The notes beneath the pieces are model-generated. The model was not told where the DNA came from, made no database searches, and saw only the letters and a list, made by a program, of their open reading frames with translations. From an uncultured Coriobacteriaceae bacterium (lineage in GTDB: Bacteria > Actinomycetota > Coriobacteriia > Coriobacteriales > Eggerthellaceae): DNA of 53,172 bases. The translations under genes were made by a program, and so were the position numbers. Positions 1 through 53,172 of the stretch are shown here, piece by piece (positions within the stretch are counted from its first letter, which is position 1; every line of letters starts with the position of its first letter). The DNA lies in contig CACZAR010000002.1 in assembly GCA_902779135.1 (NCBI GenBank), positions 1 to 53,172 on the forward strand. Reading direction: 5' to 3'.

Positions 1-1
1 C

Positions 2-592
2 ATGATTGCCATCGCAGATCAGGTGAAACCCACAAGCGAACAAGCTGTGCGTGAAATGAAAGCGCTTGGCGTGCGTACGGTCATGCTCACCGGCGACAAC
101 GAGCGCACGGCTGCGGCCATCCAACGGCAGGTGGGTGTCGATCAGGTGGTCGCTGGCGTGCTCCCCGATGGTAAAGATGCTCAGATTCAGCTGCTGGCCC
201 GTGATGGCAAGGTCGCAATGGTGGGCGATGGCGTGAACGACGCGCCTGCTCTTGCGCGTGCCGATGTGGGCATCGCCATCGGCGCGGGTACCGATGTTGC
301 AATCGAAAGCGCTGACATGGTGCTTGTGCGTAACGACCTCATGGATGTGGCGGCGGGTATCCAACTTTCGTGTGCGACGATGCGCAACATCAAACAGAAC
401 CTGTTCTGGGCGCTGTTCTACAATGTGATCTGCATTCCCGTGGCAGCGGGCGTGCTCACGCCTTTTGGCATTACGCTGACGCCCGATATCGCCGCTGCTG
501 CCATGAGCTGTAGCAGTATCTTCGTGGTCACCAACGCTTTACGCTTGCGTGCTTGGAAACCGAAATGGTCAACTGAAAACAACAATGCGTAG
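2..592 (+). CDS. Copper-translocating P-type ATPase, C-terminal part (5' end outside window)
   Basis: This is the last 196 residues of a P1B-type ATPase that pumps copper across the cytoplasmic membrane using ATP. Visible are the end of the HAD catalytic domain, with the TGDN loop at about residues 30-33 and the hinge motif GDGVNDAPAL near residue 75. Two closing membrane helices follow (about residues 130-155 and 160-180). The N-terminal metal-binding, actuator and phosphorylation-site parts lie before the window, so metal specificity cannot be read from the CPC motif. The copper assignment rests on family resemblance and on the HMA metallochaperone 51 bp downstream, which probably shares its transcript. 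Confidence 0.9.
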   Translation: MIAIADQVKPTSEQAVREMKALGVRTVMLTGDNERTAAAIQRQVGVDQVVAGVLPDGKDAQIQLLARDGKVAMVGDGVNDAPALARADVGIAIGAGTDVAIESADMVLVRNDLMDVAAGIQLSCATMRNIKQNLFWALFYNVICIPVAAGVLTPFGITLTPDIAAAAMSCSSIFVVTNALRLRAWKPKWSTENNNA

Positions 593-643
593 GGGCAATC
601 CCGCCATTGAAAACACTTGCGACAAATGAGGAAAGGAAAACCG

Positions 644-871
644 ATGAGCCTGTTCAGTAAAAAGGAAACCGTGAAACTCGATGTTACAGGTATGCACTGT
701 GAGAAGTGCGTCGCACGCGTGAAAGAAGCGCTCGAAAACGTCGAGGGTGTGACCAGTGCTGAGGTGAGCCTTGAGGAAAACGCTGCGACGGTTGAAGGCC
801 ACGGCTTTGCTTCAGATGCGCTCGTTGATGCAATCGTCGAAGTCGGATTCGAAGCGTCGGTGGCCGAATAA
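644..871 (+). CDS. copZ: Heavy-metal-associated (HMA) domain copper chaperone, CopZ-like
   Basis: A 75-residue cytosolic protein made of one HMA domain. The metal-binding motif GMHCEKC places Cys19 and Cys22 in the usual first loop, and the remainder has the expected beta-alpha-beta-beta-alpha-beta pattern. Such proteins carry Cu(I) to the partner P-type ATPase. The ATG at 644 is preferred over the TTG at 617 because GAGGAAAGGA lies just before it. The short gap to the ATPase suggests co-transcription. A hairpin at 892-930 closes the unit. Confidence 0.88.
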   Translation: MSLFSKKETVKLDVTGMHCEKCVARVKEALENVEGVTSAEVSLEENAATVEGHGFASDALVDAIVEVGFEASVAE

Positions 872-891
872 GCGCAAGCGCAAATCGATTG

Positions 892-930
892 AACAGCGAG
901 GCGGACCCTTTGTGGCCACGCCTCGCTGTT
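892..930 (+). terminator. Terminator-like hairpin after the copper genes
   Basis: A perfect 12-bp stem (AACAGCGAGGCG with CGCCTCGCTGTT) closes a 15-nt loop, 21 nt after the chaperone stop. Only two T residues follow, at the end of the stem, so it is a weak intrinsic terminator. Confidence 0.6.
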
Positions 931-1009
931 GCATGCTCACTGAATGTAGACGATTTCGGTCGACCGCACGGCTGAGGCTATTTCTGGTTCTATTGTGCAG
1001 CGAAACTTG

Positions 1010-1330
1010 CATTGGCCGTGCCATAGCCATTGCTCTGTTCGTCGTCCTTCCCGTAACGGTGGCGGCAGGTTACGCGTCGTTCCTCTTCCCGATTTACTCG
1101 GATAATCTTGGTTTGCTGAAATCGGACATCAACAATATCTATGTGCTTGGACAGCTGATCGTGTACGTGTGCATCGATTCGATTCTGGGGGCAGAGCGGC
1201 ATCGCGGAGCGCACCGGCTCGTCACCATGTCCATTGTCCTGCTTGGTCTGTGCTGGACTGTTCTACCTGATGATCCGTGGTACAGTGTTGGTGGAAAACG
1301 AAACGGAACACTCCGCTGTGGACGTTGCTT
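1010..1330 (+). pseudogene. Decayed membrane-transporter fragment (MFS-like)
   Basis: Frame 3 here reads as a hydrophobic protein with no start codon or RBS. A first helix (AIAIALFVVLPVTVAAGYASF) leads into FPIYSDNLGLLKSDINN, then a second helix (IYVLGQLIVYVCIDSI), a basic stretch and a third helix (MSIVLLGLCWTVL). After that the reading becomes nonsensical. The helix / short loop / helix layout resembles the first helices of major facilitator transporters, but the family is not certain. The open frame runs into both neighbouring genes, so the longer ORF around it is not a real gene. It is probably a remnant left by a deletion between the copper genes and purE. Confidence 0.5.
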
Positions 1331-1410
1331 GATGTTAGCGGAGGTCCGAATAGTACAGTACAATACTTCGACAGAATCGCTTTATTTGATGCATGTCAGA
1401 AGGAGAGGAT

Positions 1411-1878
1411 ATGGCAAACGCAGCGAAACCCGTCATCGGAATCATAATGGGCTCGACGTCGGACATGCCGACCATGGAAGCATGCATGGCCCAACTCGAC
1501 GAGTTCGGTGTTCCATATGAGGTGAAAATTGCGAGCGCACATCGCAAGCCCGCCGAAGTGCATGATTGGGCGACAAGCGCTCACGAGCGCGGCATCAAGG
1601 TCATCATCGCAGCCGCCGGTAAGGCAGCGCATCTCGGTGGTGTCGTAGCTGCGTACACGCCATGCCCCGTTATCTGCGTGCCGATGAAGACAAGCGATCT
1701 TGGTGGTCTTGACTCGCTGTTGTCGATGGTTCAGATGCCCAGTGGCGTGCCTGTTGCATGCGTCGCCATCAACGGTGCGAAGAACGCGGCTATTTTGGCC
1801 GTGCAAATGCTCGGCACGGGCGACGAGGAGGCTCGTCAGAAGATAGTCGACTTCAAGACGGCCATGGCCGAAGCCTAG
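1411..1878 (+). CDS. purE: N5-carboxyaminoimidazole ribonucleotide mutase (PurE)
   Basis: A 155-residue class I PurE, which moves the carboxyl group of N5-CAIR to give CAIR in de novo purine synthesis. Recognised from the N-terminal nucleotide-binding motif GIIMGSTSDMPTMEA, the active-site segment SAHRKP at about residues 44-49, the glycine-rich AAAGKAAHLGG and the late KNAAILAVQML helix. The length is typical. The start at 1411 follows AGGAGAG at 1401-1407; an upstream ATG at 1393 in frame has no such site. A terminator hairpin follows 10 nt after the stop. No purK partner is seen here. Confidence 0.95.
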   Translation: MANAAKPVIGIIMGSTSDMPTMEACMAQLDEFGVPYEVKIASAHRKPAEVHDWATSAHERGIKVIIAAAGKAAHLGGVVAAYTPCPVICVPMKTSDLGGLDSLLSMVQMPSGVPVACVAINGAKNAAILAVQMLGTGDEEARQKIVDFKTAMAEA

Positions 1879-1887
1879 CATCGAGCA

Positions 1888-1919
1888 TGGGGCAGGGGGC
1901 AATCCCCTGTTCCATTTTT
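1888..1919 (+). terminator. Intrinsic terminator after purE, abutting the iorA ribosome-binding site
   Basis: An 11-bp stem with two wobble pairs (TGGGGCAGGGG with CCCCTGTTCCA), loop GCAAT, then five T. The iorA Shine-Dalgarno AGGAAGG starts at about 1921. No room is left for a promoter between this terminator and iorA, so read-through or conditional termination may control iorA. Confidence 0.7.
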
Positions 1920-1932
1920 AGGAAGGGATTTC

Positions 1933-4677
1933 ATGACAAAGAAACTGCTGATGGGAAACGAGGCGATGGCGCACGCCGCCCTTGAGGCGGGCGTTCGCGT
2001 CGTGGCGGGCTACCCCGGCACCCCGTCGTCCGAAATCGTCGAGACCGTTGCGAAGCTGCATGCGTCAGGCGCTGCCCAAGGCGTACATGTGGAATGGTCG
2101 ACGAATGAGAAAGTGGCACTCGAAGTGCTGTTCGGTGCTTCGCTAGCCGGTGCTCGTGGCTTGTTCACGTGCAAGCAAATGGGTCTCAACGTCGCAAGCG
2201 ACGCGCTCATGAGCTTGAACTATGTGAGCGTGCGCGGAGGGCTCGTGCTGGTCGTTGCTGACGATCCGGGTCCCATCTCGTCTCAAACTGAGCAGGACAC
2301 GCGCAGGTTTGCGTCGTTCGCAAAAGTGCCGGTCCTCGATCCCGCCACGCCTGAGCAGGCGTTCGACATGATCAAGGCCGCATTCGAGCTGTCCGAGCGA
2401 TACCACACGCCCGTCATCGTCCGTCCGACCACGCGCGTCGACCATGCTTCCGCATTCTTCGACGTCGAAGACGAGACGCATGCGCTCGAGGTGCCCGAAG
2501 ACGGGTTCGAACGCGACGTTTCGAAATGGGTCATCTTCCCTCGACGCGCTTACCAAGCGCACGGCGAAATCAACGAGCGTCTCGCCGACATCGCGCACGA
2601 TTACGCGAACGACGAGGCTTTCAAGACGTTCAACCAAATCGAGGCTTCCCCCGAAGCTGTTTACGGCATCGTCGCAGGTGGTATTAGCGCAGCGTATGCG
2701 CGCGAGGCACTCCGCATGGTCGAAGCAAATGTGGCCGAAGCGGGCTGCGACATGCCGCCTTACAGGTTCATGCAAGTGGGCACTCCCTATCCGTTCCCCG
2801 AAGAGGTTGCAACTGAGTTCATGGCTGGGTTGAGCGATATCCTGGTCTTCGAGGAGCTCGATTACGTCATCGAGGATGAGCTTGCAAAGCTCGCCGGTCG
2901 CGCTCATATGCCCGTCAACATCCACGGCAAGCTTACGAGCGAAGCGAAACGCCGCGGCGAGAACGATGTCGACGACATTGCCATGCGCATCGAGAAGTTC
3001 CTTGGACTTGCTGGGCGCATGCGTCGCTACCGTTTCGAAGTGCGTCGAAGCGACGACTACGTTGCTCCTGTCAGCTACGAGGACGAGCTGCCCGTGCGTC
3101 CTCCCGTGCTGTGCCCTGGTTGCCCTCACAGGGGCAGCTTCTACGCCATCAAGCAGGCGCTCGGCAAAACGCCGGCTGTCATGTGCGGCGACATCGGCTG
3201 CTATACGCTCGGCAACGCCAAGCCGCTCGAGGTGGTCGACACCTGCCTGTGCATGGGCGCTGGCATTACGATGGCGCAGGGGCTCTCGACTGTCGACCCC
3301 GGCAAGAAGGCCATCGCTTATGTGGGCGATTCCACCTTCTTCGCTAGTGGTATGACAGGCCTGGCCAATGCTGCGTACAACGGGCATGATGTCACGGTCA
3401 TGGTGCTCGATAATGCGACGACGGCCATGACGGGCACGCAGCCGCATCCTGGTACTGGTCAAACGCTCATGGGGCCGAAGAACGCGCCGCTTTCCATCGA
3501 GCGCGTGCTCAACGCAAACGGTTTCAACCATGTCTACCATGCAAACCCGCTCGACAAAGACAGCTCGATCGTTGCCGTGAAAGCAGCTATCTCTTACGAG
3601 GGGCCGTCGGCTGTAATCTTCGAGTCGCCGTGCATCCAGCTGTCTAAACCCGGCGAGCCTGTCGTGATCGATGTAGAGAAATGCACGGGCTGCAAGAAGT
3701 GCATCACCTCGATCGGCTGCCCGGCCATCGGGTTCGATCCCAAGAGGGAAGGGCCGCGTTCGAAGGATAGAGGGCAGGCATTCATTGATCCAGCACTCTG
3801 CAACGGCTGTGACCTTTGCACCCAGGTGTGCCCGACACATGCAATCGAGACCCCGCTTTCGCGCTCGGAAGGCAAGCGGAAGGGCTTGGTCTCGACGCCT
3901 TCGATCGCGGAGCTCGATTCTGCTTCTATGCCGCAACCACCTCAGGTGCTTGACGTGCTGGAGTCGGCTGCTGCTTCCGATGCAGCCAGGCGAGCCGAAT
4001 CGGCTGAAGCCGCGAAAGACGAACCGGTTGATTCGCTTGAAGCCGTCGAGGAAACCACCAATGCTGTTGAAGAAGCCGTAATTGCTGCCGAGGATTCCGC
4101 TGCCGTCGTCGAAGAGGTTGACGAGCCAGCGAACGTCGAGGTTGACGAAATCGAAGCGCTTGACGAGGTCGAGTCTGCAGAAGAAGCTGCGAGCGACGAG
4201 GTCACAGTTGACGAAGCCGATGATACTGAAGCCACAACAGATGAGGTGGAAAACCCAGAGCCTGTCGACAGCGAAGCCGATGAAGTTGAGCAGGCCGATG
4301 AGCCTGATCAAGTCGACGCGGCTGACCAAGTCGAGGTGGTCGACGAAGTTGAACAAGCCAACGATGTCGACAGCGCCGACCCTATGGCGTTCTTGCAGGA
4401 TGAAGTTATCTGGGGCGACTCTGAAACATGGAGTGCCGAACCGGTGGAGTCGAACGGGCAGATGGGCTACAAGCCCCTCAAGCTTGGCGAAGGCCATCTG
4501 ATCAACACCGTCACGTTGCAGGACGAACTTCGCGCATCGCGCGCTGACCTTTCGTCGCGCATGTCTTCCGTTTTCGGGGGCTTTGGCAAAAAGAAGAAGA
4601 AGAAAAAGAAGAAAGGTTCCGCTTCTGCCAATAAGGCAAGCGATAAATCGCAGAAGGAAGGAGGCCCCGATGCTTAA
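1933..4677 (+). CDS. iorA: Indolepyruvate:ferredoxin oxidoreductase alpha subunit, with long acidic/poly-Lys C-terminal extension
   Basis: The TPP- and Fe-S-containing subunit of the enzyme that oxidatively decarboxylates aryl pyruvates (from Trp, Phe, Tyr) to aryl-acetyl-CoA while reducing ferredoxin. The N-terminal pyrimidine-binding domain has GYPGTPSSE and EWSTNEKVALE. A second TPP domain carries GDIGCYTLG and GDSTFFASG. Residues from about 580 to 640 hold two ferredoxin clusters (CTGCKKC and CNGCDLCTQVCP). IorA is usually about 600-650 residues; this one has 914. The extra ~270 residues are D/E/V-rich, then a short ordered-looking part, then nine consecutive lysines at about 4590-4616. 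The ATG at 1933 follows AGGAAGG. It overlaps iorB by 8 nt. Confidence 0.95.
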   Translation: MTKKLLMGNEAMAHAALEAGVRVVAGYPGTPSSEIVETVAKLHASGAAQGVHVEWSTNEKVALEVLFGASLAGARGLFTCKQMGLNVASDALMSLNYVSVRGGLVLVVADDPGPISSQTEQDTRRFASFAKVPVLDPATPEQAFDMIKAAFELSERYHTPVIVRPTTRVDHASAFFDVEDETHALEVPEDGFERDVSKWVIFPRRAYQAHGEINERLADIAHDYANDEAFKTFNQIEASPEAVYGIVAGGISAAYAREALRMVEANVAEAGCDMPPYRFMQVGTPYPFPEEVATEFMAGLSDILVFEELDYVIEDELAKLAGRAHMPVNIHGKLTSEAKRRGENDVDDIAMRIEKFLGLAGRMRRYRFEVRRSDDYVAPVSYEDELPVRPPVLCPGCPHRGSFYAIKQALGKTPAVMCGDIGCYTLGNAKPLEVVDTCLCMGAGITMAQGLSTVDPGKKAIAYVGDSTFFASGMTGLANAAYNGHDVTVMVLDNATTAMTGTQPHPGTGQTLMGPKNAPLSIERVLNANGFNHVYHANPLDKDSSIVAVKAAISYEGPSAVIFESPCIQLSKPGEPVVIDVEKCTGCKKCITSIGCPAIGFDPKREGPRSKDRGQAFIDPALCNGCDLCTQVCPTHAIETPLSRSEGKRKGLVSTPSIAELDSASMPQPPQVLDVLESAAASDAARRAESAEAAKDEPVDSLEAVEETTNAVEEAVIAAEDSAAVVEEVDEPANVEVDEIEALDEVESAEEAASDEVTVDEADDTEATTDEVENPEPVDSEADEVEQADEPDQVDAADQVEVVDEVEQANDVDSADPMAFLQDEVIWGDSETWSAEPVESNGQMGYKPLKLGEGHLINTVTLQDELRASRADLSSRMSSVFGGFGKKKKKKKKKGSASANKASDKSQKEGGPDA

Positions 4678-5263
4678 CGTCATGCTGACTGGAGTGGGCG
4701 GGCAGGGCATCGTCCTCGCTGCAAAGGTGCTTGCCCAGGCTGCGCAAGAGAAAGGCTGGCATGTGCGCACGGCCGAGACCATCGGCATGGCGCAGCGCGG
4801 CGGTTCGGTCGTTTCCCATGTGCGCATGGGAAACGATGGGGAAGAGGTGTTCTCGCCGCTTATCGCCGAGGAAACGGCTGATATGATCATCGCATTCGAG
4901 CCTGCGGAGGGCGCGCGCGTGCTGCCGTACTTGAGCAGCGACGGCGTGCTCGTCACGGCCGAGACTGCGATTCAGCCGGTGACCGCCGCATTGGCCACCA
5001 ACCCATATCGCGGGTCCGATGTCATCGACCGCCTGTATGCCATGTTCGAAGTCGGGTCAAACCGCCTGGTCGTCGTTCCCGATGAGTGGGTGCTTGACCA
5101 GCTGGGCAACCGCAAGGCGCTCAACACCGTTCTGCTCGCCAGCGCCATTGCAACTGGGCGCCTGCCGCTTTCGATTGACGACCTGCGCGCTGCGATCAAG
5201 GCGTGCGTGAAACCGCAATTCGTCGACATGAATCTCGAGGCAATCGACATCGCCGTCGGGTAA
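4670..5263 (+). CDS. iorB: Indolepyruvate:ferredoxin oxidoreductase beta subunit
   Basis: A 197-residue gamma-type subunit of the 2-oxoacid:ferredoxin oxidoreductase family, partner of IorA. The N-terminal GVGGQGIVLAAKVLAQAA motif and the TAETIGMAQRGGSVVSHVR segment are diagnostic. The ATG at 4670 lies inside the last codons of iorA and is served by AAGGAAGGAGG at about 4654-4664, so the two are translationally coupled. Upstream in-frame starts would add a lysine/arginine-rich tail translated from the poly-Lys tract in another frame and are rejected. Confidence 0.95.
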   Translation: MLNVMLTGVGGQGIVLAAKVLAQAAQEKGWHVRTAETIGMAQRGGSVVSHVRMGNDGEEVFSPLIAEETADMIIAFEPAEGARVLPYLSSDGVLVTAETAIQPVTAALATNPYRGSDVIDRLYAMFEVGSNRLVVVPDEWVLDQLGNRKALNTVLLASAIATGRLPLSIDDLRAAIKACVKPQFVDMNLEAIDIAVG

Positions 5264-5301
5264 CATATATGCGCTATTAACGAAGGGGAAAGAAGACCAT
5301 T

Positions 5302-6537
5302 ATGCAGATGCAACCCGCACAATTAGAAGCAATTACCAAGGAGCTCGCCACGCTGAAAGAGCGTTCGCCGTTCTACGCGAAGCGGTTCGAGGGCATCGAT
5401 CTGGGCGATATCAAGACTCAGGAAGATTTCGAGAAGCTGCCGTTCACTGACAAAGGCGATTTGCGCGAGGCTTATCCGCTTGGATTGGCTGCTGTTCCGC
5501 AAGAGAAGATCGTTCGCATCCACTCCTCGTCGGGCACGACCGGTACGCCGGTCATCATCCCGTACACCAAGAAGGACGTCGAGGACTGGGCCATCCAGTT
5601 CGCGCGTTGCTACGAGTACGCTGGGGTGACGCCTTCCGATCGCGTTCAAATTACGCCGGGTTACGGCCTGTGGACGGCTGGCATCGGCTTCCAGGCTGGT
5701 TGCGAGCTTCTGGGCGCCATGGCTATCCCCATGGGTCCGGGCAATACCGAAAAGCAGTTGCAGTTCATGGTCGACATGGAATCCACGGTGTTCACCGCTA
5801 CTGCGAGCTATGCGCTGCTGATTGCCGAGGAAGTTGAAAAGCGCGGCATCAAGGACAAGATCAAGCTCAAGAAGCTCATCACGGGCTCCGAGCGTGCGGG
5901 TGAGAAAATCCGCAAGCGCATCATCGACGGGCTCGGAGTCGAGTACTACGACATCTACGGCCTCACCGAGGTGTACGGCCCCGGCATCGGCATCAACTGC
6001 CAGCATGGTCATGGCATGCATGTGTGGAGCGACTACGTCTACCTCGAGATCATCAACCCGGAGACGGGCGAAACCGTACCCGACGGCGAATGGGGCGAGA
6101 TCGTCCTCACCACGCTGCAGAAGGAGGGCGCACCGCTCATCCGCTTCCGCACGCACGACCTGTCGCGTATCATCCCCGGTGAGTGCCCGTGCGGCCATAA
6201 CGAGCATCCGCGCATCGACACCCTCACCGGCCGTTCCGATGACATGATGAAGATTCATGGCGTCAACGTGTTCCCGGCCCAAATCGAAGAGCTCCTGCAG
6301 GAGTTCCCCGAGCTGTCGAGCGAATACCAGATTCGCATCTCGCATCTGGATGGCCGCGACACCATGCGCATTTACATCGAGGCTCCCGGCACGCTGGACT
6401 GGGCGCAAACTTCGAAGGCCGTCGCGTCGCGCGCGAAGAGCAAGATCGGCTTCACGCCGCTCGTGAAGATCGTCGAACTTGGCTTCCTGCCGCGAAGCGA
6501 AAAGAAGACCAAGCGCGTCTTCGACGAGCGCGACTAG
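5302..6537 (+). CDS. paaK: Phenylacetate-CoA ligase
   Basis: A 411-residue AMP-forming ligase that joins phenylacetate or related aryl acetates to CoA. The ATP-binding motif is SSSGTTGTP at about residue 73, followed by the adenylation motif YDIYGLTEVYGPG near residue 215. The late segment TGRSDDMMKIHGVNVFP is typical of the PaaK family, whose members lack the large N-terminal part of other acyl-CoA synthetases. AAGGGGAAAG precedes the ATG. It lies 38 bp after iorB and is probably co-transcribed. In amino-acid fermenters this pair links aryl pyruvates to aryl-acetyl-CoA and aryl acetate; the direction in vivo is inferred. A strong terminator follows. Confidence 0.93.
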   Translation: MQMQPAQLEAITKELATLKERSPFYAKRFEGIDLGDIKTQEDFEKLPFTDKGDLREAYPLGLAAVPQEKIVRIHSSSGTTGTPVIIPYTKKDVEDWAIQFARCYEYAGVTPSDRVQITPGYGLWTAGIGFQAGCELLGAMAIPMGPGNTEKQLQFMVDMESTVFTATASYALLIAEEVEKRGIKDKIKLKKLITGSERAGEKIRKRIIDGLGVEYYDIYGLTEVYGPGIGINCQHGHGMHVWSDYVYLEIINPETGETVPDGEWGEIVLTTLQKEGAPLIRFRTHDLSRIIPGECPCGHNEHPRIDTLTGRSDDMMKIHGVNVFPAQIEELLQEFPELSSEYQIRISHLDGRDTMRIYIEAPGTLDWAQTSKAVASRAKSKIGFTPLVKIVELGFLPRSEKKTKRVFDERD

Positions 6538-6578
6538 GAGCTGCCCGTCGCGATTGCGATACGCGTTGACTAATGTTC

Positions 6579-6622
6579 AAGGCCCGCCTCACGAGCTTGA
6601 TGCACGTGAGGCGGGCCTTTTT
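6579..6622 (+). terminator. Intrinsic terminator after paaK
   Basis: A perfect 15-bp stem (AAGGCCCGCCTCACG with CGTGAGGCGGGCCTT) and an 11-nt loop, ending in a run of T. It separates this operon from the convergent citrate synthase gene. Confidence 0.9.
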
Positions 6623-6669
6623 CATTCACGTATCGAAAGGGAACAGCCCTTTCTTGATGCGCTTCCTTG

Positions 6670-8019
6670 CTATCGTTCCTCGATCGGAACGTATTCGCGG
6701 ATTTTGCGCCACGTTGTCTTGTAAGCAGGACGGATGATGCGCTTGCCAGCGCCGATTTCCTCGAGGCGATGCGCGGCCCAGCCCGACATGCGTGCGACGG
6801 CGAACAGCGGCGTGAACAGCTCTTCGGGAATACCCAGCATCGAGTACACGAAGCCGGAGTACATGTCGACATTTGCGCACATGTCCTTTGTCGTGCCCTT
6901 CACGTTGAGCAGGACTTCTGGCGAGAGGCGCTCGATCGACTCGAGCAAGTTCAGCTCGCGCTCGTACTCGGTGCCCTGCGCAAGCTCCCGTGCGAACTGC
7001 TTCAAAATGACCGTGCGCGGGTCAGAGATCGTGTAGACTGCATGCCCCATGCCGTAGATGAGACCCGACTTGTCGTAGGCTTCCTTCTTCACGATGCGTG
7101 TGAGGAAGTCGGCAACCTCGTCGTCGTTATCCCAATTCTTGATCTGGGCTTTTGCCTCAGCGTGCATAGCGCGCACCTTGTGGTTGGCGCCGCCGTGACG
7201 GAAGCCCTTCAGCGACCCGATGGCCGATGCATACGTCGAATACGCATCGGTGTCGGCCGACGAGAGTACGCGCGTGGTGAACGTCGAGTTGTTACCGCCA
7301 CCGTGCTCGGCATGCAGGCACAGCATGATGTCGAGCATGCGCGCTTCCTCGGGTGTGTAGTGACGATCGGGGCGAAGCATCGACAGGATGGTTTCGGCGG
7401 TTGACTCACCGGGGATGAAGGGATGCATGATCATCGAGCCGCGCTCGTAGCGAGCTTGCCTCGCGTAATAGGCGAGAACCATGATGCGCGGCAAACGGGA
7501 AATGAGCGAAAGCGCAGTGTGAATCTCGTGCTCGACCGAGCGATCCTCAGCCTCCATGTCGTACGAGTACAGAAGCAATGTCGAACGCGAGAGAATGTTC
7601 ATGAGGTCAGGAGGTGTTTCGTGCAAGACGATTGATGCGGTGAAGCCGTCGGGCAGATCACGCTCGTCGTCGATGACCTCGACGAAACGATCGAGTTGGT
7701 CTTGCGTTGGAAGCTCACCCATGAGCAGCAGATAGACGATTTCCTCAAAACGGAAGCGTCTCCCGTTGGCGGCGCCGATCAGATCGTACAGCTCGTAGCC
7801 GCGAAGCTGCAAAGAGCCTTCGTCAGCGACCTTCACGCCGTCTGATACGACGTAGCCATGCACGTTCGAGATGTTCGTGACGCCTGCGAGCACGCCTGTG
7901 CCGTCAGCGTTGCGCAAGCCCCGCTTGACGTCGTAGCGTTCGTAGAACGACGGGTCTATCGTGTTGATCTGGTTGAAGCGTTCGTACAGCTCGAACTTTT
8001 CTTCATTAGCGAATTCCAT
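6670..8019 (-). CDS. gltA: Citrate synthase
   Basis: A 449-residue citrate/2-methylcitrate synthase family protein condensing acetyl-CoA with oxaloacetate. Signature regions are RGYELYDLIG near the N-terminal third, HAEHGGGNNSTFT with an active-site histidine, KGFRHGGANHKV and the second catalytic region GMGHAVYTISDPR, followed by the C-terminal NVDMYSGFVY. The ATG at 8019 is preferred over an upstream GTG because AAAGGA lies just before it and the extra residues are unlike the family. In an organism using amino acids it would feed 2-oxoglutarate and glutamate synthesis. Its leader contains a tiny ORF and a hairpin (see separate entries). Confidence 0.93.
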   Translation of the reverse strand: MEFANEEKFELYERFNQINTIDPSFYERYDVKRGLRNADGTGVLAGVTNISNVHGYVVSDGVKVADEGSLQLRGYELYDLIGAANGRRFRFEEIVYLLLMGELPTQDQLDRFVEVIDDERDLPDGFTASIVLHETPPDLMNILSRSTLLLYSYDMEAEDRSVEHEIHTALSLISRLPRIMVLAYYARQARYERGSMIMHPFIPGESTAETILSMLRPDRHYTPEEARMLDIMLCLHAEHGGGNNSTFTTRVLSSADTDAYSTYASAIGSLKGFRHGGANHKVRAMHAEAKAQIKNWDNDDEVADFLTRIVKKEAYDKSGLIYGMGHAVYTISDPRTVILKQFARELAQGTEYERELNLLESIERLSPEVLLNVKGTTKDMCANVDMYSGFVYSMLGIPEELFTPLFAVARMSGWAAHRLEEIGAGKRIIRPAYKTTWRKIREYVPIEER

Positions 8020-8029
8020 GCAAGTCCTT

Positions 8030-8065
8030 TCAAAAACTGAAACAGGTACCAAGTACCTGTTTCAT
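8030..8065 (-). CDS. Possible 11-codon upstream ORF in the gltA leader
   Basis: Reads MKQVLGTCFSF then TGA. A GGAG lies 6 nt before its ATG, and its stop codon touches the AAAGGA of gltA, giving possible translational coupling. The ORF contains almost the whole hairpin at 8038-8064, so a ribosome translating it would unwind that hairpin. Short ORFs of this size arise by chance, hence the low confidence. Confidence 0.35.
   Translation of the reverse strand: MKQVLGTCFSF
8038..8064 (-). promoter_or_regulatory. Terminator-like hairpin in the gltA leader
   Basis: A perfect 12-bp inverted repeat (TGAAACAGGTAC with GTACCTGTTTCA) with a 3-nt loop. Read on the minus strand it is followed by GTTTTT and then directly by the gltA RBS. 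It therefore sits in the gltA 5' UTR and may be an attenuator or an operator. Confidence 0.55.
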
Positions 8066-8092
8066 GGCAACTCCACTTTGGAGAGAGTCGAA

Positions 8093-8127
8093 GCTAGCCA
8101 AAAAGGGGTAGTCCCTTTTTGGCTAGC
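8093..8127 (-). terminator. Hairpin after the NhaC-family gene
   Basis: A perfect 15-bp stem (GCTAGCCAAAAAGGG with CCCTTTTTGGCTAGC), 5-nt loop, 10 nt past the transporter stop. There is no T run outside the stem on the minus strand, so termination efficiency is uncertain; it may also protect the 3' end of the mRNA. Confidence 0.6.
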
Positions 8128-8137
8128 AAACGTTCCA

Positions 8138-9691
8138 CTAAGCGTCCACCTTCTTGCCGATGGTGTTGCGCAGCACGATGAGCGTGCCGATGACCAGCAC
8201 CAGGCCGATGCCGAGGCAGATGAATGCATTCTGCACGAAGCCGGCGATGACGAAGCAGACGAACGAGATAGCGGCTACGGTGAGCGCGTAAGGAATCTGC
8301 GTCGAGACATGCTCGATGTGATTCACGTTGGCGCCTGCGGAAGCCATGACGGTCGTGTCGGAGATCGGTGAGATGTGGTCGCCGCAGACGGCGCCAGCCA
8401 AGCAGGCCGAGATGCCGATGGTCATGAGCGTCGATGTGGGATCGAACACAGCCACGACGATCGGGATGAGGATGCCGAACGTGCCCCAGCTGGTGCCGGT
8501 TGCGAAGGCAAGGCCGAGCGCCACCAGGAAGATGATGGCGGGCAGCATCATGTAGAGGCCTTCGGCCGAGCCGGCGAGCGCGTCATGCACGAAGACGTCG
8601 GCGCCAAGAGCGGAGGTCGCGAGCTTCAGCGTCAGGGCGAAGGTCAGGATCAGCATGGCCGGAACCATGGCCTTGAAGCCGGTGACGAAGCACTCGGTGG
8701 CTTCCTTGAAAGAGACGACGCGGCGGATGAGCAGGTAGATGAACGTGAGGACCAGCGCGATGATCGAACCCCACGGCAAGCCGACGGAGGCGTCGGTGTT
8801 GCCGAACGCGGCGGACAGGTCGCCGACGCATTCAGACTCGGGATCCCAGAAGCCGCCCACGTAGAGCATGCCGACGACGCAGCAAACGATGAGCAGGATA
8901 ATGGGGAGCAGCAGGTCGAGCAGCGAGGCGTTGGGCTTCTCGACGGGGTCTTCGTTGCCCAGCGAGCCCAGATCGCCCGTGCGGTACGCTTCAATCTCGG
9001 CTTTGGCCATCGGACCGTAATCGAAGCCCATGACGCAAAGGATGATGAGGAACGCGATGGTCAGCAGCGAGTAGAAGTTGAACGGGATGGCCTGGATGAA
9101 CAGCTGGATGCCCGAGACGCCTTCGAGGCCGTCGGCGGTCGACGAAACGGCTGCTGCCCACGAGGAGATCGGCGCAATCATGCAAATCGGGGCTGCGGTG
9201 GCATCGATGATATAGGAAAGCTTGGCACGCGAGATCTTCTCGGCGTCGGTGACCGGACGCATGACTGCGCCGACGGTCAGGCAGTTGAAGTAGTCGTCGA
9301 TGAAGATGAGAACGCCCAGGAAGAACGTTGCGAGCTGCGCGCCCACGCGCGATTTGATGTGCTTGGAGGCCCAACGGCCGAATGCCGCCGAACCGCCGGC
9401 GACATTCACCAGCGCAACCATGATGCCCAGCATGACCAGGAATATGAAGATGCCGGCGTTCCAGGGGTCTGATATGGCGTTGATGAAGCCAACCCCCATG
9501 GCGTCTTCACCCTCGCCGATTTCGCCCAGGATCATGTAGTTGATCGTGTCGACGGGATTGAATTGGGCTAGCAGCAGCGCGCCGACCAAAATGCCGACGA
9601 ACAGCGAGCTGTACGTTTCCTTCGTGATGAGCGCGAGCACGATTGCCACAATCGGCGGGACGAGCGCCCAGAAGGTCCCTACGAATTCCAT
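8138..9691 (-). CDS. NhaC-family antiporter, probable lysine transporter
   Basis: A 517-residue membrane protein with about 11-12 helices and NhaC-family features: LGVLIFIDDYFNCLTVG, SRAKLSYIIDATAAPICMIAPISSW, FATGTSWGTFGILIPI and VCGDHISPISDTTVMASAG. NhaC relatives are usually annotated as Na+/H+ antiporters. Here a lysine riboswitch lies directly upstream, and NhaC-family genes under lysine riboswitches are known as candidate lysine carriers (LysW), so lysine uptake is the more likely role. The ATG at 9691 is preceded on the minus strand by AGAGAGGACA; the upstream in-frame ATG would fall inside the riboswitch expression platform. Confidence 0.88.
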   Translation of the reverse strand: MEFVGTFWALVPPIVAIVLALITKETYSSLFVGILVGALLLAQFNPVDTINYMILGEIGEGEDAMGVGFINAISDPWNAGIFIFLVMLGIMVALVNVAGGSAAFGRWASKHIKSRVGAQLATFFLGVLIFIDDYFNCLTVGAVMRPVTDAEKISRAKLSYIIDATAAPICMIAPISSWAAAVSSTADGLEGVSGIQLFIQAIPFNFYSLLTIAFLIILCVMGFDYGPMAKAEIEAYRTGDLGSLGNEDPVEKPNASLLDLLLPIILLIVCCVVGMLYVGGFWDPESECVGDLSAAFGNTDASVGLPWGSIIALVLTFIYLLIRRVVSFKEATECFVTGFKAMVPAMLILTFALTLKLATSALGADVFVHDALAGSAEGLYMMLPAIIFLVALGLAFATGTSWGTFGILIPIVVAVFDPTSTLMTIGISACLAGAVCGDHISPISDTTVMASAGANVNHIEHVSTQIPYALTVAAISFVCFVIAGFVQNAFICLGIGLVLVIGTLIVLRNTIGKKVDA

Positions 9692-9714
9692 GTGTCCTCT
9701 CTTCCTCGTAATGG

Positions 9715-9742
9715 AACAGGCCATGATCTCTCATGGCCTGTT
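9715..9742 (-). terminator. Riboswitch expression platform hairpin
   Basis: A perfect 12-bp stem (AACAGGCCATGA with TCATGGCCTGTT, loop of 4) lies between the lysine aptamer and the transporter RBS. Its 5' arm GGCCATGA can instead pair with TCATGGCC at the 3' end of aptamer helix P1, which is the expected antiterminator switch. The trailing sequence is not U-rich, so the control could be termination or blocking of translation. Confidence 0.75.
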
Positions 9743-9772
9743 GAATCTCGGAACATCCCGGAGTTCGCGTTG

Positions 9773-9963
9773 GCCATGATAGCTCTCCACGTCAGCGGCA
9801 GTGCGCAAGATGTTTTCCAGCGCCCCAGATACGCCGCCTGCGGAAACTGGCGACGCTCTTCGGCGGCATTCCCTTTTACCCCTGCGCCTTTCCGGGCGTA
9901 ATGACCACGGTTTTCGGGTGGTCATGCGGGGGTTACTGATGAAGGCCGCGCCTCTATCATGCC
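9773..9963 (-). promoter_or_regulatory. Lysine riboswitch
   Basis: Read on the minus strand the region has the conserved blocks of the lysine (L-box) aptamer in order: GAGGCGCGGCCTTCATCAGT at the 5' side, GGAAAGGCGC, then GGGAATGCCGCCGAAGAG, and near the 3' side ACGTGGAGAGCTATC. P1 can form from CATGATAG (5') and CTATCATG (3'). The length of about 190 nt fits the class. Lysine binding would stabilise P1, free the downstream hairpin and switch the transporter off. Confidence 0.9.
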
Positions 9964-9983
9964 TGTTGTCAAACAATTACGAA

Positions 9984-9989
9984 ATTATA
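9984..9989 (-). promoter_or_regulatory. Probable -10 element for the lysine riboswitch transcript
   Basis: TATAAT on the minus strand, about 20 nt before helix P1 of the riboswitch. No convincing -35 is seen. The rest of 9990-10129 shows no gene or structure. Confidence 0.4.
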
Positions 9990-10129
9990 TACGAGCGAAA
10001 GGCCCAACGGTGCATGAAGCGGGAATGTTTCTACGATTTCATTTCCTGTAAAAGCGCGAAAAAGGCACGAATGTGAAGCTATTCAGACATTTTTAAAATA
10101 CCATCCCCCAAATTGTTCTACGAAAAGCA

Positions 10130-10157
10130 TTAACAGGAAGTGAAAACTTGTTACAAT
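10130..10157 (+). promoter_or_regulatory. Probable promoter of the Rrf2 gene
   Basis: TTAACA (10130-10135) and TACAAT (10152-10157) are separated by 16 bp. This would give a leader of about 205 nt containing the two hairpins at 10260-10329. Confidence 0.5.
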
Positions 10158-10259
10158 AGTTGCCGTTGAAGTCCATAAATTGACCCATGTACTTCGTTTC
10201 TAGCGCTATTAGCAAAGAAAGCGAAAAAGGTTCAATTAGCAAGATAGAAACAAGAAAAT

Positions 10260-10329
10260 GAATGGCCGAAATCGGTCATTCTTTTCAATTCACCGTTTCG
10301 GTTGAAAAACAAGCCGAAACGGTGAATTG
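10260..10329 (+). promoter_or_regulatory. Two tandem inverted repeats in the Rrf2 leader
   Basis: The first (GAATGGCCGA with TCGGTCATTC, loop AA) has one wobble pair and is followed by TTTT, like a small terminator. The second, at 10286-10329, is a perfect 16-bp inverted repeat (CAATTCACCGTTTCGG with CCGAAACGGTGAATTG) with a 12-nt spacer. It ends 42 nt before the Rrf2 start. It may be an operator for autoregulation or an RNA structure. Confidence 0.6.
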
Positions 10330-10371
10330 CGATGTGGAACTGCAGTTTGGTTCGGAAAGAAGGCGTGTTAA

Positions 10372-10842
10372 ATGAAGTTGAAGGCATCCGTCGATTATGG
10401 CGTTCGCGCAATTCTGTATCTTGCAATCAAGGGCGATACGTGTTCGTCGCGCGAAATTTCCGAAGAGATGGCTGTGCCTCGCGATTACCTCATCCAGCTT
10501 GCTCTGCGTCTGCGCAATGCCGGCCTCATCAAGGCACGCCCGGGCAAGAACGGCGGCTATGTACTTGCCCGCCCGGCATCCGAAATCAAAATCGGCGACA
10601 TTCTCGATGCGTTTGACAGCGACTTGAAGCATGTCCGCGTGCCCATGAAATCCAGTCGCAGCGCCAGCGATTCCGCAAACACCGTGCGCTTTCTGCATGG
10701 TGCAGTCGTCGAGAGCCTCGAGAGCTACTTGAATGCCATTTCGCTGCAAGACCTCGTTGGCATCTCCGAAAACAACGAAGATTCAAGCGAATTGATTGCT
10801 CGTGCACTTGAAGGTGAAGTCAAGCGCCTTCGTGCAAAGTAG
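10372..10842 (+). CDS. Rrf2-family transcriptional regulator
   Basis: A 156-residue protein with the Rrf2 winged helix: MKLKASVDYGVRAILYLA at the start, a helix-turn-helix around residues 25-50 (SSREISEEMAVPRDYLIQLALRL) and the wing motif RPGKNGGYVLARP. The second half lacks the three-cysteine cluster of IscR and NsrR; the only cysteine is in the HTH region. It is therefore probably not an Fe-S sensor of that kind, and its ligand is unknown. It is transcribed divergently from the lysine transporter with a long structured leader. A tRNA gene with its own promoter follows. Confidence 0.88.
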   Translation: MKLKASVDYGVRAILYLAIKGDTCSSREISEEMAVPRDYLIQLALRLRNAGLIKARPGKNGGYVLARPASEIKIGDILDAFDSDLKHVRVPMKSSRSASDSANTVRFLHGAVVESLESYLNAISLQDLVGISENNEDSSELIARALEGEVKRLRAK

Positions 10843-10843
10843 C

Positions 10844-10872
10844 TTGCAGAATGTGAGTGATTCAAGTATTAT
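10844..10872 (+). promoter_or_regulatory. Promoter of tRNA-Ser(GCT)
   Basis: TTGCAG and TATTAT separated by 17 bp, ending 14 bp before the tRNA. Confidence 0.65.
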
Positions 10873-10886
10873 TCACCCTTACATAA

Positions 10887-10977
10887 GGAGGAGTGACCGA
10901 GAGGCCGAAGGTGCTCGCCTGCTAAGTGAGTAACGGCCACAAGCCGTTCTAGGGTTCGAATCCCTACTCCTCCGCCA
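10887..10977 (+). tRNA. tRNA-Ser (anticodon GCT)
   Basis: A 91-nt class II tRNA including encoded CCA. The acceptor arm GGAGGAG pairs with CTCCTCC, the anticodon loop is CTGCTAA, the variable arm is long, and the T-loop has GGTTCGAATCC. A terminator follows directly. Confidence 0.95.
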
Positions 10978-10986
10978 GCAGTGACG

Positions 10987-11008
10987 GCCCCCGGAAACGG
11001 GGGCTTTT
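10987..11008 (+). terminator. Terminator after tRNA-Ser(GCT)
   Basis: Stem GCCCCCG / CGGGGGC with a GAAA tetraloop and TTTT. Confidence 0.9.
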
Positions 11009-11029
11009 CATATTGTAAGGAGGGGTTTC

Positions 11030-11884
11030 ATGGAGAGCATCGCGTACTACGATGGAAAGATTGGGTCACCCGATGAGCTAACGGTGCCGTTCAACGATCG
11101 TTCGCATTTCTTCGGTGATGGCATCTACGAAGCCTCGATTGGCGCAAATGGGAAGGTTTTCGCTATCGAGGACCACCTCGATCGCTTCTTCACCAGTGCT
11201 GCGTTGTTCGACATCCATATCCCTCTTTCGAAAGACGACCTCAACAAGTTGCTCCACGAGCTGCTCGCCAAGGTCGACAACCAATCAAGTTTCGTGTATT
11301 GGCAGGTCACACGTGGTGTAGCACCGCGCGAGCACACGTATGACGACAAAGCGCCCGGAAAACTCTGGGTCATGATTCGCCCCGAGTCGCTTCGCGATCC
11401 GAAGGTGCCGATGAAGCTCATCACGCTTGAGGATCGCCGATTCGGCTATGGCAACATCAAGACGCTCAACCTCATGCCAGCCGTCAAGTATTCGCAGGAG
11501 GCGCGTCATGCCGGTGTCGACGAAGCAGTGTTGCATCGCAACGGCGTTGTGACCGAATGTGCGCATTCGAACGTTCACATCCTCAAAGACGGCATCTTGT
11601 ACACGCATCCTAACGACGAGTACATCCTGCGTGGTATCGCGAAGACGCGGCTCATCCAAATCTGCTACCACGAGAGCGTTCCCGTCATTGAGCGTGCGTT
11701 CACGGTTGACGAACTCATGGCGGCGGATGAGGTCATCGTCACCTCTTCGGGCGACTTGCTCATCTTCGCTGATGAGGTCGACGGCGTGCCGGTCGGTGGC
11801 AAGGATCCGGATACGCTCGGGCGCCTGCGCCGCGCTGTGTACCGCGATTTTATTGACTACACGGGTGCCACGCAGCTGTTCTAA
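11030..11884 (+). CDS. dat: D-amino-acid aminotransferase (PLP class IV)
   Basis: A 284-residue fold-type IV PLP enzyme of the branched-chain / D-amino-acid aminotransferase family. Such enzymes make D-glutamate or D-alanine from 2-oxo acids for peptidoglycan. Seen are the family opening YYDGKIG, the NDRSHFFGDGIYE segment, the PLP-binding lysine in NIKTLNLMPAVK (Lys144), and EAVLHRNGVVTECAHSNVHI and YILRGIAKTR in the cofactor-phosphate region. The sequence looks closer to D-amino-acid transaminase than to IlvE or aminodeoxychorismate lyase, but specificity is an inference. AAGGAGGGG precedes the ATG at 11030. The next gene is convergent. Confidence 0.85.
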   Translation: MESIAYYDGKIGSPDELTVPFNDRSHFFGDGIYEASIGANGKVFAIEDHLDRFFTSAALFDIHIPLSKDDLNKLLHELLAKVDNQSSFVYWQVTRGVAPREHTYDDKAPGKLWVMIRPESLRDPKVPMKLITLEDRRFGYGNIKTLNLMPAVKYSQEARHAGVDEAVLHRNGVVTECAHSNVHILKDGILYTHPNDEYILRGIAKTRLIQICYHESVPVIERAFTVDELMAADEVIVTSSGDLLIFADEVDGVPVGGKDPDTLGRLRRAVYRDFIDYTGATQLF

Positions 11885-11932
11885 GCTTTTCTAAACATGC
11901 GGTTCGTTTGTTTCCAGCTCAGAGACGGCTGG

Positions 11933-12493
11933 CTAGTTTGACTGCGGCCAAGGAATCAGTTTTCCGCCCTTGACCATGAACGCCTCTTCGGCAAGTTCTG
12001 CAAGGGGGTCGTCGTTGTGCGAGTCGGAGTAGAACCGCTCGATGTTCTCATCGGGGAACAGCTCACGGAAGCGCGAAATCTTTTCGGCATTCGAACAATT
12101 CGGGCCAAGCGTACGACCTGTATGCGGGTCGACATGCGAAGCGATGAGCGAAAGCCCCCGCTTGGCGCAGACGTCGCGCAGCAAAAACTCAGGAGACGCC
12201 GAGATGACCAAATCTCCAGGTTGGGGAGTGCATGGTCCGGTGATGCGATGCTCGTGCATCTGCCAGAAGCGCTCGACTTCCGTCTCGATGTCGGGCACGA
12301 GCGGGAGGAAACGGTACAACGCACCTTTGAACTGCGTTTTATCGATGGCATGCAATCCCAGGCATGCCACTGCGGCGATGCCGGTGCGGGGCAACGTGCG
12401 GATGATGCGCGGGTGACGCTTGACGCACCATTTCAGGAAATCCGCCGTCGAATCTCCCCAGTAAAGCGTTCCGTCGAAGTCGTAGACATCCAT
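11933..12493 (-). CDS. HAD-family phosphatase (HAD-IB type)
   Basis: A 186-residue haloacid dehalogenase-like hydrolase. Motif I is DFDGTLYWGDST with Asp as nucleophile and acid/base, motif II is ISASPEF, and motif IV is SDSHNDDPL. The spacing matches the PSP/SerB-like subfamily that acts on small phosphate esters; the substrate is unknown. No RBS precedes the ATG at 12493. A minus-strand TATACT at 12501-12506 sits so close that the mRNA is probably leaderless. An upstream GTG (12499) would add two residues. Confidence 0.85.
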   Translation of the reverse strand: MDVYDFDGTLYWGDSTADFLKWCVKRHPRIIRTLPRTGIAAVACLGLHAIDKTQFKGALYRFLPLVPDIETEVERFWQMHEHRITGPCTPQPGDLVISASPEFLLRDVCAKRGLSLIASHVDPHTGRTLGPNCSNAEKISRFRELFPDENIERFYSDSHNDDPLAELAEEAFMVKGGKLIPWPQSN

Positions 12494-12632
12494 GTGCACA
12501 AGTATAGCGAATCGGGCAAAAGAGCGAGCAATGGGATGAAAGCGGCCTCGTTTGAGCAGATGAAGCGGGATTTGCCAAACCTCGAAATAGGCAATACCGA
12601 CGATTTGTATGTTTCAATACCAATAATTGTCC

Positions 12633-12660
12633 TTGCATATATGAATCGGTGTGGTAAAGT
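12633..12660 (+). promoter_or_regulatory. Promoter of the symporter leader
   Basis: TTGCAT, a 16-bp spacer and TAAAGT. Transcription would start near 12667, almost at the leader-peptide ATG. Confidence 0.55.
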
Positions 12661-12667
12661 ACGCGCT

Positions 12668-12772
12668 ATGCAAGTGTTGAAGGGACATATCGAATCCGCA
12701 TGGGTGCAGCAGCCGCCCATGTCCCGACGTAACGACGCCTTTACCTCCATCTATTATTATCGATATCTCTAG
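12668..12772 (+). CDS. Tyrosine-rich leader peptide of the symporter gene (putative)
   Basis: A 34-codon ORF whose C-terminus reads FTSIYYYRYL, with four tyrosine codons among the last six sense codons. The stop codon overlaps the 5' arm of the intrinsic terminator at 12771-12798. A run of one amino acid just before a terminator upstream of a transporter is the layout of an amino-acid attenuator. The start may be the ATG at 12668 (leaderless from the promoter at 12633) or the in-frame ATG at 12719, which gives a 17-residue peptide; neither has a good RBS. Upstream the same frame merges into the antisense of the HAD gene and is not coding. Confidence 0.6.
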   Translation: MQVLKGHIESAWVQQPPMSRRNDAFTSIYYYRYL

Positions 12773-12798
12773 CACACGGATTTCACCGGTGCTTTTTT
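12771..12798 (+). terminator. Attenuator terminator before the symporter
   Basis: Stem AGCAC(A)CGG / CCGGTGCT with a single bulged A, then six T. It lies about 95 nt upstream of the symporter start and directly after the tyrosine codons. Confidence 0.7.
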
Positions 12799-12894
12799 AT
12801 TGCTCCGTGATGGAAGCCGTGTGCGAACGCGTATTGGCGCTTTGCGCTCTTTTGTCCCCCCTGGCCTTAACGGTCGAAACTGATAGGAAGAACA

Positions 12895-14544
12895 ATGCTT
12901 TGGAAAATACTCGTCTTGATTCTGTTTGTGGGCATCGCGATCGGTGTCGGCATATACGCTCGACGTTCGACCACGAGCGTCGATGGATTCGTTCTCGGCG
13001 GCCGTAACGTCGGTCCCTGGCTTTCGGCGTTTGCGTACGGCACGAGCTACTTCTCGGCTGTAATCTTCGTCGGTTACGCTGGTCAGTTTGGTTACAAGTA
13101 CGGTTTGTCAGCCACATGGGCGGGCATCGGCAACGCAATCATCGGCTCGCTTCTGGCTTGGTGGGTGCTCGGCCCCCGCGCTCGTGAGATGACGCATCGC
13201 CTGAAGGCGACGACCATGCCCGAGTTCTTCGGCAAGCGTTACAACTCGAAGGCTCTGCGCATCGCCGCTGCGGCCATCATCTTCATCTTCCTCATCCCGT
13301 ACACGGCATCGGTTTACAACGGCTTGTCGCGCCTGATCGTCATCGCATTCGGCATCAACGTGCCGTACGAGTACTGCATCATCTTCATGGCGCTCGTCAC
13401 GTGCATTTACGTAGTACTAGGCGGTTACATGGCCACCGTTATGAACGACTTCATCCAAGGGTGTGTCATGCTCATCGGCATCGTCGCTGTCATCTGGGCG
13501 GTGCTCAACGGGTACGGCGGATTCTCCGAAGCGGTTATTTCGCTGTCGCAGATTCAGGCGCCGGATACGGCGATGCAAGGTGCCTACACGAGTTTCTTCG
13601 GGCCTGACCTGTTCAACTTGATTGGCGTCGTAGTGCTCACGTCGCTTGGTACATGGGGCTTGCCGCAGATGGTCCAGAAGTTCTACGCCATCAAGAGCGG
13701 TCCGGCTGTCAAGCAGGGTGCCATCATCTCGACGGTGTTCGCGTTTGTCATCGCTGCTGGTAGCTACTTCCTGGGTGGTTTCGGCCGCTTGGCCATCGAC
13801 AACCCGGCTGCAGCTCAGTTCATCGAGTACAACCCGAAGACTGGCGCCATCATTTACGACTCGATCATGCCCGCGCTCGTTTCGAACATTCCTGACATCC
13901 TGCTCGGCGTGTTGGTGGTCATGGTTCTCTCTGCTTCGATGTCGACGCTGTCGTCGCTCGTGCTGACGTCGTCCTCGACGCTCACGCTCGACCTGATCAA
14001 GGGCAATGTCGTGAAGGACATGAGCGAGCGCAAGCAGGTGTCCTGGATGCGCGTTTTGCTCGTGGTGTTCATCGCCCTGTCGGCTGCCATTGCTATCATC
14101 CAGGTGCAAGGTTCGCTGCCGTTCATCGCTCAGCTCATGGGCATCTCGTGGGGCGCTTTGGCTGGCGCGTTCCTCGGCCCGTTCCTGTGGGGTCTGTACT
14201 CCGGCAAGGTGTCGAAGGCTGCGGTGTGGGTAAGCTTCATCGTGGGCGTCGGCCTGACGACGGGCAACATGATTTCCGGTTTTGTGGGCACGCCTTGGAT
14301 CGCCTCTCCGATTAACGCTGGTGCTCTGGCGATGATTCTGTCGATCGTAATCGTGCCGGTTGTGAGCCTGTTCACGCCGAGCGTGCCGTTCGAGATCAAC
14401 CCGCCGTCGCCGAAGGGTGCTGGCGATCTGGCGTTCGAAGCTGCAACTGCCGGCCAAGAGATTTCGGCGGAGACAAAGGGCAGGGGCATCGAGGGTGCTG
14501 CTGCAGACGATATCGCCATCCCGCCTTCCAAGAAGCGCCGTTAG
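12895..14544 (+). CDS. Sodium:solute symporter (SSF family), probable aromatic amino-acid uptake
   Basis: A 549-residue membrane protein with about 13 helices of the SSF/SLC5 family. It has the N-terminal FVLGGRNVGPWLSAFAYGTSYFSAVIF region, the basic loop GPRAREMTHRLKATTMPEFFGKRYN, the GTWGLPQMVQKFYAIKS segment typical of proline/pantothenate-type members, and LSASMSTLSSLVLTSSSTLTLD in the sodium-site helix. The last ~60 residues are a hydrophilic tail. The family does not reveal the substrate; tyrosine or another aromatic amino acid is inferred from the leader peptide. An AGGAAG lies before the ATG. Confidence 0.88.
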   Translation: MLWKILVLILFVGIAIGVGIYARRSTTSVDGFVLGGRNVGPWLSAFAYGTSYFSAVIFVGYAGQFGYKYGLSATWAGIGNAIIGSLLAWWVLGPRAREMTHRLKATTMPEFFGKRYNSKALRIAAAAIIFIFLIPYTASVYNGLSRLIVIAFGINVPYEYCIIFMALVTCIYVVLGGYMATVMNDFIQGCVMLIGIVAVIWAVLNGYGGFSEAVISLSQIQAPDTAMQGAYTSFFGPDLFNLIGVVVLTSLGTWGLPQMVQKFYAIKSGPAVKQGAIISTVFAFVIAAGSYFLGGFGRLAIDNPAAAQFIEYNPKTGAIIYDSIMPALVSNIPDILLGVLVVMVLSASMSTLSSLVLTSSSTLTLDLIKGNVVKDMSERKQVSWMRVLLVVFIALSAAIAIIQVQGSLPFIAQLMGISWGALAGAFLGPFLWGLYSGKVSKAAVWVSFIVGVGLTTGNMISGFVGTPWIASPINAGALAMILSIVIVPVVSLFTPSVPFEINPPSPKGAGDLAFEAATAGQEISAETKGRGIEGAAADDIAIPPSKKRR

Positions 14545-14570
14545 TCGTCGTTAGTTCATAAGTTGCTCGA

Positions 14571-14606
14571 GGGGTCGGTTTCTTTTGAAGAAGCCGGCCC
14601 CTTTTG
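14571..14606 (+). terminator. Terminator after the symporter
   Basis: A 14-bp stem with two wobble pairs (GGGGTCGGTTTCTT with AAGAAGCCGGCCCC), followed by TTTT. Confidence 0.8.
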
Positions 14607-14645
14607 TCAAGCGTGAACATTCCGTGAGCCCGCACAAGTTAGTCG

Positions 14646-14674
14646 TTGACACGCATGTTTCGGAGTGGTTCAAT
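14646..14674 (+). promoter_or_regulatory. Promoter of tRNA-Arg(ACG)
   Basis: Consensus TTGACA, 17-bp spacer, weak -10 TTCAAT, ending 20 bp before the tRNA. Confidence 0.5.
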
Positions 14675-14693
14675 AAGCAAGCTGTTTTGAAGC

Positions 14694-14770
14694 GCGCCCT
14701 TACCTCAGCTGGATAGAGGACCTGACTACGAATCAGGGCGTCGTAGGTTCGAATCCTACAGGGCGCGCCA
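14694..14770 (+). tRNA. tRNA-Arg (anticodon ACG)
   Basis: 77 nt with encoded CCA. The acceptor GCGCCCT pairs with AGGGCGC, the anticodon loop is CTACGAA, and the T-arm has GGTTCGAATCC. The A at the wobble position is a substrate for TadA, encoded at 21121. Confidence 0.95.
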
Positions 14771-14783
14771 GCTTTTCAAATCG

Positions 14784-14806
14784 AGTCGCTTTCAGGCGGC
14801 TTTTTT
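14784..14806 (+). terminator. Terminator after tRNA-Arg(ACG)
   Basis: Short stem AGTCGC / GCGGCT with one wobble pair, followed by six T. Confidence 0.7.
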
Positions 14807-14911
14807 GTTTTCGAAAAGAGCAAAATATTTCAAATCGAACAAGACGGTTCAATCTACCATTGCGTATAACAATCGTGATTGTAGAGTCGGCTAGCTAGGC
14901 AAGGGGGGTGT

Positions 14912-15145
14912 ATGGACGATCGGGAGCTCGAAAACAGGTTGAGACAGTTGTTCAAGCAAGATCTATCTGCTGGGACCGAATCGTTCAGGGACGAATTGCT
15001 CGCCCGTTGTCTTGCCGTGCTTACTGATGAAGCCGCTGCTGAAAGATTTCACGAAGGCGTCGAGCTCGACGATTCTGTTCTGGATTTGCTTGCTGCTGCC
15101 GGTGATCTCACAGCGCTTGATGACAAGCGATTTCCTCAAAGTTAA
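14912..15145 (+). CDS. Small acidic protein of NHLM module A (candidate export substrate)
   Basis: A 77-residue protein that I cannot assign to a named family. It matches the small protein at 44890-45156: both have an ESFRxxLLAxxL stretch (residues 23-34 here) and, later, VELDDSVLDLLAAAGD (residues 50-65), where the other has VKLEDADLEMLAAAEG. An acidic helix ending in small residues is how leaders processed by C39 peptidases look, and a C39 transporter is encoded four genes downstream. If cleaved after AAG it would release a 13-residue peptide. It could equally be a regulator of the sigma factor. AAGGGGGG precedes the ATG. Confidence 0.7.
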   Translation: MDDRELENRLRQLFKQDLSAGTESFRDELLARCLAVLTDEAAAERFHEGVELDDSVLDLLAAAGDLTALDDKRFPQS

Positions 15146-15172
15146 ATAAAGCCAATTTGAGCGCATGTTCTG

Positions 15173-15210
15173 CCAAGGAATTGCTCCTTTGGTGCGTTTT
15201 TTCCTATAAA
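15173..15210 (+). promoter_or_regulatory. Hairpin and possible promoter before sigma factor A
   Basis: CCAAGGA / TCCTTTGG with an ATTGC-type loop forms a small hairpin followed by TTTTTT, so it may terminate the preceding transcript. The same stretch offers TTGCTC (15181-15186), an 18-bp spacer and TATAAA (15205-15210) as a promoter. A nearly identical ATTGCTCCTTTTGG motif lies upstream of sigma factor B at about 36183. Confidence 0.5.
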
Positions 15211-15242
15211 ATTACTACCAGTATTCTTTAGGAGAGACCACC

Positions 15243-15782
15243 ACGAGCGTACAGAAGCAACATCAAGCCATTCATGCACTGCGCGGCGGCAAGAGCGTAG
15301 CTGAGCGCGAATTCGAAAAACTCTATCGCGATAGCTACGGGCTTGTGTTCAGCTATGTGCGTGCTCGCATGAAGAGCGATGCAGACGCCGAAGATATCGT
15401 GGCGGAAGCGTTTTTGAAGGCGGCACGATCATTCAGCGCATTTGACCCCGCACGTGCCAAGTTCAGCACCTGGATGGTGACCATTGCGCGCAACTGCATG
15501 ATTTCGCATTTCCGCAAGGAGCGCGCGACTTCCGCACTCGATGACGTGCCCGAATCAGTTGTTGCCGTCGAAGGCGGTCAAAGCGCCGTCGACGACCGCG
15601 AGCTGGCCTTGCAGCTGCTTGGAGTCCTCGACGATGACGAACGTGCGCTCGTCCTGCTAAAGTATCGGGAGGACATGCGTAACGTTGACATTGCTCGCGA
15701 GATGAACATGAACCCTTCCACCGTTTCGACCGTCCTCGCTCGCGCCATTTGCAAGATGCGCGCTTGCGTGGAGAGGAGCTAA
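15243..15782 (+). CDS. ECF-like sigma-70 factor of NHLM module A (probable non-standard ACG start)
   Basis: An RNA polymerase sigma factor with region 2 (EKLYRDSYGLVFSYVRARMKSDADAEDIVAEAF, continuing to FSTWMVTIARNCMISHFRKER) and region 4 (LLGVLDDDERALVLLKYREDM, then NVDIAREMNMNPSTVSTVLARAI). No anti-sigma gene is adjacent. The first ordinary start, GTG at 15345, would cut region 2 in half, yet the frame is open further back. The only site with a good Shine-Dalgarno (AGGAGAG at about 15231-15237) is ACG at 15243, giving 179 residues. Either ACG is used, or a nearby ATT or CTG, or a T-to-C change damaged an ATG. Transcription probably continues into the export genes 4 bp downstream. Confidence 0.8.
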   Translation, partial: TSVQKQHQAIHALRGGKSVAEREFEKLYRDSYGLVFSYVRARMKSDADAEDIVAEAFLKAARSFSAFDPARAKFSTWMVTIARNCMISHFRKERATSALDDVPESVVAVEGGQSAVDDRELALQLLGVLDDDERALVLLKYREDMRNVDIAREMNMNPSTVSTVLARAICKMRACVERS

Positions 15783-15786
15783 CATC

Positions 15787-16296
15787 ATGCCAGAAGCTTC
15801 GAGATCGATTTTCAACGAGCGCGCAAGCGACAAGCTGCGCAGCCCCGACGACCTGGACAAGTATGTCCAAGTGACCAACCCCAGCGTATGGGTGATACTC
15901 GTAGCATGTATTGCGCTGTTGGCCGGCTTGCTCGCTTGGGGCGTGTTCGGTTCCGTGACGACAAATGTGTCTGCTACGGGTGTAATCGCCAACGGTCAGG
16001 CAACGTGTTTCTTATCAGCAGATAACGTTGCCAAAGTCAGTGTGGGAGATTCTGCGAGTATCGATGGCGAGCTTGTGCGGGTAGCGACGGTCGATAACGT
16101 ACCTGTGTCGCGCAAAGAAGCCGAGGAGATCCTCAAAAGTGATTACCTGGTAAGCGAGCTTGTGAAGGGCGACTGGGCTTACAAAGTCACTTTCGAAGGC
16201 GACACTTCGGATCTGACCGAGAACATCCCGCTCACCGTGAGCATCACGACAGAACGCATTGCGCCCATCAGCTTGATTTTGGGGGGCAATGCGTAA
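15787..16296 (+). CDS. NHLM-type secretion adaptor (HlyD-like), module A
   Basis: A 169-residue membrane-anchored protein: a short cytosolic N-terminus, one helix at about residues 33-55 (VWVILVACIALLAGLLAWGVF), then an extracytoplasmic beta-rich part. The phrase GSVTTNVSATGVIANGQ is typical of HlyD-like membrane-fusion proteins, and the small size with its place before a peptidase-ABC gene matches the NHLM bacteriocin secretion protein. It should pair with the two ABC proteins to export a peptide. It starts 4 bp after the sigma gene and its TAA directly precedes the next ATG. Confidence 0.8.
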   Translation: MPEASRSIFNERASDKLRSPDDLDKYVQVTNPSVWVILVACIALLAGLLAWGVFGSVTTNVSATGVIANGQATCFLSADNVAKVSVGDSASIDGELVRVATVDNVPVSRKEAEEILKSDYLVSELVKGDWAYKVTFEGDTSDLTENIPLTVSITTERIAPISLILGGNA

Positions 16297-18456
16297 ATGC
16301 CCGGCAAGATTCCAAAAGTACCTCAGGTGATGCAGATGGAGGCGCTCGAATGCGGTGCCGCCTGTCTCACCATGATCTTGGCCTATTACGGTAAGTGGGT
16401 ACCGCTCGAGCAGGTTCGCGCCGATTGCGGCGTATCACGCGATGGCTCGAAAGCCTCCAACATGCTGAAAGCAGCGCGCAGCTATGGCCTGGCGGCAAGG
16501 GGCATGACCATGTCAACCCAAGTGTTGAAGAAAAAGGAGCCTTTCCCCTGCATTATCTTCTGGAATTTCAACCATTTCGTCGTGCTGCGCGGGTTCAGAG
16601 GCAAATACGCGCTGATAAACGACCCTGCGCGCGGGCAAGTCAAGGTGCCGATGGACCAATTCGAAGATTCATTCACCGGCATTGTCCTTATGTTCGAGAA
16701 AACCGACGCCTTCGAAGAGGGCGGGGCTAAGCCTGATACCAAAAAATACGCGCGCAAGCGCCTGGAAGGCCTAGGGCCAGCATTGGCGTTTGTCATGCTG
16801 ACGGCGGCCATCACCTCAGCAGTGGGCATCCTAAACACTTCGCTTGGCCAGGTGTTCATGGATCACATTCTCACTGGCAAAAATCCGGACTGGCTCGTAC
16901 CGTTAACCGCAGTGATGCTGATTCTTGCGATTATCATCGGCATCGTGTCGATTTTGAATGCAATCTATCTTGTACGTATTCAAGGCAAGATTGCAGTTGT
17001 CAGCTCTTCGCGCTTCATGCGTCATCTGCTTCATTTGCCCGTGGGGTTCTATGCGCAGCGCATGGTGGGCGATTTGCAGCAACGTCAATCCATGAACGAG
17101 ACAATTGCTTTCAACCTGATCGGACAGCTGGCACCCGTGATCGTGAACACGGTGATGCTGGTGCTGTACTTGGTGATCATGCTGAACTACAGCGTGTTGT
17201 TGACCATTGTGGGTTTGGCAACGGTGGTTTTGAACGCGCTGGTTGCACGCTACATTTCACTCAAGCGCATCAACATCGCGCGTGCAGCGATGGCCGATGC
17301 TGGCAAGCTGTACGCCACGACAGTCGGCGGCATCCAGATGATCGAGACCATCAAGGCCGCTGGTGCCGAGACGGGGTTCTTTGGGCGTTGGGCAGGCTAC
17401 CAGGCATCCGTGAACGAAGGATCAACACGTACAACGCGCCTGAACGAATACCTTGGCATGGTGCCGCAAATGCTGTCGCAGGCGGCCAACATCGCCGTGC
17501 TCGTGTTGGGCATCTGGCTGATCGTAGAGAACCAGTTCACGGCAGGTATGTTGTTGGCATTCACAGGCTTCCTGTCATCGTTCATGGCACCAGTCACTCA
17601 GATGATCAACCTGGGTCAGACGGTCCAGGAAATGCAAACCCAAATGGAGCGCGTTGAAGATGTCATGCGATATCCGACGGACGTGCCCGAAGAGCCTGAG
17701 GAACCAATTGACGTGTCCAAGCTCAAGCGTGAGAAGCTACGTGGCATTGTGGATCTCGAGGGCGTTACGTTCGGTTATTCGCCGTTAGAGCCGCCGCTTA
17801 TCGAAGGGTTTAATTTGCATCTTGATTCTGGCCAGTGGGTTGCGCTTGTCGGCGGTTCTGGTTGCGGTAAGTCCACCATTGCGAAAATCGTGGCAGGTTT
17901 ATACGACCCGTGGGCCGGTGAGGTGCGTTTTGACAGTAAGCCTCTACACGACATCCCCCGTCCTATCTTGCGCGGTTCACTTGCGGTCGTTGACCAGGAC
18001 ATCGTGACCTTCGACGACACCATTTCGAACAACGTGAAGCTTTGGGACAATTCCATCGAGAATTACGAAGTCATTCTCGCTTGTCGCGATGCCGGTATCC
18101 GAGATGTGATCGATGAGCGCGAGGGTGGTTATTCCAGCCGCGTGCTGCCGGGTGGACGCAATTTCTCGGGCGGACAGCTACAGCGTCTCGAGATTGCCCG
18201 CGTGCTTGCCCAGGATCCAACCATCATCATCTTGGATGAGGCCACGAGTGCGCTCGACGCCCAGACCGAAGCCGAAGTCATCAAACGCATCCGCGATCGC
18301 GGCATCACCTGCATTGTGGTGGCGCACAGGCTTTCCACCATACGTGATTGCGACGAAATCATCGTACTCGACGATGGCAAGGTTGTGGAGCGCGGCACCC
18401 ACGAGGAGTTGCTCGCCAGCGACGGCGCTTATGCGGAGTTGGTGCGCAATGACTAA
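16297..18456 (+). CDS. NHLM bacteriocin-system ABC transporter with C39 peptidase domain, module A
   Basis: A 719-residue peptidase-containing exporter. The N-terminal C39 domain has Gln13, catalytic Cys19 in LECGAAC, His93 in NFNHFVVL and Asp109 in INDPARG, a complete protease triad that cleaves leaders after double-glycine-like sites. A six-helix transmembrane domain follows (about residues 160-460). The nucleotide-binding domain has Walker A GGSGCGKST, signature FSGGQ, Walker B IIILDEATSALD and the H-loop VVAHRLST. It starts directly after the adaptor stop and overlaps the next gene by 8 nt. Layout and partner genes match the first ABC protein of NHLM systems. Confidence 0.92.
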   Translation: MPGKIPKVPQVMQMEALECGAACLTMILAYYGKWVPLEQVRADCGVSRDGSKASNMLKAARSYGLAARGMTMSTQVLKKKEPFPCIIFWNFNHFVVLRGFRGKYALINDPARGQVKVPMDQFEDSFTGIVLMFEKTDAFEEGGAKPDTKKYARKRLEGLGPALAFVMLTAAITSAVGILNTSLGQVFMDHILTGKNPDWLVPLTAVMLILAIIIGIVSILNAIYLVRIQGKIAVVSSSRFMRHLLHLPVGFYAQRMVGDLQQRQSMNETIAFNLIGQLAPVIVNTVMLVLYLVIMLNYSVLLTIVGLATVVLNALVARYISLKRINIARAAMADAGKLYATTVGGIQMIETIKAAGAETGFFGRWAGYQASVNEGSTRTTRLNEYLGMVPQMLSQAANIAVLVLGIWLIVENQFTAGMLLAFTGFLSSFMAPVTQMINLGQTVQEMQTQMERVEDVMRYPTDVPEEPEEPIDVSKLKREKLRGIVDLEGVTFGYSPLEPPLIEGFNLHLDSGQWVALVGGSGCGKSTIAKIVAGLYDPWAGEVRFDSKPLHDIPRPILRGSLAVVDQDIVTFDDTISNNVKLWDNSIENYEVILACRDAGIRDVIDEREGGYSSRVLPGGRNFSGGQLQRLEIARVLAQDPTIIILDEATSALDAQTEAEVIKRIRDRGITCIVVAHRLSTIRDCDEIIVLDDGKVVERGTHEELLASDGAYAELVRND

Positions 18457-20635
18457 GTGGATTGAATCGCAAATCGAGACGCGCGCCCAACTTGACTCCG
18501 AAGCTCTCGAGCGCGCCTATACCGAACTTGCTGCTAGCGTTAGCGGGAATCGGTTTGCCCCCCGCGTCACAATTGACGATGTCGAGCAAGTTGACGGAGC
18601 TGCCAAAGCATGCCTCAAATACATGGGCATAACTCCGGGGCCCGTACCGCAAGACGTTGAAGAAGTCGAAGATCGCGTTGACTGGCTCTGCCGGCCGACG
18701 GGTACGATGAGGCGTTTGGTCAGGCTTGAGAAGGATTGGCAGACACGAGCCTTTGGAGCGATGCTCGGCAGCCTCGACACAGGTGAAGTCATCGCTTTGC
18801 TGCCGCGTGGTGTACGGGGTTACTACTATCTCGAGCCGGGCACCGGACGCAAGGTTCACGTGACGCGGGAAGTCGCCGAGCACATCGACGAAAAAGCTAT
18901 CCTGTTCTACAGACCGCTCCCAGCTAAGCCGCTCAAGGTGCGCGATCTCCTGCGCTTCATCTTCGGTGTGTTCGACCGCAACGATTATCTGCTTGTGGTG
19001 TTTGCAGCATTGGTTGTGACGCTTGTCGGGCTTGTGCCCCCTTGGGCAAACCAGGTGGCCTTCAACGTCGTCGCACCGTCTGGTCAAGCGAGGCTCATCC
19101 TGCCCATTGGTGCATTGTTGCTGGGCGTGGCTGTGTCGAAAGCGCTTATAACCGCTTGCCGCAATCTCGTTATGGCACGCGTTTCCACCAAGCTCAACGT
19201 TGTGACCGAGGCGGCCACTTTCGCGCGCGTGCTGTCGTTGCCGACTTCGTTCTTCAAGAACTATTCGTCGGGCGACCTGAGCAGTCGTGTTGCTAACATC
19301 ACCTCGCTTGCGAACTTGCTAGCGTCCATTTTGCTAGGCTCGGGTCTTTCCGCTTTGCTCTCGATCGTCTACATCTTCCAGATCGGAGCTTTTGCCCCGG
19401 CGCTGGCGCTGCCTGCGCTGGCTATCGCTGTTATCCAGGCAGTGCTCACGATCGTGGTTACAATCGCCACCATGCGCTACGAGCAAGCCACGCTTGAAGC
19501 AAGCTCTAAGCTATCGGGTTTGGTGACGGCCTTGTTGAATGGCATCCAGAAGATCAAGCTCGCGGGTGCCGAAGACCGCGCCTTTGCGCAGTGGGCTCAT
19601 GGCTATTCGAAATACGCGCGCTCTGCCTATAACCGTCCCACAATCTTATATGCACTGCCTGCGCTCGTGGCATTCATTGGACTGTTGGGCAACATCGCCA
19701 TTTACTACCTTGCTGGTTCGACAGGTGTGTCAACTGGGAACTACATGGCTTTCAACGTCGCGTATGGACAGGTCACATCAGCTATCATGGCGCTGGCAGG
19801 CGTAGCAGGCCAAATCGCCCAAATCAACCCCATGCTCGAAATGGTTGCGCCCGTCCTTGAGGCCGAGCCCGAGATTGCAGAAGATAAGCCGAGCATCGAG
19901 TCGCTGAACGGCGCCGTTGAGGTGTCGAACGTGTCGTTCCGCTACGCCGAGAATCAGCCCTACATCCTTCGCGACCTTTCCTTCAAGGTGGACCCAGGCG
20001 AATATGTGGCGCTTGTTGGCAAGTCTGGATGTGGCAAATCGACCATCTTGCGCTTGTTGCTAGGCTTCGAGAAAGCTGAGCGCGGCAGCATACTCTTCGG
20101 TCAACATGATGTGACGAAAGTCGACTTGAGGTCGTTGCGCCAACATGTCGGCGTGGTGATGCAGGATGGCAAGCTGTTCATGGGCAACATTTCGGATAAC
20201 ATCACGATTTCCACGCCGACGGCCACGCTCGATGACGCATGGGAGGCGGCCGAAATCGCTGGCATAGCGGACGATATCCGCAAGATGCCCATGGGCATGC
20301 AAACGTTCGTTACCGAAGGCGGCGGTGGCGTTTCGGGCGGTCAGCGCCAACGCATCATGATTGCGCGCGCCGTATGCGGCAAGCGTAGGATTCTCATGCT
20401 TGACGAGGCCACGAGTGCGCTTGACAACAAGACCCAGAAGCACGTGAGCGACTCGCTCGAAAAGCTCGAATGTACGCGCATCGTGGTTGCGCATCGCCTC
20501 TCGACCGTGCAGCATTGCGATCGCATCCTTGTCGTCGATGGCGGGCGCATTGCTGAAGAAGGCACCTACGACGAGCTGATCGAAAAGAAGGGTTTGTTTG
20601 CCGAGCTGGTTGAGCGCCAGAGGCTTGATTCGTAG
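18449..20635 (+). CDS. NHLM bacteriocin-system ABC transporter, second ATP-binding protein, module A
   Basis: A 728-residue ABC exporter without a peptidase domain. The first ~160 residues are soluble, a helical region that in this family replaces the C39 domain. A membrane domain and an ATPase domain follow, the latter with Walker A GKSGCGKST, signature VSGGQRQR and Walker B ILMLDEATSALD. The ATG at 18449 overlaps the end of the preceding gene (ATGACTAA) and is preferred over earlier in-frame starts inside that gene. It probably forms a heterodimer with, or works in series with, the peptidase transporter. No modification enzyme follows, unlike module B. Confidence 0.9.
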   Translation: MTKWIESQIETRAQLDSEALERAYTELAASVSGNRFAPRVTIDDVEQVDGAAKACLKYMGITPGPVPQDVEEVEDRVDWLCRPTGTMRRLVRLEKDWQTRAFGAMLGSLDTGEVIALLPRGVRGYYYLEPGTGRKVHVTREVAEHIDEKAILFYRPLPAKPLKVRDLLRFIFGVFDRNDYLLVVFAALVVTLVGLVPPWANQVAFNVVAPSGQARLILPIGALLLGVAVSKALITACRNLVMARVSTKLNVVTEAATFARVLSLPTSFFKNYSSGDLSSRVANITSLANLLASILLGSGLSALLSIVYIFQIGAFAPALALPALAIAVIQAVLTIVVTIATMRYEQATLEASSKLSGLVTALLNGIQKIKLAGAEDRAFAQWAHGYSKYARSAYNRPTILYALPALVAFIGLLGNIAIYYLAGSTGVSTGNYMAFNVAYGQVTSAIMALAGVAGQIAQINPMLEMVAPVLEAEPEIAEDKPSIESLNGAVEVSNVSFRYAENQPYILRDLSFKVDPGEYVALVGKSGCGKSTILRLLLGFEKAERGSILFGQHDVTKVDLRSLRQHVGVVMQDGKLFMGNISDNITISTPTATLDDAWEAAEIAGIADDIRKMPMGMQTFVTEGGGGVSGGQRQRIMIARAVCGKRRILMLDEATSALDNKTQKHVSDSLEKLECTRIVVAHRLSTVQHCDRILVVDGGRIAEEGTYDELIEKKGLFAELVERQRLDS

Positions 20636-20644
20636 CCTTAATTG

Positions 20645-20923
20645 ACCTCATCGGTTCGAATCCTACTTCACTCGGCTGAAGCTTGTCTGCAAAAGAAAAC
20701 GCCCCATCGCTGGGGCGTTGACATGTCTGGCGGAGGAAGTAGGATTCCGTTTCGCTTCGCGAAACAACGACTTCGCGCTAAAGCGCTCAGACCGTCGGCC
20801 TACAAACGCGCCGCTGGCGCGTTTGCTTAACGGCCTCCCACCTCATCGGTTCGAATCCTACTTCACTTGGTTGAAGCTCATCACTAAATGGAAAACGCCC
20901 CATCTCTGGGGCGTTGACAAGTC
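20645..20923 (-). repeat. tRNA-linked repeat element, copy A (beside tRNA-Ser TGA)
   Basis: On the minus strand, past tRNA-Ser(TGA): terminator, an inverted T-arm copy (about 20840-20866), a ~92-bp core (20748-20839), a second copy of the tRNA 3' end (20724-20747) with its terminator (20698-20719), and the inverted T-arm again (20645-20671). The two units are about 195 bp apart with few mismatches. The core carries a perfect hairpin AAACGCGCC / GGCGCGTTT at 20804-20824. About 80 bp of the core recur with few differences at 45432-45510 beside tRNA-Thr. No ORF is present. Confidence 0.8.
20894..20917 (-). terminator. Terminator after tRNA-Ser(TGA)
   Basis: Stem AACGCCCCA / TGGGGCGTT with a 4-nt loop and a T run on the minus strand. 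A near-identical second copy is at 20698-20719. Confidence 0.8.
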
Positions 20924-21011
20924 TGGCGGAGGAAGTAGGATTCGAACCCACGGAACCTTGCGGCTCAACAGTTTTCAAGACTGCCGCCTTCAACCACTCG
21001 GCCATTCCTCC
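20924..21011 (-). tRNA. tRNA-Ser (anticodon TGA)
   Basis: An 88-nt class II tRNA with encoded CCA. The acceptor GGAGGAA pairs with TTCCTCC, the anticodon loop is CTTGAAA, a long variable arm is present, and the T-arm reads GGTTCGAATCC. The last ~20 nt of the gene are duplicated at 20724-20747 as part of the repeat element. Confidence 0.95.
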
Positions 21012-21108
21012 GTATGTGCGTGTCCGACAGGCGAAGCAAATCGTTCGTTCAAGTTGAACACAAGCAAACAGTATAGTTGATTCTAGGGGTCACATCATGG
21101 AATCATCC

Positions 21109-21114
21109 TATAAT
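21109..21114 (+). promoter_or_regulatory. -10 element of tadA (leaderless)
   Basis: A perfect TATAAT ends 6 nt before the ATG at 21121, so the mRNA probably begins at the start codon. No clear -35 is visible. Confidence 0.5.
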
Positions 21115-21120
21115 ACGAAC

Positions 21121-21609
21121 ATGAACGACGAAGCGTACATGCAAATTGCACTTGAAGAGGCACGCAAGGCGGCCGATGCCGGCGAGGTGCCGATTGGTGC
21201 AGTTGTGGTCTACGAGCCCATCGATCCTGGCACGCGCAAATCGCTTGCCGAGCCGCGCATCATCGCTCGCGCGGGTAATCGACGCGAGCGTGCAAAGGAC
21301 CCGGCAGGGCATGCCGAGTTTGTCGCCATGATCGAGGCATCGCGCGAGCTCGATGCCTGGCGGCTTTCGGATTGCACCGTCTACGTCACGCTCGAGCCTT
21401 GCATCATGTGCGCGGGGCTCATGCATCAAGCGCGTGTGAGGCGATGCGTGTACGGCGCGCCCGACCCGAAAGCGGGAGCGCTTGGAACGTTGTACCAGAT
21501 AAACGAAGACGAACGTTTGAACCACACGTTCGAAGTCACGGCTGGCGTGCTTGCCGATGAATGCGCCGAGGAGCTGCGAACGTTCTTTGCAAACAAGAGG
21601 AAGAAATGA
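21121..21609 (+). CDS. tadA: tRNA-specific adenosine deaminase
   Basis: A 162-residue zinc deaminase that converts A34 to inosine in tRNA-Arg(ACG), which this window also encodes (14694). The active site is HAEF (His64, with Glu66 as proton shuttle) and PCIMC (Cys94, Cys97). The N-terminus EAYMQIALEEARKAADAGEVPIGAVVV is typical. Residues 37-53 form a small insertion relative to shorter TadA proteins. A start at 21097 is also open, but a TATAAT lies between the two ATGs and favours a leaderless mRNA starting at 21121. The last codon overlaps ispE (ATGA). Confidence 0.93.
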   Translation: MNDEAYMQIALEEARKAADAGEVPIGAVVVYEPIDPGTRKSLAEPRIIARAGNRRERAKDPAGHAEFVAMIEASRELDAWRLSDCTVYVTLEPCIMCAGLMHQARVRRCVYGAPDPKAGALGTLYQINEDERLNHTFEVTAGVLADECAEELRTFFANKRKK

Positions 21610-22610
21610 CCGAAGTACCGAAGAATACTGCACCAAAGCAACAGGTCGGTCCGACGACTGATATGACTGCTGACGCCATCGCCATTCAAGAGCTCGATGA
21701 GTTCAGAGCTCAAGGGTGGACGAAGCTGATTGCGCCGGCGAAGGTCAATCTGTACTTGGCAATCGGCGCGCGTCGCGACGACGGTTATCACGATGCGGCA
21801 ACGGTCATGCACACGCTCAACTTGCATGATGTCGTGTACGTGCGGCGAAACCCTGAAGGCGGAAATGCGCCCGTTGCACGCATGGTTGCGCGTGGCGACA
21901 TTGTCGTGCCCGATCTTGCGTCGGAAGACAACATCGCCTGCAAAGCGGTTAACGCTTTGGCTGCGAAGACAGGACGACTCGACGATTGCGCAATCGAGAT
22001 TCGCATCGAGAAGAATGTGCCCGCACAAGCAGGTCTCGGCGGCGGCTCATCGGATGCTGCGGCGGCGCTTGTCGGTGCAGCCCAGCTGTGGGGCCTCGAT
22101 CCCAGCGACCCCGCAATTGAGCAAACCGCCCGAGAGATCGGCGCCGATGTTGCGTTCTTCCTGCATGGGGGATGCGCATACCTCGAAGGAACTGGTGGCA
22201 CATTTGTGCACAACCTGACGCCCTCGAAACGTTCGGTCGCGCTTGTAAAGCCTGAAGGCGGCGTGTCGACGGGTGCGGCGTATTGTACTTTTGACGATAA
22301 TCCGCAGTTTGCCTCACCAGAGCAGGCGGCGTCAGTTGCCGGGGCTGCAGCAGCAGATGCCGTGCCGCTTTACAACAATCTAGCCGCAGCATCAGAAACC
22401 CTCATGCCACAACTTGCGGAGATCCGAACGTGGCTCGAGGGTTTGCCGGGCGTTGAAGGGGCGCTGTTGTGCGGGAGTGGGTCATGCACGTTTGCGGTAT
22501 GCTCCGATTTCGCATCGGCCTGTCATGTTGTTGCCCAAGCGCGTGAGCGCGGGTTGTGGGCACGCACGTCTTCATTCGGCTCGGCGCGTGCAATCGCGAT
22601 TAACTTGTAG
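21606..22610 (+). CDS. ispE: 4-diphosphocytidyl-2-C-methyl-D-erythritol kinase
   Basis: A 334-residue GHMP kinase that phosphorylates CDP-methylerythritol in the non-mevalonate isoprenoid pathway. It has APAKVNLYLAIGARRDDGYHD near residue 42, the ATP-binding glycine-rich loop PAQAGLGGGSSDAAAAL, and the C-terminal LLCGSGSCTFAV. About 40 extra N-terminal residues precede the family's usual start. The ATG at 21606 overlaps the tadA stop and follows AAGAGGAAG, so it is probably translationally coupled. Confidence 0.93.
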   Translation: MTEVPKNTAPKQQVGPTTDMTADAIAIQELDEFRAQGWTKLIAPAKVNLYLAIGARRDDGYHDAATVMHTLNLHDVVYVRRNPEGGNAPVARMVARGDIVVPDLASEDNIACKAVNALAAKTGRLDDCAIEIRIEKNVPAQAGLGGGSSDAAAALVGAAQLWGLDPSDPAIEQTAREIGADVAFFLHGGCAYLEGTGGTFVHNLTPSKRSVALVKPEGGVSTGAAYCTFDDNPQFASPEQAASVAGAAAADAVPLYNNLAAASETLMPQLAEIRTWLEGLPGVEGALLCGSGSCTFAVCSDFASACHVVAQARERGLWARTSSFGSARAIAINL

Positions 22611-22618
22611 GAGGTGCT

Positions 22619-23044
22619 ATGCCCGCACTGTTTGCCCGGCTTTCGCGCATCGTTCCTCTGCTCGCCGTGTTGGCGTTCATCGCCGCGGTCATCTATATCG
22701 TCATGTCGTTCCGCTATTCATCGGAACGCGCCAAGGCAACGCTCATCCAGGTGTTCACTTGGTTGACGGGCGGTCTATCAGTGATATTCGCGCTCGTCAC
22801 GATCTATGCGCTGTTTGAGCAAAACATCCCTGTTATCGAGTTGTTTGCCAGCTTCCTCGGGACAACGCTCGTTGGGTTGGCGATCACGCGCATTTGCAAC
22901 GCCGTGTTCAAACGCAATCATCCCCATTATGGCGAAGAGGTTGCTCGGGCTACGATTATCAATGAATCGATCGCCAGTCGCTTTGCTGAAGCGTTCAAAC
23001 GTGCTCTAGGTGAGGCGCTCAAAGATACATTCAAGCGTCGTTAA
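22619..23044 (+). CDS. Small conserved-looking membrane protein of unknown function
   Basis: A 141-residue protein with three predicted helices (about residues 11-30, 45-65 and 72-92), then a charged amphipathic tail (NESIASRFAEAFKRALGEALKDTFKRR). I do not recognise the family. The ATG at 22619 follows GGAGGTG, 8 nt after the ispE stop, so it belongs to the tadA-ispE transcript. Nothing in the sequence reveals a function. Confidence 0.75.
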   Translation: MPALFARLSRIVPLLAVLAFIAAVIYIVMSFRYSSERAKATLIQVFTWLTGGLSVIFALVTIYALFEQNIPVIELFASFLGTTLVGLAITRICNAVFKRNHPHYGEEVARATIINESIASRFAEAFKRALGEALKDTFKRR

Positions 23045-23151
23045 CGTAGCTCAAAATCAACATCGAAGGTCGGGTTGTTCATTGATGCATTCAGGTTGTT
23101 ACGTTTAGCCTGTTACATAGTTCTTTTCATATTGATCACCAGGAGGATTTC

Positions 23152-24192
23152 ATGGCTAAGAACATGAGCAGGAGAGCGTTCTTGAGCACAGGCGGGCTTG
23201 CAAGTTTGGTCTTGCTGGCAGGTTGCTCGGGTGGTACGGCCAGCTCGGGAAGCGCTGCAAGCTCAAGTGCTGCATCATCGAGCTCGGGTCAGGTTATGGA
23301 TGGCGACGGAATGATACAGGAGAGGCTGCTTGTCGGCACGTTGGCGACCGAAGACATCCTGCCGTTGTGGGTTGCGCAATCTGAAGGCCTGTTCGACAAA
23401 GCCAATGTATCGGTTGAAGTCGTGACGTTCCAATCTGCCACCGAGCTTATCGCTGGTGTCGCCTCAGGCGCAGTTAATATAGCGATGACCGACATCATGG
23501 TCACGGCAAGCATGTTTGCAAGTGGCATCGACGTTCAAATGCAGTGGGTTACGTTGGGCACAACTTCTGACCAAGGGCGTTTTGGCATCATGGTCGGGCC
23601 GAACAGCACGGTGACGAAGCTTGAAGACCTTGCTGGCGTACCTATTGGCGTGGGCAGCAATACCATCCTCGAATATGTCATGGACAAGCTCATGGAGGGA
23701 GCTGGCATTCCCGACGATCAAATCGTTGTCGAAGAATTGCAGAAACTGCCCGTGCGTTATCAAGCCATGATGTCGGGCGAGGTCGAGGCGGCAGCTCTTC
23801 CGGGCACGTTGCTCGCATTGGGTGAAGCAAGTAATTGCAAGCTTGTGGCTGACGACACAAAGGGCGATAACCTCTCGCAATCAGTCATGGTTGTGCGTGG
23901 CGAAGTGCTTGGCAACGTAGCGACCGCACAGTGCCTCGAGACGTTGAAGAGCGTTTGGGATGATGCGGCGAAGATGATCAACGACGACCCCGAAGCGTAT
24001 CGCGAAGTGCTCATCGAAAACGCGAACCTTCCCGTGGAAATCGCCGACACGTATCCGATTAGCACCTATCCAACTGTCCAGCTGCCGACGGCTGCCATGG
24101 TTGATCCCGTTCTGGCTTGGATGGATAAGAAGGGCTATCTGACCAAGCCGCTCACGTATGACGAGTCGACGGGTGTGTTCTCGGCGAAATAG
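23152..24192 (+). CDS. ABC-type substrate-binding lipoprotein (NMT1/SsuA-like)
   Basis: A 346-residue exported lipoprotein. The signal peptide contains a twin arginine (SRRAFLST) and a lipobox LLAGC with Cys25 as the lipidation site, followed by a Ser/Ala/Gly linker to about residue 47. The mature part resembles periplasmic binding proteins for thiamine precursors, sulfonates or nitrate: LPLWVAQSEGLFDKANVSVEVV, GVASGAVNIAMTD, LEDLAGVPIGVGSNT and YQAMMSGEVEAAALPGT. No permease or ATPase gene is adjacent, so its transporter lies elsewhere. AGGAGG precedes the ATG. The ligand is not known. Confidence 0.85.
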   Translation: MAKNMSRRAFLSTGGLASLVLLAGCSGGTASSGSAASSSAASSSSGQVMDGDGMIQERLLVGTLATEDILPLWVAQSEGLFDKANVSVEVVTFQSATELIAGVASGAVNIAMTDIMVTASMFASGIDVQMQWVTLGTTSDQGRFGIMVGPNSTVTKLEDLAGVPIGVGSNTILEYVMDKLMEGAGIPDDQIVVEELQKLPVRYQAMMSGEVEAAALPGTLLALGEASNCKLVADDTKGDNLSQSVMVVRGEVLGNVATAQCLETLKSVWDDAAKMINDDPEAYREVLIENANLPVEIADTYPISTYPTVQLPTAAMVDPVLAWMDKKGYLTKPLTYDESTGVFSAK

Positions 24193-24218
24193 TGCTTCAC
24201 TAAGTCGTTTCTCGACGA

Positions 24219-24257
24219 TGCGCCAGGGGCAAGTTGAAGCTTCTGGCGCATTTTTTT
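24219..24257 (+). terminator. Terminator after the binding-protein gene
   Basis: Stem TGCGCCAG / CTGGCGCA with a 16-nt loop and seven T. The T run abuts the stop codon of the convergent TetR gene. Confidence 0.8.
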
Positions 24258-24837
24258 ACAACCGGTTGCGAACATCCTTGATCGAGAAATCGTAAATCAG
24301 GTGGGCAAGCTGGCGAGCTGACGTGGTTCCTGGGTTTGAGAGCCATCTCGAAATCATGAAAAGCGTGCCAGCCAAGGTGTATTCGAGCATCAAGTCGATT
24401 TCGCCTTCTGATCGCGCGTTATCGGAGTCGATGACGTACTCTCTCCAAAGCGGTTTCAGATTTGCTTTCAGCTTGTAGATGAATGCGGGGTCCCCCTGCT
24501 CGCTCAGCAGCACCGTGATGAAGGGCTTGTTGCGCTCGTAATACAGCACTACATCCTTGCATGCTGCGATAAGGCTGATTTTGCTCGAATCGCTGCGCAG
24601 GCGCTTCATGCACGCCTCGACGCATTCGGTCATGCCCTCGAGCAGCGAGGCTTCTATGGTGGCAAGCATTTCGTACAAGTCGCGGTAATGAAGGTAGAAC
24701 GTTCCGCGGTTGTAGCCAGCAAGCTTGCAGACTTCGCCGACGGTAATCTTCTCGATGGGCTTGTCGGCGTAAAGGCGCCAGAAGGCCTCTTTCAAGTCGG
24801 CCTTGGTCTGCTCGGTTTTCTCAGGACGTTTTTTCAT
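24256..24837 (-). CDS. TetR/AcrR-family transcriptional regulator
   Basis: A 193-residue regulator with an N-terminal TetR helix-turn-helix: KADLKEAFWRLYADKPIEKITVGEVCKLAGYNRGTFYLHYRDLYEML (about residues 13-60). The C-terminal ligand domain resembles the TetR_C group found with dihydroxyacetone-type regulators, but the ligand is unknown. It is divergent from the DUF2207 gene 104 bp away, a possible target, and convergent with the binding-protein gene. TATGCT at about 24845-24850 on the minus strand lies close enough to the ATG at 24837 to suggest a leaderless mRNA; a GTG at 24843 would add two residues. Confidence 0.88.
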   Translation of the reverse strand: MKKRPEKTEQTKADLKEAFWRLYADKPIEKITVGEVCKLAGYNRGTFYLHYRDLYEMLATIEASLLEGMTECVEACMKRLRSDSSKISLIAACKDVVLYYERNKPFITVLLSEQGDPAFIYKLKANLKPLWREYVIDSDNARSEGEIDLMLEYTLAGTLFMISRWLSNPGTTSARQLAHLIYDFSIKDVRNRL

Positions 24838-24880
24838 GGGCACAGCATAGCACGATGTGGCAACAAGCTATGGAGCTGCT

Positions 24881-24907
24881 CTGACAGCGCGCGGGGGTGG
24901 GTATAAT
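24881..24907 (+). promoter_or_regulatory. Promoter of the DUF2207-like gene
   Basis: CTGACA, a 15-bp spacer and a perfect TATAAT, 34 bp before the GTG start. The spacer is shorter than optimal. Confidence 0.5.
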
Positions 24908-24940
24908 GAATGGGTCTGTCAAATGGTAGGAGGGGGAGTT

Positions 24941-26158
24941 GTGAAACGGGCGCTGATAGCGTTTGCCATGCTGGTGGTTTTGCTGTTGCCGGCACAGGCG
25001 CTCGTTGCTCCACGTCTCGCTTATGCTGCTGATCCAGGCTATTCCATCGATCAGCTGACAACCGATATCTATGTTGAAACCGACTCCTCCATGCACGTCG
25101 TCGAGCGACAAGTTCTTACATTCGGGCAACAAGGCAAAGGACTTGTTTGGCATTTACAGGAATTCGAGCAAAGCGAGCCGGTCAAAATCGCATCGGTTCG
25201 TGTTGTGCGGCTCGATAGCGAAGGAGCTGCAGCTGACGATTGGCTCTCTTTGCATCATGCGGATTGCAAACCGGAAGAGCAGGGGCTGAAGCCTGGCGAC
25301 GTTCCTGACGCGAGCTGGCGCGGAGCCGATGTGCAACCTTGGTATTCTTACAGCATTTCCGACAACATGGTGCGGTGCTACTTCCCAGCCGATGCGGGTA
25401 CGTACATGCTCGAGGTTGACTATACAGTCATGCGGCGCGTGACCGTATTCCGCGATGTGGGCGAACTGTATTGGCGTTATGCCCAGAGTGACATGCCGGT
25501 CGATGCCCGCGATGTTACGTTGCGGGTGGCTTTGCCCGTTCCGGCTGGTTACGAGATTCAGCCAAATTCGACAGTGATGGCATGGGGCCATGGGCCGGCA
25601 GACGGCACGTTTTCGGTAGGCGAGGATGGATCTGTCACGTATCACGTTGACGTTGTTCAAGCTGGCCATTACGCCGAAGCCCATCTGCTGTTCCCTGCGA
25701 GCTGGATCGACAACATCGCCATTCAAGCGCCGAACCATCAAACCGAGATGCGCCGCTCTGATGCTATCGCCGAGGAGTCCGAATGGCTCGACCAGAGCGC
25801 GCGTGCGAGCATTTGGGACAACAAGGTGCGCGTCATGTTCATGCCGCTTGTTGCAATTGCTGCGCTCGTAGCTATCGTCGTTGCAATAGCGTTTGGACGT
25901 TCGCCGCGAACACGCCGCTGGTTTGTTCGCGTAGCAGCAACGCTCGGGATAATTGCCTTGGCTGAGCAGGCGTTTTTCAGAGAGCCGCTTACAACATGCG
26001 TTCTGCTGATTGCCGCTGCCGTGATTGCTCTTCTTGCAGGTAGCTTGCCTTTGAACGATGAGGTACCAGAGGAAAGGCTCTGCGAGTTGTGCGAATCCGA
26101 TTCGGAGGGCGAACCGGACAATCCTACGGAACAAGGAGACGACCGTGAGTCAGAGTAG
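24941..26158 (+). CDS. DUF2207-like membrane protein
   Basis: A 405-residue protein with an N-terminal signal peptide (hydrophobic core IAFAMLVVLLLPAQALV, cleavage likely after AYA near residue 30). A large extracytoplasmic domain follows, with the pattern IDQLTTDIYVETDSSMHVVERQVLTF common to DUF2207 proteins. Two or three helices lie near residues 305-375, then an acidic tail. Full-length DUF2207 proteins are longer and have a cysteine/glycine-rich cytosolic tail, absent here. The function of the family is unknown. AGGAGGGGG precedes the GTG at 24941. The end overlaps aroK by 14 nt. Confidence 0.75.
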   Translation: MKRALIAFAMLVVLLLPAQALVAPRLAYAADPGYSIDQLTTDIYVETDSSMHVVERQVLTFGQQGKGLVWHLQEFEQSEPVKIASVRVVRLDSEGAAADDWLSLHHADCKPEEQGLKPGDVPDASWRGADVQPWYSYSISDNMVRCYFPADAGTYMLEVDYTVMRRVTVFRDVGELYWRYAQSDMPVDARDVTLRVALPVPAGYEIQPNSTVMAWGHGPADGTFSVGEDGSVTYHVDVVQAGHYAEAHLLFPASWIDNIAIQAPNHQTEMRRSDAIAEESEWLDQSARASIWDNKVRVMFMPLVAIAALVAIVVAIAFGRSPRTRRWFVRVAATLGIIALAEQAFFREPLTTCVLLIAAAVIALLAGSLPLNDEVPEERLCELCESDSEGEPDNPTEQGDDRESE

Positions 26159-26663
26159 CGGCAACATCGTGTTGATCGGAATGCCGGGCGCGGGTAAGTC
26201 GACGCTCGGCGTCGTTCTGGCAAAGATTCTCAACAAGCAGTTCCTCGACGCCGATCTGGTCATCCAGAACCTGCATGGCAAGACGCTGCAGACGCTCATT
26301 GATGAGAGGGGAGCAGAGGGTTTCATCGCGCTGGAAAACGAAGCACTTTGTGGAATCGAGGCGCACAACACGGTCGTTGCAACGGGGGGAAGCGCAGTTT
26401 ACTCAGATGAGGCAATGGTCCATTTGGCAAAGATGGGCACAGTCGTCTACCTCGAGATCTCGTATGAATCCCTCGTCGAACGCCTTGGAGACCTTGACGA
26501 GCGTGGGGTTGTGTTCAGGGGTGATGCGGGAATGGGATTGCGGGGTCTTTACGACGAACGCCGTCCGCTCTATGAGGGCTATGCCGATTTGACAGTTGAT
26601 GTCGACGGCCTGACGATAACCGCCGCAGCACGCAAGGTCGCTGCTGCATATAAAGAAAGCTAG
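26145..26663 (+). CDS. aroK: Shikimate kinase
   Basis: A 172-residue kinase that makes shikimate 3-phosphate in aromatic amino-acid synthesis. Walker A is GMPGAGKST at about residues 12-20, and the shikimate-binding segments FLDADLVIQ and VVATGGSAVY are present. The late RRPLYEGYADLTVD corresponds to the lid/base-binding part. The GTG start at 26145 sits inside the end of the DUF2207 gene behind AAGGAGA; no ATG fits the family N-terminus. A segment near residues 115-135 (LDERGVVFRGDAGMGLRGLYDERR) is somewhat longer than usual, so a shikimate-kinase-like paralogue cannot be ruled out. Confidence 0.85.
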   Translation: MSQSSGNIVLIGMPGAGKSTLGVVLAKILNKQFLDADLVIQNLHGKTLQTLIDERGAEGFIALENEALCGIEAHNTVVATGGSAVYSDEAMVHLAKMGTVVYLEISYESLVERLGDLDERGVVFRGDAGMGLRGLYDERRPLYEGYADLTVDVDGLTITAAARKVAAAYKES

Positions 26664-26830
26664 CATAAAAGGCGGGTCCGTCCGGTCCAGTCACAACCTG
26701 TTCTTCAACATAGATGCCGTTCGTGCTCGCTTCATCGAAAAGCACGACTGGTCTACTTTTTGCCCGCTCTGGTAGCATTTACATGGCGTTTAGCCACGAC
26801 CGTCGGTCGATGAGTTTGAGGAGCCTAATC

Positions 26831-28282
26831 ATGTTTTTCGAAGAAAAGACGCATGCAAAAAGTCTCTGGCGAAACGTGGCTGCTTTTTCCGTCAGCCTTG
26901 CGCTGGCGCTTTGCGGGCTGGTGGGATGTAGCAACGACCAATCGAAAAACAACGGATCGGAAAGCTCGACAGCATCCTCGGCTCAAGCGAGCGAAGACGC
27001 ATACGAAAAAGATAGGGTTACCACTACCTATACCGAAAGCGAGAAATACGTCTACCCACCCTTCACGGGCGAGACCACCGACGCGTCATTCCACAACGAG
27101 CATGCCGTATCGACCGAGCAGCTCATCTCGCTGGTCGAGCACAACGCCGAGCTCAAGAGTCTGCTGGAGAAATCCATAGCGAAAGCGGCCGAGGTCAACC
27201 CCGACCGCACGACCAACCCAGCCCAAACGCTGGAGGAATACTATTTCTTCCTCGATTGGGCTGCCACGGCACTGCCTTGGCAAATTGCCCCGTTTGTCTC
27301 CGAGTACTCCACCCTCTACGATCAAATCGATCAAAGCCTCAACTATTTCTATTTCCTCGTTGATCAGCCCCTCGAGGAGTTGGAGGGGCGTGGGTACTAC
27401 AACAACACGCTACAGTACTACGAGCCGTTCCGCTCGTGGATGATCCTGTTTACCGAGAGGTACGGGCAGTACCTGAACACGACCGACTCATGGTCGGACG
27501 AGCTTTACCAGACTGCGCTGGCCAACCCCAGCTTCAAGCTGGATGGCGACTTGTTCGAGGATCCCAGCAATTGGAAAACATTCAATCAGTTTTTCGCACG
27601 TTATCTGGCTGACCCTTCGAGGCGGCCTGTTGCCGATGCGGAAGATGCTTCCGTCGTCGTGTCTCCTGCCGACGCGAAGCCCCAGGGTGTCTGGAAGATA
27701 GATGGCGAGAGCATGGTGATAAGCGACGACCCCATTACCATCAAGAGCGGCACGCTTCGCTCGGTTGACACGTTGCTCGGGCCAAGCAACTTCGCCGGTG
27801 AGTTCGCGGGCGGCACCTTCACGCATATGTTCCTCGACGTGGACGATTATCACCGGTACCACTTCCCAGTATCGGGTACGATTCGCGAAGTCCTCACCAT
27901 ACCTGGCGACGACGCCATCGGCGGGCGCGTCATCTGGAGCGAGAAGGACCAGCGCTACATTCTCGAAGCGAATGACACCTCGTGGCAGAGTATCGAGACG
28001 CGCGGACTCGTGATTGTCGAAACCGATGGCTATGGCCTGGTGGCGATTATGCCCATTGGCATGTCGCAAGTGTCTTCCGTCTGCTTCGAAAAAGAGGTTC
28101 AGGTTGGCCAGCGCGTCGAAAAAGGCGACATGTTGGGATGCTTCCTCTTTGGCGGAAGCGACATCGTCCTGATATTCCAGAGCGATGTGGAAGTCGAAAT
28201 GGTTGCCGAGCAGGTTGAGAACGGCACCTACAAGGAATTGGAGGCTTGTTCCCGCTTAGCTGTGTTGAAGAAAGCCGAGTAG
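26831..28282 (+). CDS. Phosphatidylserine-decarboxylase-like lipoprotein
   Basis: A 483-residue protein with a lipoprotein signal (helix about 16-32, lipobox LVGC, Cys33) and a Ser/Asn-rich linker. Residues about 140-250 resemble the PSDC domain found before some decarboxylases (FLDWAATALPWQ, YGQYLNTTDSWSDEL). NWKTFNQFFARYLADPSRRPV and later parts resemble phosphatidylserine decarboxylase. Near the C-terminus (about residue 441) GGSDIVLIF occupies the place of the self-cleavage motif that makes the pyruvoyl group. A surface-anchored PSD relative is unusual; substrate and activity are unknown. The start at 26831 follows GAGGAGCC; the 39 upstream in-frame residues would spoil the signal peptide. 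Confidence 0.75.
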   Translation: MFFEEKTHAKSLWRNVAAFSVSLALALCGLVGCSNDQSKNNGSESSTASSAQASEDAYEKDRVTTTYTESEKYVYPPFTGETTDASFHNEHAVSTEQLISLVEHNAELKSLLEKSIAKAAEVNPDRTTNPAQTLEEYYFFLDWAATALPWQIAPFVSEYSTLYDQIDQSLNYFYFLVDQPLEELEGRGYYNNTLQYYEPFRSWMILFTERYGQYLNTTDSWSDELYQTALANPSFKLDGDLFEDPSNWKTFNQFFARYLADPSRRPVADAEDASVVVSPADAKPQGVWKIDGESMVISDDPITIKSGTLRSVDTLLGPSNFAGEFAGGTFTHMFLDVDDYHRYHFPVSGTIREVLTIPGDDAIGGRVIWSEKDQRYILEANDTSWQSIETRGLVIVETDGYGLVAIMPIGMSQVSSVCFEKEVQVGQRVEKGDMLGCFLFGGSDIVLIFQSDVEVEMVAEQVENGTYKELEACSRLAVLKKAE

Positions 28283-28289
28283 AAAGGAA

Positions 28290-28320
28290 ACAGGCCAGAG
28301 TGATTGCCACTCTGGCCTGT
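28290..28320. terminator. Shared terminator between the PSD-like gene and tRNA-Arg(CCT)
   Basis: A perfect 13-bp stem (ACAGGCCAGAGTG with CACTCTGGCCTGT), loop ATTGC. The T-rich side is on the minus strand, after the tRNA, so it serves mainly that gene. Confidence 0.75.
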
Positions 28321-28328
28321 GAAAACTC

Positions 28329-28404
28329 TGGCGCCCCAGGGCCGATTCGAACGGCCGACACCCGCTTTAGGAGAGCGGTGCTCTGTCCCCTGAGCTACTG
28401 GGGC
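28329..28404 (-). tRNA. tRNA-Arg (anticodon CCT)
   Basis: 76 nt with encoded CCA. The acceptor GCCCCAG pairs with CTGGGGC, the anticodon loop is CTCCTAA, and the T-arm has CGTTCGAATCG. A minus-strand TACAAT at about 28415-28420 is a candidate -10. Confidence 0.95.
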
Positions 28405-28428
28405 GTAGGCGGTATTGTACCAAATCGG

Positions 28429-30444
28429 CTAGCCGGATGTCTTAGACGCGGCCGAGCTCGACGAGGGCGTCGGCGTTGGCGTCGGGTCCTTGTCAAACGC
28501 CACCGACAAGCTGAGGTCGCCCTTGACATTGCTGATAGTCACGGAGCTCGAAGCGCCGTATGAGTTTCCGTTCGAGTCGACCACGCTGGAAATGTGATAT
28601 CCGGAGTTCGCCGCGATGGAGAACGTGACGCTATCGCCTTCGGGCACCTGGGTGCTTTCGGGAGTGACGTAGCCGCCTGACGGATCGTTAACGTATGCAA
28701 TCGCGTAGTAGTACTGCACGCCCGTGCTGACCTTGATGTTGACCGTTGAGTCGGGCTTCGCTTTCTCGCCGGCTGCAGGCGACTGGCTGATGACGCAGCC
28801 TTGGGGCACGTCCTTGTCGGATGCGTAATCGACGGTCACTTCAAACCCGGCGTTGTTCAGGGCAGCGGTCGCCTCGCCTTCGTACATGTTCTTGACGTCG
28901 GGCACGGCGATGGTCTCCTGGCCTGCGGAGAGGATGTAGATAACTGTCGAACCCTTATCAGCCTTCGTGCCTGCTTCAGGCGTTTGGCGCATGACGCGAT
29001 TCTCTTTGACCGTGTCGGAATGCTCGGCTGTGCCAGCTTCGTATTTGAAGCCCGCACGCTGCAGGGCTGCGCGCGCCTCGTTTGCCGTCATGTTGGTCAA
29101 ATCGGGCACTTCAACTTGCTCGATGCCCTTCGAGACGGTAAGGTTGATGGGCGTGTCTTTCGGCTGTTTCGTCTTGGCGCGCGGTGACTGGCTGATGACC
29201 GTATCGGCAGGTACCGCGTCGTTGAAAGCATATTCGATGTTTCCGACCTTGAAGCCTGCGTCCTCGACGGCGGCGGTTGCCTCATTGAGCGTCAGGCCAG
29301 CGCAGTCGGGCACTTCGGCACCTTCGCCGACGGTGTTGCCGAGCAGGAAATATGAAAGCGCAGCAATGATCGCGATGGCGACGATAGCGCCCAATGCGAT
29401 GAACACACCACGACGCGATTTGCCACCCTGCGAGCTGTTGGTACCAATGGGTTGGCCTATGACACCACTGCTTTGGAAATTGTTCTGTCGGACCTGGTCG
29501 CCCGAAGGCTTCATAACGGCGGTTTGCTCGCCATTGAAGGGAACCGGCGGAATATCGGGAATCTTGTCGTTGATGAGCATGGTGTCGGCGGTGCTGAAAC
29601 CTCCGAGGCTGACCGCACGGCCTGCGAGGAAATCGTTGAGCGCGCTGCGCATGTCACGCGCCGTGGCAAAACGGTCACGCGGATCCTTCGCGATTGCCTT
29701 CATGATGATGCTCTCGAGAGCAGGATCGATTGCGGGGTTGATCTCGCGCGGTGGCACTGCCTGATCTTGCACCTGCTTGAGCGCGACGCTCACCGCGTCG
29801 GGCCCGTCGAAGGGCAATTTGCCCGTCGCAGCCTCGTAGAGCACGATGCCAAGTGAATAGATATCGCTAGCAGATGTGAGTTCCTTGCCCTGCGCCTGCT
29901 CGGGGGAGATGTAGTGAGCGGTGCCGAGCACGGCCGACGTTTTCGCCATGACCGAGTTCTTGGCGCGTGCAATGCCGAAGTCCATGACCTTCACGTTGCC
30001 GTCAGGCTGGACCATGATGTTTTGGGGCTTGATGTCGCGGTGGATGATGTCGAGCCCGTGTGCGACGGCAAGCGCCTGGCAGACCTGCGAGCCGATTTCC
30101 GCAACTTTGCGCTGGTTAATGGCGCCGCGCTGCTGGATGGCGGTTTTCAGGTCGGAGCCCCGCACGAACTCCATGACGATGAACGACGTGTCAGTATCCT
30201 GGCCCCAGTCGTAGACGTTGACGATATAGGGGCTTTGCAGGTTTGCTGCAGCTGCCGCTTCCTGGCGGAACCTCGTGCGGAAGTTCTCGTCTTCCGCATA
30301 TTGGGGAAGCATGATTTTGATAGCGACCGTGCGTCCAAGGACCCTATCTTGTCCCTGATAGACTTCTGCCATCCCGCCTATGCCGACCCGTTCGCCGACA
30401 AGGTAGCGGTTGCTGAGCGTCCTTCCTGTCATGTTGCCTGTCAC
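28429..30444 (-). CDS. pknB: Serine/threonine protein kinase with PASTA repeats (PknB-like)
   Basis: A 671-residue transmembrane kinase that senses cell-wall fragments and controls growth and division. The kinase domain has VGIGGMAEVY, the ATP lysine in VAIKIM, HRDIKPQN, DFGIA and YISPEQA. A linker follows, then one helix near residues 350-375 (GVFIALGAIVAIAIIAALSYFLLG). Three PASTA repeats come next, with boundaries near VPDCAGLT, VPDLTNMT and VPDVKNMY, then an extra beta-rich domain and a Thr/Pro/Ser tail. The GTG at 30444 has AAGGAG six nt ahead; the ATG at 30459 lacks a site. It is last in the cluster. Confidence 0.93.
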   Translation of the reverse strand: MTGNMTGRTLSNRYLVGERVGIGGMAEVYQGQDRVLGRTVAIKIMLPQYAEDENFRTRFRQEAAAAANLQSPYIVNVYDWGQDTDTSFIVMEFVRGSDLKTAIQQRGAINQRKVAEIGSQVCQALAVAHGLDIIHRDIKPQNIMVQPDGNVKVMDFGIARAKNSVMAKTSAVLGTAHYISPEQAQGKELTSASDIYSLGIVLYEAATGKLPFDGPDAVSVALKQVQDQAVPPREINPAIDPALESIIMKAIAKDPRDRFATARDMRSALNDFLAGRAVSLGGFSTADTMLINDKIPDIPPVPFNGEQTAVMKPSGDQVRQNNFQSSGVIGQPIGTNSSQGGKSRRGVFIALGAIVAIAIIAALSYFLLGNTVGEGAEVPDCAGLTLNEATAAVEDAGFKVGNIEYAFNDAVPADTVISQSPRAKTKQPKDTPINLTVSKGIEQVEVPDLTNMTANEARAALQRAGFKYEAGTAEHSDTVKENRVMRQTPEAGTKADKGSTVIYILSAGQETIAVPDVKNMYEGEATAALNNAGFEVTVDYASDKDVPQGCVISQSPAAGEKAKPDSTVNIKVSTGVQYYYAIAYVNDPSGGYVTPESTQVPEGDSVTFSIAANSGYHISSVVDSNGNSYGASSSVTISNVKGDLSLSVAFDKDPTPTPTPSSSSAASKTSG

Positions 30445-30517
30445 TTTACTCTCCTTCATGCTTCGTGTTCGTGTTTGTGCGGCGTTATGGTCACACGAAT
30501 CATCAGCCTATATCTTC

Positions 30518-33280
30518 CTACAAAATTCCTTTGATTTGTAGCGCGGTTTGTAAAACATTTCTTGCTTTGAGCGCTGCATTGTCCGAATATTCGCTGTCAA
30601 TTGCCTGCTCGAGCACGATGGCTACGACAACTTGCGGATCGTCAGCTGGTGCATAACCAACAAACCAGCTGTCGTCGGCTGCCTTGCCTGTTTCTGCCGT
30701 GCCCGTTTTACCTGCAACTTGAACACCCGAAAGTTGGGCGTTGAAGCCAGTGCCGTAATTGACGACATCCACGAGTACTGCCGAAACACGCTCCGCAGTT
30801 TGTTCGCTGACGGCGCGTTGGAACGCTGAGGGCGATGCCGTGTAGCTGCGCTGGCCGTTGGCGTTGTAGATGCCCTCGACGAGATACGGATGCATGATCG
30901 TGCCATCGTTTGCGATAGCGCATCCAACCATGGCCATTTCGAGCACAGTCGCGACGGGACCCGCCTCTGCTTCGTCGCCGACGGGTTGGCCGACGGCTGC
31001 CCAAGCAGTCTCCCAAACACTCATTTCTTTCGGGCTCGACATGATTGAAGAAGCGAGCGGGAGCTCGAAATCGATGTCTTTGTCAAAGCCGAACTTGTCG
31101 GCGCCTGCGACAAGCGTTTCTGCACCGATTTCAACGCCAAGCTGGGCAAATGCCGTGTTGGACGAATAGGCGGTCGCTTGGGCGAGCGTCAACATGCCAT
31201 AGTCATTGCCATCGAAGTTGCGCACGGTAGCATTGCCGAGTTCGATCTGGCCCGGGGAGTTGTAGACAGAGCTCTCGTTAGCGATGTCGTTTTCGAATGC
31301 AGTCGACAGCGTGATGATCTTAAACGTCGATCCAGGAGCGTATTGAGATTGGGTTGCGCGGTTGAGAAGCGCGGTTGTCGAGTCGCCTTCAGCGGCCGCA
31401 TCGAGCACAGCTTCGAAATCGGCGGCGTTGTAAGTCGGCGACGACGCCATGGCGAGCACCGCACCCGACTTCGGGTCGATGACGACGCATGCGCCGGTAT
31501 ACCCTTCAAGCGCCTGTTGGGCAGCGTTTTGGATGGTCGAGTCGATGGTCAGCACGACGTCGTTGCCCGGCTGCGTGATTCCCGCCTGGGTGTTGAGCAC
31601 GTCGAGCCAGCTTGCGAAGTTCTGCTCGCCGGCCAAAGCCTCGTTTTCGCTCGCCTCGATGCCGCTCATGCCGTACTTCGTAGAGTAGTAACCCACGACT
31701 TGCGAGGCCAGATTCCCGGCGGGGTAGGTGCGCTCGTACGTGCCGTCATCCAAGAGGACGCTTTCTGCCAATGTGGTGCCATCGTATGTCATAATGGTTC
31801 CGCGTTTGACGGTCGCCTCTTTTGCTAGCGTGTGGTTGTTGCCCGGCATGTTCTGGTATTCGCGTGCTTGCACGACCATGATCATCGTCAGGTTTGCGAC
31901 GAGCAGCGCGATAAGTACGGACAAGATGATGAGCGACGTCGTCAGACGCTTGCCGAGCGAAACGCGGCCGAGCACGCTGTTCGAATGCAGCATGCCAGTA
32001 GTCGCCATCTCCCGATCGACGCCCGTTCCCTCGTCACCGCATCGCAGTAGAAAACCTACTGCGATGAAGCTGGCCAGCAGTGAAGATCCACCTTGGCTGA
32101 CGAATGGCAAGGTGAGGCCCGTCAGAGGAATGAGCCGCGTGACGCCGCCGACGATGATGAAGGCCTGCAGGACGATGGTGGTCGTAAGGCCGACGGCAAC
32201 CATCGAGCTAAAATCGCTCTTCGCGCGCGCAGCTGTCAGATATCCGCGGATTGCGAAGCTCAGGTAAACGAGCAGGACGCCTGCGCTGCCCATGAGGCCG
32301 CATTCCTCGGCGATTGCAGCAAAGATGAAGTCGCTTTCGACGACGGGAATCTGATAAGCCAAACCGCGTCCGATTCCGACGCCGAACAAGTCGCCATCGG
32401 CCATCGAGTACAGGCCTTGGAGCATTTGATAGCCCGCACCTTGAGGGTCGGCAAACGGGTCGAGCCAGTTGGCTACGCGCACCTGCACGTGAGTGAAGCC
32501 CATATAGGCGCCGACGCAGCCGAGAATCATGAGCATGAAACCGATGACCAGGTAGAACTTCTTGCCCGTGGCAACATAGAGCATCGCCAGGAACACGAAG
32601 AAGAATACGAGTGCGCTGCCGAGGTCTTTCTCGAAGATGACGATGAGCAATGCAATTGCCCACATGACGAGCATCGGAGCGATGGTCTGGAAGTCGGGGA
32701 GCCTAAACGGCCCGATCCGCCACGTGAATACCGACAAGAGCTCTCGGTTGGACGCGAGGTAGCTTGCGAGGAACAGAACGATGACGACCTTGGCGAGCTC
32801 ACCGGGCTGGAACGAGAGCGGTCCGATTGACAACCAGATGCGGCTTCCGTAAATCTCTTGGCCAAGCCCGGGAACGAGCGGTGAGAGCAGCAAGATGAAA
32901 CCGAGAATCATCAGCGTGTATTTGTAGTTGGCAAGCTTCTCGAGTCGTCGCGAGAACGCAAGCACCAAGACCATGCAAAGAACGCCGACGAACAACCAAA
33001 TGACCTGGTTATATGCAAGGTCGGGAGCGAGCCTCGTCACAAAGGCGATGCCGATGCCTGCCAGCACGAACACAAGTGGCAAAATGGCCGGGTCGGCATC
33101 GGCTGCAAAAAAGCGCACAGCGATATGAGCCGCGATGAAGGCGACGAAAATCCCGATGGGCACGCCGAGCGTGGTCCATCCGAGCTGCTGGCCTTGATTG
33201 AGCGCAAGCATCGCAAACAACAGGATTACGATGGGCGCTCCCACGCACAGCAATATGAGCTCGAGATTGCGGCGCGTCAT
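30518..33280 (-). CDS. FtsW/RodA-family glycosyltransferase fused to a penicillin-binding protein
   Basis: A single 920-residue ORF. Residues 1 to about 415 are a SEDS protein with about ten helices (SRIWLSIGPLSFQPGELAK, EKDLGSALVFF, ESDFIFAAIAEECGL, IPLTGLTLPFVSQGGSSLL). After a linker and one more helix comes a class B-type transpeptidase with SxxK in APGSTFK, SxN in YSSNTAF and KTG in VAGKTGTAE. These are two adjacent genes (rodA and pbpA) in many actinobacteria. The fusion would couple glycan polymerisation and cross-linking in one chain. It overlaps the phosphatase gene by 4 nt (ATGA). Confidence 0.93.
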   Translation of the reverse strand: MTRRNLELILLCVGAPIVILLFAMLALNQGQQLGWTTLGVPIGIFVAFIAAHIAVRFFAADADPAILPLVFVLAGIGIAFVTRLAPDLAYNQVIWLFVGVLCMVLVLAFSRRLEKLANYKYTLMILGFILLLSPLVPGLGQEIYGSRIWLSIGPLSFQPGELAKVVIVLFLASYLASNRELLSVFTWRIGPFRLPDFQTIAPMLVMWAIALLIVIFEKDLGSALVFFFVFLAMLYVATGKKFYLVIGFMLMILGCVGAYMGFTHVQVRVANWLDPFADPQGAGYQMLQGLYSMADGDLFGVGIGRGLAYQIPVVESDFIFAAIAEECGLMGSAGVLLVYLSFAIRGYLTAARAKSDFSSMVAVGLTTTIVLQAFIIVGGVTRLIPLTGLTLPFVSQGGSSLLASFIAVGFLLRCGDEGTGVDREMATTGMLHSNSVLGRVSLGKRLTTSLIILSVLIALLVANLTMIMVVQAREYQNMPGNNHTLAKEATVKRGTIMTYDGTTLAESVLLDDGTYERTYPAGNLASQVVGYYSTKYGMSGIEASENEALAGEQNFASWLDVLNTQAGITQPGNDVVLTIDSTIQNAAQQALEGYTGACVVIDPKSGAVLAMASSPTYNAADFEAVLDAAAEGDSTTALLNRATQSQYAPGSTFKIITLSTAFENDIANESSVYNSPGQIELGNATVRNFDGNDYGMLTLAQATAYSSNTAFAQLGVEIGAETLVAGADKFGFDKDIDFELPLASSIMSSPKEMSVWETAWAAVGQPVGDEAEAGPVATVLEMAMVGCAIANDGTIMHPYLVEGIYNANGQRSYTASPSAFQRAVSEQTAERVSAVLVDVVNYGTGFNAQLSGVQVAGKTGTAETGKAADDSWFVGYAPADDPQVVVAIVLEQAIDSEYSDNAALKARNVLQTALQIKGIL

Positions 33281-34395
33281 GCGGTCGAGGCCTCCTTGGA
33301 TTTAGACTCGAGGTCTTCCTTGTATGTCTCGACGAGCTCTTCAGCTTCTTCGACGCTCGACACGCGCATGCCTTCGCGGATTCTCTCGGCTGCGGATGGC
33401 GGCAAATCGTCGACGGCGACATTTGACACCACGACAAGCTCCGAATACGAGAAGCCCAGCACATCGCCCGGTACGCCACGGTAGACGGCGACCTTGCCGT
33501 CTTCTTCGGTGAGATATGCCGTGTTGTGGAGATAGGTGTACCCACCCCATGCAGCGGCGGCAATTATGCCGATGAGCAGCAGGATGACGAAAGCAACGGT
33601 GATGAACGTGCGACGTTTGACCTTCCGACGCGCTTTGTCGCCCAAGCCGATGGCGTTGGCGACGACGACGGTGACGTTGTCAGTGCCGCCCGCTGCAATA
33701 GCCTCGTTCACCAAGGCGGCAGCGCAGCGCTGAGGGTCGGCAACGCGGTTCATGATCGCTTCGATGTCCGCATCTTCGACCATCGATGTCAGGCCGTCGG
33801 AGCACAACATGAGCCGGTCACCCGTCTCGACGCGGATCTCGTAAAGGTCGGGCACCATGTCGGGGTCGTTGCCCAATGCGCGCGTGATGACCGAGCGGTT
33901 CGGGTGGAAGCGTGCTTCCTCTGGTGTGATTTGACCCGATTCAATCATGTTGGCCATGAGGCTGTGGTCGCGCGTGATTTGCGAAAGCTTGCCGCCGTGC
34001 AAAAGATAGGCACGCGAGTCGCCAACTTGCGCTATGACGAGCTTGTCAGCTTCGAGCATTGCGGCCGTGCAGGTCGTGCCCATGCCCTCGCGGCCTTCGC
34101 CCGTGAGTGCGGCTGTGATGATGTCGCGGTTCGCCTGCTCAACGGCTTGGCCGAGCTCTTCGGCGTCGGCATGTTTCGGGGCGCACTCCGCGACGGTCTT
34201 GACGCAGATTTCGGATGCAACCTCGCCGGCTGCATGGCCACCCATGCCGTCAGCGACGACGAACAGCGGGGGAGTCACGATGAGCGAATCCTCGTTCTGC
34301 TCGCGGACGCAACCGATGTCGGTGCGGCTGCCGAACTGGGTAACCGCGCCCGTACGCGTGCGTTCAGTGGAACGATATGAGCTTGATCTTGCCAT
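33277..34395 (-). CDS. pstP: PP2C-family serine/threonine phosphatase (PstP-like)
   Basis: A 372-residue membrane-bound PP2C phosphatase that reverses PknB phosphorylation. Metal-binding motifs are VREQNEDS, VADGMGGHAAGE, GDSRAYL, CSDGLTSM and GGTDNVTVVV. A helix at about residues 264-288 (FITVAFVILLLIGIIAAAAWGG) anchors it, with a ~85-residue extracytoplasmic tail. It starts directly after the fhaB stop and overlaps the FtsW-PBP gene. Confidence 0.93.
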   Translation of the reverse strand: MARSSSYRSTERTRTGAVTQFGSRTDIGCVREQNEDSLIVTPPLFVVADGMGGHAAGEVASEICVKTVAECAPKHADAEELGQAVEQANRDIITAALTGEGREGMGTTCTAAMLEADKLVIAQVGDSRAYLLHGGKLSQITRDHSLMANMIESGQITPEEARFHPNRSVITRALGNDPDMVPDLYEIRVETGDRLMLCSDGLTSMVEDADIEAIMNRVADPQRCAAALVNEAIAAGGTDNVTVVVANAIGLGDKARRKVKRRTFITVAFVILLLIGIIAAAAWGGYTYLHNTAYLTEEDGKVAVYRGVPGDVLGFSYSELVVVSNVAVDDLPPSAAERIREGMRVSSVEEAEELVETYKEDLESKSKEASTA

Positions 34396-34809
34396 TTAGT
34401 TGCGCCTCACGCGAATCGAGACGTCGCCGATGGTGACGACGTCATTTTCAGACAGCGCAACCGGATCGGAAATGCGTTGGCCGTTGACGGTAGTGCCGTT
34501 TGTCGAGCCCAGATCCTCGACGAACAGGTTTTGACCCATGAGTGTGAACCGCGCGTGGCGCGCCGAAACGTAGCCAGCTGCGATGACGATGTCTGCATTG
34601 GGGGAGCGACCCACGATGACGGGGCCGCGTACGACGATCGATACGCCGCGCAGCTCCTTGGGGCCTTTCTCAACCGAGAGGTTCCAAGTGCGTTCCTTCT
34701 TGCGTTGGCCGCGCACCAGACCGATTCCCGTGCGCATGATGGCAAAGAGGAACAGGTAGAGCAATGCGACGAAGAGCAGACGTCCGATGAGCAGAACGAC
34801 GTCTATCAA
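34396..34809 (-). CDS. fhaB: FHA-domain protein with N-terminal membrane anchor (FhaB/FipA-like)
   Basis: A 137-residue protein: one N-terminal helix (about residues 4-25) followed by a forkhead-associated domain with GPVIVGRSPNADIVI, SARHARF and DLGSTNGTTVNG, the residues that bind phosphothreonine. In actinobacteria FhaB is a PknB substrate tied to cell division. The start is a TTG at 34809 behind GGGAGG, since no ATG is available. It joins the phosphatase gene with no gap. Confidence 0.88.
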   Translation of the reverse strand: MIDVVLLIGRLLFVALLYLFLFAIMRTGIGLVRGQRKKERTWNLSVEKGPKELRGVSIVVRGPVIVGRSPNADIVIAAGYVSARHARFTLMGQNLFVEDLGSTNGTTVNGQRISDPVALSENDVVTIGDVSIRVRRN

Positions 34810-34888
34810 TGGTGCCTCCCTTGTGTCGTGCGGATTTGGTTCATTACGTGGTTCGTTTTAGGTTCGTTCGGTGGGGTATTCGATCATC

Positions 34889-34908
34889 GGGGCGTCTCTC
34901 GACGCCCC
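34889..34908. other. Hairpin between fhaA and fhaB
   Basis: A perfect 8-bp stem GGGGCGTC / GACGCCCC with a 4-nt loop and no T run on the minus strand. It may reduce read-through or mark a processing site. Confidence 0.45.
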
Positions 34909-34928
34909 ATTTGGTTTCAAGCAAACGG

Positions 34929-36047
34929 TTAGTAGACCGTGAACTGGAAATCGGTTTTGCCAATCGTGACGACGTCGCCCGGGTACAAAGGATGCGACGC
35001 AATCGAAATTCCGTTCACAAGCGTTCCGTTCATCGACTTCAAGTCGGTGATGGTCCAGATGCCCTGTGTCGTAAGACGCAATTCGGCGTGCTTGCGGCTC
35101 GCGTTGATATCCTGGACGACGATGTCGTTATGAGAATCGCGGCCCATGGTGATGAGCGTGCCGGCGAGATCGTACGGACGCTGGTAGGTCAAGTCGATGA
35201 GGCGTGCATGCACGATTCTCCGGTTGGGCGTGGGATTAGCGCCGCCGACAAATGCCGCCGTGTTGGGCTGCTGGGCTACGGGCTGGGGCTCGGGCGTTGC
35301 GATGCTTTGAGGATACGCGTAGCCATCGTCGACGAATTCACCGCTATCAGCCGCTTTGTCGCGGTAGTCTTCGAAGTCTTCGCTGTTGAACGTGTACTCA
35401 CCGTAGTCGATCGAGCGGTCGATCTCCTCTTCGGGCACGTACGGCAGCGGAGGCTTGCGCTGCGGGGGAGCGGGTTCAGGCTCGGGCTCGATGAAGTCAA
35501 GGTATCCACTTGCCCATGCCTCTTCGGCGTAAGCTTCTTGCTGTTGCGGTTGCTGTTGGTAGCCTTGCGGGGCTTGCTGATCTTGCTGGTGGTTCTGGGG
35601 GGCCTGCTGCGCGTACTGCGGACGTGGGGCGATGCCGTAGCGTTGCATCTCCTCGTCGCGCAACTGCGCAACGATGGGGGCGGCCACCAGCTCGGCGATG
35701 ACGTCGAACTTTCCATGCCTCAAACCATCGTCGACGACGAAGCGCACCAGCGGCTCGCCATCCATGACCAGGCCTTGCTCCATGGCTTTGGCGCTCAGGT
35801 ACGTTTCGGTTTCGCCTGCAAGTGTCGGGTAATAGCCGAACAGACGCGCATCGTCATCAGGGTTGACGAGCACCGTGTAGAGCGTGGGCGCATATTCGCG
35901 GCCAGCGCCGACCATGGTTTCGCGCCTCATCTGCTTCTCTGCTTTTTTGGCAATTTGAACTGGAGAGATAGGCGCTTTCGACATTTTGCCGGCTGCACCT
36001 TCGAAGGTGTCTTCCATCCGGTTCTCGAACTTCGAGAAAATACCCAT
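34929..36047 (-). CDS. fhaA: DUF3662 and FHA-domain protein (FhaA-like)
   Basis: A 372-residue soluble protein. The N-terminal ~110 residues form the DUF3662 domain (MGIFSKFENRMEDTFEGAAGK, QIAKKAEKQMRRET). A long Gln/Pro/Glu-rich linker follows (about 150-265), then a C-terminal FHA domain with LITMGRDSHNDIVV, ASRKHAEL and DLKSMNGTLVNG. FhaA homologues bind phosphorylated cell-wall proteins. The ATG at 36047 has AAAGGAG upstream; the further 36 residues of open frame are rejected. It is first in the minus-strand cluster, 119 bp from fhaB, a gap holding a hairpin at 34889-34908. Confidence 0.92.
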   Translation of the reverse strand: MGIFSKFENRMEDTFEGAAGKMSKAPISPVQIAKKAEKQMRRETMVGAGREYAPTLYTVLVNPDDDARLFGYYPTLAGETETYLSAKAMEQGLVMDGEPLVRFVVDDGLRHGKFDVIAELVAAPIVAQLRDEEMQRYGIAPRPQYAQQAPQNHQQDQQAPQGYQQQPQQQEAYAEEAWASGYLDFIEPEPEPAPPQRKPPLPYVPEEEIDRSIDYGEYTFNSEDFEDYRDKAADSGEFVDDGYAYPQSIATPEPQPVAQQPNTAAFVGGANPTPNRRIVHARLIDLTYQRPYDLAGTLITMGRDSHNDIVVQDINASRKHAELRLTTQGIWTITDLKSMNGTLVNGISIASHPLYPGDVVTIGKTDFQFTVY

Positions 36048-36174
36048 TGCTACTCCTTTTTCACTGCGTTTAACGAGCTGTTTCTCGTGTATATAGTTAG
36101 CTGTATTATCCTCTAGTTCGCAGCGTTTTTTCAAGTTGTTGCCATCCTTCCACAAGATTCATGCCGAAACCAAT

Positions 36175-36214
36175 CAAAAGGGATTGCTCCTTTTGGCGAG
36201 GTTCTGGGTATTAC
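36175..36214 (+). promoter_or_regulatory. Hairpin / motif upstream of sigma factor B
   Basis: The sequence GGATTGCTCCTTTTGG nearly repeats the motif before sigma factor A (15180-15192), and in both places the flanks can pair across an ATTGC loop. Here a TATTAC follows 19 nt after TTGCTC. The rest of 36048-36276 shows nothing else recognisable. Confidence 0.4.
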
Positions 36215-36276
36215 ATGAGAGCGGGTTTGCGCAAAGGAATAATTATGGGGGTTAAGGCTCGCGTTCTTCGCTTGCC

Positions 36277-36305
36277 TTGACAGTTGCAAACGATGATATG
36301 ATTAT
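36277..36305 (+). promoter_or_regulatory. Promoter of NHLM module B
   Basis: A perfect TTGACA, 17-bp spacer and GATTAT, 43 bp upstream of the sigma-factor start. It looks like a housekeeping promoter rather than an ECF one. Confidence 0.6.
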
Positions 36306-36347
36306 CCTTGGATTATCAGGAATCTTCTCTGGCAGGGGTCTTTGGAC

Positions 36348-36842
36348 ATGGACGACCGCCAACTCGAAAACCTGTACCGCGCCAACTTCCAGAGGGTGTA
36401 TAACTACGCCTACTACTCGTTGCTGAATTCTGCCGAAGCCGAGGATGTGACCAGCGCGGTTTTCGTCAAGGTCGTCGCGAACATCGACAAGTATGATGCC
36501 TCTCGGGCCTCGTTCGGCACGTGGATCACGCGCATTGCCCATAACGTTTTGGTCGATTACCACCGCACGCGCAAACCGACCGTGTCGCTCGAAAAAGTCG
36601 TGGTCGACGAGCCTGCGGTCGAAGATGACTATCCTGTGTTGGATGACCGGCAACAACGCGTCGCCAAACTGCTCGCTTGCCTCTCGGAGCAAGATCGCGA
36701 ACTGATATACCTGAAGTACTACCAAGAAAAGAAGAACGTCGAAATTGCGCAGTTGCTCGACATGAATCCATCGACGGTCGCTACGCGCCTGCGACGAGCG
36801 CTCATCGCCATGCGCGCTTGCGCTGAAGAGGAAACCTCATGA
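36348..36842 (+). CDS. ECF-like sigma-70 factor of module B
   Basis: A 164-residue sigma factor, paralogous to the one at 15243. Region 2 runs from LYRANFQRVYNYAYYSLLNSAEAEDVTSAVF to FGTWITRIAHNVLVDYHRTRK. Region 4 has LACLSEQDRELIYLKYYQEKK and VEIAQLLDMNPSTVATRLRRAL. The C-termini of both end in an M/RAC(A/V)E-type sequence. The ATG at 36348 follows CAGGGG; a TTG two codons earlier is possible. It overlaps the adaptor gene by 4 nt (ATGA), so it is translated with the exporter. No anti-sigma gene is seen. Confidence 0.88.
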   Translation: MDDRQLENLYRANFQRVYNYAYYSLLNSAEAEDVTSAVFVKVVANIDKYDASRASFGTWITRIAHNVLVDYHRTRKPTVSLEKVVVDEPAVEDDYPVLDDRQQRVAKLLACLSEQDRELIYLKYYQEKKNVEIAQLLDMNPSTVATRLRRALIAMRACAEEETS

Positions 36843-37390
36843 CGCAGGAGCGGGGATCTGGGCAAGTACAGCAGGGCGAACGGCAAGAACTGTTCCGGCA
36901 GACCGCTCTCGACCAGGCATCGGCGGCGACGGGGCTCGACGCATACATCAAGGCGGTACGGCCCAGCACGTGGCTCGTTGCCGTGGCGGCGGTCATTGCC
37001 ATGGTGGCCTTGCTCATCTGGGGCTTCACCGCCAAGGTGGCTACGACCATAAACGACAACGGTGTCGTGCACGACGGCCAGGTGGTCAGCTACCTGACCG
37101 AGCAGAACCGAAAGGAAGTCAGTGTCGGAGATCGCGCGCTCGTCGACAACGAAGAAGCGACTGTCGTCGACGTGTCCAAGACACCGCTTTCTTCGCGCGA
37201 TGCTGGGGCTGTGGCTAATGACGAGTACACACTCGAAATGCTCAAGCTCGAGGACTGGAATTACCCCGTGTACCTGACCATGGACAACTTGCCCAAGGAA
37301 GGTACCCTGGTCGACGTGATGATCACGACTGACGAGGTGGCGCCCATTTCGTTCCTTCTCGACTCGGAGCTGGGCAATGAATCGAGCTAA
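36839..37390 (+). CDS. NHLM-type secretion adaptor (HlyD-like), module B
   Basis: A 183-residue homologue of the adaptor at 15787. It has a cytosolic N-terminus of ~44 residues, a helix at about 45-66 (WLVAVAAVIAMVALLIWGF), then an extracytoplasmic beta-rich part beginning KVATTINDNGVVHDGQ. Both adaptors end in a similar VxITTxxxAPISFLL / VSITTERIAPISLIL stretch. It overlaps the sigma factor gene and, by 14 nt, the peptidase transporter gene. Confidence 0.8.
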   Translation: MTQERGSGQVQQGERQELFRQTALDQASAATGLDAYIKAVRPSTWLVAVAAVIAMVALLIWGFTAKVATTINDNGVVHDGQVVSYLTEQNRKEVSVGDRALVDNEEATVVDVSKTPLSSRDAGAVANDEYTLEMLKLEDWNYPVYLTMDNLPKEGTLVDVMITTDEVAPISFLLDSELGNESS

Positions 37391-39548
37391 AGGGCCCATC
37401 CGCACCGTTCCCATGGTCATGCAGATGGAGGCGCTCGAATGCGGTGCCGCCTGCTTGGCCATGATTCTCGCGTATCACGGCAAGTGGGTAGGGCTTGACC
37501 AAGTGCGCCACGACTGCGGCGTGTCGCGCGACGGCTCGCGCGCGGTCAACATCCTGAAGGCGGCTCGTTCCTACGGACTCGTGGCCGATGGCTACAGTCT
37601 CGATCCCGAATCGCTTGCGACTATGCCGCTGCCCTGCATCATCCATTGGAATTTCAACCATTTCGTTGTGCTGAAGGGCTTCACGGGCAAATGGGCCTAT
37701 CTCAACGATCCCGCACGCGGTTCGATTCGTGTGTCGCTCGAAGAGTTCGACCGTTCGTTCACGGGTATTGCGCTGTGCTTCGAACCGGGCGAGTCGTTCG
37801 AGGAAGGGGGTAAGCCGGCAAGCGTCGTCTCATTCGCGCGCTCACGTCTCAAAGGCGCTGCCGGTCCCACCGTTGTCATCGCCATTGCCGCCGTTATTGG
37901 GGCGTTTGCTGGCATCGCCAATGCAACGTTCTCGCGTGTGTTCATGGACCGCATCCTGACGGGCATCGACCAGAATTGGCTCGTGCCGCTCGTCGTGTTG
38001 ATGGCTATCGTCGCTATCTTGCAGTGCATCGCCGCCGGCATCAACTCTGTCAGCGCGCTGCGCGTGCGGGGGAAGTTTGCCGTTTCTGCAAGCACTGAAT
38101 TCGTTTGGCACCTGCTGCGGCTCCCCGTGTCGTTTTACGAGCAGCACAACATCGGTGACTTGCAGCAGCGCCAATCCGAGAACGAGAGCGTCGCCTACAC
38201 GCTCATCTCGCAGCTAGCCCCCGTGATGCTCAACGTGGTTCTTCTCGTGGTGTACCTGGTCGTCATGGTGCGCTACAGCTTGATGCTGACGCTGGTTGGG
38301 TTGTTCACCGTTGTGGTGAACCTGTTCGTGGTCAACGCCACAGCTCGTGCCCGTGTCAACGTCACGCGCGTGCAATTGCGCGACAACGGTCGGCTGTACT
38401 CGTCGACGATCGGCGGCATCGACCAAATCGAAAGCATTAAGGCCTCGGGTGCCGAAGACGGCTATTTCGCCCAGTGGAGCGGTTATCAGGCGGCGCTCGC
38501 AGCGACCCAAGCGCGTTTGGCCAACATCACGCAATATCTCGGGGCGCTCCCCTCGGCCTTGGTTCAGTTGACGAACGTCATCGTGTTGACCCTGGGCGTG
38601 TGGCTCATCATGGAAGGCGAGTTCTCGGTGGGCATGTTGCTGGCGTTCCAGAGCCTGCTTTCGCAGTTCTTCTCACCCATCAACTCGCTCCTCTCGCTCA
38701 ATCAACAGGTGCAGGAAATGCGCACGTCGATGGAGCGCATCGATGATGTGTTAAAGAGCGAGCCCGATGTCCCGGACGACATCGAAGATTGCCGTCCTTC
38801 GGGAGAAAAACTCTCGGGCAAGCTTGACGTCGCTGGACTGACGTTTGGCTACTCTCCGCTTGGGGCGCCAGTCATTTCCAGCTTCGATTTGCACGTGAAA
38901 CCGGGTGAGTGGGCCGCACTCGTCGGTGACTCCGGATGTGGGAAATCGACCATCGCCAAGCTGATTGCGGGTTTGTACAAACCTTGGGAGGGGTCGGTGT
39001 CGTTTGACGACATTCCCGCTGAAGAGGTGCCGCGCATGAAGCTCAAGCGGTCTCTTTCAGTTGTCGATCAAGACATCGTGCTGTTCGACGGCACCATTAT
39101 GGACAACTTGCGTCTGTGGGACGGCTCGATCGACGAAGCCGATGTGTTCCGCGGCGCGCGTGATGCGTCCATACATGAGGCCATTGTGGCGCGGCCCGAT
39201 GGATACGACCAGGCGGTCACATCCGATGGAGCCAATTATTCGGGTGGAGAACGCCAACGTCTCGAAATAGCCCGCGCCTTGTCCCAAAATCCCACGATCA
39301 TGATCCTTGACGAGGCCACGAGTGCACTCGATGCCAAGACCGAGCAAGAGGTCATGCAGGCAATACGCGCACGCAACATCACGTGCATCGTGGTTGCGCA
39401 CCGCCTATCGACCATTCGCGATTGCAGTCAGATCGTGGTGCTCGAAAAGGGACACGTGGTGGAACGGGGCACGCATGACGAGCTGATGGGGCTCAACGGT
39501 CGTTATGCAGCGCTTGTGAACGACGGCGATACGGGAGGTGCGCGATGA
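37377..39548 (+). CDS. NHLM bacteriocin-system ABC transporter with C39 peptidase domain, module B
   Basis: A 723-residue peptidase-containing exporter closely similar to the product at 16297. The C39 triad is complete: Cys22 in LECGAAC, His95 in NFNHFVVL and Asp111 in LNDPARG. The membrane domain spans about residues 160-460. The ATPase domain has Walker A GDSGCGKST, signature YSGGERQR and Walker B IMILDEATSALD. It should remove the leader of the Nif11-type precursor at 42966 after its Gly-Gly and export the core. It overlaps both neighbours. Confidence 0.92.
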   Translation: MNRAKGPIRTVPMVMQMEALECGAACLAMILAYHGKWVGLDQVRHDCGVSRDGSRAVNILKAARSYGLVADGYSLDPESLATMPLPCIIHWNFNHFVVLKGFTGKWAYLNDPARGSIRVSLEEFDRSFTGIALCFEPGESFEEGGKPASVVSFARSRLKGAAGPTVVIAIAAVIGAFAGIANATFSRVFMDRILTGIDQNWLVPLVVLMAIVAILQCIAAGINSVSALRVRGKFAVSASTEFVWHLLRLPVSFYEQHNIGDLQQRQSENESVAYTLISQLAPVMLNVVLLVVYLVVMVRYSLMLTLVGLFTVVVNLFVVNATARARVNVTRVQLRDNGRLYSSTIGGIDQIESIKASGAEDGYFAQWSGYQAALAATQARLANITQYLGALPSALVQLTNVIVLTLGVWLIMEGEFSVGMLLAFQSLLSQFFSPINSLLSLNQQVQEMRTSMERIDDVLKSEPDVPDDIEDCRPSGEKLSGKLDVAGLTFGYSPLGAPVISSFDLHVKPGEWAALVGDSGCGKSTIAKLIAGLYKPWEGSVSFDDIPAEEVPRMKLKRSLSVVDQDIVLFDGTIMDNLRLWDGSIDEADVFRGARDASIHEAIVARPDGYDQAVTSDGANYSGGERQRLEIARALSQNPTIMILDEATSALDAKTEQEVMQAIRARNITCIVVAHRLSTIRDCSQIVVLEKGHVVERGTHDELMGLNGRYAALVNDGDTGGAR

Positions 39549-41623
39549 GCGATTTTGAAACGCAGCTTCCCATGAATGGCCTCGATGAGGCCTTGGCCGT
39601 TTTGCTTGCCCATTTCAATGTGAAACCTTCTAAAACACTGCCCATCGGCGACACAATCGAGCAACGGCTCGACAGCATGCTGCATCCCCACGGCATCATG
39701 AGACGCAAAGTCCGTCTGGAAGGGCAGTGGTACAAGGACGCGATCGGTGCGATGCTGGGCGCTTTGCAGGATGGTAGTCCTATCGCGCTGCTTCCCCATG
39801 GTGCGGCGGGCTATTCTTACGTCGACCCCACAACCGGCAAACGCGTACGCGTGACGGGTGCCAATGCGGGCACTATCCAACAAGACGCACTGTGCCTGTA
39901 CCAGCCGCTTCCCTTGAAACCGCTGGGTCTTCGCGACTTGGCCTCGTTCGGTTTGCGGTCACTCGGGAAAGCTGACTACGTGACGATCGTGCTGGTCAGC
40001 GTGATTGCGACCGTCATAGGCCTGCTTCCCGCATGGGCGAACCAGGTCATCTTCGACCAGGTCGTGCCTTACGGCAAGCCATCGCTCGTCCTGCCAGTTG
40101 CCGCGCTGCTGATCGGAGCGGTGCTTTCGCAGGCAGTCATAGGCCTTGCCCGGTCGCTCGTGACGGCACGTATCGGCACCAAGCTCAACGTGCAGGTGCA
40201 AGCAGCTGTGATGGCGCGCCTTTTGCTGTTGCCGCCACGGTTCTTCGTGGAGCACCAGCCTGGCGAGCTGACCAACCGAGCCATGGCGGTTACGCAGCTC
40301 GTGCAGCTGCTCATGAAGGTCGTGTTCACCACGGGGCTCTCGTCGGTGCTGTCGCTCGTCTACATCGTGCAAATCGCCAGTTTCGCACCGCAGCTCACCA
40401 TCCCCGCACTTTTCGTCTTGGTTGTGAATGCGATCGTCACCACCGTGGCGACGCTCGCCAACATGCGTTACGACCAGAAGCAGCTCGAGAGCACGGCGGG
40501 CCTTTCGGGCACGCTGGTCTCGCTGCTTTCGGGCATAAGCAAGATCAAGCTGGCGGGCGCAGAGCGTCGAGCTTTCACCCGCTGGGCCCAAGATTACGCT
40601 CAAGTTGCCAAGAGCATTTACGATCGCCCGCTGTTGCTGAAAGCCTCAAGCGTTATCACGACGGCCACGGGGTTGGCGGGCACCATCCTCATCTACTTCC
40701 TCGCAAGTGCCACACAGGTATCGGTTGCCGATTACATGGCGTTCAACGTTGCATACGGTATGGTCACGGGCGCCATCATGGCACTTGCCGGTATCGGTAC
40801 GCAAATCGCGGCTATCCAACCGACCATGAAGCTCGTCGAGCCCGTGCTGAAATGCCAGCCCGAAGCACGCGAGGGCGACCATCCTGTTGAGGACGTCACG
40901 GGCGCCATCGAACTGACGGACGTCACGTTCCGCTACAGCGAGGACGGCCCGGCCATCGTCGAAGATTTAAGCCTATCGATTCATCCCGGCGACTACGTGG
41001 CGATTGTCGGCCGCACGGGATGCGGCAAATCGACCCTGGTGCGCCTATTGCTTGGCTTCGAGGAGCCCGAACTAGGCACCATCTGCTACGATGGGCGCGA
41101 TCTTGATACGCTCGACAAGCGTTCGTTGCGCCGCCATATCGGCGTCGTCCTGCAAACCGGCAGGTTGGTGTCGGGTAACATCTTCCAAAACATCACGCTT
41201 TCCGCACCTTACCTGACGATGGACGAGGCGTGGGAAGCGGCTGAGTTGGCTGGCATTGCCGACGACATCCGCGCAATGCCCATGGGCATGTTCACGCGCA
41301 TCTCCGAAGGTTCGGGAAGCATCTCGGGTGGCCAACGCCAGCGCTTGCTCATAGCGCGTTCGGTTGCCGCAAAACCCAAGTTGCTCATCTTCGACGAGGC
41401 TACAAGTGCGCTTGACAACATTACGCAGCGTCAGGTGTCCGACGCCCTGGGCGCGCTTGACTGCACGCGCGTTGTGGTAGCGCATCGGTTGTCCACGATT
41501 CGCAACTGCGATCGCGTTCTCGTGCTCGACGGCGGACGTATCGTCGAGGATGGCACGTATGACGATCTGCTTGCGCAAAACGGCGTTTTCGCTGAGTTGG
41601 TGGAGCGTCAGAGGTTGATATAG
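39545..41623 (+). CDS. NHLM bacteriocin-system ABC transporter, second ATP-binding protein, module B
   Basis: A 692-residue ABC exporter lacking the peptidase domain, paralogous to the product at 18449. The soluble N-terminal ~140 residues contain MRRKVRLEGQWYKDAIGAMLGAL, which aligns with the other copy. A membrane domain and an ATPase domain follow, with GRTGCGKST, ISGGQRQR and LLIFDEATSALD. It overlaps the previous gene by 4 nt. About 85 bp separate it from the glycosyltransferase gene, with no terminator, so that gene is probably on the same transcript. Confidence 0.9.
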   Translation: MSDFETQLPMNGLDEALAVLLAHFNVKPSKTLPIGDTIEQRLDSMLHPHGIMRRKVRLEGQWYKDAIGAMLGALQDGSPIALLPHGAAGYSYVDPTTGKRVRVTGANAGTIQQDALCLYQPLPLKPLGLRDLASFGLRSLGKADYVTIVLVSVIATVIGLLPAWANQVIFDQVVPYGKPSLVLPVAALLIGAVLSQAVIGLARSLVTARIGTKLNVQVQAAVMARLLLLPPRFFVEHQPGELTNRAMAVTQLVQLLMKVVFTTGLSSVLSLVYIVQIASFAPQLTIPALFVLVVNAIVTTVATLANMRYDQKQLESTAGLSGTLVSLLSGISKIKLAGAERRAFTRWAQDYAQVAKSIYDRPLLLKASSVITTATGLAGTILIYFLASATQVSVADYMAFNVAYGMVTGAIMALAGIGTQIAAIQPTMKLVEPVLKCQPEAREGDHPVEDVTGAIELTDVTFRYSEDGPAIVEDLSLSIHPGDYVAIVGRTGCGKSTLVRLLLGFEEPELGTICYDGRDLDTLDKRSLRRHIGVVLQTGRLVSGNIFQNITLSAPYLTMDEAWEAAELAGIADDIRAMPMGMFTRISEGSGSISGGQRQRLLIARSVAAKPKLLIFDEATSALDNITQRQVSDALGALDCTRVVVAHRLSTIRNCDRVLVLDGGRIVEDGTYDDLLAQNGVFAELVERQRLI

Positions 41624-41708
41624 TGATAATGAAATGGTAGGAACAATTCGTCGTATGAGCAGTTAAAAGATGCATTGAAATTCGCAGGCATTAGAATGAA
41701 GGAGAAGA

Positions 41709-42893
41709 ATGATGAGGATTCTCTGGTTCTGCATTCCCGCATATGGGCATACTAATCCGACCATCGAAGTTGTTCGCGAGCTTGTGCGGCGTGGCCACGA
41801 AGTGCGCTACTACTCCTTCGAGGAGTTCCGGGAGAAGATTGAAGGTGCTGGGGCGGACTTTATATCCTGCGACGCCTATTTGCCCGCCCTCGATGCAAAG
41901 AGCGAGCGCAAGCTCCGCGAGGTGTCAACCACCGAGATGAGCGTGCAGTCGTTTCGCATCACCGCCACCCTCGATCCCATCATCTCGCAGGATGTGGAAT
42001 CATGGCAGCCTGATGTGCTGGTCACGGATTCCGCTTGCTTTTGGGGCAAACTCACAGCAATTAAGTTCAACCTTCCCTGGGTGTGCTCCACCACCACGTT
42101 CGCATTCAATAAGGATTCTGCCCAATACATGCAACAGAGTGCATCGGAGATTGCCGATATGGTCTTGGGACTTCCGCGCATGAACTGCGAGATTCGCAAG
42201 CTGCGGGGCTTGGGCTACCATGTGAAGAACGTCCTCGACATCGTGCAGAACAAGCCTGACGACAACACCATCGTCTACACCTCACGCACCTTCCAGCCCT
42301 GCGCCGAGACTTTCGATGAGATACATTACCGCTTCGTGGGCCCGTCCGTGCGCGAGGTGGAGCCGCGCGAGAAGGCTGGCCGCCCGCTGGTGTTCGCATC
42401 ACTCGGCACGGTCATCAACGACCGCCCTGGTTTTTACCGCACGCTCATCGAAGCCCTGCACGATGAGGATGTCGACCTGCTCATATCCTGCGGTAAGGCG
42501 TTCGACCCAACGGTTTTGGGCGAACTTCCCGCCAACATGCGCGTCGAGCACTACGTGGATCAGATGGAGGTGCTCTCGCGGGCGAGTCTGTTCGTCACGC
42601 ACTGCGGCATGAACAGTGCATCGGAGGGCATGTGGATGGCAGTGCCCGAACTGCTCTTCCCCCTGACGGGCGAACAGCGGGCGGTGGCGCGGCGCGTGGC
42701 CGAGGTCGGCGCCGGCGTTCTCCTTGACGAGCACGATGCCAAAGATGCGCTAAAGCTGAAAGCGGCTGTGCTCTGTGCGCTTGCGAACGAGGACATTTCC
42801 ACAGGGGCTGCCCGCATGAGGGAAGACCTTCGTTCATGCGTCGGTCCTTCCGGTGCAGCCGACTTCATCGAGCAGTGTTCCCTGAAACGTTAA
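41709..42893 (+). CDS. MGT-type (GT1) glycosyltransferase in the RiPP cluster
   Basis: A 394-residue GT-B glycosyltransferase like those that glycosylate macrolides and other natural products. The N-terminal acceptor domain opens with ILWFCIPAYGHTNPTIEVVRELVRRGHEV, including the conserved His. The C-terminal donor domain has PLVFASLGTV and the sugar-nucleotide motif FVTHCGMNSASEGMWMAVPELLFPLTGEQ. AAGGAGAAG precedes the ATG at 41709; a second ATG follows at once. Its place between exporter and precursor suggests it glycosylates the exported peptide, or a self-protection target; this is inference. Confidence 0.88.
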   Translation: MMRILWFCIPAYGHTNPTIEVVRELVRRGHEVRYYSFEEFREKIEGAGADFISCDAYLPALDAKSERKLREVSTTEMSVQSFRITATLDPIISQDVESWQPDVLVTDSACFWGKLTAIKFNLPWVCSTTTFAFNKDSAQYMQQSASEIADMVLGLPRMNCEIRKLRGLGYHVKNVLDIVQNKPDDNTIVYTSRTFQPCAETFDEIHYRFVGPSVREVEPREKAGRPLVFASLGTVINDRPGFYRTLIEALHDEDVDLLISCGKAFDPTVLGELPANMRVEHYVDQMEVLSRASLFVTHCGMNSASEGMWMAVPELLFPLTGEQRAVARRVAEVGAGVLLDEHDAKDALKLKAAVLCALANEDISTGAARMREDLRSCVGPSGAADFIEQCSLKR

Positions 42894-42906
42894 ACCCCCG
42901 TGCTCG

Positions 42907-42912
42907 TATAAT
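42907..42912 (+). promoter_or_regulatory. -10 element before the precursor peptide gene
   Basis: A perfect TATAAT, 54 bp before the precursor start and after the glycosyltransferase stop, could give the precursor its own stronger transcript. No good -35 is seen. Confidence 0.4.
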
Positions 42913-42965
42913 TAATTGCAAGGTGAGACACCCTAATCATCCGCTGCATCAAGAGGAGGTTGATT

Positions 42966-43289
42966 GTGAACCTGGAAGACTACATCAAGGAACTAAGCCC
43001 CGAACTGCAGGAGAAGGCCCGCGCGTGCGGCAGCGTCGATGAGCTGTTGGTGCTCGCCAAGGAGAACAAGATTCCATTGCCCGATGAGGCGCTTACCGCC
43101 ATCGCAGGTGGGCAGGATGGCGGAACCGTGAACTGTGGGAAACTGCATTGTCCGCAGTGCAGCTGCACCAAGATCGCATACCAGTACGAGGATCGCGGGA
43201 ACTACTACCAGTATTTTTACACGTGCACTGGGTGCGGTTACGAGTGGTCCGAGAGATGGCCCAAATACCCTGATCCGGGCATAAACTAA
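42966..43289 (+). CDS. Nif11-like leader RiPP precursor with zinc-ribbon-like core
   Basis: A 107-residue precursor. The leader (NLEDYIKELSPELQEKARAC, then SVDELLVLAKENKIPLPDEA and LTAIAGG) is a clear Nif11-type leader ending in Gly48-Gly49, the expected C39 cleavage site. The 58-residue core has six cysteines (57, 62, 65, 67, 87, 90) and is rich in Tyr. CPQC and CTGC with about 20 residues between, then GYEW, look like a zinc ribbon. The core may be a metal-binding mini-protein, a substrate for radical SAM thioether formation, or both. The GTG at 42966 follows AAGAGGAGG; the TTG at 42960 is too close to that site. Confidence 0.88.
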   Translation: MNLEDYIKELSPELQEKARACGSVDELLVLAKENKIPLPDEALTAIAGGQDGGTVNCGKLHCPQCSCTKIAYQYEDRGNYYQYFYTCTGCGYEWSERWPKYPDPGIN

Positions 43290-43296
43290 GATAATC

Positions 43297-44694
43297 ATGC
43301 GTTACCGCTTGAAACAAGGTTGCAGCCTGCGTGGATGGCTGTTCAATCCGTACGCTCTCGTGCGGGACGATTGGTATATGCCCACCAATTTGTCAGTGGG
43401 CGAGTTCAACGTGTTGGTGCGCTGCGATGGGGAAACCGTCTTCGCGGAAGATGAACCCGACGAGGTGCGTGCGATTCTGGCGCGTTTCCTCGAAGAAGGC
43501 GTGATTGAAGAATGCGCTGCTCCTGATCCCGTTGCTGACGCCCAGGGATACAAGTTGTATCCCTGCTGGCGGTTTAACCTGATCAACTGGGCTATCACGG
43601 GCAGGTGCAACTACAACTGCAAGCACTGCTTCGCAGCAGCCGATCTCAATCCGATTGCGGCGCATCCCACAACCGAACAGTGCCTGGCATTCGTGGATCA
43701 GTTGGCCTCCTGCGGCATCCGCCACGTATGGCTCACGGGTGGTGAGCCGCTTTTGCGCAACGATTTCCCGCAAATCGCGCAAGCACTTGCCGATGCAGGC
43801 ATATCAATCGACGACATTGGCACGAACGCCTCGCTCGTCACTGACGAATTGCTTGACGCCCTTAAGGCGATGGGCCACCATCCCCAATTCAACATCAGCT
43901 TCGACGGACTTGGACATCACGATTGGCTGCGCGGCGTGCCGGGCGCCGAAGAGCGCACGCTTGAGGCGATTCAGCTGCTGAAACACCGCGGCTACCGCGT
44001 GAAGGTGCAGTATTGCCTGTGGGACGGCAATCTGGATACGCTGCGCGAGACCACGCTACGCTTAGCGGATATGGGCGTCGATCATTTGCGCCCCATCCGC
44101 GTGGTCGAGGCGCCGCGGTGGAAGGCTGCCGAATACGGCCATACGCTGGACTATCGCGCCTATTGCGATTTGATGGTGGAATACCTTGACTGGTATGTGG
44201 GCGAGAATCTGCCCATGGAACTGGAAGTGTGGTCATTGCTCGATTACATGCCCGCTTCCAGGCAATGCCGGCTCACACCGGTTAAGCGCTGCAGCGTCGA
44301 ACGCGATCGGCTCCAGCCTGTGTGCGGCGATGCGCGCAACATGCCCTTCGTGGCGAGCAACGGCAGCCTGACGTTATGCAACCAAATCTCAGGTTGGGAG
44401 ACGGCTCACGGCGTCGAGCACGGCAACGTATACAAGACACCGCTGGCCGAGCTGTTATCTAACTCGCCCTTCACGCAGCAACTGTTGGTTACCCGTGCCC
44501 AAGTGCGCGAGCACAATCCCCAATGCCAAACGTGTGAGTTTGCCAGTGAGTGCAATTGCGGCTGCCGGGCAGTTGCGCTTGCCATGACCGACGACTTGTT
44601 GGCAGCTGACCCCACGCAGTGCATCTTCTTCAAGGGCGGCTACCGCGAGCGTTTCTCGCAAGTCCTTGCTACGCACAACATCACCATTTGGTAA
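43297..44694 (+). CDS. Radical SAM/SPASM peptide maturase
   Basis: A 465-residue radical SAM enzyme. An N-terminal ~85-residue part may be a peptide-recognition (RRE/PqqD-like) fold. The SAM-binding cluster motif CNYNCKHC follows, then LTGGEPLLR. The C-terminal SPASM region is cysteine-rich (CRLTPVKRCS, PVCGDARN, LTLCNQ, CQTCEFASECNCGCRA), able to hold auxiliary Fe-S clusters. Such enzymes install thioether or carbon crosslinks in ribosomal peptides. The gene starts 7 nt after the precursor stop, with no strong RBS of its own, suggesting coupling. The bond it forms cannot be told from sequence. Confidence 0.92.
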   Translation: MRYRLKQGCSLRGWLFNPYALVRDDWYMPTNLSVGEFNVLVRCDGETVFAEDEPDEVRAILARFLEEGVIEECAAPDPVADAQGYKLYPCWRFNLINWAITGRCNYNCKHCFAAADLNPIAAHPTTEQCLAFVDQLASCGIRHVWLTGGEPLLRNDFPQIAQALADAGISIDDIGTNASLVTDELLDALKAMGHHPQFNISFDGLGHHDWLRGVPGAEERTLEAIQLLKHRGYRVKVQYCLWDGNLDTLRETTLRLADMGVDHLRPIRVVEAPRWKAAEYGHTLDYRAYCDLMVEYLDWYVGENLPMELEVWSLLDYMPASRQCRLTPVKRCSVERDRLQPVCGDARNMPFVASNGSLTLCNQISGWETAHGVEHGNVYKTPLAELLSNSPFTQQLLVTRAQVREHNPQCQTCEFASECNCGCRAVALAMTDDLLAADPTQCIFFKGGYRERFSQVLATHNITIW

Positions 44695-44821
44695 ATCTGC
44701 CAAAGCGCCCGGCGCGTGGGCCATAAACCCCTTTTTTCTTCCAATTGGGTGAAACGGTCTTTCGGCTCATTCGTATAGGGGAATAGGAAGAAAAGAAAGA
44801 AGTGGGATTATCTTCTACGAA

Positions 44822-44872
44822 ATGCCGTATAGGTGCAAAGACTGCGGTCACAAGTTTCTTGCGCCAGTGTAG
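44822..44872 (+). CDS. Possible 16-residue zinc-finger-like micro-ORF or remnant
   Basis: Reads MPYRCKDCGHKFLAPV then TAG. The MPxYxCxxCGxxF pattern is the start of FmdB/zinc-ribbon regulatory proteins, which normally continue with a second CxxC. No clear RBS is next to it. It may be a truncated gene 5' end or chance. Confidence 0.35.
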   Translation: MPYRCKDCGHKFLAPV

Positions 44873-44889
44873 CGTTACAATTTTGAGCT

Positions 44890-45156
44890 ATGGACGTGAT
44901 GAGTGACAACTCGTTCGAGAGCAGCATGAAGTGCGATTTCCCGGTACGGGAATCGTTCCGCGAAGCTTTGCTTGCAGACTTGCTTTCGATGGACGAAAGC
45001 GAGTTAGCATCAGCGTCGTCAGACGAATCGATGGAGCCTCACAAGAGTGCGGCGCGGATAGTCAAGCTCGAAGACGCTGATTTGGAGATGCTTGCCGCGG
45101 CAGAAGGTGAAGATCGAGCACTCAAACACCCGCTTGTGGACCCGTTCGAACAGTAA
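44890..45156 (+). CDS. Small acidic protein of NHLM module B (candidate export substrate or regulator)
   Basis: An 88-residue protein related to that at 14912-15145. ESFREALLADLL at residues 21-32 matches ESFRDELLARCL, and VKLEDADLEMLAAAEG matches VELDDSVLDLLAAAGD. The rest is acidic and serine-rich. No named family is recognised. Its presence in both sigma/exporter modules, first in A and last in B, points to a shared role as peptide substrate, leader-like partner or sigma-factor modulator. TACAAT at 44876-44881 ends 8 nt before the ATG at 44890, so the mRNA may be leaderless; a second ATG is at 44899. The spacer 44695-44821 holds only a weak GGG/CCC hairpin with six T. Confidence 0.65.
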   Translation: MDVMSDNSFESSMKCDFPVRESFREALLADLLSMDESELASASSDESMEPHKSAARIVKLEDADLEMLAAAEGEDRALKHPLVDPFEQ

Positions 45157-45222
45157 AATCGTCCTGTGATTATGGGGGCAGAAACCCCTCCTCATCAACT
45201 CTACACCATCGCGGATTAGCAA

Positions 45223-45251
45223 TTGCGCGACATCTTGAACTGCGATATACT
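45223..45251 (+). promoter_or_regulatory. Promoter of tRNA-Thr(CGT)
   Basis: TTGCGC, 17-bp spacer and TATACT, ending 28 bp before the tRNA. Confidence 0.65.
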
Positions 45252-45279
45252 GCGATACCGCACTTGAAAAAGTGCTGTT

Positions 45280-45355
45280 GCCAACGTGGCTCAGTTGGTA
45301 GAGCAGCGCACTCGTAATGCGCAGGTCACCGGTTCGAGTCCGGTCGTTGGCTCCA
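45280..45355 (+). tRNA. tRNA-Thr (anticodon CGT)
   Basis: 76 nt with encoded CCA. The acceptor GCCAACG pairs with CGTTGGC, the anticodon loop is CTCGTAA, and the T-arm has GGTTCGAGTCC. Its last 20 nt recur at 45533-45552. Confidence 0.95.
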
Positions 45356-45363
45356 CAAGTTAG

Positions 45364-45392
45364 CAGGCCAGGGAAGACTCCCTGGCCTGTTT
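45364..45392 (+). terminator. Terminator after tRNA-Thr(CGT)
   Basis: Stem CAGGCCAGGGA / TCCCTGGCCTG with loop AGAC and TTT. An identical copy is at 45561-45589. Confidence 0.85.
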
Positions 45393-45394
45393 GC

Positions 45395-45591
45395 ATTTCT
45401 ACAATGGTGATGAAGGACGAGAACCGGTGAGGTGGGAGGCCGTTAAGCAAACGCGCCAGTGGCGCGTTTGTAGGCCGACGGTCTGAGCGCGTAAGCGCGA
45501 AGACGTTGAGCGTTCACCGCAGGTGAACGCGGGAGTCCGGTCGTTGGCTCCACAAGTTAGCAGGCCAGGGAAGACTCCCTGGCCTGTTTGC
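45395..45591 (+). repeat. tRNA-linked repeat element, copy B (beside tRNA-Thr CGT)
   Basis: After the tRNA and its terminator come a degenerate inverted T-arm copy (about 45413-45428) and a core (about 45429-45532). An exact 59-bp copy of the tRNA 3' end plus terminator follows (45533-45591, matching 45336-45394). The core matches the reverse complement of 20755-20839 over about 80 bp with few changes and contains the perfect hairpin AAACGCGCC / GGCGCGTTT (45449-45469). A final hairpin GCGTTCACC / GGTGAACGC differs in sequence from that of copy A (GTTTCG / CGAAAC) but is also paired. Confidence 0.85.
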
Positions 45592-45722
45592 GTCTCAGAC
45601 TCGAAGACCGCTCATCTGCGTTTCAAGTGCGGAAACTACCTGTATGCGTAATTTGTACTATATACTGTTGTGATAATCGCCCTGGCGCTTTTCGAATTTC
45701 ATTCTGATGAGAGGAATCCTGC

Positions 45723-47819
45723 ATGAGCGATCGATACGGGTACGGCGATGGACGCGAGAGCCGCGACGACGACCTGTACAACGAGTACGATAATTGGCAC
45801 AGCAGGCGCAGCCCCTCCAATCGTTCCTCGAACGGCGCGGGCGCGTACAGCAATCGCTCGACGCAGAGGCGCTCTTCGGAAGACTACGCATCGTATTCCG
45901 ATTCGCGTTACTCCTCGTCGAACCGCACTTCGAGGTCTGCTTCAGCGCACTCTGGCAGAACCAGTCAGCGTTCATCGACGCGAAGGACTTCATCGAATTA
46001 CGATCATGATTACAACTACGAACCGCGCAGCTCATCGCGTCGTTCTTCTTCCCTCGATACGCGCAGCTCATCGCATCGCACATCTGGCGCCGACCAGCAT
46101 GCAAGGTCGAGCCGCGCAAGCGAACGGGATCAGCATGCAAGGTCGAGCCGCGCAAGCGAACGAGATCAGCATCCAACCACGCGACATCGCTCCGCTGAGT
46201 CTGCGGCGAGCCGCTACAGCCGTTCGTCGTACGGTTCGAGGTCCTCGCAAACGAGCGGCTCTTCGTCTCGAGCAACCACTTCCTCTCAAAGGCGCAGCGC
46301 CTCGAACCACGCTGCAGGGTCGCATGGTGCCGCTTCAGCTGCACAATCACGAAGCAGGGTTGCCGGCGAAGGCGAAACCCTGACTCCCAAGAAATCGAGG
46401 AAAGGCCGTAACGTAGCAATCGTGGCGGCGGTCATCGTCGGCGTCTTGCTCATCGGTGCGGTTTCTGCATTTGCGTATATTAATTCGATCACGAGCAGCT
46501 TGCATGAGGGTGTCGATCAGGACCTGCGCGCGGCGCTTGTCGAGACCGATATGGCAAACGAGCCGTTCTACATGTTGTTGCTTGGAACCGACAAGATCTC
46601 GTGGCGTGAAGGAACGGAAGATGGTGGCGTGTATCGAAGCGACACCATGATCCTCGCCCGTGTCGATGCACCCCAGGGTACGATTTCGCTCATCTCGATT
46701 CCACGCGACACGCTTGTCGATATGGGTCAAAACGGATGGCAGAAAATCAATGCCGCATATGGCCTCGGTGGGCCTTCGTATGCAGTTGAGATGGTTTCGA
46801 AGCTTACCGGCGTAGATATCTCGCATTATGCCGAAGTCGATATGGATGGCCTGTCGGCGATTGTCGACGCTATCGGCGGCGTCGAGGTCGAAGTGCCGTT
46901 GGAAATCGATGACGAAGACGCTGGTGGCTACGTGCCTGCTGGGTGGCAGACGCTTGACGGCGAGCATGCGCTCATCGTTTGTCGTTCGCGCAACAGCTAT
47001 GTTGAAACAGCAGCGGCGCCCGATCTCATGCGTGCGGCAAACCAGCGCATGGTGCTTTCGGCGATAGCGCACAAGGTGCTCGGCTCCGATGTTGCGACGA
47101 TAGCTAACACGGTGCGCTCGGCAGCCAATTACATTACGACAGACCTCGAATTGAACGATATCATCGGCTTGGCGCAGGCTCTGCAGGGCATGAACACCGA
47201 CGATTCGTTCTACACCGCGTCGCTCCCGACACGCGCTCTGTACATCGCGAACGGTTATGGATATCCAGATGCTACCGGGTTCGCGCCAACCGACACCGTT
47301 GATCCGAGCATCCTCGAGGGTTGGTACGGTGTTTTGTTAGAGGACGAATGGTCGGCCATGAGGGGTCGTATGTCAGAAGGCAAACCGCCTGCGGAGGGTC
47401 TTGAGATCGACGAAGCGACAGGCACCGTGCTGTCGACGGCGGGGTCTGATGCTAGCGACATCAGCAGCAAGACCGCCTGGATTACAATCATCAACGGCAC
47501 CGACCGCGAGGGGCTCGCGACACGCGTCATGGGCATGCTCAACGCTGAAGGCTTCGAGAACATCACGCTCGAGGATGCGCCGATGGGCTACGACTATCCC
47601 GAAACGCTTGTCATCTACGACGAGTCGGGCCGCGCGCACGAAGCGGAACAACTCGTCGAGGCGATGGGCCAGGGCAGGGCCATGCAAAATGACGGTAACT
47701 GGATCGTGAGCAACAACTTCCTCATCGTCATCGGCGAGGACTGGCAAGGGTCGACCGTGTCGAGCTCGTCTGCCAGTGCGTCGGCATCGTCTTCGAGCGC
47801 ATCGTCAGGATCAGCATAA
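45723..47819 (+). CDS. LytR-CpsA-Psr (LCP) family cell-wall glycopolymer ligase
   Basis: A 698-residue membrane protein. The first ~215 residues are a disordered Ser/Arg/Tyr-rich cytosolic region. A helix (NVAIVAAVIVGVLLIGAVSAFAYI) at about residues 225-250 leads to the extracytoplasmic LCP domain, with LLLGTDK, YRSDTMILARVD, ISIPRDTLV, KINAAYGLGG and VDMDGLSAIVDAIGGVEVEVP. A LytR_C domain follows (WITIINGTDREGLATRVMGML), then a Ser/Ala tail. LCP enzymes attach glycopolymers to peptidoglycan. The long basic N-terminus could be a kinase target, but that is speculation. GAGAGGAATCC precedes the ATG. Confidence 0.93.
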   Translation: MSDRYGYGDGRESRDDDLYNEYDNWHSRRSPSNRSSNGAGAYSNRSTQRRSSEDYASYSDSRYSSSNRTSRSASAHSGRTSQRSSTRRTSSNYDHDYNYEPRSSSRRSSSLDTRSSSHRTSGADQHARSSRASERDQHARSSRASERDQHPTTRHRSAESAASRYSRSSYGSRSSQTSGSSSRATTSSQRRSASNHAAGSHGAASAAQSRSRVAGEGETLTPKKSRKGRNVAIVAAVIVGVLLIGAVSAFAYINSITSSLHEGVDQDLRAALVETDMANEPFYMLLLGTDKISWREGTEDGGVYRSDTMILARVDAPQGTISLISIPRDTLVDMGQNGWQKINAAYGLGGPSYAVEMVSKLTGVDISHYAEVDMDGLSAIVDAIGGVEVEVPLEIDDEDAGGYVPAGWQTLDGEHALIVCRSRNSYVETAAAPDLMRAANQRMVLSAIAHKVLGSDVATIANTVRSAANYITTDLELNDIIGLAQALQGMNTDDSFYTASLPTRALYIANGYGYPDATGFAPTDTVDPSILEGWYGVLLEDEWSAMRGRMSEGKPPAEGLEIDEATGTVLSTAGSDASDISSKTAWITIINGTDREGLATRVMGMLNAEGFENITLEDAPMGYDYPETLVIYDESGRAHEAEQLVEAMGQGRAMQNDGNWIVSNNFLIVIGEDWQGSTVSSSSASASASSSSASSGSA
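46095..46172 (+). repeat. 36-bp tandem repeat inside the LCP gene
   Basis: Two units (46095-46130 and 46131-46166) differ at one base and are followed by the start of a third. They encode a repeated 12-residue segment (QHARSSRASERD) in the disordered N-terminus, so slippage keeps the frame. Confidence 0.85.
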
Positions 47820-47834
47820 GCCTAAGGGCAAGCA

Positions 47835-48305
47835 ATGAAGTTCACCGTAATCGCAGTCGGGAAGCTCAAGGAGCGTTTCTGGTCGGACGCATGTTCCGAG
47901 TACCTCAAGCGGTTGCAGCCCTACGCGAAGACGAAGGTCGTCGAAATTGCCGATGTCGACCCTGCCCGCGCGGGTGGCGAAGCTGCATCGATTGAACGCG
48001 AAGGCACTTCTATTTTGAAAGCGATTCCCGAACGCGCACACATGGTGTTGCTGGCCATCGATGGAAAGCAGCGTTCGAGCGAAGGCCTTTCTCAACGCAT
48101 CGACGACTTGGGGCTTAGTGGCGTGGGCGAGATAGTTTTCGTCATCGGCGGTTCGTGTGGCGTCAGCGCTGACGTGAGGGCGCGGGCTGATGAGACGCTG
48201 TCGTTCGGGCTCATCACGCTTCCGCACAACCTTGCTCGCGTCGTGCTGCTCGAGCAGTTGTACCGCGCTTGCAAGATATCGCGCGGCGAGCCCTACCATA
48301 AGTAA
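47835..48305 (+). CDS. rlmH: 23S rRNA (pseudouridine1915-N3)-methyltransferase RlmH
   Basis: A 156-residue SPOUT methyltransferase acting on 23S rRNA in the assembled ribosome. It has MKFTVIAVGKLKERFW, HMVLLAIDGKQRSSEGLSQRI, the SAM-site loop FVIGGSCGVSADV and the C-terminal knot LPHNLARVVLLEQLYRACKISRGEPYHK. Length and C-terminus match the family exactly. It begins 15 nt after the LCP gene. Confidence 0.95.
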   Translation: MKFTVIAVGKLKERFWSDACSEYLKRLQPYAKTKVVEIADVDPARAGGEAASIEREGTSILKAIPERAHMVLLAIDGKQRSSEGLSQRIDDLGLSGVGEIVFVIGGSCGVSADVRARADETLSFGLITLPHNLARVVLLEQLYRACKISRGEPYHK

Positions 48306-48361
48306 CGGACATTCATGAGGAGCAGCTCCTTTTCAACGCATCGCGCAGAGCGGAGGATGAA

Positions 48362-49147
48362 ATGAGATTCGTGTCGTGGAACGTCAACGGTATTCGCGCC
48401 GTCATGAAGAAGGGCTTCGAAGAAATCTTTGCGACCTTCAATGCTGATGTGTTCGCGCTTCAGGAGACGAAATGCCAGGAAGGGCAGGTCGACCTTTCGT
48501 TTGACGGATACCACGACTTCTGGAGCTATGCGGAGCGCAAGGGCTATTCGGGAACCGCTGTGTTCTCGAAGCGCGAGCCGCTGCAAGTGCTGCACGGCTT
48601 GGGTGACGACTATCTCGACAACGAGGGGCGCATCTGTGCGCTCGAGTTCCCCGAGCTGTGGTTCGTCGACGTCTACACGCCCAACGCCCAAAACGAGCTG
48701 GCGCGCATCGACCATCGAATGCAATGGGACGATGCGTTCCGCGAGTTCTGCAAGGGGCTTGAAGAGGGCACGATGCCCGATGGGTCGACCTCCGACCCCA
48801 AACCCGTTGTCATGTGCGGTGATTTCAACGTTGCGCATCAGGAGATCGACTTGAAGAACCCAGGTCCCAATCGCGGAAACGCCGGCTTTTCCGATGAGGA
48901 GCGCGGTAAGTTCACCGACTTGCTCGATGCGGGATTTACCGATACGTGGCGCATGCTGCATCCCGATACGACGGGCGTCTATTCGTGGTGGAGCTATCGC
49001 TTCAATGCACGCAAGAACAATGCGGGATGGCGTATCGACTACTTCCTCACGAGCGATGCGCTGCGCGACAAGATCGAGTCGGCGGAGATTCACGGCGAGG
49101 TGATGGGCTCGGATCATTGCCCTATCGCGCTCGAGCTGTCGCTGTAG
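48362..49147 (+). CDS. xth: Exodeoxyribonuclease III (AP endonuclease)
   Basis: A 261-residue Mg-dependent endonuclease/exonuclease of the EEP superfamily for base-excision repair. It opens RFVSWNVNGIRA, has the metal-binding Glu in LQETKCQEGQ, the catalytic CGDFNVAHQEIDLKNP and PGPNRGNAGF segments, WRIDYFL and the final GSDHCPIALEL with the active-site Asp-His. GGAGGAT lies before the ATG. Confidence 0.94.
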   Translation: MRFVSWNVNGIRAVMKKGFEEIFATFNADVFALQETKCQEGQVDLSFDGYHDFWSYAERKGYSGTAVFSKREPLQVLHGLGDDYLDNEGRICALEFPELWFVDVYTPNAQNELARIDHRMQWDDAFREFCKGLEEGTMPDGSTSDPKPVVMCGDFNVAHQEIDLKNPGPNRGNAGFSDEERGKFTDLLDAGFTDTWRMLHPDTTGVYSWWSYRFNARKNNAGWRIDYFLTSDALRDKIESAEIHGEVMGSDHCPIALELSL

Positions 49148-49195
49148 ATTTGATAAGATGGTCAAACATTTTGATTGGCGCGGAAGGATAGTCGG

Positions 49196-49465
49196 ATGAA
49201 GTGCGTAATTTCGGTTTTGGGTAAAGATACGACGGGCATTGTCGCGGAAGTGGCGGTGGCGTTGCGCGAATGCGGCGCGAATATCGACGATATCAGCCAG
49301 ACGCTGCTTGGTGACATCTTCTCGATGACCATGATCGTGACGCTCAACGCGGAAATAGCTGACTTCAACACCGTGCAGGAGCGCCTGCGTGAAGCAGGGG
49401 AGCGAATCGGTGTGCAGGTCACCCTGCAGCGCGAAGACGTGTTCCAGTATATGTACAAGATTTAA
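49196..49465 (+). CDS. ACT-domain protein (UPF0237 / GcvR-like)
   Basis: An 89-residue protein made of one ACT domain: KCVISVLGKDTTGIVAEVAVALRECGANIDDISQTLL, ending VTLQREDVFQYMYKI. ACT domains usually bind an amino acid; these small proteins are conserved but poorly understood. The ATG at 49196 follows GGAAGGA; an upstream ATG at 49175 is less likely because that site lies between them. A strong hairpin follows. Confidence 0.9.
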   Translation: MKCVISVLGKDTTGIVAEVAVALRECGANIDDISQTLLGDIFSMTMIVTLNAEIADFNTVQERLREAGERIGVQVTLQREDVFQYMYKI

Positions 49466-49531
49466 CGGGTGGAAGGACAACGCGACGGGGCCATCTTGCC
49501 CCAGACCACCTTCCTGTTATTCCGTAGAAAC

Positions 49532-49562
49532 AAAAAAACGGGCGCCGAGGCGCCCGTTTTGC
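49532..49562. terminator. Bidirectional terminator between the ACT gene and mscL
   Basis: Stem AACGGGCGC / GCGCCCGTT with loop CGAG, an A run on the 5' side and a T run on the 3' side, suitable for both convergent genes. Confidence 0.85.
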
Positions 49563-49580
49563 TTGCTTTCGAACCGCAGT

Positions 49581-50060
49581 TTACTCTTCAACCTTGGGGG
49601 TCGGGGCAGCAGGCTCGTCGAATGCGCCGGCGCAATGCGGGCAACGGGTGGCGCCTTCCTTGACCTCTTCGAGGCAGAACGGGCAGGTGGGCGGATCCAT
49701 CTCCGGCTCGGCTTCGCCTTCCTCTTCCTTCTTGAGGACGCTGGAGCCAGCTTCCTTCATCTTGTTGATAGCCTTGACCAACAGGAACACGACCAGGGCA
49801 ATGAGGAGGAAGTTGATGATTGCGGAAATGAAGCTGCCTACGTTGAAGCCGGCGATTGTCAGCGGGATAGCCACGCCGTCTTCGCCCGCAACTCCGCCGG
49901 TCAACAGCGTGATCAGCGGGTTGATGATGTCGGTGGTCAGTGCGGTGACGATGGCCGTGAATGCGCCGCCGACGGTAACGCCGACTGCCATGTCCATGGC
50001 ATTGCCTTTATCAATGAACTCCTTGAATTCCTCAACGAGGCTCTTCTTCTCTTCTGCCAT
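49581..50060 (-). CDS. mscL: Large-conductance mechanosensitive channel with C-terminal zinc ribbon
   Basis: A 159-residue MscL that releases solutes on sudden osmotic downshift. The N-terminus EEFKEFIDKGNAMDMAVGVTVGGAFTAIVTALTTDIINPL forms the pore helix, and a second helix lies near residues 74-98. The usual short C-terminal bundle is followed by an acidic linker and CPFC...CPHC, a small zinc ribbon not found in the classical E. coli-type channel. GAAAGGAAGC precedes the ATG on the minus strand. Confidence 0.93.
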   Translation of the reverse strand: MAEEKKSLVEEFKEFIDKGNAMDMAVGVTVGGAFTAIVTALTTDIINPLITLLTGGVAGEDGVAIPLTIAGFNVGSFISAIINFLLIALVVFLLVKAINKMKEAGSSVLKKEEEGEAEPEMDPPTCPFCLEEVKEGATRCPHCAGAFDEPAAPTPKVEE

Positions 50061-50205
50061 AATGCTTCCTTTCTATTACGTTGGCATTTAGTTGCTGTTA
50101 GCGATTTTACGCTTGTCTATAATAAATGGCGAGAGAAATAGTATTTACCTTGCGACAGAATAACTAATTCGCAAGAAACTGGTCGACTAAGGAGCACTGC
50201 CTCAT

Positions 50206-51528
50206 ATGCACATAGGCATTAGCCTTTTGCTCGTTGCGTTCTTCCTTGCGATGAACGCTTTCTTTGTCATAGCTGAATTTGCTATGGTGCGCGTTCGTCC
50301 TTCGCAGATAGAGATGGCCTTGCAGGAGGGGAAGCCGGGCGCGAAGGCTGCAAAGCGCGTCACTGAAAACGTGAACGCCTATCTGGCTGCTTGCCAGCTC
50401 GGCATCACGCTTGCATCGCTCGCGCTGGGCTGGCTCGGCGAGCCGGCGTTCTCGGCTTTGGTCAGGCCTGTGCTCGCGCCACTCGGATTGTCCAGCACGG
50501 CCATCTCGTCAATTGCCATCGCCATCGGCTACATCTTGATGACGACGCTTCATGTGGTCGTGGGTGAGCAGATCCCCAAGTCGTTCGCCATCTTCTCGAC
50601 CGAACGATGGGCTTTGCGCACATCAGGCGTGCTCGTCGTGTTCTACCGCATCACCTATCCGATCATGTGGTTGTTCAACACGCTGACGCGTGGTGCCGTG
50701 CGCTTGGCGGGCCACGACCCCGATAAGGAGCACGAGGTCTACACCGATGAGGAAATCAAGCTGCTCATCGACGAGAGCACCGAGAGCGGGCTCATCGACC
50801 CCGCGCAAAACGAATACGTGGACAACATCTTCGACATCGGCGACAAAGACGCCGAAGCCATCATGACGCCGCGTACTGATTTGGTGTGCCTCGACGTCGA
50901 AGACACGCTCGACGAGGTGCAGCAGCAGATCAGGAACTACAAGTTCACGCGCTATCCGGTGTGCCGCGGCAGCAAGGACCGCATCGTCGGCTTTGTGCAC
51001 GTGAAGGACCTTTACACCGCACAACCTGTCGAGCGCGTTGAAGATTTGCCCATCAGGCCGATTGAGGCGGTGCCCGAAAGCATTTCGGTCAGCAAATTGC
51101 TGTCATTGCTGCAAAAGAAGCACACCAAGATCGCTGTTGTGGTGGACGAGCATGGCGGCACGTCCGGCATTGTCACGATTTCCGACGTCATGGAGCAGAT
51201 CGTCGGCGCCACGCCTGATGAGTATGCCCATGCTGGCGTCGATCGGGTTGTCGAAATCGGCGCAGGCGATTTCCTCATCGACGGTTCCATGGCAATCGAT
51301 GACGTGGTCGAGCTGATTGGCTTCGAGCCGGCCGAGGCAAGCGAGTGCGAAACGGCAGGCGGCCTGCTGCTCGCGTTGTTCGACCGCATTCCCGACGAGG
51401 GAGACGAGGTGTCGTCGGAGTCGGGTACTGGTGATTCGGCCACGTTCATGGTCGTCGACATGGACAACCTGCGCATCGACAAGATTCGCGTCGTGCTGCG
51501 CAAGGAAGAGCAGCAAGAGGACGCATAG
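50206..51528 (+). CDS. CorC/HlyC-family CBS-domain membrane protein
   Basis: A 440-residue protein with an N-terminal DUF21/CNNM membrane domain (about residues 1-180; FFLAMNAFFVIAEFAMVRVR, LGITLASLALGWLGEP, HVVVGEQIPKS). A pair of CBS domains follows (about 205-330, beginning IMTPRTDLV), then a C-terminal CorC_HlyC domain (DFLIDGSMAIDDV). Relatives are linked to Mg2+/Co2+ efflux; the older name haemolysin does not describe the function. A TATAAT at 50118-50123 is the likely -10. Confidence 0.92.
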   Translation: MHIGISLLLVAFFLAMNAFFVIAEFAMVRVRPSQIEMALQEGKPGAKAAKRVTENVNAYLAACQLGITLASLALGWLGEPAFSALVRPVLAPLGLSSTAISSIAIAIGYILMTTLHVVVGEQIPKSFAIFSTERWALRTSGVLVVFYRITYPIMWLFNTLTRGAVRLAGHDPDKEHEVYTDEEIKLLIDESTESGLIDPAQNEYVDNIFDIGDKDAEAIMTPRTDLVCLDVEDTLDEVQQQIRNYKFTRYPVCRGSKDRIVGFVHVKDLYTAQPVERVEDLPIRPIEAVPESISVSKLLSLLQKKHTKIAVVVDEHGGTSGIVTISDVMEQIVGATPDEYAHAGVDRVVEIGAGDFLIDGSMAIDDVVELIGFEPAEASECETAGGLLLALFDRIPDEGDEVSSESGTGDSATFMVVDMDNLRIDKIRVVLRKEEQQEDA

Positions 51529-51584
51529 CGAAAAAGCCGTCATCTGGCGTGTGGTCAACTAACCTTCAGCTGCCGTATGACTGG

Positions 51585-52397
51585 CTATTTGATTTGAACT
51601 CCTGAGAAGCGTTCGGCGTTGCGCCAAAGAACCAGTTCGAGCTCGTCGTTGGTCAAGTCGCAATGCAGCATTTCGTTCAGCTCGTGCGTTGGGTCCCACA
51701 TCGGGTAGTCGCTGCCATACATGACGCGGTCGGCGCCCCACATGCGGACCAACTCGCGCATGTGTCGGCGGCCAACCCACGTGAACGAGCTCGAGGCGTC
51801 GACGTAGAGGCGTTCGGGGTTGGGCCAGCTGTTCTCGTGCATGATGTCGTAGCCCACGTCGTAAACAGACCAACCAGCCAGGTGTGCTGCGTTCACCACC
51901 AGGTCGGGGAACGTTTTCAAGATATTGATGAGCCGGTAGGGGCTCGAGTAGTCGTAGCGGTAGTCGCCCGTGTGGACGACGAGCGGCAAGCGGCCAGCGA
52001 TGATTTCGTAGAAGTTCATGAGCCTCGGGTCGTCCATGTTGACTTCTTGCGTGTCAGGATGAAGTTTGAACCCGTGCAAACCGAGCTCGATTGCGCGCTC
52101 TACTTCGGCTTCCATATCCTCGAACTCATGGTGCATTGTGCCGAAACCGATGAATTCGGGATGCTGGGCGCACTGCTCGGCGATGAAGCTGTTGATCGTC
52201 GGGACCGAGCGAGGGGTTGTCGCAACCGAATGGACGATAAAGTGAGTGAGACCTGCTTCTTTATGGGTGAGCAGGTCGTCGACCGAGCCTTTTCCCGCCA
52301 TGGTTTGCTCGACGCCGTAGAAGCGCCCGACAGCTTCAACCGCCTTCAAGGCGATCTTCTCGGGATAGATGTGTGCGTGTGCGTCGACTATGGGCAT
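51585..52397 (-). CDS. Metal-dependent amidohydrolase (Amidohydro_2 type)
   Basis: A 270-residue TIM-barrel hydrolase or decarboxylase of the amidohydrolase superfamily. Metal and active-site motifs are DAHAHIYPE at the N-terminus, GLHGFKLHPD, VVHTGDY, NAAHLAG and YGSDYPMWDP. The gamma-resorcylate decarboxylase / ACMSD group shares this architecture, so it could hydrolyse or decarboxylate; the substrate cannot be named. It is a single gene flanked by plus-strand genes. Confidence 0.85.
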   Translation of the reverse strand: MPIVDAHAHIYPEKIALKAVEAVGRFYGVEQTMAGKGSVDDLLTHKEAGLTHFIVHSVATTPRSVPTINSFIAEQCAQHPEFIGFGTMHHEFEDMEAEVERAIELGLHGFKLHPDTQEVNMDDPRLMNFYEIIAGRLPLVVHTGDYRYDYSSPYRLINILKTFPDLVVNAAHLAGWSVYDVGYDIMHENSWPNPERLYVDASSSFTWVGRRHMRELVRMWGADRVMYGSDYPMWDPTHELNEMLHCDLTNDELELVLWRNAERFSGVQIK

Positions 52398-52554
52398 GAC
52401 GGTCTCCTTCGAATGCTGCGCTCGATTGTATATGATGTTGGTCGTTTGGCGGGACGCGAACGGCGCAATTAACGGGGGAGAAATTCCCCAGCGAGAACCT
52501 GGGCGACATTTGGCCTACAATAGTGGTTCTGCGAGCGTCGAACAGAGGGAGCAC

Positions 52555-53172
52555 ATGGTTTTAAACGACGAACAGGTCAATCGATTCTTCGACACGATGG
52601 ACGCGTTGCTGTATTACGTCAACGAGCGTTTTCACGTGGTCAAAGACCTTTCGCTCGAGTCGGGCACCATGATGGACGACGTGAAGACGGCGATGGTTGC
52701 CCGCGAGCTTTGGAACAATGTCGAGATCATCGACGAGTTCGTGAGCTCGAATCCATATGGGTTGCCGCAGAAGTGTCTCGACGTGGCAGCTGGATGGAAG
52801 TATGCGCTTCCTGATTTCTACACGCTCGTGCGCTACCAAGGTGGACGCGGCTTGCTTATGAGCGAGGCAGGTGTGTTCTCGGTTTGCGGTGTAACCTATG
52901 AGCTCGAAAACGAAATCGGGCCTGCTCCTGCGGGTGTCGAGCTCGTGTTGTTGCCGTTTGACGACGTCATCGTCTACGATGGCTTCCTGCAGGCGTACGA
53001 CCTTGGAGGGAATCAGCCCGACCGCGAGCTGCGTCGTATTCAGGATGAGTTTGAGCGTCGATGCGCTGATGGCATTGCCACGACATCGCGTGAATTCATC
53101 GAGCGGCCACAGGCGTTTCTCGAAGCACAACGTGAACTCGAATTCGAGAGCTTGCTCGCCGGACCCGTCGAA
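52555..53172 (+). CDS. Hypothetical protein, 3' end outside window
   Basis: An open frame of 206 codons from the ATG at 52555 runs off the window without a stop. It begins MVLNDEQVNRFFDTMDALLYY and contains a tryptophan in AAGWKYALPDFYTLVRYQGG, with no helices or signal peptide in view. AGAGGGA precedes the ATG, and a TACAAT at about 52516-52521 could be the -10. I do not recognise the family. The soluble, acidic, evenly coded character supports a real gene. Confidence 0.75.
   Translation, partial: MVLNDEQVNRFFDTMDALLYYVNERFHVVKDLSLESGTMMDDVKTAMVARELWNNVEIIDEFVSSNPYGLPQKCLDVAAGWKYALPDFYTLVRYQGGRGLLMSEAGVFSVCGVTYELENEIGPAPAGVELVLLPFDDVIVYDGFLQAYDLGGNQPDRELRRIQDEFERRCADGIATTSREFIERPQAFLEAQRELEFESLLAGPVE

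Follow-up and report, generated by a model that had tools for sequence, protein, structure and literature searches.

A family of small proteins with a leader-like motif, associated with ECF sigma factors and C39 exporters in Coriobacteriales

Introduction

LahT, which together with PCAT1 represents the NHLM/PCAT exporters, requires suitable residues at positions -12, -7 and -4 of its substrates (PMC6363468), and C39 domains have a narrow Gly-Gly cleft (PMC6959990). In the portion of PMC7142297 that is drawn on here, the pairs MibX/MibW and PspX/PspW of lantibiotic clusters are described as an ECF sigma factor and a cognate regulator set over peptide genes; that portion reports no leader motif in either pair. 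In the class II ECF anti-sigma factor CnrY, two helices wrap sigma4 and sigma2 (PMC7406223), and FlgM, the exported anti-sigma-28 factor of flagella, is a precedent for sigma control that senses export (PMC8036289). A literature search on ECF sigma factors paired with NHLM or C39 proteins found no paper on such a pairing.

The window analysed here, a stretch of 53,172 nucleotides from an uncultured Coriobacteriaceae bacterium (contig CACZAR010000002.1), contains two export modules, A and B, each with an ECF sigma factor, a C39-ABC exporter and a small protein. A comparison with LahT and PCAT1 reveals that module A passes both TIGR03796 and TIGR03797 and that its C39 domain is near LahT150, whereas the module exporters have a very short HlyD-like adaptor and a neighbourhood that includes an ECF sigma factor. 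The arrangement is also like that of MibX/MibW and PspX/PspW, as far as their description allows the pairs to be likened; in the present genome, however, the peptide genes lie dispersed.

Results

Gene content of the two modules

Module A consists, in order, of a small protein, an ECF sigma factor, a short HlyD-like adaptor, a C39-ABC exporter and a second ABC subunit. Sigma factor A (15246..15782, +; Sigma70_r2 1.1e-19, Sigma70_r4_2 1.1e-8) has no ATG, GTG or TTG ahead of region 2 (searched in 15210-15345), which points to a rare start codon or to an error in the assembly; the ribosome-binding site AGGAGA precedes an ACG at 15243. The adaptor (15787..16296, +; 169 aa) matches the N-terminal part of TIGR03794 at 2.2e-13, below the cut-off, and apparently lacks a coiled-coil hairpin. 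Exporter A (NHLM ABC1; 16297..18456, +) scores 932.9 bits against TIGR03796 (cut-off 853.3). Its C39 domain (16297-16740) is a close relative of LahT150 (6mpz, E = 5.5e-63), keeps the catalytic Cys-His-Asp in the alignment with 6mpz and is fused to the ABC exporter. The second subunit (NHLM ABC2; 18449..20635, +) scores 712.1 bits against TIGR03797 (cut-off 709.4); its start is approximate, the frame being open from 18113.

Module B repeats this layout without the leading small protein and continues with a glycosyltransferase, a Gly-Gly precursor, a radical SAM protein and small protein B. Sigma factor B (36348..36842, +; Sigma70_r2 5.7e-18) is 37% identical to sigma factor A. The adaptor (36839..37390, +) is the counterpart of that in module A by position and size, and the two adaptors have just 169-183 aa. 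Exporter B (37377..39548, +) contains a C39 domain (PF03412, E = 1.8e-37) and is followed by a second ABC subunit (39545..41623, +), an ORF assigned by position and similarity. The macrolide-family glycosyltransferase (41709-42893; TIGR01426 above cut-off) adjoins the double-glycine precursor and the radical SAM enzyme. The precursor (42969..43289, +), with an IAGG site, is matched by the precursor profile at E = 1.2e-20, the protein itself being in that profile, and the radical SAM/SPASM protein (43297..44694, +) matches PF04055 at 3.6e-21 and PF13186 at 1.6e-5. Small protein A opens module A and small protein B closes module B, as the initial annotation had it. A terminator-like hairpin is present at 15171-15194, between small protein A and sigma factor A, and would favour an excess of the small protein; as a ratio-setting trait of the family it was ruled out, being found in 3 of 34 loci only.

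The small-protein family

Small protein A (type 1) is encoded at 14912..15145 (+), with an ATG start and the ribosome-binding site AAGGGGGG 5' of the frame, and small protein B (type 2) at 44890..45156 (+); both frames lie where they were first placed, with 77 and 88 codons. The two blocks previously described as common to the proteins do align (BLASTP of the pair, E = 4e-4), and the relatives found separately by each protein form a single alignment of 22 sequences, in which F25, L29, L57, A61-A63 and G64 are invariant. Searches of Pfam, NCBIfam and the PDB give no matching family, in agreement with the earlier remark that no recognised domain is present. Small proteins A and B represent two sub-types within a single family, which is real and undescribed.

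A search for related loci from small protein A alone yields seven, and of the 395 genomes covered for the order by profile searches, 60 contain the family; in the samples of the class (296 genomes) and phylum (286 genomes), the same kind of search finds none outside the order. The 73 family hits include a few Gly-Gly precursors (for example, G071:C2 and G291:C124). The related contigs are titled as uncultured Eggerthellaceae and Coriobacteriia from ruminant and deer gut. An N-terminal block, FRDELLARCL, is conserved in most members. The dN/dS values indicate coding selection, with strong constraint on the N-terminal part (up to about 0.25) and the C-terminal motif (0-0.27); the linker and the tail (about 0.4-0.8 in the tail) are weakly constrained. 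An AlphaFold2 model, which is poor (pLDDT 65), places helices at residues 3-15, 21-38, 40-46 and 54-68.

A leader-like motif without the double glycine

The C-terminal motif of the family, LxDDxLxLLAAA followed by G, corresponds to the recognition helix of a double-glycine leader with its hydrophobic residues at -12, -7 and -4; it reads VELDDSVLDLLAAA followed by GD in small protein A and KLEDADLEMLAAA followed by EG in small protein B. In the numbering used for C39 substrates, the 66 distinct motifs have L, I, V or M at -12, L or I at -7, L, I or V at -4, and mostly A or S at -3. The hydrophobic -12/-7/-4 pattern that defines double-glycine leaders is therefore present in 66/66, a result to be read with the extraction pattern, which required L or I at -7 and permitted other residues at -12. 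Gly-Gly, Gly-Ala or Gly-Ser at -2/-1, the other mark of such leaders, occurs in 0/66. Instead, Ala-Ala occupies -2/-1 in all 66; the pattern demanded A at -2 and A or S at -1, yet all 68 proteins matched it, and the search profile itself carries AAAG, which is a caveat on this count. Gly is found at +1 in 58 of the 66. For the LAAA site, the lack of conservation of which the initial annotation had named as evidence against its proposal, the Ala-Ala is thus retained in every motif.

The residues at -12, -7, -4 and -3 are common to the family motif and the Gly-Gly precursors of the same loci. When the family profile is applied to 14 such precursors, the precursors rank above nearly all of 5,813 other small ORFs; the best four score higher than every one of these ORFs and of 2,800 shuffles, and the weaker ones are less clearly separated. 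An hhalign comparison of the family with the Gly-Gly leaders gives E = 3.8e-5 at a probability of 71%; the aligned region spans 41 columns and reaches into the N-terminal block. These comparisons show homology, at the profile level, between the small proteins and double-glycine leaders, and the C39-like site suggested earlier is real in register, with hydrophobic residues at -12, -7 and -4 and Ala at -3. As judged from its residues, the motif conforms to the recognition rules of LahT-type C39 domains, and binding of the small protein by a C39 domain is plausible. Cleavage is doubtful: Ala-Ala at -2/-1 fits the narrow Gly-Gly cleft badly, which favours slow or no cleavage.

A comparison with Nif11/NHLP-type leaders and precursors reveals likenesses in the hydrophobic -12/-7/-4 positions, the acidic -10, Ala or Ser at -3, the ECF-type promoters described below and the homology of the profiles. 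Unlike these, the small proteins have Ala-Ala at -2/-1 and Met or Leu at -5, lack a cargo-like core, mostly carry the FRDELLARCL block and are tied to sigma factors. Their tails are hypervariable, 9-30 residues long and rich in G, D, P and E, with 0.7% Cys; no product-like C-terminal core peptide is found in them by composition or dN/dS, and the reading of the tail as a RiPP core was ruled out by its composition and weak constraint. The weak constraint also argues against a released signal peptide. The short acidic peptide that the initial annotation proposed to be released is accordingly not upheld, given the variability of the tail and the misfit of Ala-Ala to the C39 cleft; the 13 residues stated for it hold if counted from after the G, whereas a cut after LAAA leaves 14.

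Promoters and a putative regulon

An ECF-type promoter, AAGACG-N16-CGTATA, precedes small protein A (14841..14868, +; pattern match 14843-14868). The form TGAAAC-N16-CGTA precedes the Gly-Gly precursor (42883..42908, +) and small protein B (44750..44775, +), and a like form stands before type 2 relatives. Using the patterns [AG][AG]GAC[AG]-N15-17-CGTA or, for type 2, TGAAAC-N14-18-CGTA, a promoter is found upstream of 40 of 68 family genes, compared with 0.7% of random windows from the same loci; since the patterns were derived from those same upstream regions, the count is descriptive for the family genes, and the Gly-Gly genes serve as the independent check. The precursor profile matches 22 genes of this genome (18 strongly), and 10 of these 22 Gly-Gly peptide genes carry one of the two promoter forms upstream. 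The TGAAAC form is the mark of one sub-family among these genes. Within the window it occurs at two sites against 0.32 expected, before the Gly-Gly precursor and small protein B; genome-wide there are 14 sites of this type, compared with 9 in the reversed control, and of the 14, five stand before Gly-Gly genes and one before small protein B. A genome-wide scan with the module A pattern finds 13 sites, which is at chance level (14 in the reversed control), so that the regulon of sigma factor A is drawn from the upstream regions alone.

About 20 double-glycine peptide genes (loci L212-L233) are dispersed over the genome, for example at C27:10683-10886, C13:20771-21010, C58:9427-9609, C100:6223-6399 and C26:8758-8985, and many encode a CxxC zinc-ribbon-like cargo. 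The ECF sigma factor appears to switch on peptides and exporter. The assignment of each promoter form to a sigma factor, including the reading of the small-protein promoter by the neighbouring sigma factor, is inferred from gene position.

Association and co-evolution with the sigma factor

A SIG-like ECF gene is found no more than 3 kb away from 52 of the 73 family genes; for 48 the distance is at most 1 kb, and 43 of the 52 are on its strand. Of the genes without a nearby sigma gene, several are located where a contig ends, and some of type 2 stand at the far end of the module B cluster. Divergent members with little left beyond LSDDELELLAAAG mostly still adjoin a sigma gene. Both genes are present in 57 genomes, the small protein alone in 3 and the sigma factor alone in 1, and a C39 domain is encoded in 60/60 family genomes compared with 37/335 others; both sets of counts ignore shared ancestry. 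Of the 69 loci examined, 33 have an exporter of this type within 10 kb. In loci such as L038, L045, L131, L140 and L147, and in most of genus g93, the small protein and the sigma gene occur but such an exporter does not. Homologues are not always beside the transporter, which the initial annotation had proposed to check; most adjoin a sigma factor. The counter-case named earlier, homologues away from any C39 transporter or sigma factor, does not speak against the proposal, as every family genome encodes a C39 domain.

The small-protein gene is usually 5' of the sigma gene. Genes for anti-sigma factors usually follow their sigma gene. A second small-protein copy in L032 has no adjoining sigma gene. 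In L192 (G068, 7999-11364), from the one genome with a sigma factor in which no small protein was found, an apparent RsbW-like HATPase frame, seen by eye, follows the sigma gene. Genes for STAS and SpoIIE-type phosphatase proteins occur near the exporter in L042 (3800-7275), L041, L043 and L032, with a fusion to a HATPase in L042, which suggests partner switching in the same system.

In 26 loci with all three genes, distances between small proteins correlate with those between sigma factors at 0.79, and at 0.71 when the exporter is taken into account. Subsets that leave out type 2, the divergent exporter or a group of loci whose sigma gene is on the opposite strand give partial correlations of 0.46-0.73, with a permutation p of 5e-4 in every case. 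With the sigma factor given, the partial correlation of small protein and exporter is about 0. The small protein tracks the sigma factor and not the exporter, which indicates that the sigma factor is its dedicated partner. Co-evolution is consistent with contact between the two, in a suggestive way only, and a common gene neighbourhood alone can yield part of the signal.

Discussion

We tentatively favour, at somewhat less than an even chance, a small regulator that binds the sigma factor and has a leader-like arm by which it reports how occupied the exporters are, in a logic like that of FlgM. Small proteins A and B would be the dedicated partners of the two ECF sigma factors and coreless relatives of double-glycine precursors, in which Ala-Ala-Ala before Gly replaces x-Gly-Gly before x. 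Each would consist of an N-terminal helix, a variable linker and a C-terminal leader-like helix, restraining the sigma factor as a soluble anti-sigma factor with two helices, comparable to CnrY, while the leader-like helix would be a ligand of the exporter C39 domain. Exporters with free capacity may bind or remove the small protein, which would leave the sigma factor active; once Gly-Gly precursors fill the exporters, the small protein would accumulate and the regulon would be turned off. The small protein may be exported whole, slowly cleaved or only bound, and Ala-Ala would favour slow or no cleavage.

The family resembles CnrY in its small size, short helices and flexible linker, and in being encoded beside the ECF sigma factor, apparently in its regulon. 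A place beside the ECF gene and in its regulon is expected of ECF anti-sigma genes and is seen here (52/73 within 3 kb; ECF-type promoter in 40/68, presumably read by the neighbouring sigma factor). Unlike CnrY, the small protein is predicted to be soluble, shows no sequence match, has a leader-like second helix and has its gene usually before the sigma gene. That gene order counts against an anti-sigma reading, as does the lack of a match to a known anti-sigma family: no known anti-sigma domain in Pfam, NCBIfam or the PDB is matched, and the Hx3Cx2C zinc motif is not in the 22-sequence alignment. Control may in truth lie with the partner-switching genes (STAS, SpoIIE, HATPase) that some relatives carry close to the exporter or the sigma gene, which also counts against our explanation, as do the second copy in L032 and the poor AlphaFold2 model. 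The likeness to FlgM lies in the proposed logic only, a regulator level set by a sigma-controlled export machine (PMC8036289); the sigma class is another, the exporter is a C39 ABC exporter instead of flagellar type III, and export of the small protein is only proposed.

The strongest rival is a plain anti-sigma factor, both helices of which would bind the sigma factor, with the likeness to leaders due to ancestry or chance and with no present exporter contact. Adjacency to and co-evolution with the sigma factor instead of the exporter agree with it, as do the many loci without an adjoining exporter and the fixed way in which Ala-Ala and Met or Leu at -5 deviate from leaders. It is nevertheless unlikely, in view of the C39 domain in every family genome and of positions -12, -7, -4 and -3, which are kept exactly as a C39 domain needs them. 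Such a complete recognition helix with its site blocked, under the same promoters as the precursors, would also suit a pseudo-substrate with the exporter as its sole target, a leader that cannot be cut and that keeps the C39 domain gated or inhibited for as long as precursors have yet to be made; we consider this very unlikely, since co-evolution with the exporter disappears once the sigma factor is accounted for and the small protein is often far from an exporter.

The initial annotation offered two alternatives, an export substrate or a modulator of sigma factors. As a substrate, the small protein would be cut after LAAA by the C39 exporter, freeing the tail as a peptide, perhaps a signal. 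Homology to leaders, the LahT-like C39 domain and the regulon common with Gly-Gly peptides speak for this, and signal peptides can differ between species; it is still quite unlikely for a weakly constrained tail of 9-30 residues, a site that sets Ala-Ala against a narrow Gly-Gly cleft (PMC6959990) and a protein dedicated to the sigma gene and not to the exporter gene. Modulation of the sigma factors fares better: the link to the sigma factor, seen in adjacency, co-inheritance and co-evolution, is stronger than the case for the C39-like site, and sigma binding itself is what we infer. Except for the released peptide, both halves find support and belong together. The least probable reading is an anti-sigma factor under regulated proteolysis, in which a cut after AAA would expose a -LAAA tag for ClpXP and free the sigma factor, comparable to RsiW and sigma AntA. 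The invariant Ala-Ala would suit it, a fragment of RsiW is cleared by ClpXP (PMC5358783), and ClpXP recognises the C-terminal Ala-Ala of sigma AntA (PMC7142297); the candidate protease, however, is hypothetical, Ala-Ala is a poor C39 site, and the Gly at +1 is left unexplained.

To return to the regulator with a leader-like arm, its fullest form is possible and more doubtful: a double-glycine precursor would have evolved into an anti-sigma factor and kept its leader helix as a probe for free C39 exporters, so that the sigma factor would sense export traffic and tune accordingly a regulon of about 20 secreted peptides encoded at scattered sites. The analysis gives an undescribed small-protein family a testable role. 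It also outlines what seems to be a regulon of ECF sigma factors, with promoters common to small regulators linked to exporters and to dispersed double-glycine genes, and these promoters provide a handle for finding double-glycine peptides in uncultured gut Coriobacteriia. If exporter sensing is true, this would be, as far as we know, the first C39 ABC exporter that feeds back on transcription via a leader mimic.

Follow-up and report, generated by a model that had tools for sequence, protein, structure and literature searches.

We describe a locus from an Eggerthellaceae bacterium of the ruminant gut that is probably one modification and export hub of a sigma-controlled regulon, in which Nif11-leader precursors with zinc-ribbon cores are scattered over the genome. 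The locus lies at positions 36,277 to 45,156 of the window, which is the whole stretch of 53,172 nucleotides that was analyzed. The source MAG, labeled G000, comprises 2.17 Mb in 202 contigs and is 83% complete; its closest named relatives are MAGs assigned to Eggerthellaceae/Coriobacteriaceae, of which two come from the guts of goat and sheep. Those relatives' genomes that are named below carry the labels G002, G006, G008 to G012, and G014.

Gene content of the locus

The sequence and family scans (Pfam, NCBIfam) confirmed the genes and the gene order given by a previous sequence-only reading of this DNA, all on the + strand (Table 1). From the sigma factor gene to ABC2, neighboring genes overlap by 4 to 14 bp, and a gap of 7 bp separates the precursor from the radical SAM gene. 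Scanning positions 34000 to 46000 against Rfam returned nothing but one tRNA. The ORF that closes the locus is a conserved sigma-linked gene and an addition to the earlier gene list. The same window also holds a second, paralogous sigma-linked NHLM operon (type A), which had not been mentioned before.

Both ABC proteins scored above the curated cut-offs of their NHLM families, ABC1 against TIGR03796 (931.1 bits; cut-off, 853.3) and ABC2 against TIGR03797 (731.5 bits; cut-off, 709.4), and the motifs ECGAAC, NHFVVL, and NDPARG could be read in ABC1. These matches support the earlier proposal that the Nif11-leader precursor is a substrate for NHLM export. The gene for the HlyD-like adaptor listed with them is indeed present, but it encodes a short form that remained below the cut-off of NHLM_micro_HlyD (TIGR03794), with 25.6 bits over 56 matched residues against a required 156.2. 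This short form is the rule in sibling NHLM loci.

Table 1. Features of the locus and of the type-A operon in the same window
Feature	Position	Strand	Basis or remark
Type-A operon promoter, GACGG-N15-CGTATAA	14843-14869	+	
Paralogous type-A sigma-linked NHLM operon (small ORF, sigma, HlyD-like, ABC1, ABC2)	14912-20635	+	Same window
Putative housekeeping-type promoter of the sigma/transporter operon: TTGACA, 14-bp spacer, extended -10 TGATATGAT	36277-36302	+	Sequence
ECF sigma factor (type B), 164 aa from ATG (first TTG at 36342)	36348-36842	+	Pfam/NCBIfam, sigma-70 r2/r4
Short HlyD-like NHLM accessory protein, 183 aa	36839-37390	+	Weak TIGR03794 match; short form in sibling loci
NHLM ABC1, C39 peptidase/permease/ATPase (predicted leader cleavage and export)	37377-39548	+	TIGR03796; Peptidase_C39, 3.8e-36
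NHLM ABC2, permease/ATPase	39545-41623	+	TIGR03797
MGT-type GT1 glycosyltransferase; facultative neighbor, probably no core part	41709-42893	+	TIGR01426
SigW-like ECF promoter of the precursor, TGAAAC-N16-CGTATA; -35 overlaps last glycosyltransferase codons	42883-42910	+	
Nif11-leader precursor, 107 aa, GTG start	42966-43289	+	Paralogue alignments, AF2, fold matches
Radical SAM/SPASM enzyme, 465 aa	43297-44694	+	CNYNCKHC, SPASM cysteines, conserved N-terminal domain of about 90 aa
Another SigW-like ECF promoter, ahead of the precursor remnant and the small ORF	44750-44777	+	
Probable second-precursor remnant (MPYRCKDCGHKFLAPV*), leader lost	44822-44872	+	Sequence; similar remnant in G002
Small sigma-linked ORF (type B), 85 aa; candidate anti-sigma-like partner	44899-45156	+	Homologues adjoin ECF sigma

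The precursor carries a predicted zinc-ribbon core

The likeliest start of the in-locus precursor is the GTG at position 42966, with an AGGAGG 6 bases upstream. This precursor had been described as ending in Gly-Gly, which is true of its leader but not of the whole peptide, since a core of nearly 60 residues follows the Gly-Gly. Against Nif11 (PF07862) the precursor scored 15.2 bits (cut-off, 23.8), and five matches elsewhere in G000 exceeded the Pfam cut-off; when aligned, its leader was the same as that of its paralogues, with the GG conserved and a loop variable.

The in-locus precursor and its paralogues have the C-terminal pattern C...CPxC...CxxCG in common, and the alignment showed the four ribbon cysteines, CPxC...CxxC, to be invariant across phyla. 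In an AF2 model, the leader formed helices and the core three strands (residues 70 to 76, 80 to 87, and 93 to 99) with a pLDDT of about 90. The top structural matches of the core were the zinc ribbons of NrdR, RPA12, TFIIS, and Rpb9, with Z scores of 3.8 to 5.7, a Z of about 5 over 40 residues indicating a common arrangement only. The rmsd to NrdR, RPA12, and TFIIS was 1.3 to 1.9 across about 40 residues, while Foldseek E-values were modest (best, 0.013), as can be expected of such a short domain. The core is thus predicted to be a zinc ribbon of the TFIIS/NrdR type with putative zinc binding.

ORFs combining a Nif11 leader with a zinc ribbon also adjoin relatives of the radical SAM enzyme in Lachnospiraceae, Oscillospiraceae, Bacilli, and archaeal records, the pattern being found in 30 of 151 Nif11-like ORFs and at 20 of 58 such loci of the radical SAM family. 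Within the open-access literature, no text combining Nif11 with a zinc ribbon was found.

Most precursors are located outside the locus

At least six paralogous zinc-ribbon precursors lie outside the locus in G000. A profile search found precursors on contigs C58, C26, C100, C13, C102, and C161, the last of which is cut by the contig end. Those on C58, C100, C13, and C102, among others, are solo genes without an adjacent enzyme, and wherever the surroundings of scattered precursors were read, the neighbors were unrelated genes. On C26, another member of the radical SAM family, with its own different precursor, lies about 2.5 kb from the zinc-ribbon precursor. Solo zinc-ribbon precursors were likewise present in G002, G009, and G010. 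The description of the locus as a complete, self-contained cluster was therefore not borne out, since the majority of the precursors are encoded elsewhere in the genome.

A SigW-like promoter marks the zinc-ribbon precursors

The in-locus precursor and the scattered precursors with visible upstream DNA are preceded, at about 30 to 60 bp, by the sequence TGAAA[CT]-N16/17-CGTATA. The pattern TGAAAYN{16,17}CGTATA occurred nine times in the 2.17 Mb of G000 and not once in the reversed control. Seven of the nine sites precede zinc-ribbon precursors (in one case a gene of which 27 codons remain before the contig ends), another stands before the small ORF, and the last falls within coding sequence, so that all eight intergenic sites stand before a zinc-ribbon precursor or the small ORF. 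Such a site was absent from all Nif11 genes found in G000 whose products lack a zinc ribbon.

Across the genus, 17 of the 22 sites of a stricter pattern had a listed Nif11 or small-ORF match no more than 250 bp downstream, for which the chance share was 0.0004 of positions. The remaining five preceded a cut precursor, other Gly-Gly-leader peptides, or a leaderless zinc-ribbon ORF of G006. The strict site was absent from all 26 genomes of other genera, in which a looser pattern gave few sites, at the level of the control. Upstream of the Nif11 genes at radical SAM loci of Clostridia, we found no ECF-type motif, only A-rich words or words resembling ribosome-binding sites, which confines the promoter finding to this Eggerthellaceae genus. 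At the level of DNA sequence, these counts establish both a promoter class and its near-exclusive placement.

The closest solved structure to the sigma factor of the locus is SigW (5wuq; E value, 7e-16). The scores of the locus sigma factor against the SigW equivalog models (74 to 81 bits) were far below the cut-offs of 209 to 243, as befits an ECF sigma factor that is not SigW itself. The -35 box of SigW is TGAAAC (PMC6713349). Small ORFs adjoining sigma factors fell into two classes: all seven type-B copies, including that of the window (promoter at 44750) and that of G002, carried TGAAAY-N16-CGTATA with 0 or 1 mismatch, whereas 13 of the 18 type-A copies carried GGACGR-N15-CGTATAA with 0 to 2 mismatches, indicating that the promoter class follows the sigma type. 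The type-A promoter was also present upstream of a second Nif11 gene set in relatives. Orthologues of the type-B sigma factor (60 to 91% identity) are encoded in G010, G002, G014, and G008; the strict site was found in five of five genus genomes having a type-B sigma factor of at least 60% identity and in 3 of the 10 others. From this linkage, we strongly infer that the locus sigma factor reads the TGAAAC-N16-CGTATA sites. The tie between the precursor and its own sigma factor, already suggested by the sequence-only reading, is strengthened by the SigW-like promoters at the precursor and at the small ORF.

It is conceivable that a different ECF sigma factor reads these sites and that the locus sigma factor does not control the scattered precursors. 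Further ECF sigma factors are encoded in G000, and some genomes have sites but no clear type-B sigma factor, namely, G006 as well as G012 and G011, two incomplete MAGs in which the sites precede Nif11 peptides; in G009, also incomplete, no type-B sigma factor was seen. The sigma operon itself, moreover, seems to be transcribed from a housekeeping promoter, a weakly supported assignment with a short spacer, of which the GATGATATGATTA part is kept in G002. Since all type-B small ORFs carry the TGAAAC-class promoter and type-A small ORFs mostly another one, and since the closest solved relative of the locus sigma factor has the same -35 box, we consider control by a different sigma factor quite improbable and retain the type-B sigma factor as the probable reader of these sites.

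The radical SAM/SPASM enzyme probably acts in trans

The enzyme matched the radical SAM family PF04055 (3.6e-21) and the SPASM family PF13186 (1.6e-5), with conservation of CxxxCxxC and of the SPASM cysteines. SkfB was its best solved match (E value, 1.3e-21), covering mainly the radical SAM core. A PqqD-like RRE was sought in the conserved N-terminal region of about 90 aa, which had no sequence match in Pfam or PDB and was not recognized as such a domain.

G009 and G010 share an IS110-type insertion and a deletion, and their local precursor is reduced to a 32-codon remnant without leader. Despite this decay, their radical SAM genes are intact, with a dN/dS of 0.087 between the two (0.070 to 0.091 for other pairs), which shows purifying selection on the enzyme. 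Because the gene is kept under selection where its local substrate has decayed, the enzyme probably modifies the scattered precursors in trans, an activity that is putative. A second member of the family, encoded on C26 of G000 (33% identity) and on C74 of G010, could share this work or perform it.

At the loci of the 80 best relatives of the enzyme, a Nif11-leader ORF was found within 2 kb in at least 59, an NHLM subunit within 10 kb in at least 41, and an ECF-like sigma factor within 10 kb in at least 18, the counts being lower bounds because many contigs are short. The combination of radical SAM enzyme, Nif11 leader, and NHLM exporter, often with an ECF sigma factor, is widespread in gut Clostridia; the combination for which the earlier reading knew of no described product is therefore ordinary except for the glycosyltransferase.

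The peptides might instead be exported unmodified, as small zinc proteins, and the enzyme would then have another substrate. The invariance of the CPxC...CxxC cysteines across phyla, a core that is modeled confidently without any modification, and the solo copies with no modifying enzyme alongside are all consistent with this. Both the purifying selection on the enzyme in genomes with a decayed local precursor and the proximity of its family to Nif11-leader ORFs argue against it, and we regard unmodified export as unlikely compared with modification in trans.

The glycosyltransferase is a facultative neighbor

The glycosyltransferase scored 294.4 bits against the MGT family TIGR01426 (cut-off, 260) and 156 bits, below the cut-off of 700, against the macrolide-inactivating family NF033129; its closest solved relatives are 10zg and YjiC. 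The gene was present in 4 of 61 relatives. The orthologous operon of G002 comprises ABC2, precursor, and radical SAM enzyme without a glycosyltransferase. In G006 and G009, the glycosyltransferase gene stands in unrelated surroundings, apart from precursor and radical SAM enzyme, and is preceded by a gene that we take from its sequence to be AbrB/SpoVT-like. The precursor promoter reaches with its -35 box into the final codons of the glycosyltransferase (CTGAAACGTTAA), and the precursor hence does not need transcription of the glycosyltransferase gene. The glycosyltransferase is a facultative neighbor of the locus.

These observations bear on the view of a self-contained locus in which the in-locus precursor gives rise to a single peptide, both crosslinked and glycosylated, the glycosyltransferase being the tailoring enzyme. 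Gene order and close spacing fit this view, as do the purifying selection on the glycosyltransferase (dN/dS of 0.115 between G000 and G010) and the fact that the four genus genomes bearing it all contain zinc-ribbon precursors as well. However, the gene is missing from the G002 operon and stands apart in both G006 and G009, a separate promoter serves the precursor, and among the loci of the 80 best radical SAM relatives, many of them on short contigs, only the G010 copy was seen with such a glycosyltransferase. We thus rejected a self-contained glycosylated RiPP cluster as very improbable. The supposition that precursor, radical SAM enzyme, and glycosyltransferase travel together fails for the glycosyltransferase, which is not supported as a part of the pathway.

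A small ORF accompanies the sigma factor

The small ORF had no match in Pfam, NCBIfam, or PDB that would place it in a known anti-sigma family or any other known family. A model with three helices (pTM, 0.28) was of insufficient quality for comparison with known folds. Conserved in the small ORF are an FRxxLL helix (FREALL in the window copy) and a C-terminal LxDxxLxxLAAA (LEDADLEMLAAA motif), followed by a short tail that is not conserved. Two types of small ORF pair with the two types of ECF sigma factor, A and B, and homologues adjoin an ECF sigma factor in most loci showing both sides. Judging from this linkage, the small ORF probably regulates its cognate sigma factor, perhaps as an anti-sigma factor.

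Leaders cleaved by C39 peptidases end in the consensus L(-12)..L(-7)..L(-4).AA(-2,-1), and the spacing of the C-terminal hydrophobics and AAA of the small ORF mirrors such double-glycine leader ends. This resemblance would suit a small ORF that is itself a substrate peptide or a pheromone for NHLM export rather than a sigma regulator, a role that we hold to be unlikely in view of the variable tail and of six contigs (L255, L256, L258 to L260, and L264) on which the small ORF lies beside an ECF sigma factor with no NHLM exporter in reach. The regulator role, which we prefer, could also be combined with export: by analogy, and as a long shot, the LxDxxLxxLAAA of an export-sensing anti-sigma factor might mimic a leader end, so that the C39 transporter would clear the ORF and free the sigma factor for the scattered precursors, a logic similar to that of FlgM export in flagella.

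A proposed distributed peptide system and its known relatives

We propose that the type-B ECF sigma factor would transcribe, from TGAAAC-N16-CGTATA, the in-locus precursor with the radical SAM gene downstream, the small ORF, and at least six solo zinc-ribbon precursors with Nif11 leaders. The radical SAM/SPASM enzyme would recognize the common leader and modify these precursors in trans, and the NHLM C39/ABC transporter would cut after the Gly-Gly and export peptides of about 40 to 60 residues, among them, we infer, those of the solo genes. The putatively exported cores are predicted to fold as TFIIS/NrdR-like zinc ribbons. The likeliest guess as to their role is antagonism or signaling, because the peptide family is variable, expanded, and putatively exported.

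The prochlorosins and synechococsins of picocyanobacteria likewise combine Nif11-type leaders and many scattered solo paralogues with one hub enzyme (ProcA/SyncA and ProcM/SyncM; PMC10783134). The present system works alike but is no member, as its hub is a radical SAM/SPASM enzyme rather than a LanM, its cores are zinc-ribbon-like, and an ECF-type promoter is common to the hub and its scattered genes. The occurrence of Nif11 precursors next to NHLM clusters has already been noted in Eggerthella lenta (Haft, Basu, and Mitchell, 2010; PMC2887384), and the set of ABC1 (C39), ABC2, and HlyD-like protein is common to both; the words "sigma" and "radical SAM" do not occur in the text of that study, beyond which the present analysis describes promoters linked to a sigma factor and cores of the zinc-ribbon type. 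The locus sigma factor shares its apparent -35, TGAAAC, with the SigW-type ECF sigma factors of Bacillus (PMC6713349), where its closest solved relative is found, but its apparent regulon consists of leader peptides, and next to it stands no gene for a membrane anti-sigma factor but just a small ORF for which no family is predicted. The radical SAM plus SPASM architecture is that of sactipeptide and ranthipeptide maturases of the SkfB/CteB type, whereas the core cysteines here form a pattern that fits a zinc ribbon, any thioether or C-C crosslink being putative. In ECF-controlled lantibiotic clusters of the microbisporicin/NAI-107 type, a cluster-linked ECF sigma factor also drives a RiPP, with its targets in one cluster, while most apparent targets of the present one lie elsewhere in the genome.

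What appears to be new here is a distributed, prochlorosin-like Nif11 system whose hub is a radical SAM enzyme, whose cores are of the zinc-ribbon type, and which has an ECF-type promoter of its own. Searches of the open-access literature for Nif11, sigma factor, and NHLM and for ECF sigma factors and RiPPs gave nothing relevant to this system, nor did they yield a description of a scattered zinc-ribbon regulon defined by its promoter. If our reading is true, a scan for one ECF promoter would find a family of exported peptides in uncultured gut Coriobacteriia even in the absence of a nearby biosynthetic enzyme, and cluster-based genome mining would miss most such peptides. It would also open two questions to testing: how one enzyme serves many scattered substrates, and what a bacterium gains from secreting zinc ribbons that are associated with a radical SAM enzyme and similar to domains linked to RNA polymerase.

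Possible mobility and local decay of the main locus

In the genome under study (G000) and the related G010, a tRNA-Thr gene immediately follows the main locus, while the flanks of the G002 locus differ from both, which suggests that the module has moved. The G000 radical SAM/SPASM enzyme (rSAM) is closer to that of G002 (90%, versus 87% to G010), whereas the C39 peptidase-bearing transporter subunit (ABC1) and the GT1 glycosyltransferase (GT) are nearer to those of G010 (92 to 94%), hinting at recombination inside the locus.

The local precursor was destroyed by an IS110-type element together with a deletion in G009 and G010, and in the latter the precursor promoter adjoining the GT has decayed as well. 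In two genomes, a probable leftover of a second precursor lies between the rSAM and the small ORF.

Neighbors of the GT and rSAM families

Two loci (L253 and L254) carry directly 5' of the GT an AbrB/SpoVT-like small gene, perhaps its original partner. The pairing of rSAM with a Nif11 zinc-ribbon precursor also occurs in archaeal records, some of them with NHLM genes; MAG contamination is possible. Some rSAM-family members adjoin a Dph6-like ATP-pyrophosphatase, and no precursor was found beside these.

Promoters and scattered peptides

Leaderless zinc-ribbon ORFs (MCFRPS...) lie downstream of the SigW-like promoter in G006 (L275, contig C45) and G008 (L367, contig C31). Elsewhere in G000, two precursor copies stand in tandem, with a repeated inverted-repeat-like sequence, GAGTCAGGAGACTGGCCCCCGACTC, on both sides.

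A paralogous sigma-linked NHLM operon, flanked by tRNA-Arg and tRNA-Ser genes, owns the GACGG-N15-CGTATAA (type-A) promoter; neither precursor nor maturase adjoins it. Since solo Nif11 genes of another class in genomes of the genus also have a type-A promoter upstream, each ECF type may own a separate scattered peptide set.

Locations of the features discussed
Feature	Location	Detail
Second NHLM operon	window 14843-20635	small ORF, sigma, HlyD-like, ABC1, ABC2
tRNA-Thr	window 45280-45355; L034 4839-4914	G000; G010
Destroyed precursor	L034 1150-2914; L035 2012-3780	G010; G009
Second-precursor remnant (probable)	window 44822-44872; L033 5533-5688	
Tandem precursors	L126, around 6050-6729	G000:C100
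rSAM with Dph6-like gene	L043 9036-11184; L045 8399-10497	
Archaeal rSAM/Nif11 pairing	L203, L209, L210	Thermoplasmata, Methanomethylophilaceae, Methanosarcina MAGs
Type-A promoter before solo Nif11 genes (examples)	G001:C47, C63, C441, C818, C989; G004:C28, C110; G014:C92; G011:C65

Follow-up and report, generated by a model that had tools for sequence, protein, structure and literature searches.

Nif11-type leaders joined to predicted zinc-ribbon cores: a candidate class of putatively exported precursors in Eggerthellaceae and Bacillota

Nif11 leaders with NHLM exporters are already known (Haft et al. 2010, PMC2887384), and a radical SAM (rSAM) enzyme has been described as the sole candidate maturase in Nif11-leader systems (Haft 2011, PMC3023750). 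The locus analysed here resembles these Nif11-type (N11P/TIGR03798) RiPP systems in its likely leader family, Gly-Gly site, exporter pair, candidate sole rSAM maturase and paralogous precursor expansion. The accessible parts of both papers report thiazole/oxazole, lanthionine and rSAM associations, and a zinc-ribbon core is not mentioned in those parts. C39 cleavage of varied cores has been described for the LahA type (PMC6363468) and precursor expansion for the prochlorosins (PMC10783134). As far as the accessible text of these sources goes, both share with our locus the plan of a single machine serving many dissimilar cores behind a Nif11 leader, and a C39 cut that is expected here, but there LanM makes lanthionine rings on short peptides, whereas here an rSAM enzyme accompanies a predicted folded ribbon. 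NHLP/Nif11 clusters of Eggerthella lenta (71-residue leaders and 50-59-residue cores in the available portion of PMC4289311) are similar in belonging to related bacteria and in having an exporter and an rSAM enzyme. Bufferins (DUF2282/Buf2, PMC12452194) are exported metal-binding RiPP proteins with conserved cysteines, a likeness for which export and metal are presumed on our side; according to the accessible part of that paper they differ in their MNIO enzyme, Sec signal, copper and thiooxazole.

Sactipeptides, ranthipeptides and streptide (CteB, SkfB, SuiB) share the rSAM/SPASM type of maturase with this locus. We know of no sactipeptide, ranthipeptide or streptide core that is a folded metal domain. 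The zinc ribbons of TFIIB, TFIIS, RPA12, S27e and L37Ae share the ligand pattern and the predicted fold. These domains work inside the cell and are not known to carry an export leader. In a search that scarcely covered subscription journals and preprints, no publication was found that links zinc ribbons to Nif11 or RiPP leaders. Judged from the sequences, a strong case can be made for ribbon-core precursors as a candidate distinct class. RiPP cores are usually seen as short unfolded peptides rigidified by enzymes, and the core described here looks like a ready-folded metal domain; if this is true, the range of substrates of RiPP machinery would be widened, and nature would supply a library of scaffolds complete with leader, modifying enzyme and protease.

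The window (the whole stretch analysed, 53,172 nucleotides of an uncultured Coriobacteriaceae bacterium, contig CACZAR010000002.1) contained on its + strand, in this order, genes for an ECF sigma factor, a HlyD-like protein, a peptidase-ABC transporter, a second ABC transporter, a glycosyltransferase, the precursor, a radical SAM/SPASM enzyme and a small protein, orf88 (Table 1). The precursor gene is probably one of a repertoire encoding small exported zinc-ribbon proteins, controlled by the sigma factor, modified in their tail by the rSAM enzyme and cut by the C39 peptidase.

Table 1. Coordinates of the features discussed (window positions unless a locus is named).
Feature	Position	Strand	Basis or remark
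ECF sigma factor, first gene of the exporter operon	36342..36842	+	TIGR02937, 97.2 bits (cut-off 42.9)
Short HlyD-like secretion protein	36839..37390	+	Weak TIGR03794 match, 25.6 bits (below cut-off 156.2)
NHLM exporter 1, C39 peptidase and ABC transporter	37377..39548	+	TIGR03796, 931 bits (above 853); Peptidase_C39, 3.8e-36
NHLM exporter 2, ABC permease/ATPase	39545..41623	+	TIGR03797, 731.5 bits (above 709.4)
Promoter-like TGAAAT-N16-CGTATG before the glycosyltransferase gene	41630..41657	+	Two mismatches to TGAAAC/CGTATA
Macrolide-type glycosyltransferase (MGT/GT1)	41709..42893	+	TIGR01426, 294 bits (above 260)
ECF-type promoter of the precursor, TGAAAC-N16-CGTATA	42883..42910	+	Shared upstream motif
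Leader, residues 1-49, Gly-Gly at end	42966..43112	+	Nif11 (PF07862) in 13/15 relatives, best 7.3e-8
Core, residues 50-107, tail and predicted zinc ribbon	43113..43286	+	Direct reading; predicted fold
Cys57 in the tail, non-ligand, proposed modification site	43134..43136	+	Counts of pre-ribbon Cys in relatives
Knuckle 1, CPQC (C62, C65)	43149..43160	+	Reading; alignment of relatives
Knuckle 2, CTGC (C87, C90)	43224..43235	+	Reading; alignment of relatives
Radical SAM/SPASM enzyme, N-terminal leader-binding-like domain	43297..44694	+	Radical_SAM, 3.6e-21; SPASM, 1.6e-5
ECF-type promoter before the remnant ribbon and orf88	44750..44777	+	Shared upstream motif
16-residue remnant of a ribbon precursor, second knuckle, MPYRCKDCGHKF...	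44822..44872	+	Only MPYRCKDCGHKFLAPV survives
orf88, small conserved gene, same promoter	44890..45156	+	Found in 8/138 family genomes
Non-ribbon core GALEELYNWL...LNAIYDII	L068 2562-2882; L074 11749-12093; L077 10428-10739		

The precursor reading frame (42966-43289, + strand) encoded 107 amino acids, with a GTG start at 42966 and a stop codon read directly at 43287-43289; an AGGAGG Shine-Dalgarno sequence lay upstream, and AAGAGGAGG precedes the start codon. The frame, the Gly48-Gly49 site and the 58-residue core with two CxxC pairs and two further cysteines were as given in the preliminary description: the six cysteines are C57, C62PQC65, C67 and C87TGC90GYEW, with 21 residues separating the knuckles. 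G48 and G49 were invariant in the aligned relatives. The window leader itself scored below the Pfam Nif11 cut-off (15.3 bits vs. 23.8), and TIGR03798 was not listed for the window protein; among the 15 chosen relatives, PF07862 was found in 13 and TIGR03798 in six (best 1.7e-7).

The leader was conserved, the core variable and the Gly-Gly motif present, as in Nif11-leader precursors. Median identities between ribbon paralogues were 60% (leader) and 21% (core) for 40 precursors of G140, a Ruminococcus genome, 75% and 26% for 16 precursors of G142, and 77% and 36% for seven precursors of the window's own genome. When the window gene was compared with its G119 orthologue, the core was more similar than the leader (91% vs. 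83% identity), and dN (0.037) was lower than dS (0.386) over few sites, as expected for purifying selection on the core; thus paralogous cores differ, yet each core is kept. Positive selection on the core was considered and not seen in the orthologue comparison. A mobile origin was likewise set aside: the precursor had no match in plasmids or phages, and the only PHROGs match was phrog_10675 (0.0022, over the ribbon).

The ribbon pattern was counted in 133 leader-bearing precursors gathered from the loci of 12 genomes, each core being shuffled to obtain the expected number. The CxxC..CxxC pattern was present in 59 of the 133 cores (1.9 expected), a CH knuckle with a CxxC in 41 (3.8 expected, the CH class having been widened once to admit C-x5-H, so that its count is partly after the fact), and a CxxC with a wider C-x3/4-C pair in six (2.7 expected). 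Two metal-ligand knuckles were therefore found in 100 of 133 cores, against about 5.7 expected by shuffling. Histidine often took the place of the second cysteine, as CPxGGxH (CPxGGxHxW), CxH or CxxH. Replacement of Cys by His is a normal zinc-ligand swap, and these variants suit metal binding rather than thioether rings.

C62, C65, C87, C90 and G91 were kept in 15/15 chosen relatives, two rows of which had been picked for having the ribbon. Pfam Zn_Ribbon_TF matched ten of these 15 (best E 6.5e-8); for the window protein alone the E-value was 0.068, and the TFS_arch profile matched it with an E of 0.0015. Many zinc-ribbon families matched in a set of 27 selected cores, of which 26 came from one Ruminococcus genome (taken under a length limit from the 37 extracted there) and one from a second genome; the best value was 2.9e-9, and no single family was found in more than nine of the 27. 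A profile search against PDB sequences returned mostly zinc ribbons (RPA12, TFIIB, S27e, L37Ae), the top two matches being a C2H2 finger array and a cytochrome.

AlphaFold2, run with 27 sequences, predicted a three-stranded ribbon with strands at 69-75, 79-86 and 92-98 (model numbering equals protein numbering minus one) and a block pLDDT of 86-90, while the leader and tail were ill-defined (mean 68.7, pTM 0.39). The VIA-align matches of this model, which span mainly residues 48-105 and hence little of the leader, included the NrdR ribbon (Z 5.5, rmsd 1.5, 42 aligned), RNA polymerase I A12.2 (the yeast C-ribbon; Z 5.5, rmsd 2.1, 45 aligned, 36% identity) and TFIIS 1tfi (Z 4.7); Z-values for ribbons ranged from 4.7 to 5.5, which is modest, and the best Foldseek E was 0.13. 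The anatomy of a zinc ribbon, two CxxC/CxxH knuckles in a predicted three-stranded sheet, was found, and the window core is, by sequence and predicted fold, a predicted zinc ribbon, the zinc itself being presumed. The preliminary description had taken the cysteine spacing as that of a metal-binding ribbon and had looked to structure prediction and homologous cores for confirmation; the counts, the Pfam matches and the predicted likeness to A12.2, TFIIS and NrdR agree with it. Leader-bearing homologues without the pattern, which that description would have counted against itself, do occur (27 of the 133 cores showed neither ribbon pattern), but they do not overturn it, since all 13 members of the promoter-linked class had the pattern.

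The same description had also proposed a ribosome or polymerase mimic, and an intracellular regulator binding RNA polymerase or the ribosome, like the TFIIS or S27e ribbons, would account for the 36% identity over 45 residues to A12.2 and for the TFS_arch match. We consider this highly improbable: the similarity is that of ribbons generally, the hairpins differ among paralogues, and the precursor has a Gly-Gly export leader and a C39-ABC exporter nearby. The mimic was dropped on the same grounds, although A12.2 and TFIIS were among the best structural neighbours. Its other proposal, a metallophore, fits a metal-ligand core behind an export leader and a many-copy repertoire, as would a zinc buffer outside the cell comparable to bufferins or methanobactins. 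This reading found no support either and is judged very unlikely, as no metal uptake or importer gene, receptor or metal-dependent regulator was found among the eight cluster proteins scanned, an ECF-type promoter precedes and would control the precursor, the cores are dissimilar outside the ligands, and structural ribbon sites hold zinc tightly.

Neither a LanM synthetase nor an MNIO enzyme was present among the same eight proteins. Upstream lay an NHLM export operon in which both exporter proteins exceeded the curated cut-offs and the HlyD protein did not (TIGR03794); the latter was 88% identical in the orthologous cluster L059. The C39 peptidase of NHLM exporter 1 presumably cleaves after Gly-Gly, as is familiar from its family. 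The glycosyltransferase gene between exporter and precursor looks as if it had been inserted behind an old precursor promoter. The enzyme was considered as a general tailoring enzyme and discarded, since it had no tblastn match in L059 and can be accessory at most.

The CxxxCxxC motif and all SPASM cysteines of the rSAM enzyme were invariant in 11/11 homologues (32-37% identity, the close orthologue aside). Its model (pLDDT 85.6) aligned to anSMEcpe (Z 25.3), SkfB (Z 24.3), SuiB (Z 24.2) and CteB (Z 22.8), and the SuiB alignment includes the N-terminal part because it covers model residues 3-446. The N-terminal elements of the model were E2-5, E9-14, E17-23, H34-42, E44-48, H55-66 and E70-73; no RRE/PqqD profile matched the window enzyme. 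Scores were below cut-off for TIGR04103 (nif11-class radical SAM maturase 3; 85.7 bits vs. 725) and for NF045574 (StsB-type sactipeptide maturase; 106.3 bits vs. 625).

The structural similarity to the thioether-forming CteB and SkfB, together with six cysteines in the core and the presence of the same rSAM family beside short Cys-rich cores, would also suit a sactipeptide or ranthipeptide in which the enzyme would join the cysteines of the ribbon to carbon and their ribbon-like spacing would be a coincidence. This reading is unlikely given the histidine at a Cys ligand position in 41/133 cores, the predicted ribbon fold and the many zinc-ribbon family matches (best 6.5e-8 and 2.9e-9).

The rSAM gene adjoined ribbon precursors in nine loci (L059, L065, L066, L068, L069, L071, L072, L073 and L076), and enzymes of the same family were found beside ribbon precursors in Eubacterium ruminantium, Ruminococcus and Lachnospiraceae; the pairing of exporter and rSAM seen in the window recurred in Bacillota. 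In G023 the enzyme lay beside three ribbons among five precursors with other leaders, and in G353 beside ribbons with a different leader. Among 299 genomes around E. ruminantium, four had the precursor, five had a close rSAM (E<=1e-160) and three had both (0.07 expected). The fourth precursor genome (G420) was a leader-only match; of the other two genomes with a close rSAM, G353 has ribbons missed by the profile, and none were found in G591. Ribbons are not the sole partner of this rSAM family, because it also adjoined short four-Cys cores (CGCDNCSPLGNCF in L081 and CGGCYEHSNLNC in G128). More distant rSAMs sat beside non-ribbon cores; those beside a related rSAM in G053 were Cys-rich and, unlike the window core, were not ribbons. 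G115 and G121 had the rSAM without an adjacent precursor.

The stretch from Gly-Gly to the ribbon usually holds one more cysteine. A non-ligand Cys before the ribbon was present in 13/13 promoter-class Eggerthellaceae ribbons vs. 0/6 ribbons with other leaders from the same genomes (Fisher p 3.7e-5, for sequences related to each other). Of 87 ribbon-like cores from Bacillota, 68 had it (42 of them at position +1) and 19 lacked it, and 12 of 13 complete ribbons from later loci around E. ruminantium had it. Among Bacillota non-ribbon cores, 14 of 22 had a Cys within the first six residues, sometimes their only one. The tail (C57) is proposed as the rSAM-modified part because of the contrast between the promoter-linked and the other ribbons, and the conserved non-ligand Cys is, on these alignments, the best candidate for the rSAM target.

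An unmodified secreted zinc-ribbon protein, with a RiPP-type leader serving export only and an rSAM enzyme acting on other substrates, seems rather unlikely. Ribbons can fold unaided, most of the scattered paralogues in the window's own genome have no rSAM beside them, and the rSAM family has the other partners described above; against this, the rSAM-ribbon neighbourhood is repeated across two phyla and with several leader types, the leader is of a kind read by RiPP enzymes, and the tail Cys tracks the promoter-linked class. On contig C55 of the same genome, a different rSAM-like gene lies between two His-type ribbons that lack the tail Cys (L046 6852-7145, 8361-9653, 10280-10627), so some ribbons may receive their modification elsewhere, or none.

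The upstream regions of precursors shared TGAAAC-N16/17-CGTATA, ending 40-90 bp before the start codon, a form familiar from SigW-type ECF promoters. Fourteen upstream regions were compared, and the C50 paralogue with another leader had no such motif. Under a slightly looser pattern the window contained three sites (0.12 expected by chance). Its own genome contained 11 (N15-18; none in the reversed control): seven before ribbon precursors, one before orf88 and three before neither; among the seven precursors, the second one on C100 is cut off by the contig end. Within the genus, sigma orthologues of at least 82% identity were found only in the own genome, G119 (82%) and G121 (91%). Sites (N15-17) numbered nine, five and five in these three genomes, and eight, four and four of them (16/19) were linked to a ribbon precursor or orf88; the other 12 genus genomes had 0-4 sites each, 20 in total, some before orf88 or precursors. 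The promoter is shared by the window precursor and these paralogues, and the sigma factor of the exporter operon would be the one that reads it. The 300 bp upstream of the sigma gene contained no copy, and autoregulation is thus without support from sequence. G115 had some components of the system and lacked a close sigma orthologue, which may reflect contamination or a lost gene. The common ECF-type promoter offers a sequence handle for locating dispersed precursors.

A site also lay 60-150 bp upstream of orf88 in six of its seven same-genus copies. This gene encodes 88 residues without a family match, the conserved part ending in LEDADLEMLAAAEGE; it was conserved beside the rSAM gene and, in G120, lay beside the sigma gene, and its product may act as a partner of the sigma factor or as a leader-like factor. 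A decayed precursor was observed in L059 (~11183-11330) between rSAM and orf88, with the leader start MNLEDYIKG and the second knuckle FRCKDCGCGF in another frame.

Joined together, these observations suggest the following scheme for the modified and exported ribbon. The ECF sigma factor at the head of the exporter operon would activate TGAAAC-N16-CGTATA promoters and, with them, the window precursor as well as its dispersed paralogues. The N-terminal domain of the neighbouring rSAM/SPASM enzyme may bind the Nif11-type leader, and the enzyme would alter the tail that joins Gly-Gly to the ribbon, with C57 as the most likely site or starting point of the change. The four ribbon cysteines (Cys/His in relatives) would hold a single structural zinc and take no part in thioethers. 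The C39-ABC exporter would then cut after Gly49, as its family membership suggests, and release a folded 58-residue product. With low confidence, its role outside the cell is most likely in dealings with other microbes, by competition or signalling. More broadly, and only as a tentative proposal, such precursors may represent a class of exported metallo-RiPPs, with a zinc-ribbon scaffold and an rSAM-modified N-terminal tail. Actinomycetota and Bacillota of the gut and rumen would make them as large repertoires with a single enzyme and a single exporter, and in one lineage they would form the dispersed regulon of a dedicated ECF sigma factor.

In the window's own genome (2.17 Mb, 83% complete), 18 regions resembled the precursor at E<=10, several of them along its entire length, ribbon included. 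Precursor matches (E<=0.01) were found in 25 of 138 genomes of the bacterial family, many of them by their leader only. When named genomes were scanned, 23 loci turned up, from Eggerthellaceae and Coriobacteriaceae MAGs and from Bacillota: the Actinomycetota MAGs were from sheep ileum, roe deer jejunum and the RUG series, and the Bacillota included the isolate Eubacterium ruminantium FB3002, Ruminococcus MAGs, Lachnospiraceae and other Clostridia. The compact cluster of E. ruminantium FB3002 (L065) makes the idea testable. The trait was patchy in the sampled groups, the precursor alignment matching 3/197 genomes around G140 and the precursor search 4/299 around E. ruminantium.

The Ruminococcus MAG RGIG9280 (G140; L067/L174, L175) had 56 leader-bearing precursors in a 1.8-Mb genome. 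They were mostly arranged in tight head-to-tail tandem arrays, with little space between them for immunity genes. A second dispersed repertoire was observed in G593 (L208, L211-L215), sampled with the E. ruminantium family, with 17 precursor matches over nine contigs and CPxCGS-type ribbons with the tail Cys. The Cys-poor non-ribbon core listed in Table 1, which is probably helical, was near-identical in three Ruminococcus genomes and followed the same leader. Two ribbon proteins (L048 503-862 and L058 2155-2481) kept only the last part of the leader before Gly-Gly, as if the leader had been shortened. Downstream of orf88 in the window, the 3' end of a tRNA-like gene with a terminator-like stretch (about 45337-45393) was seemingly repeated about 195 bp further on (about 45532-45588), which by eye resembles an integration scar.
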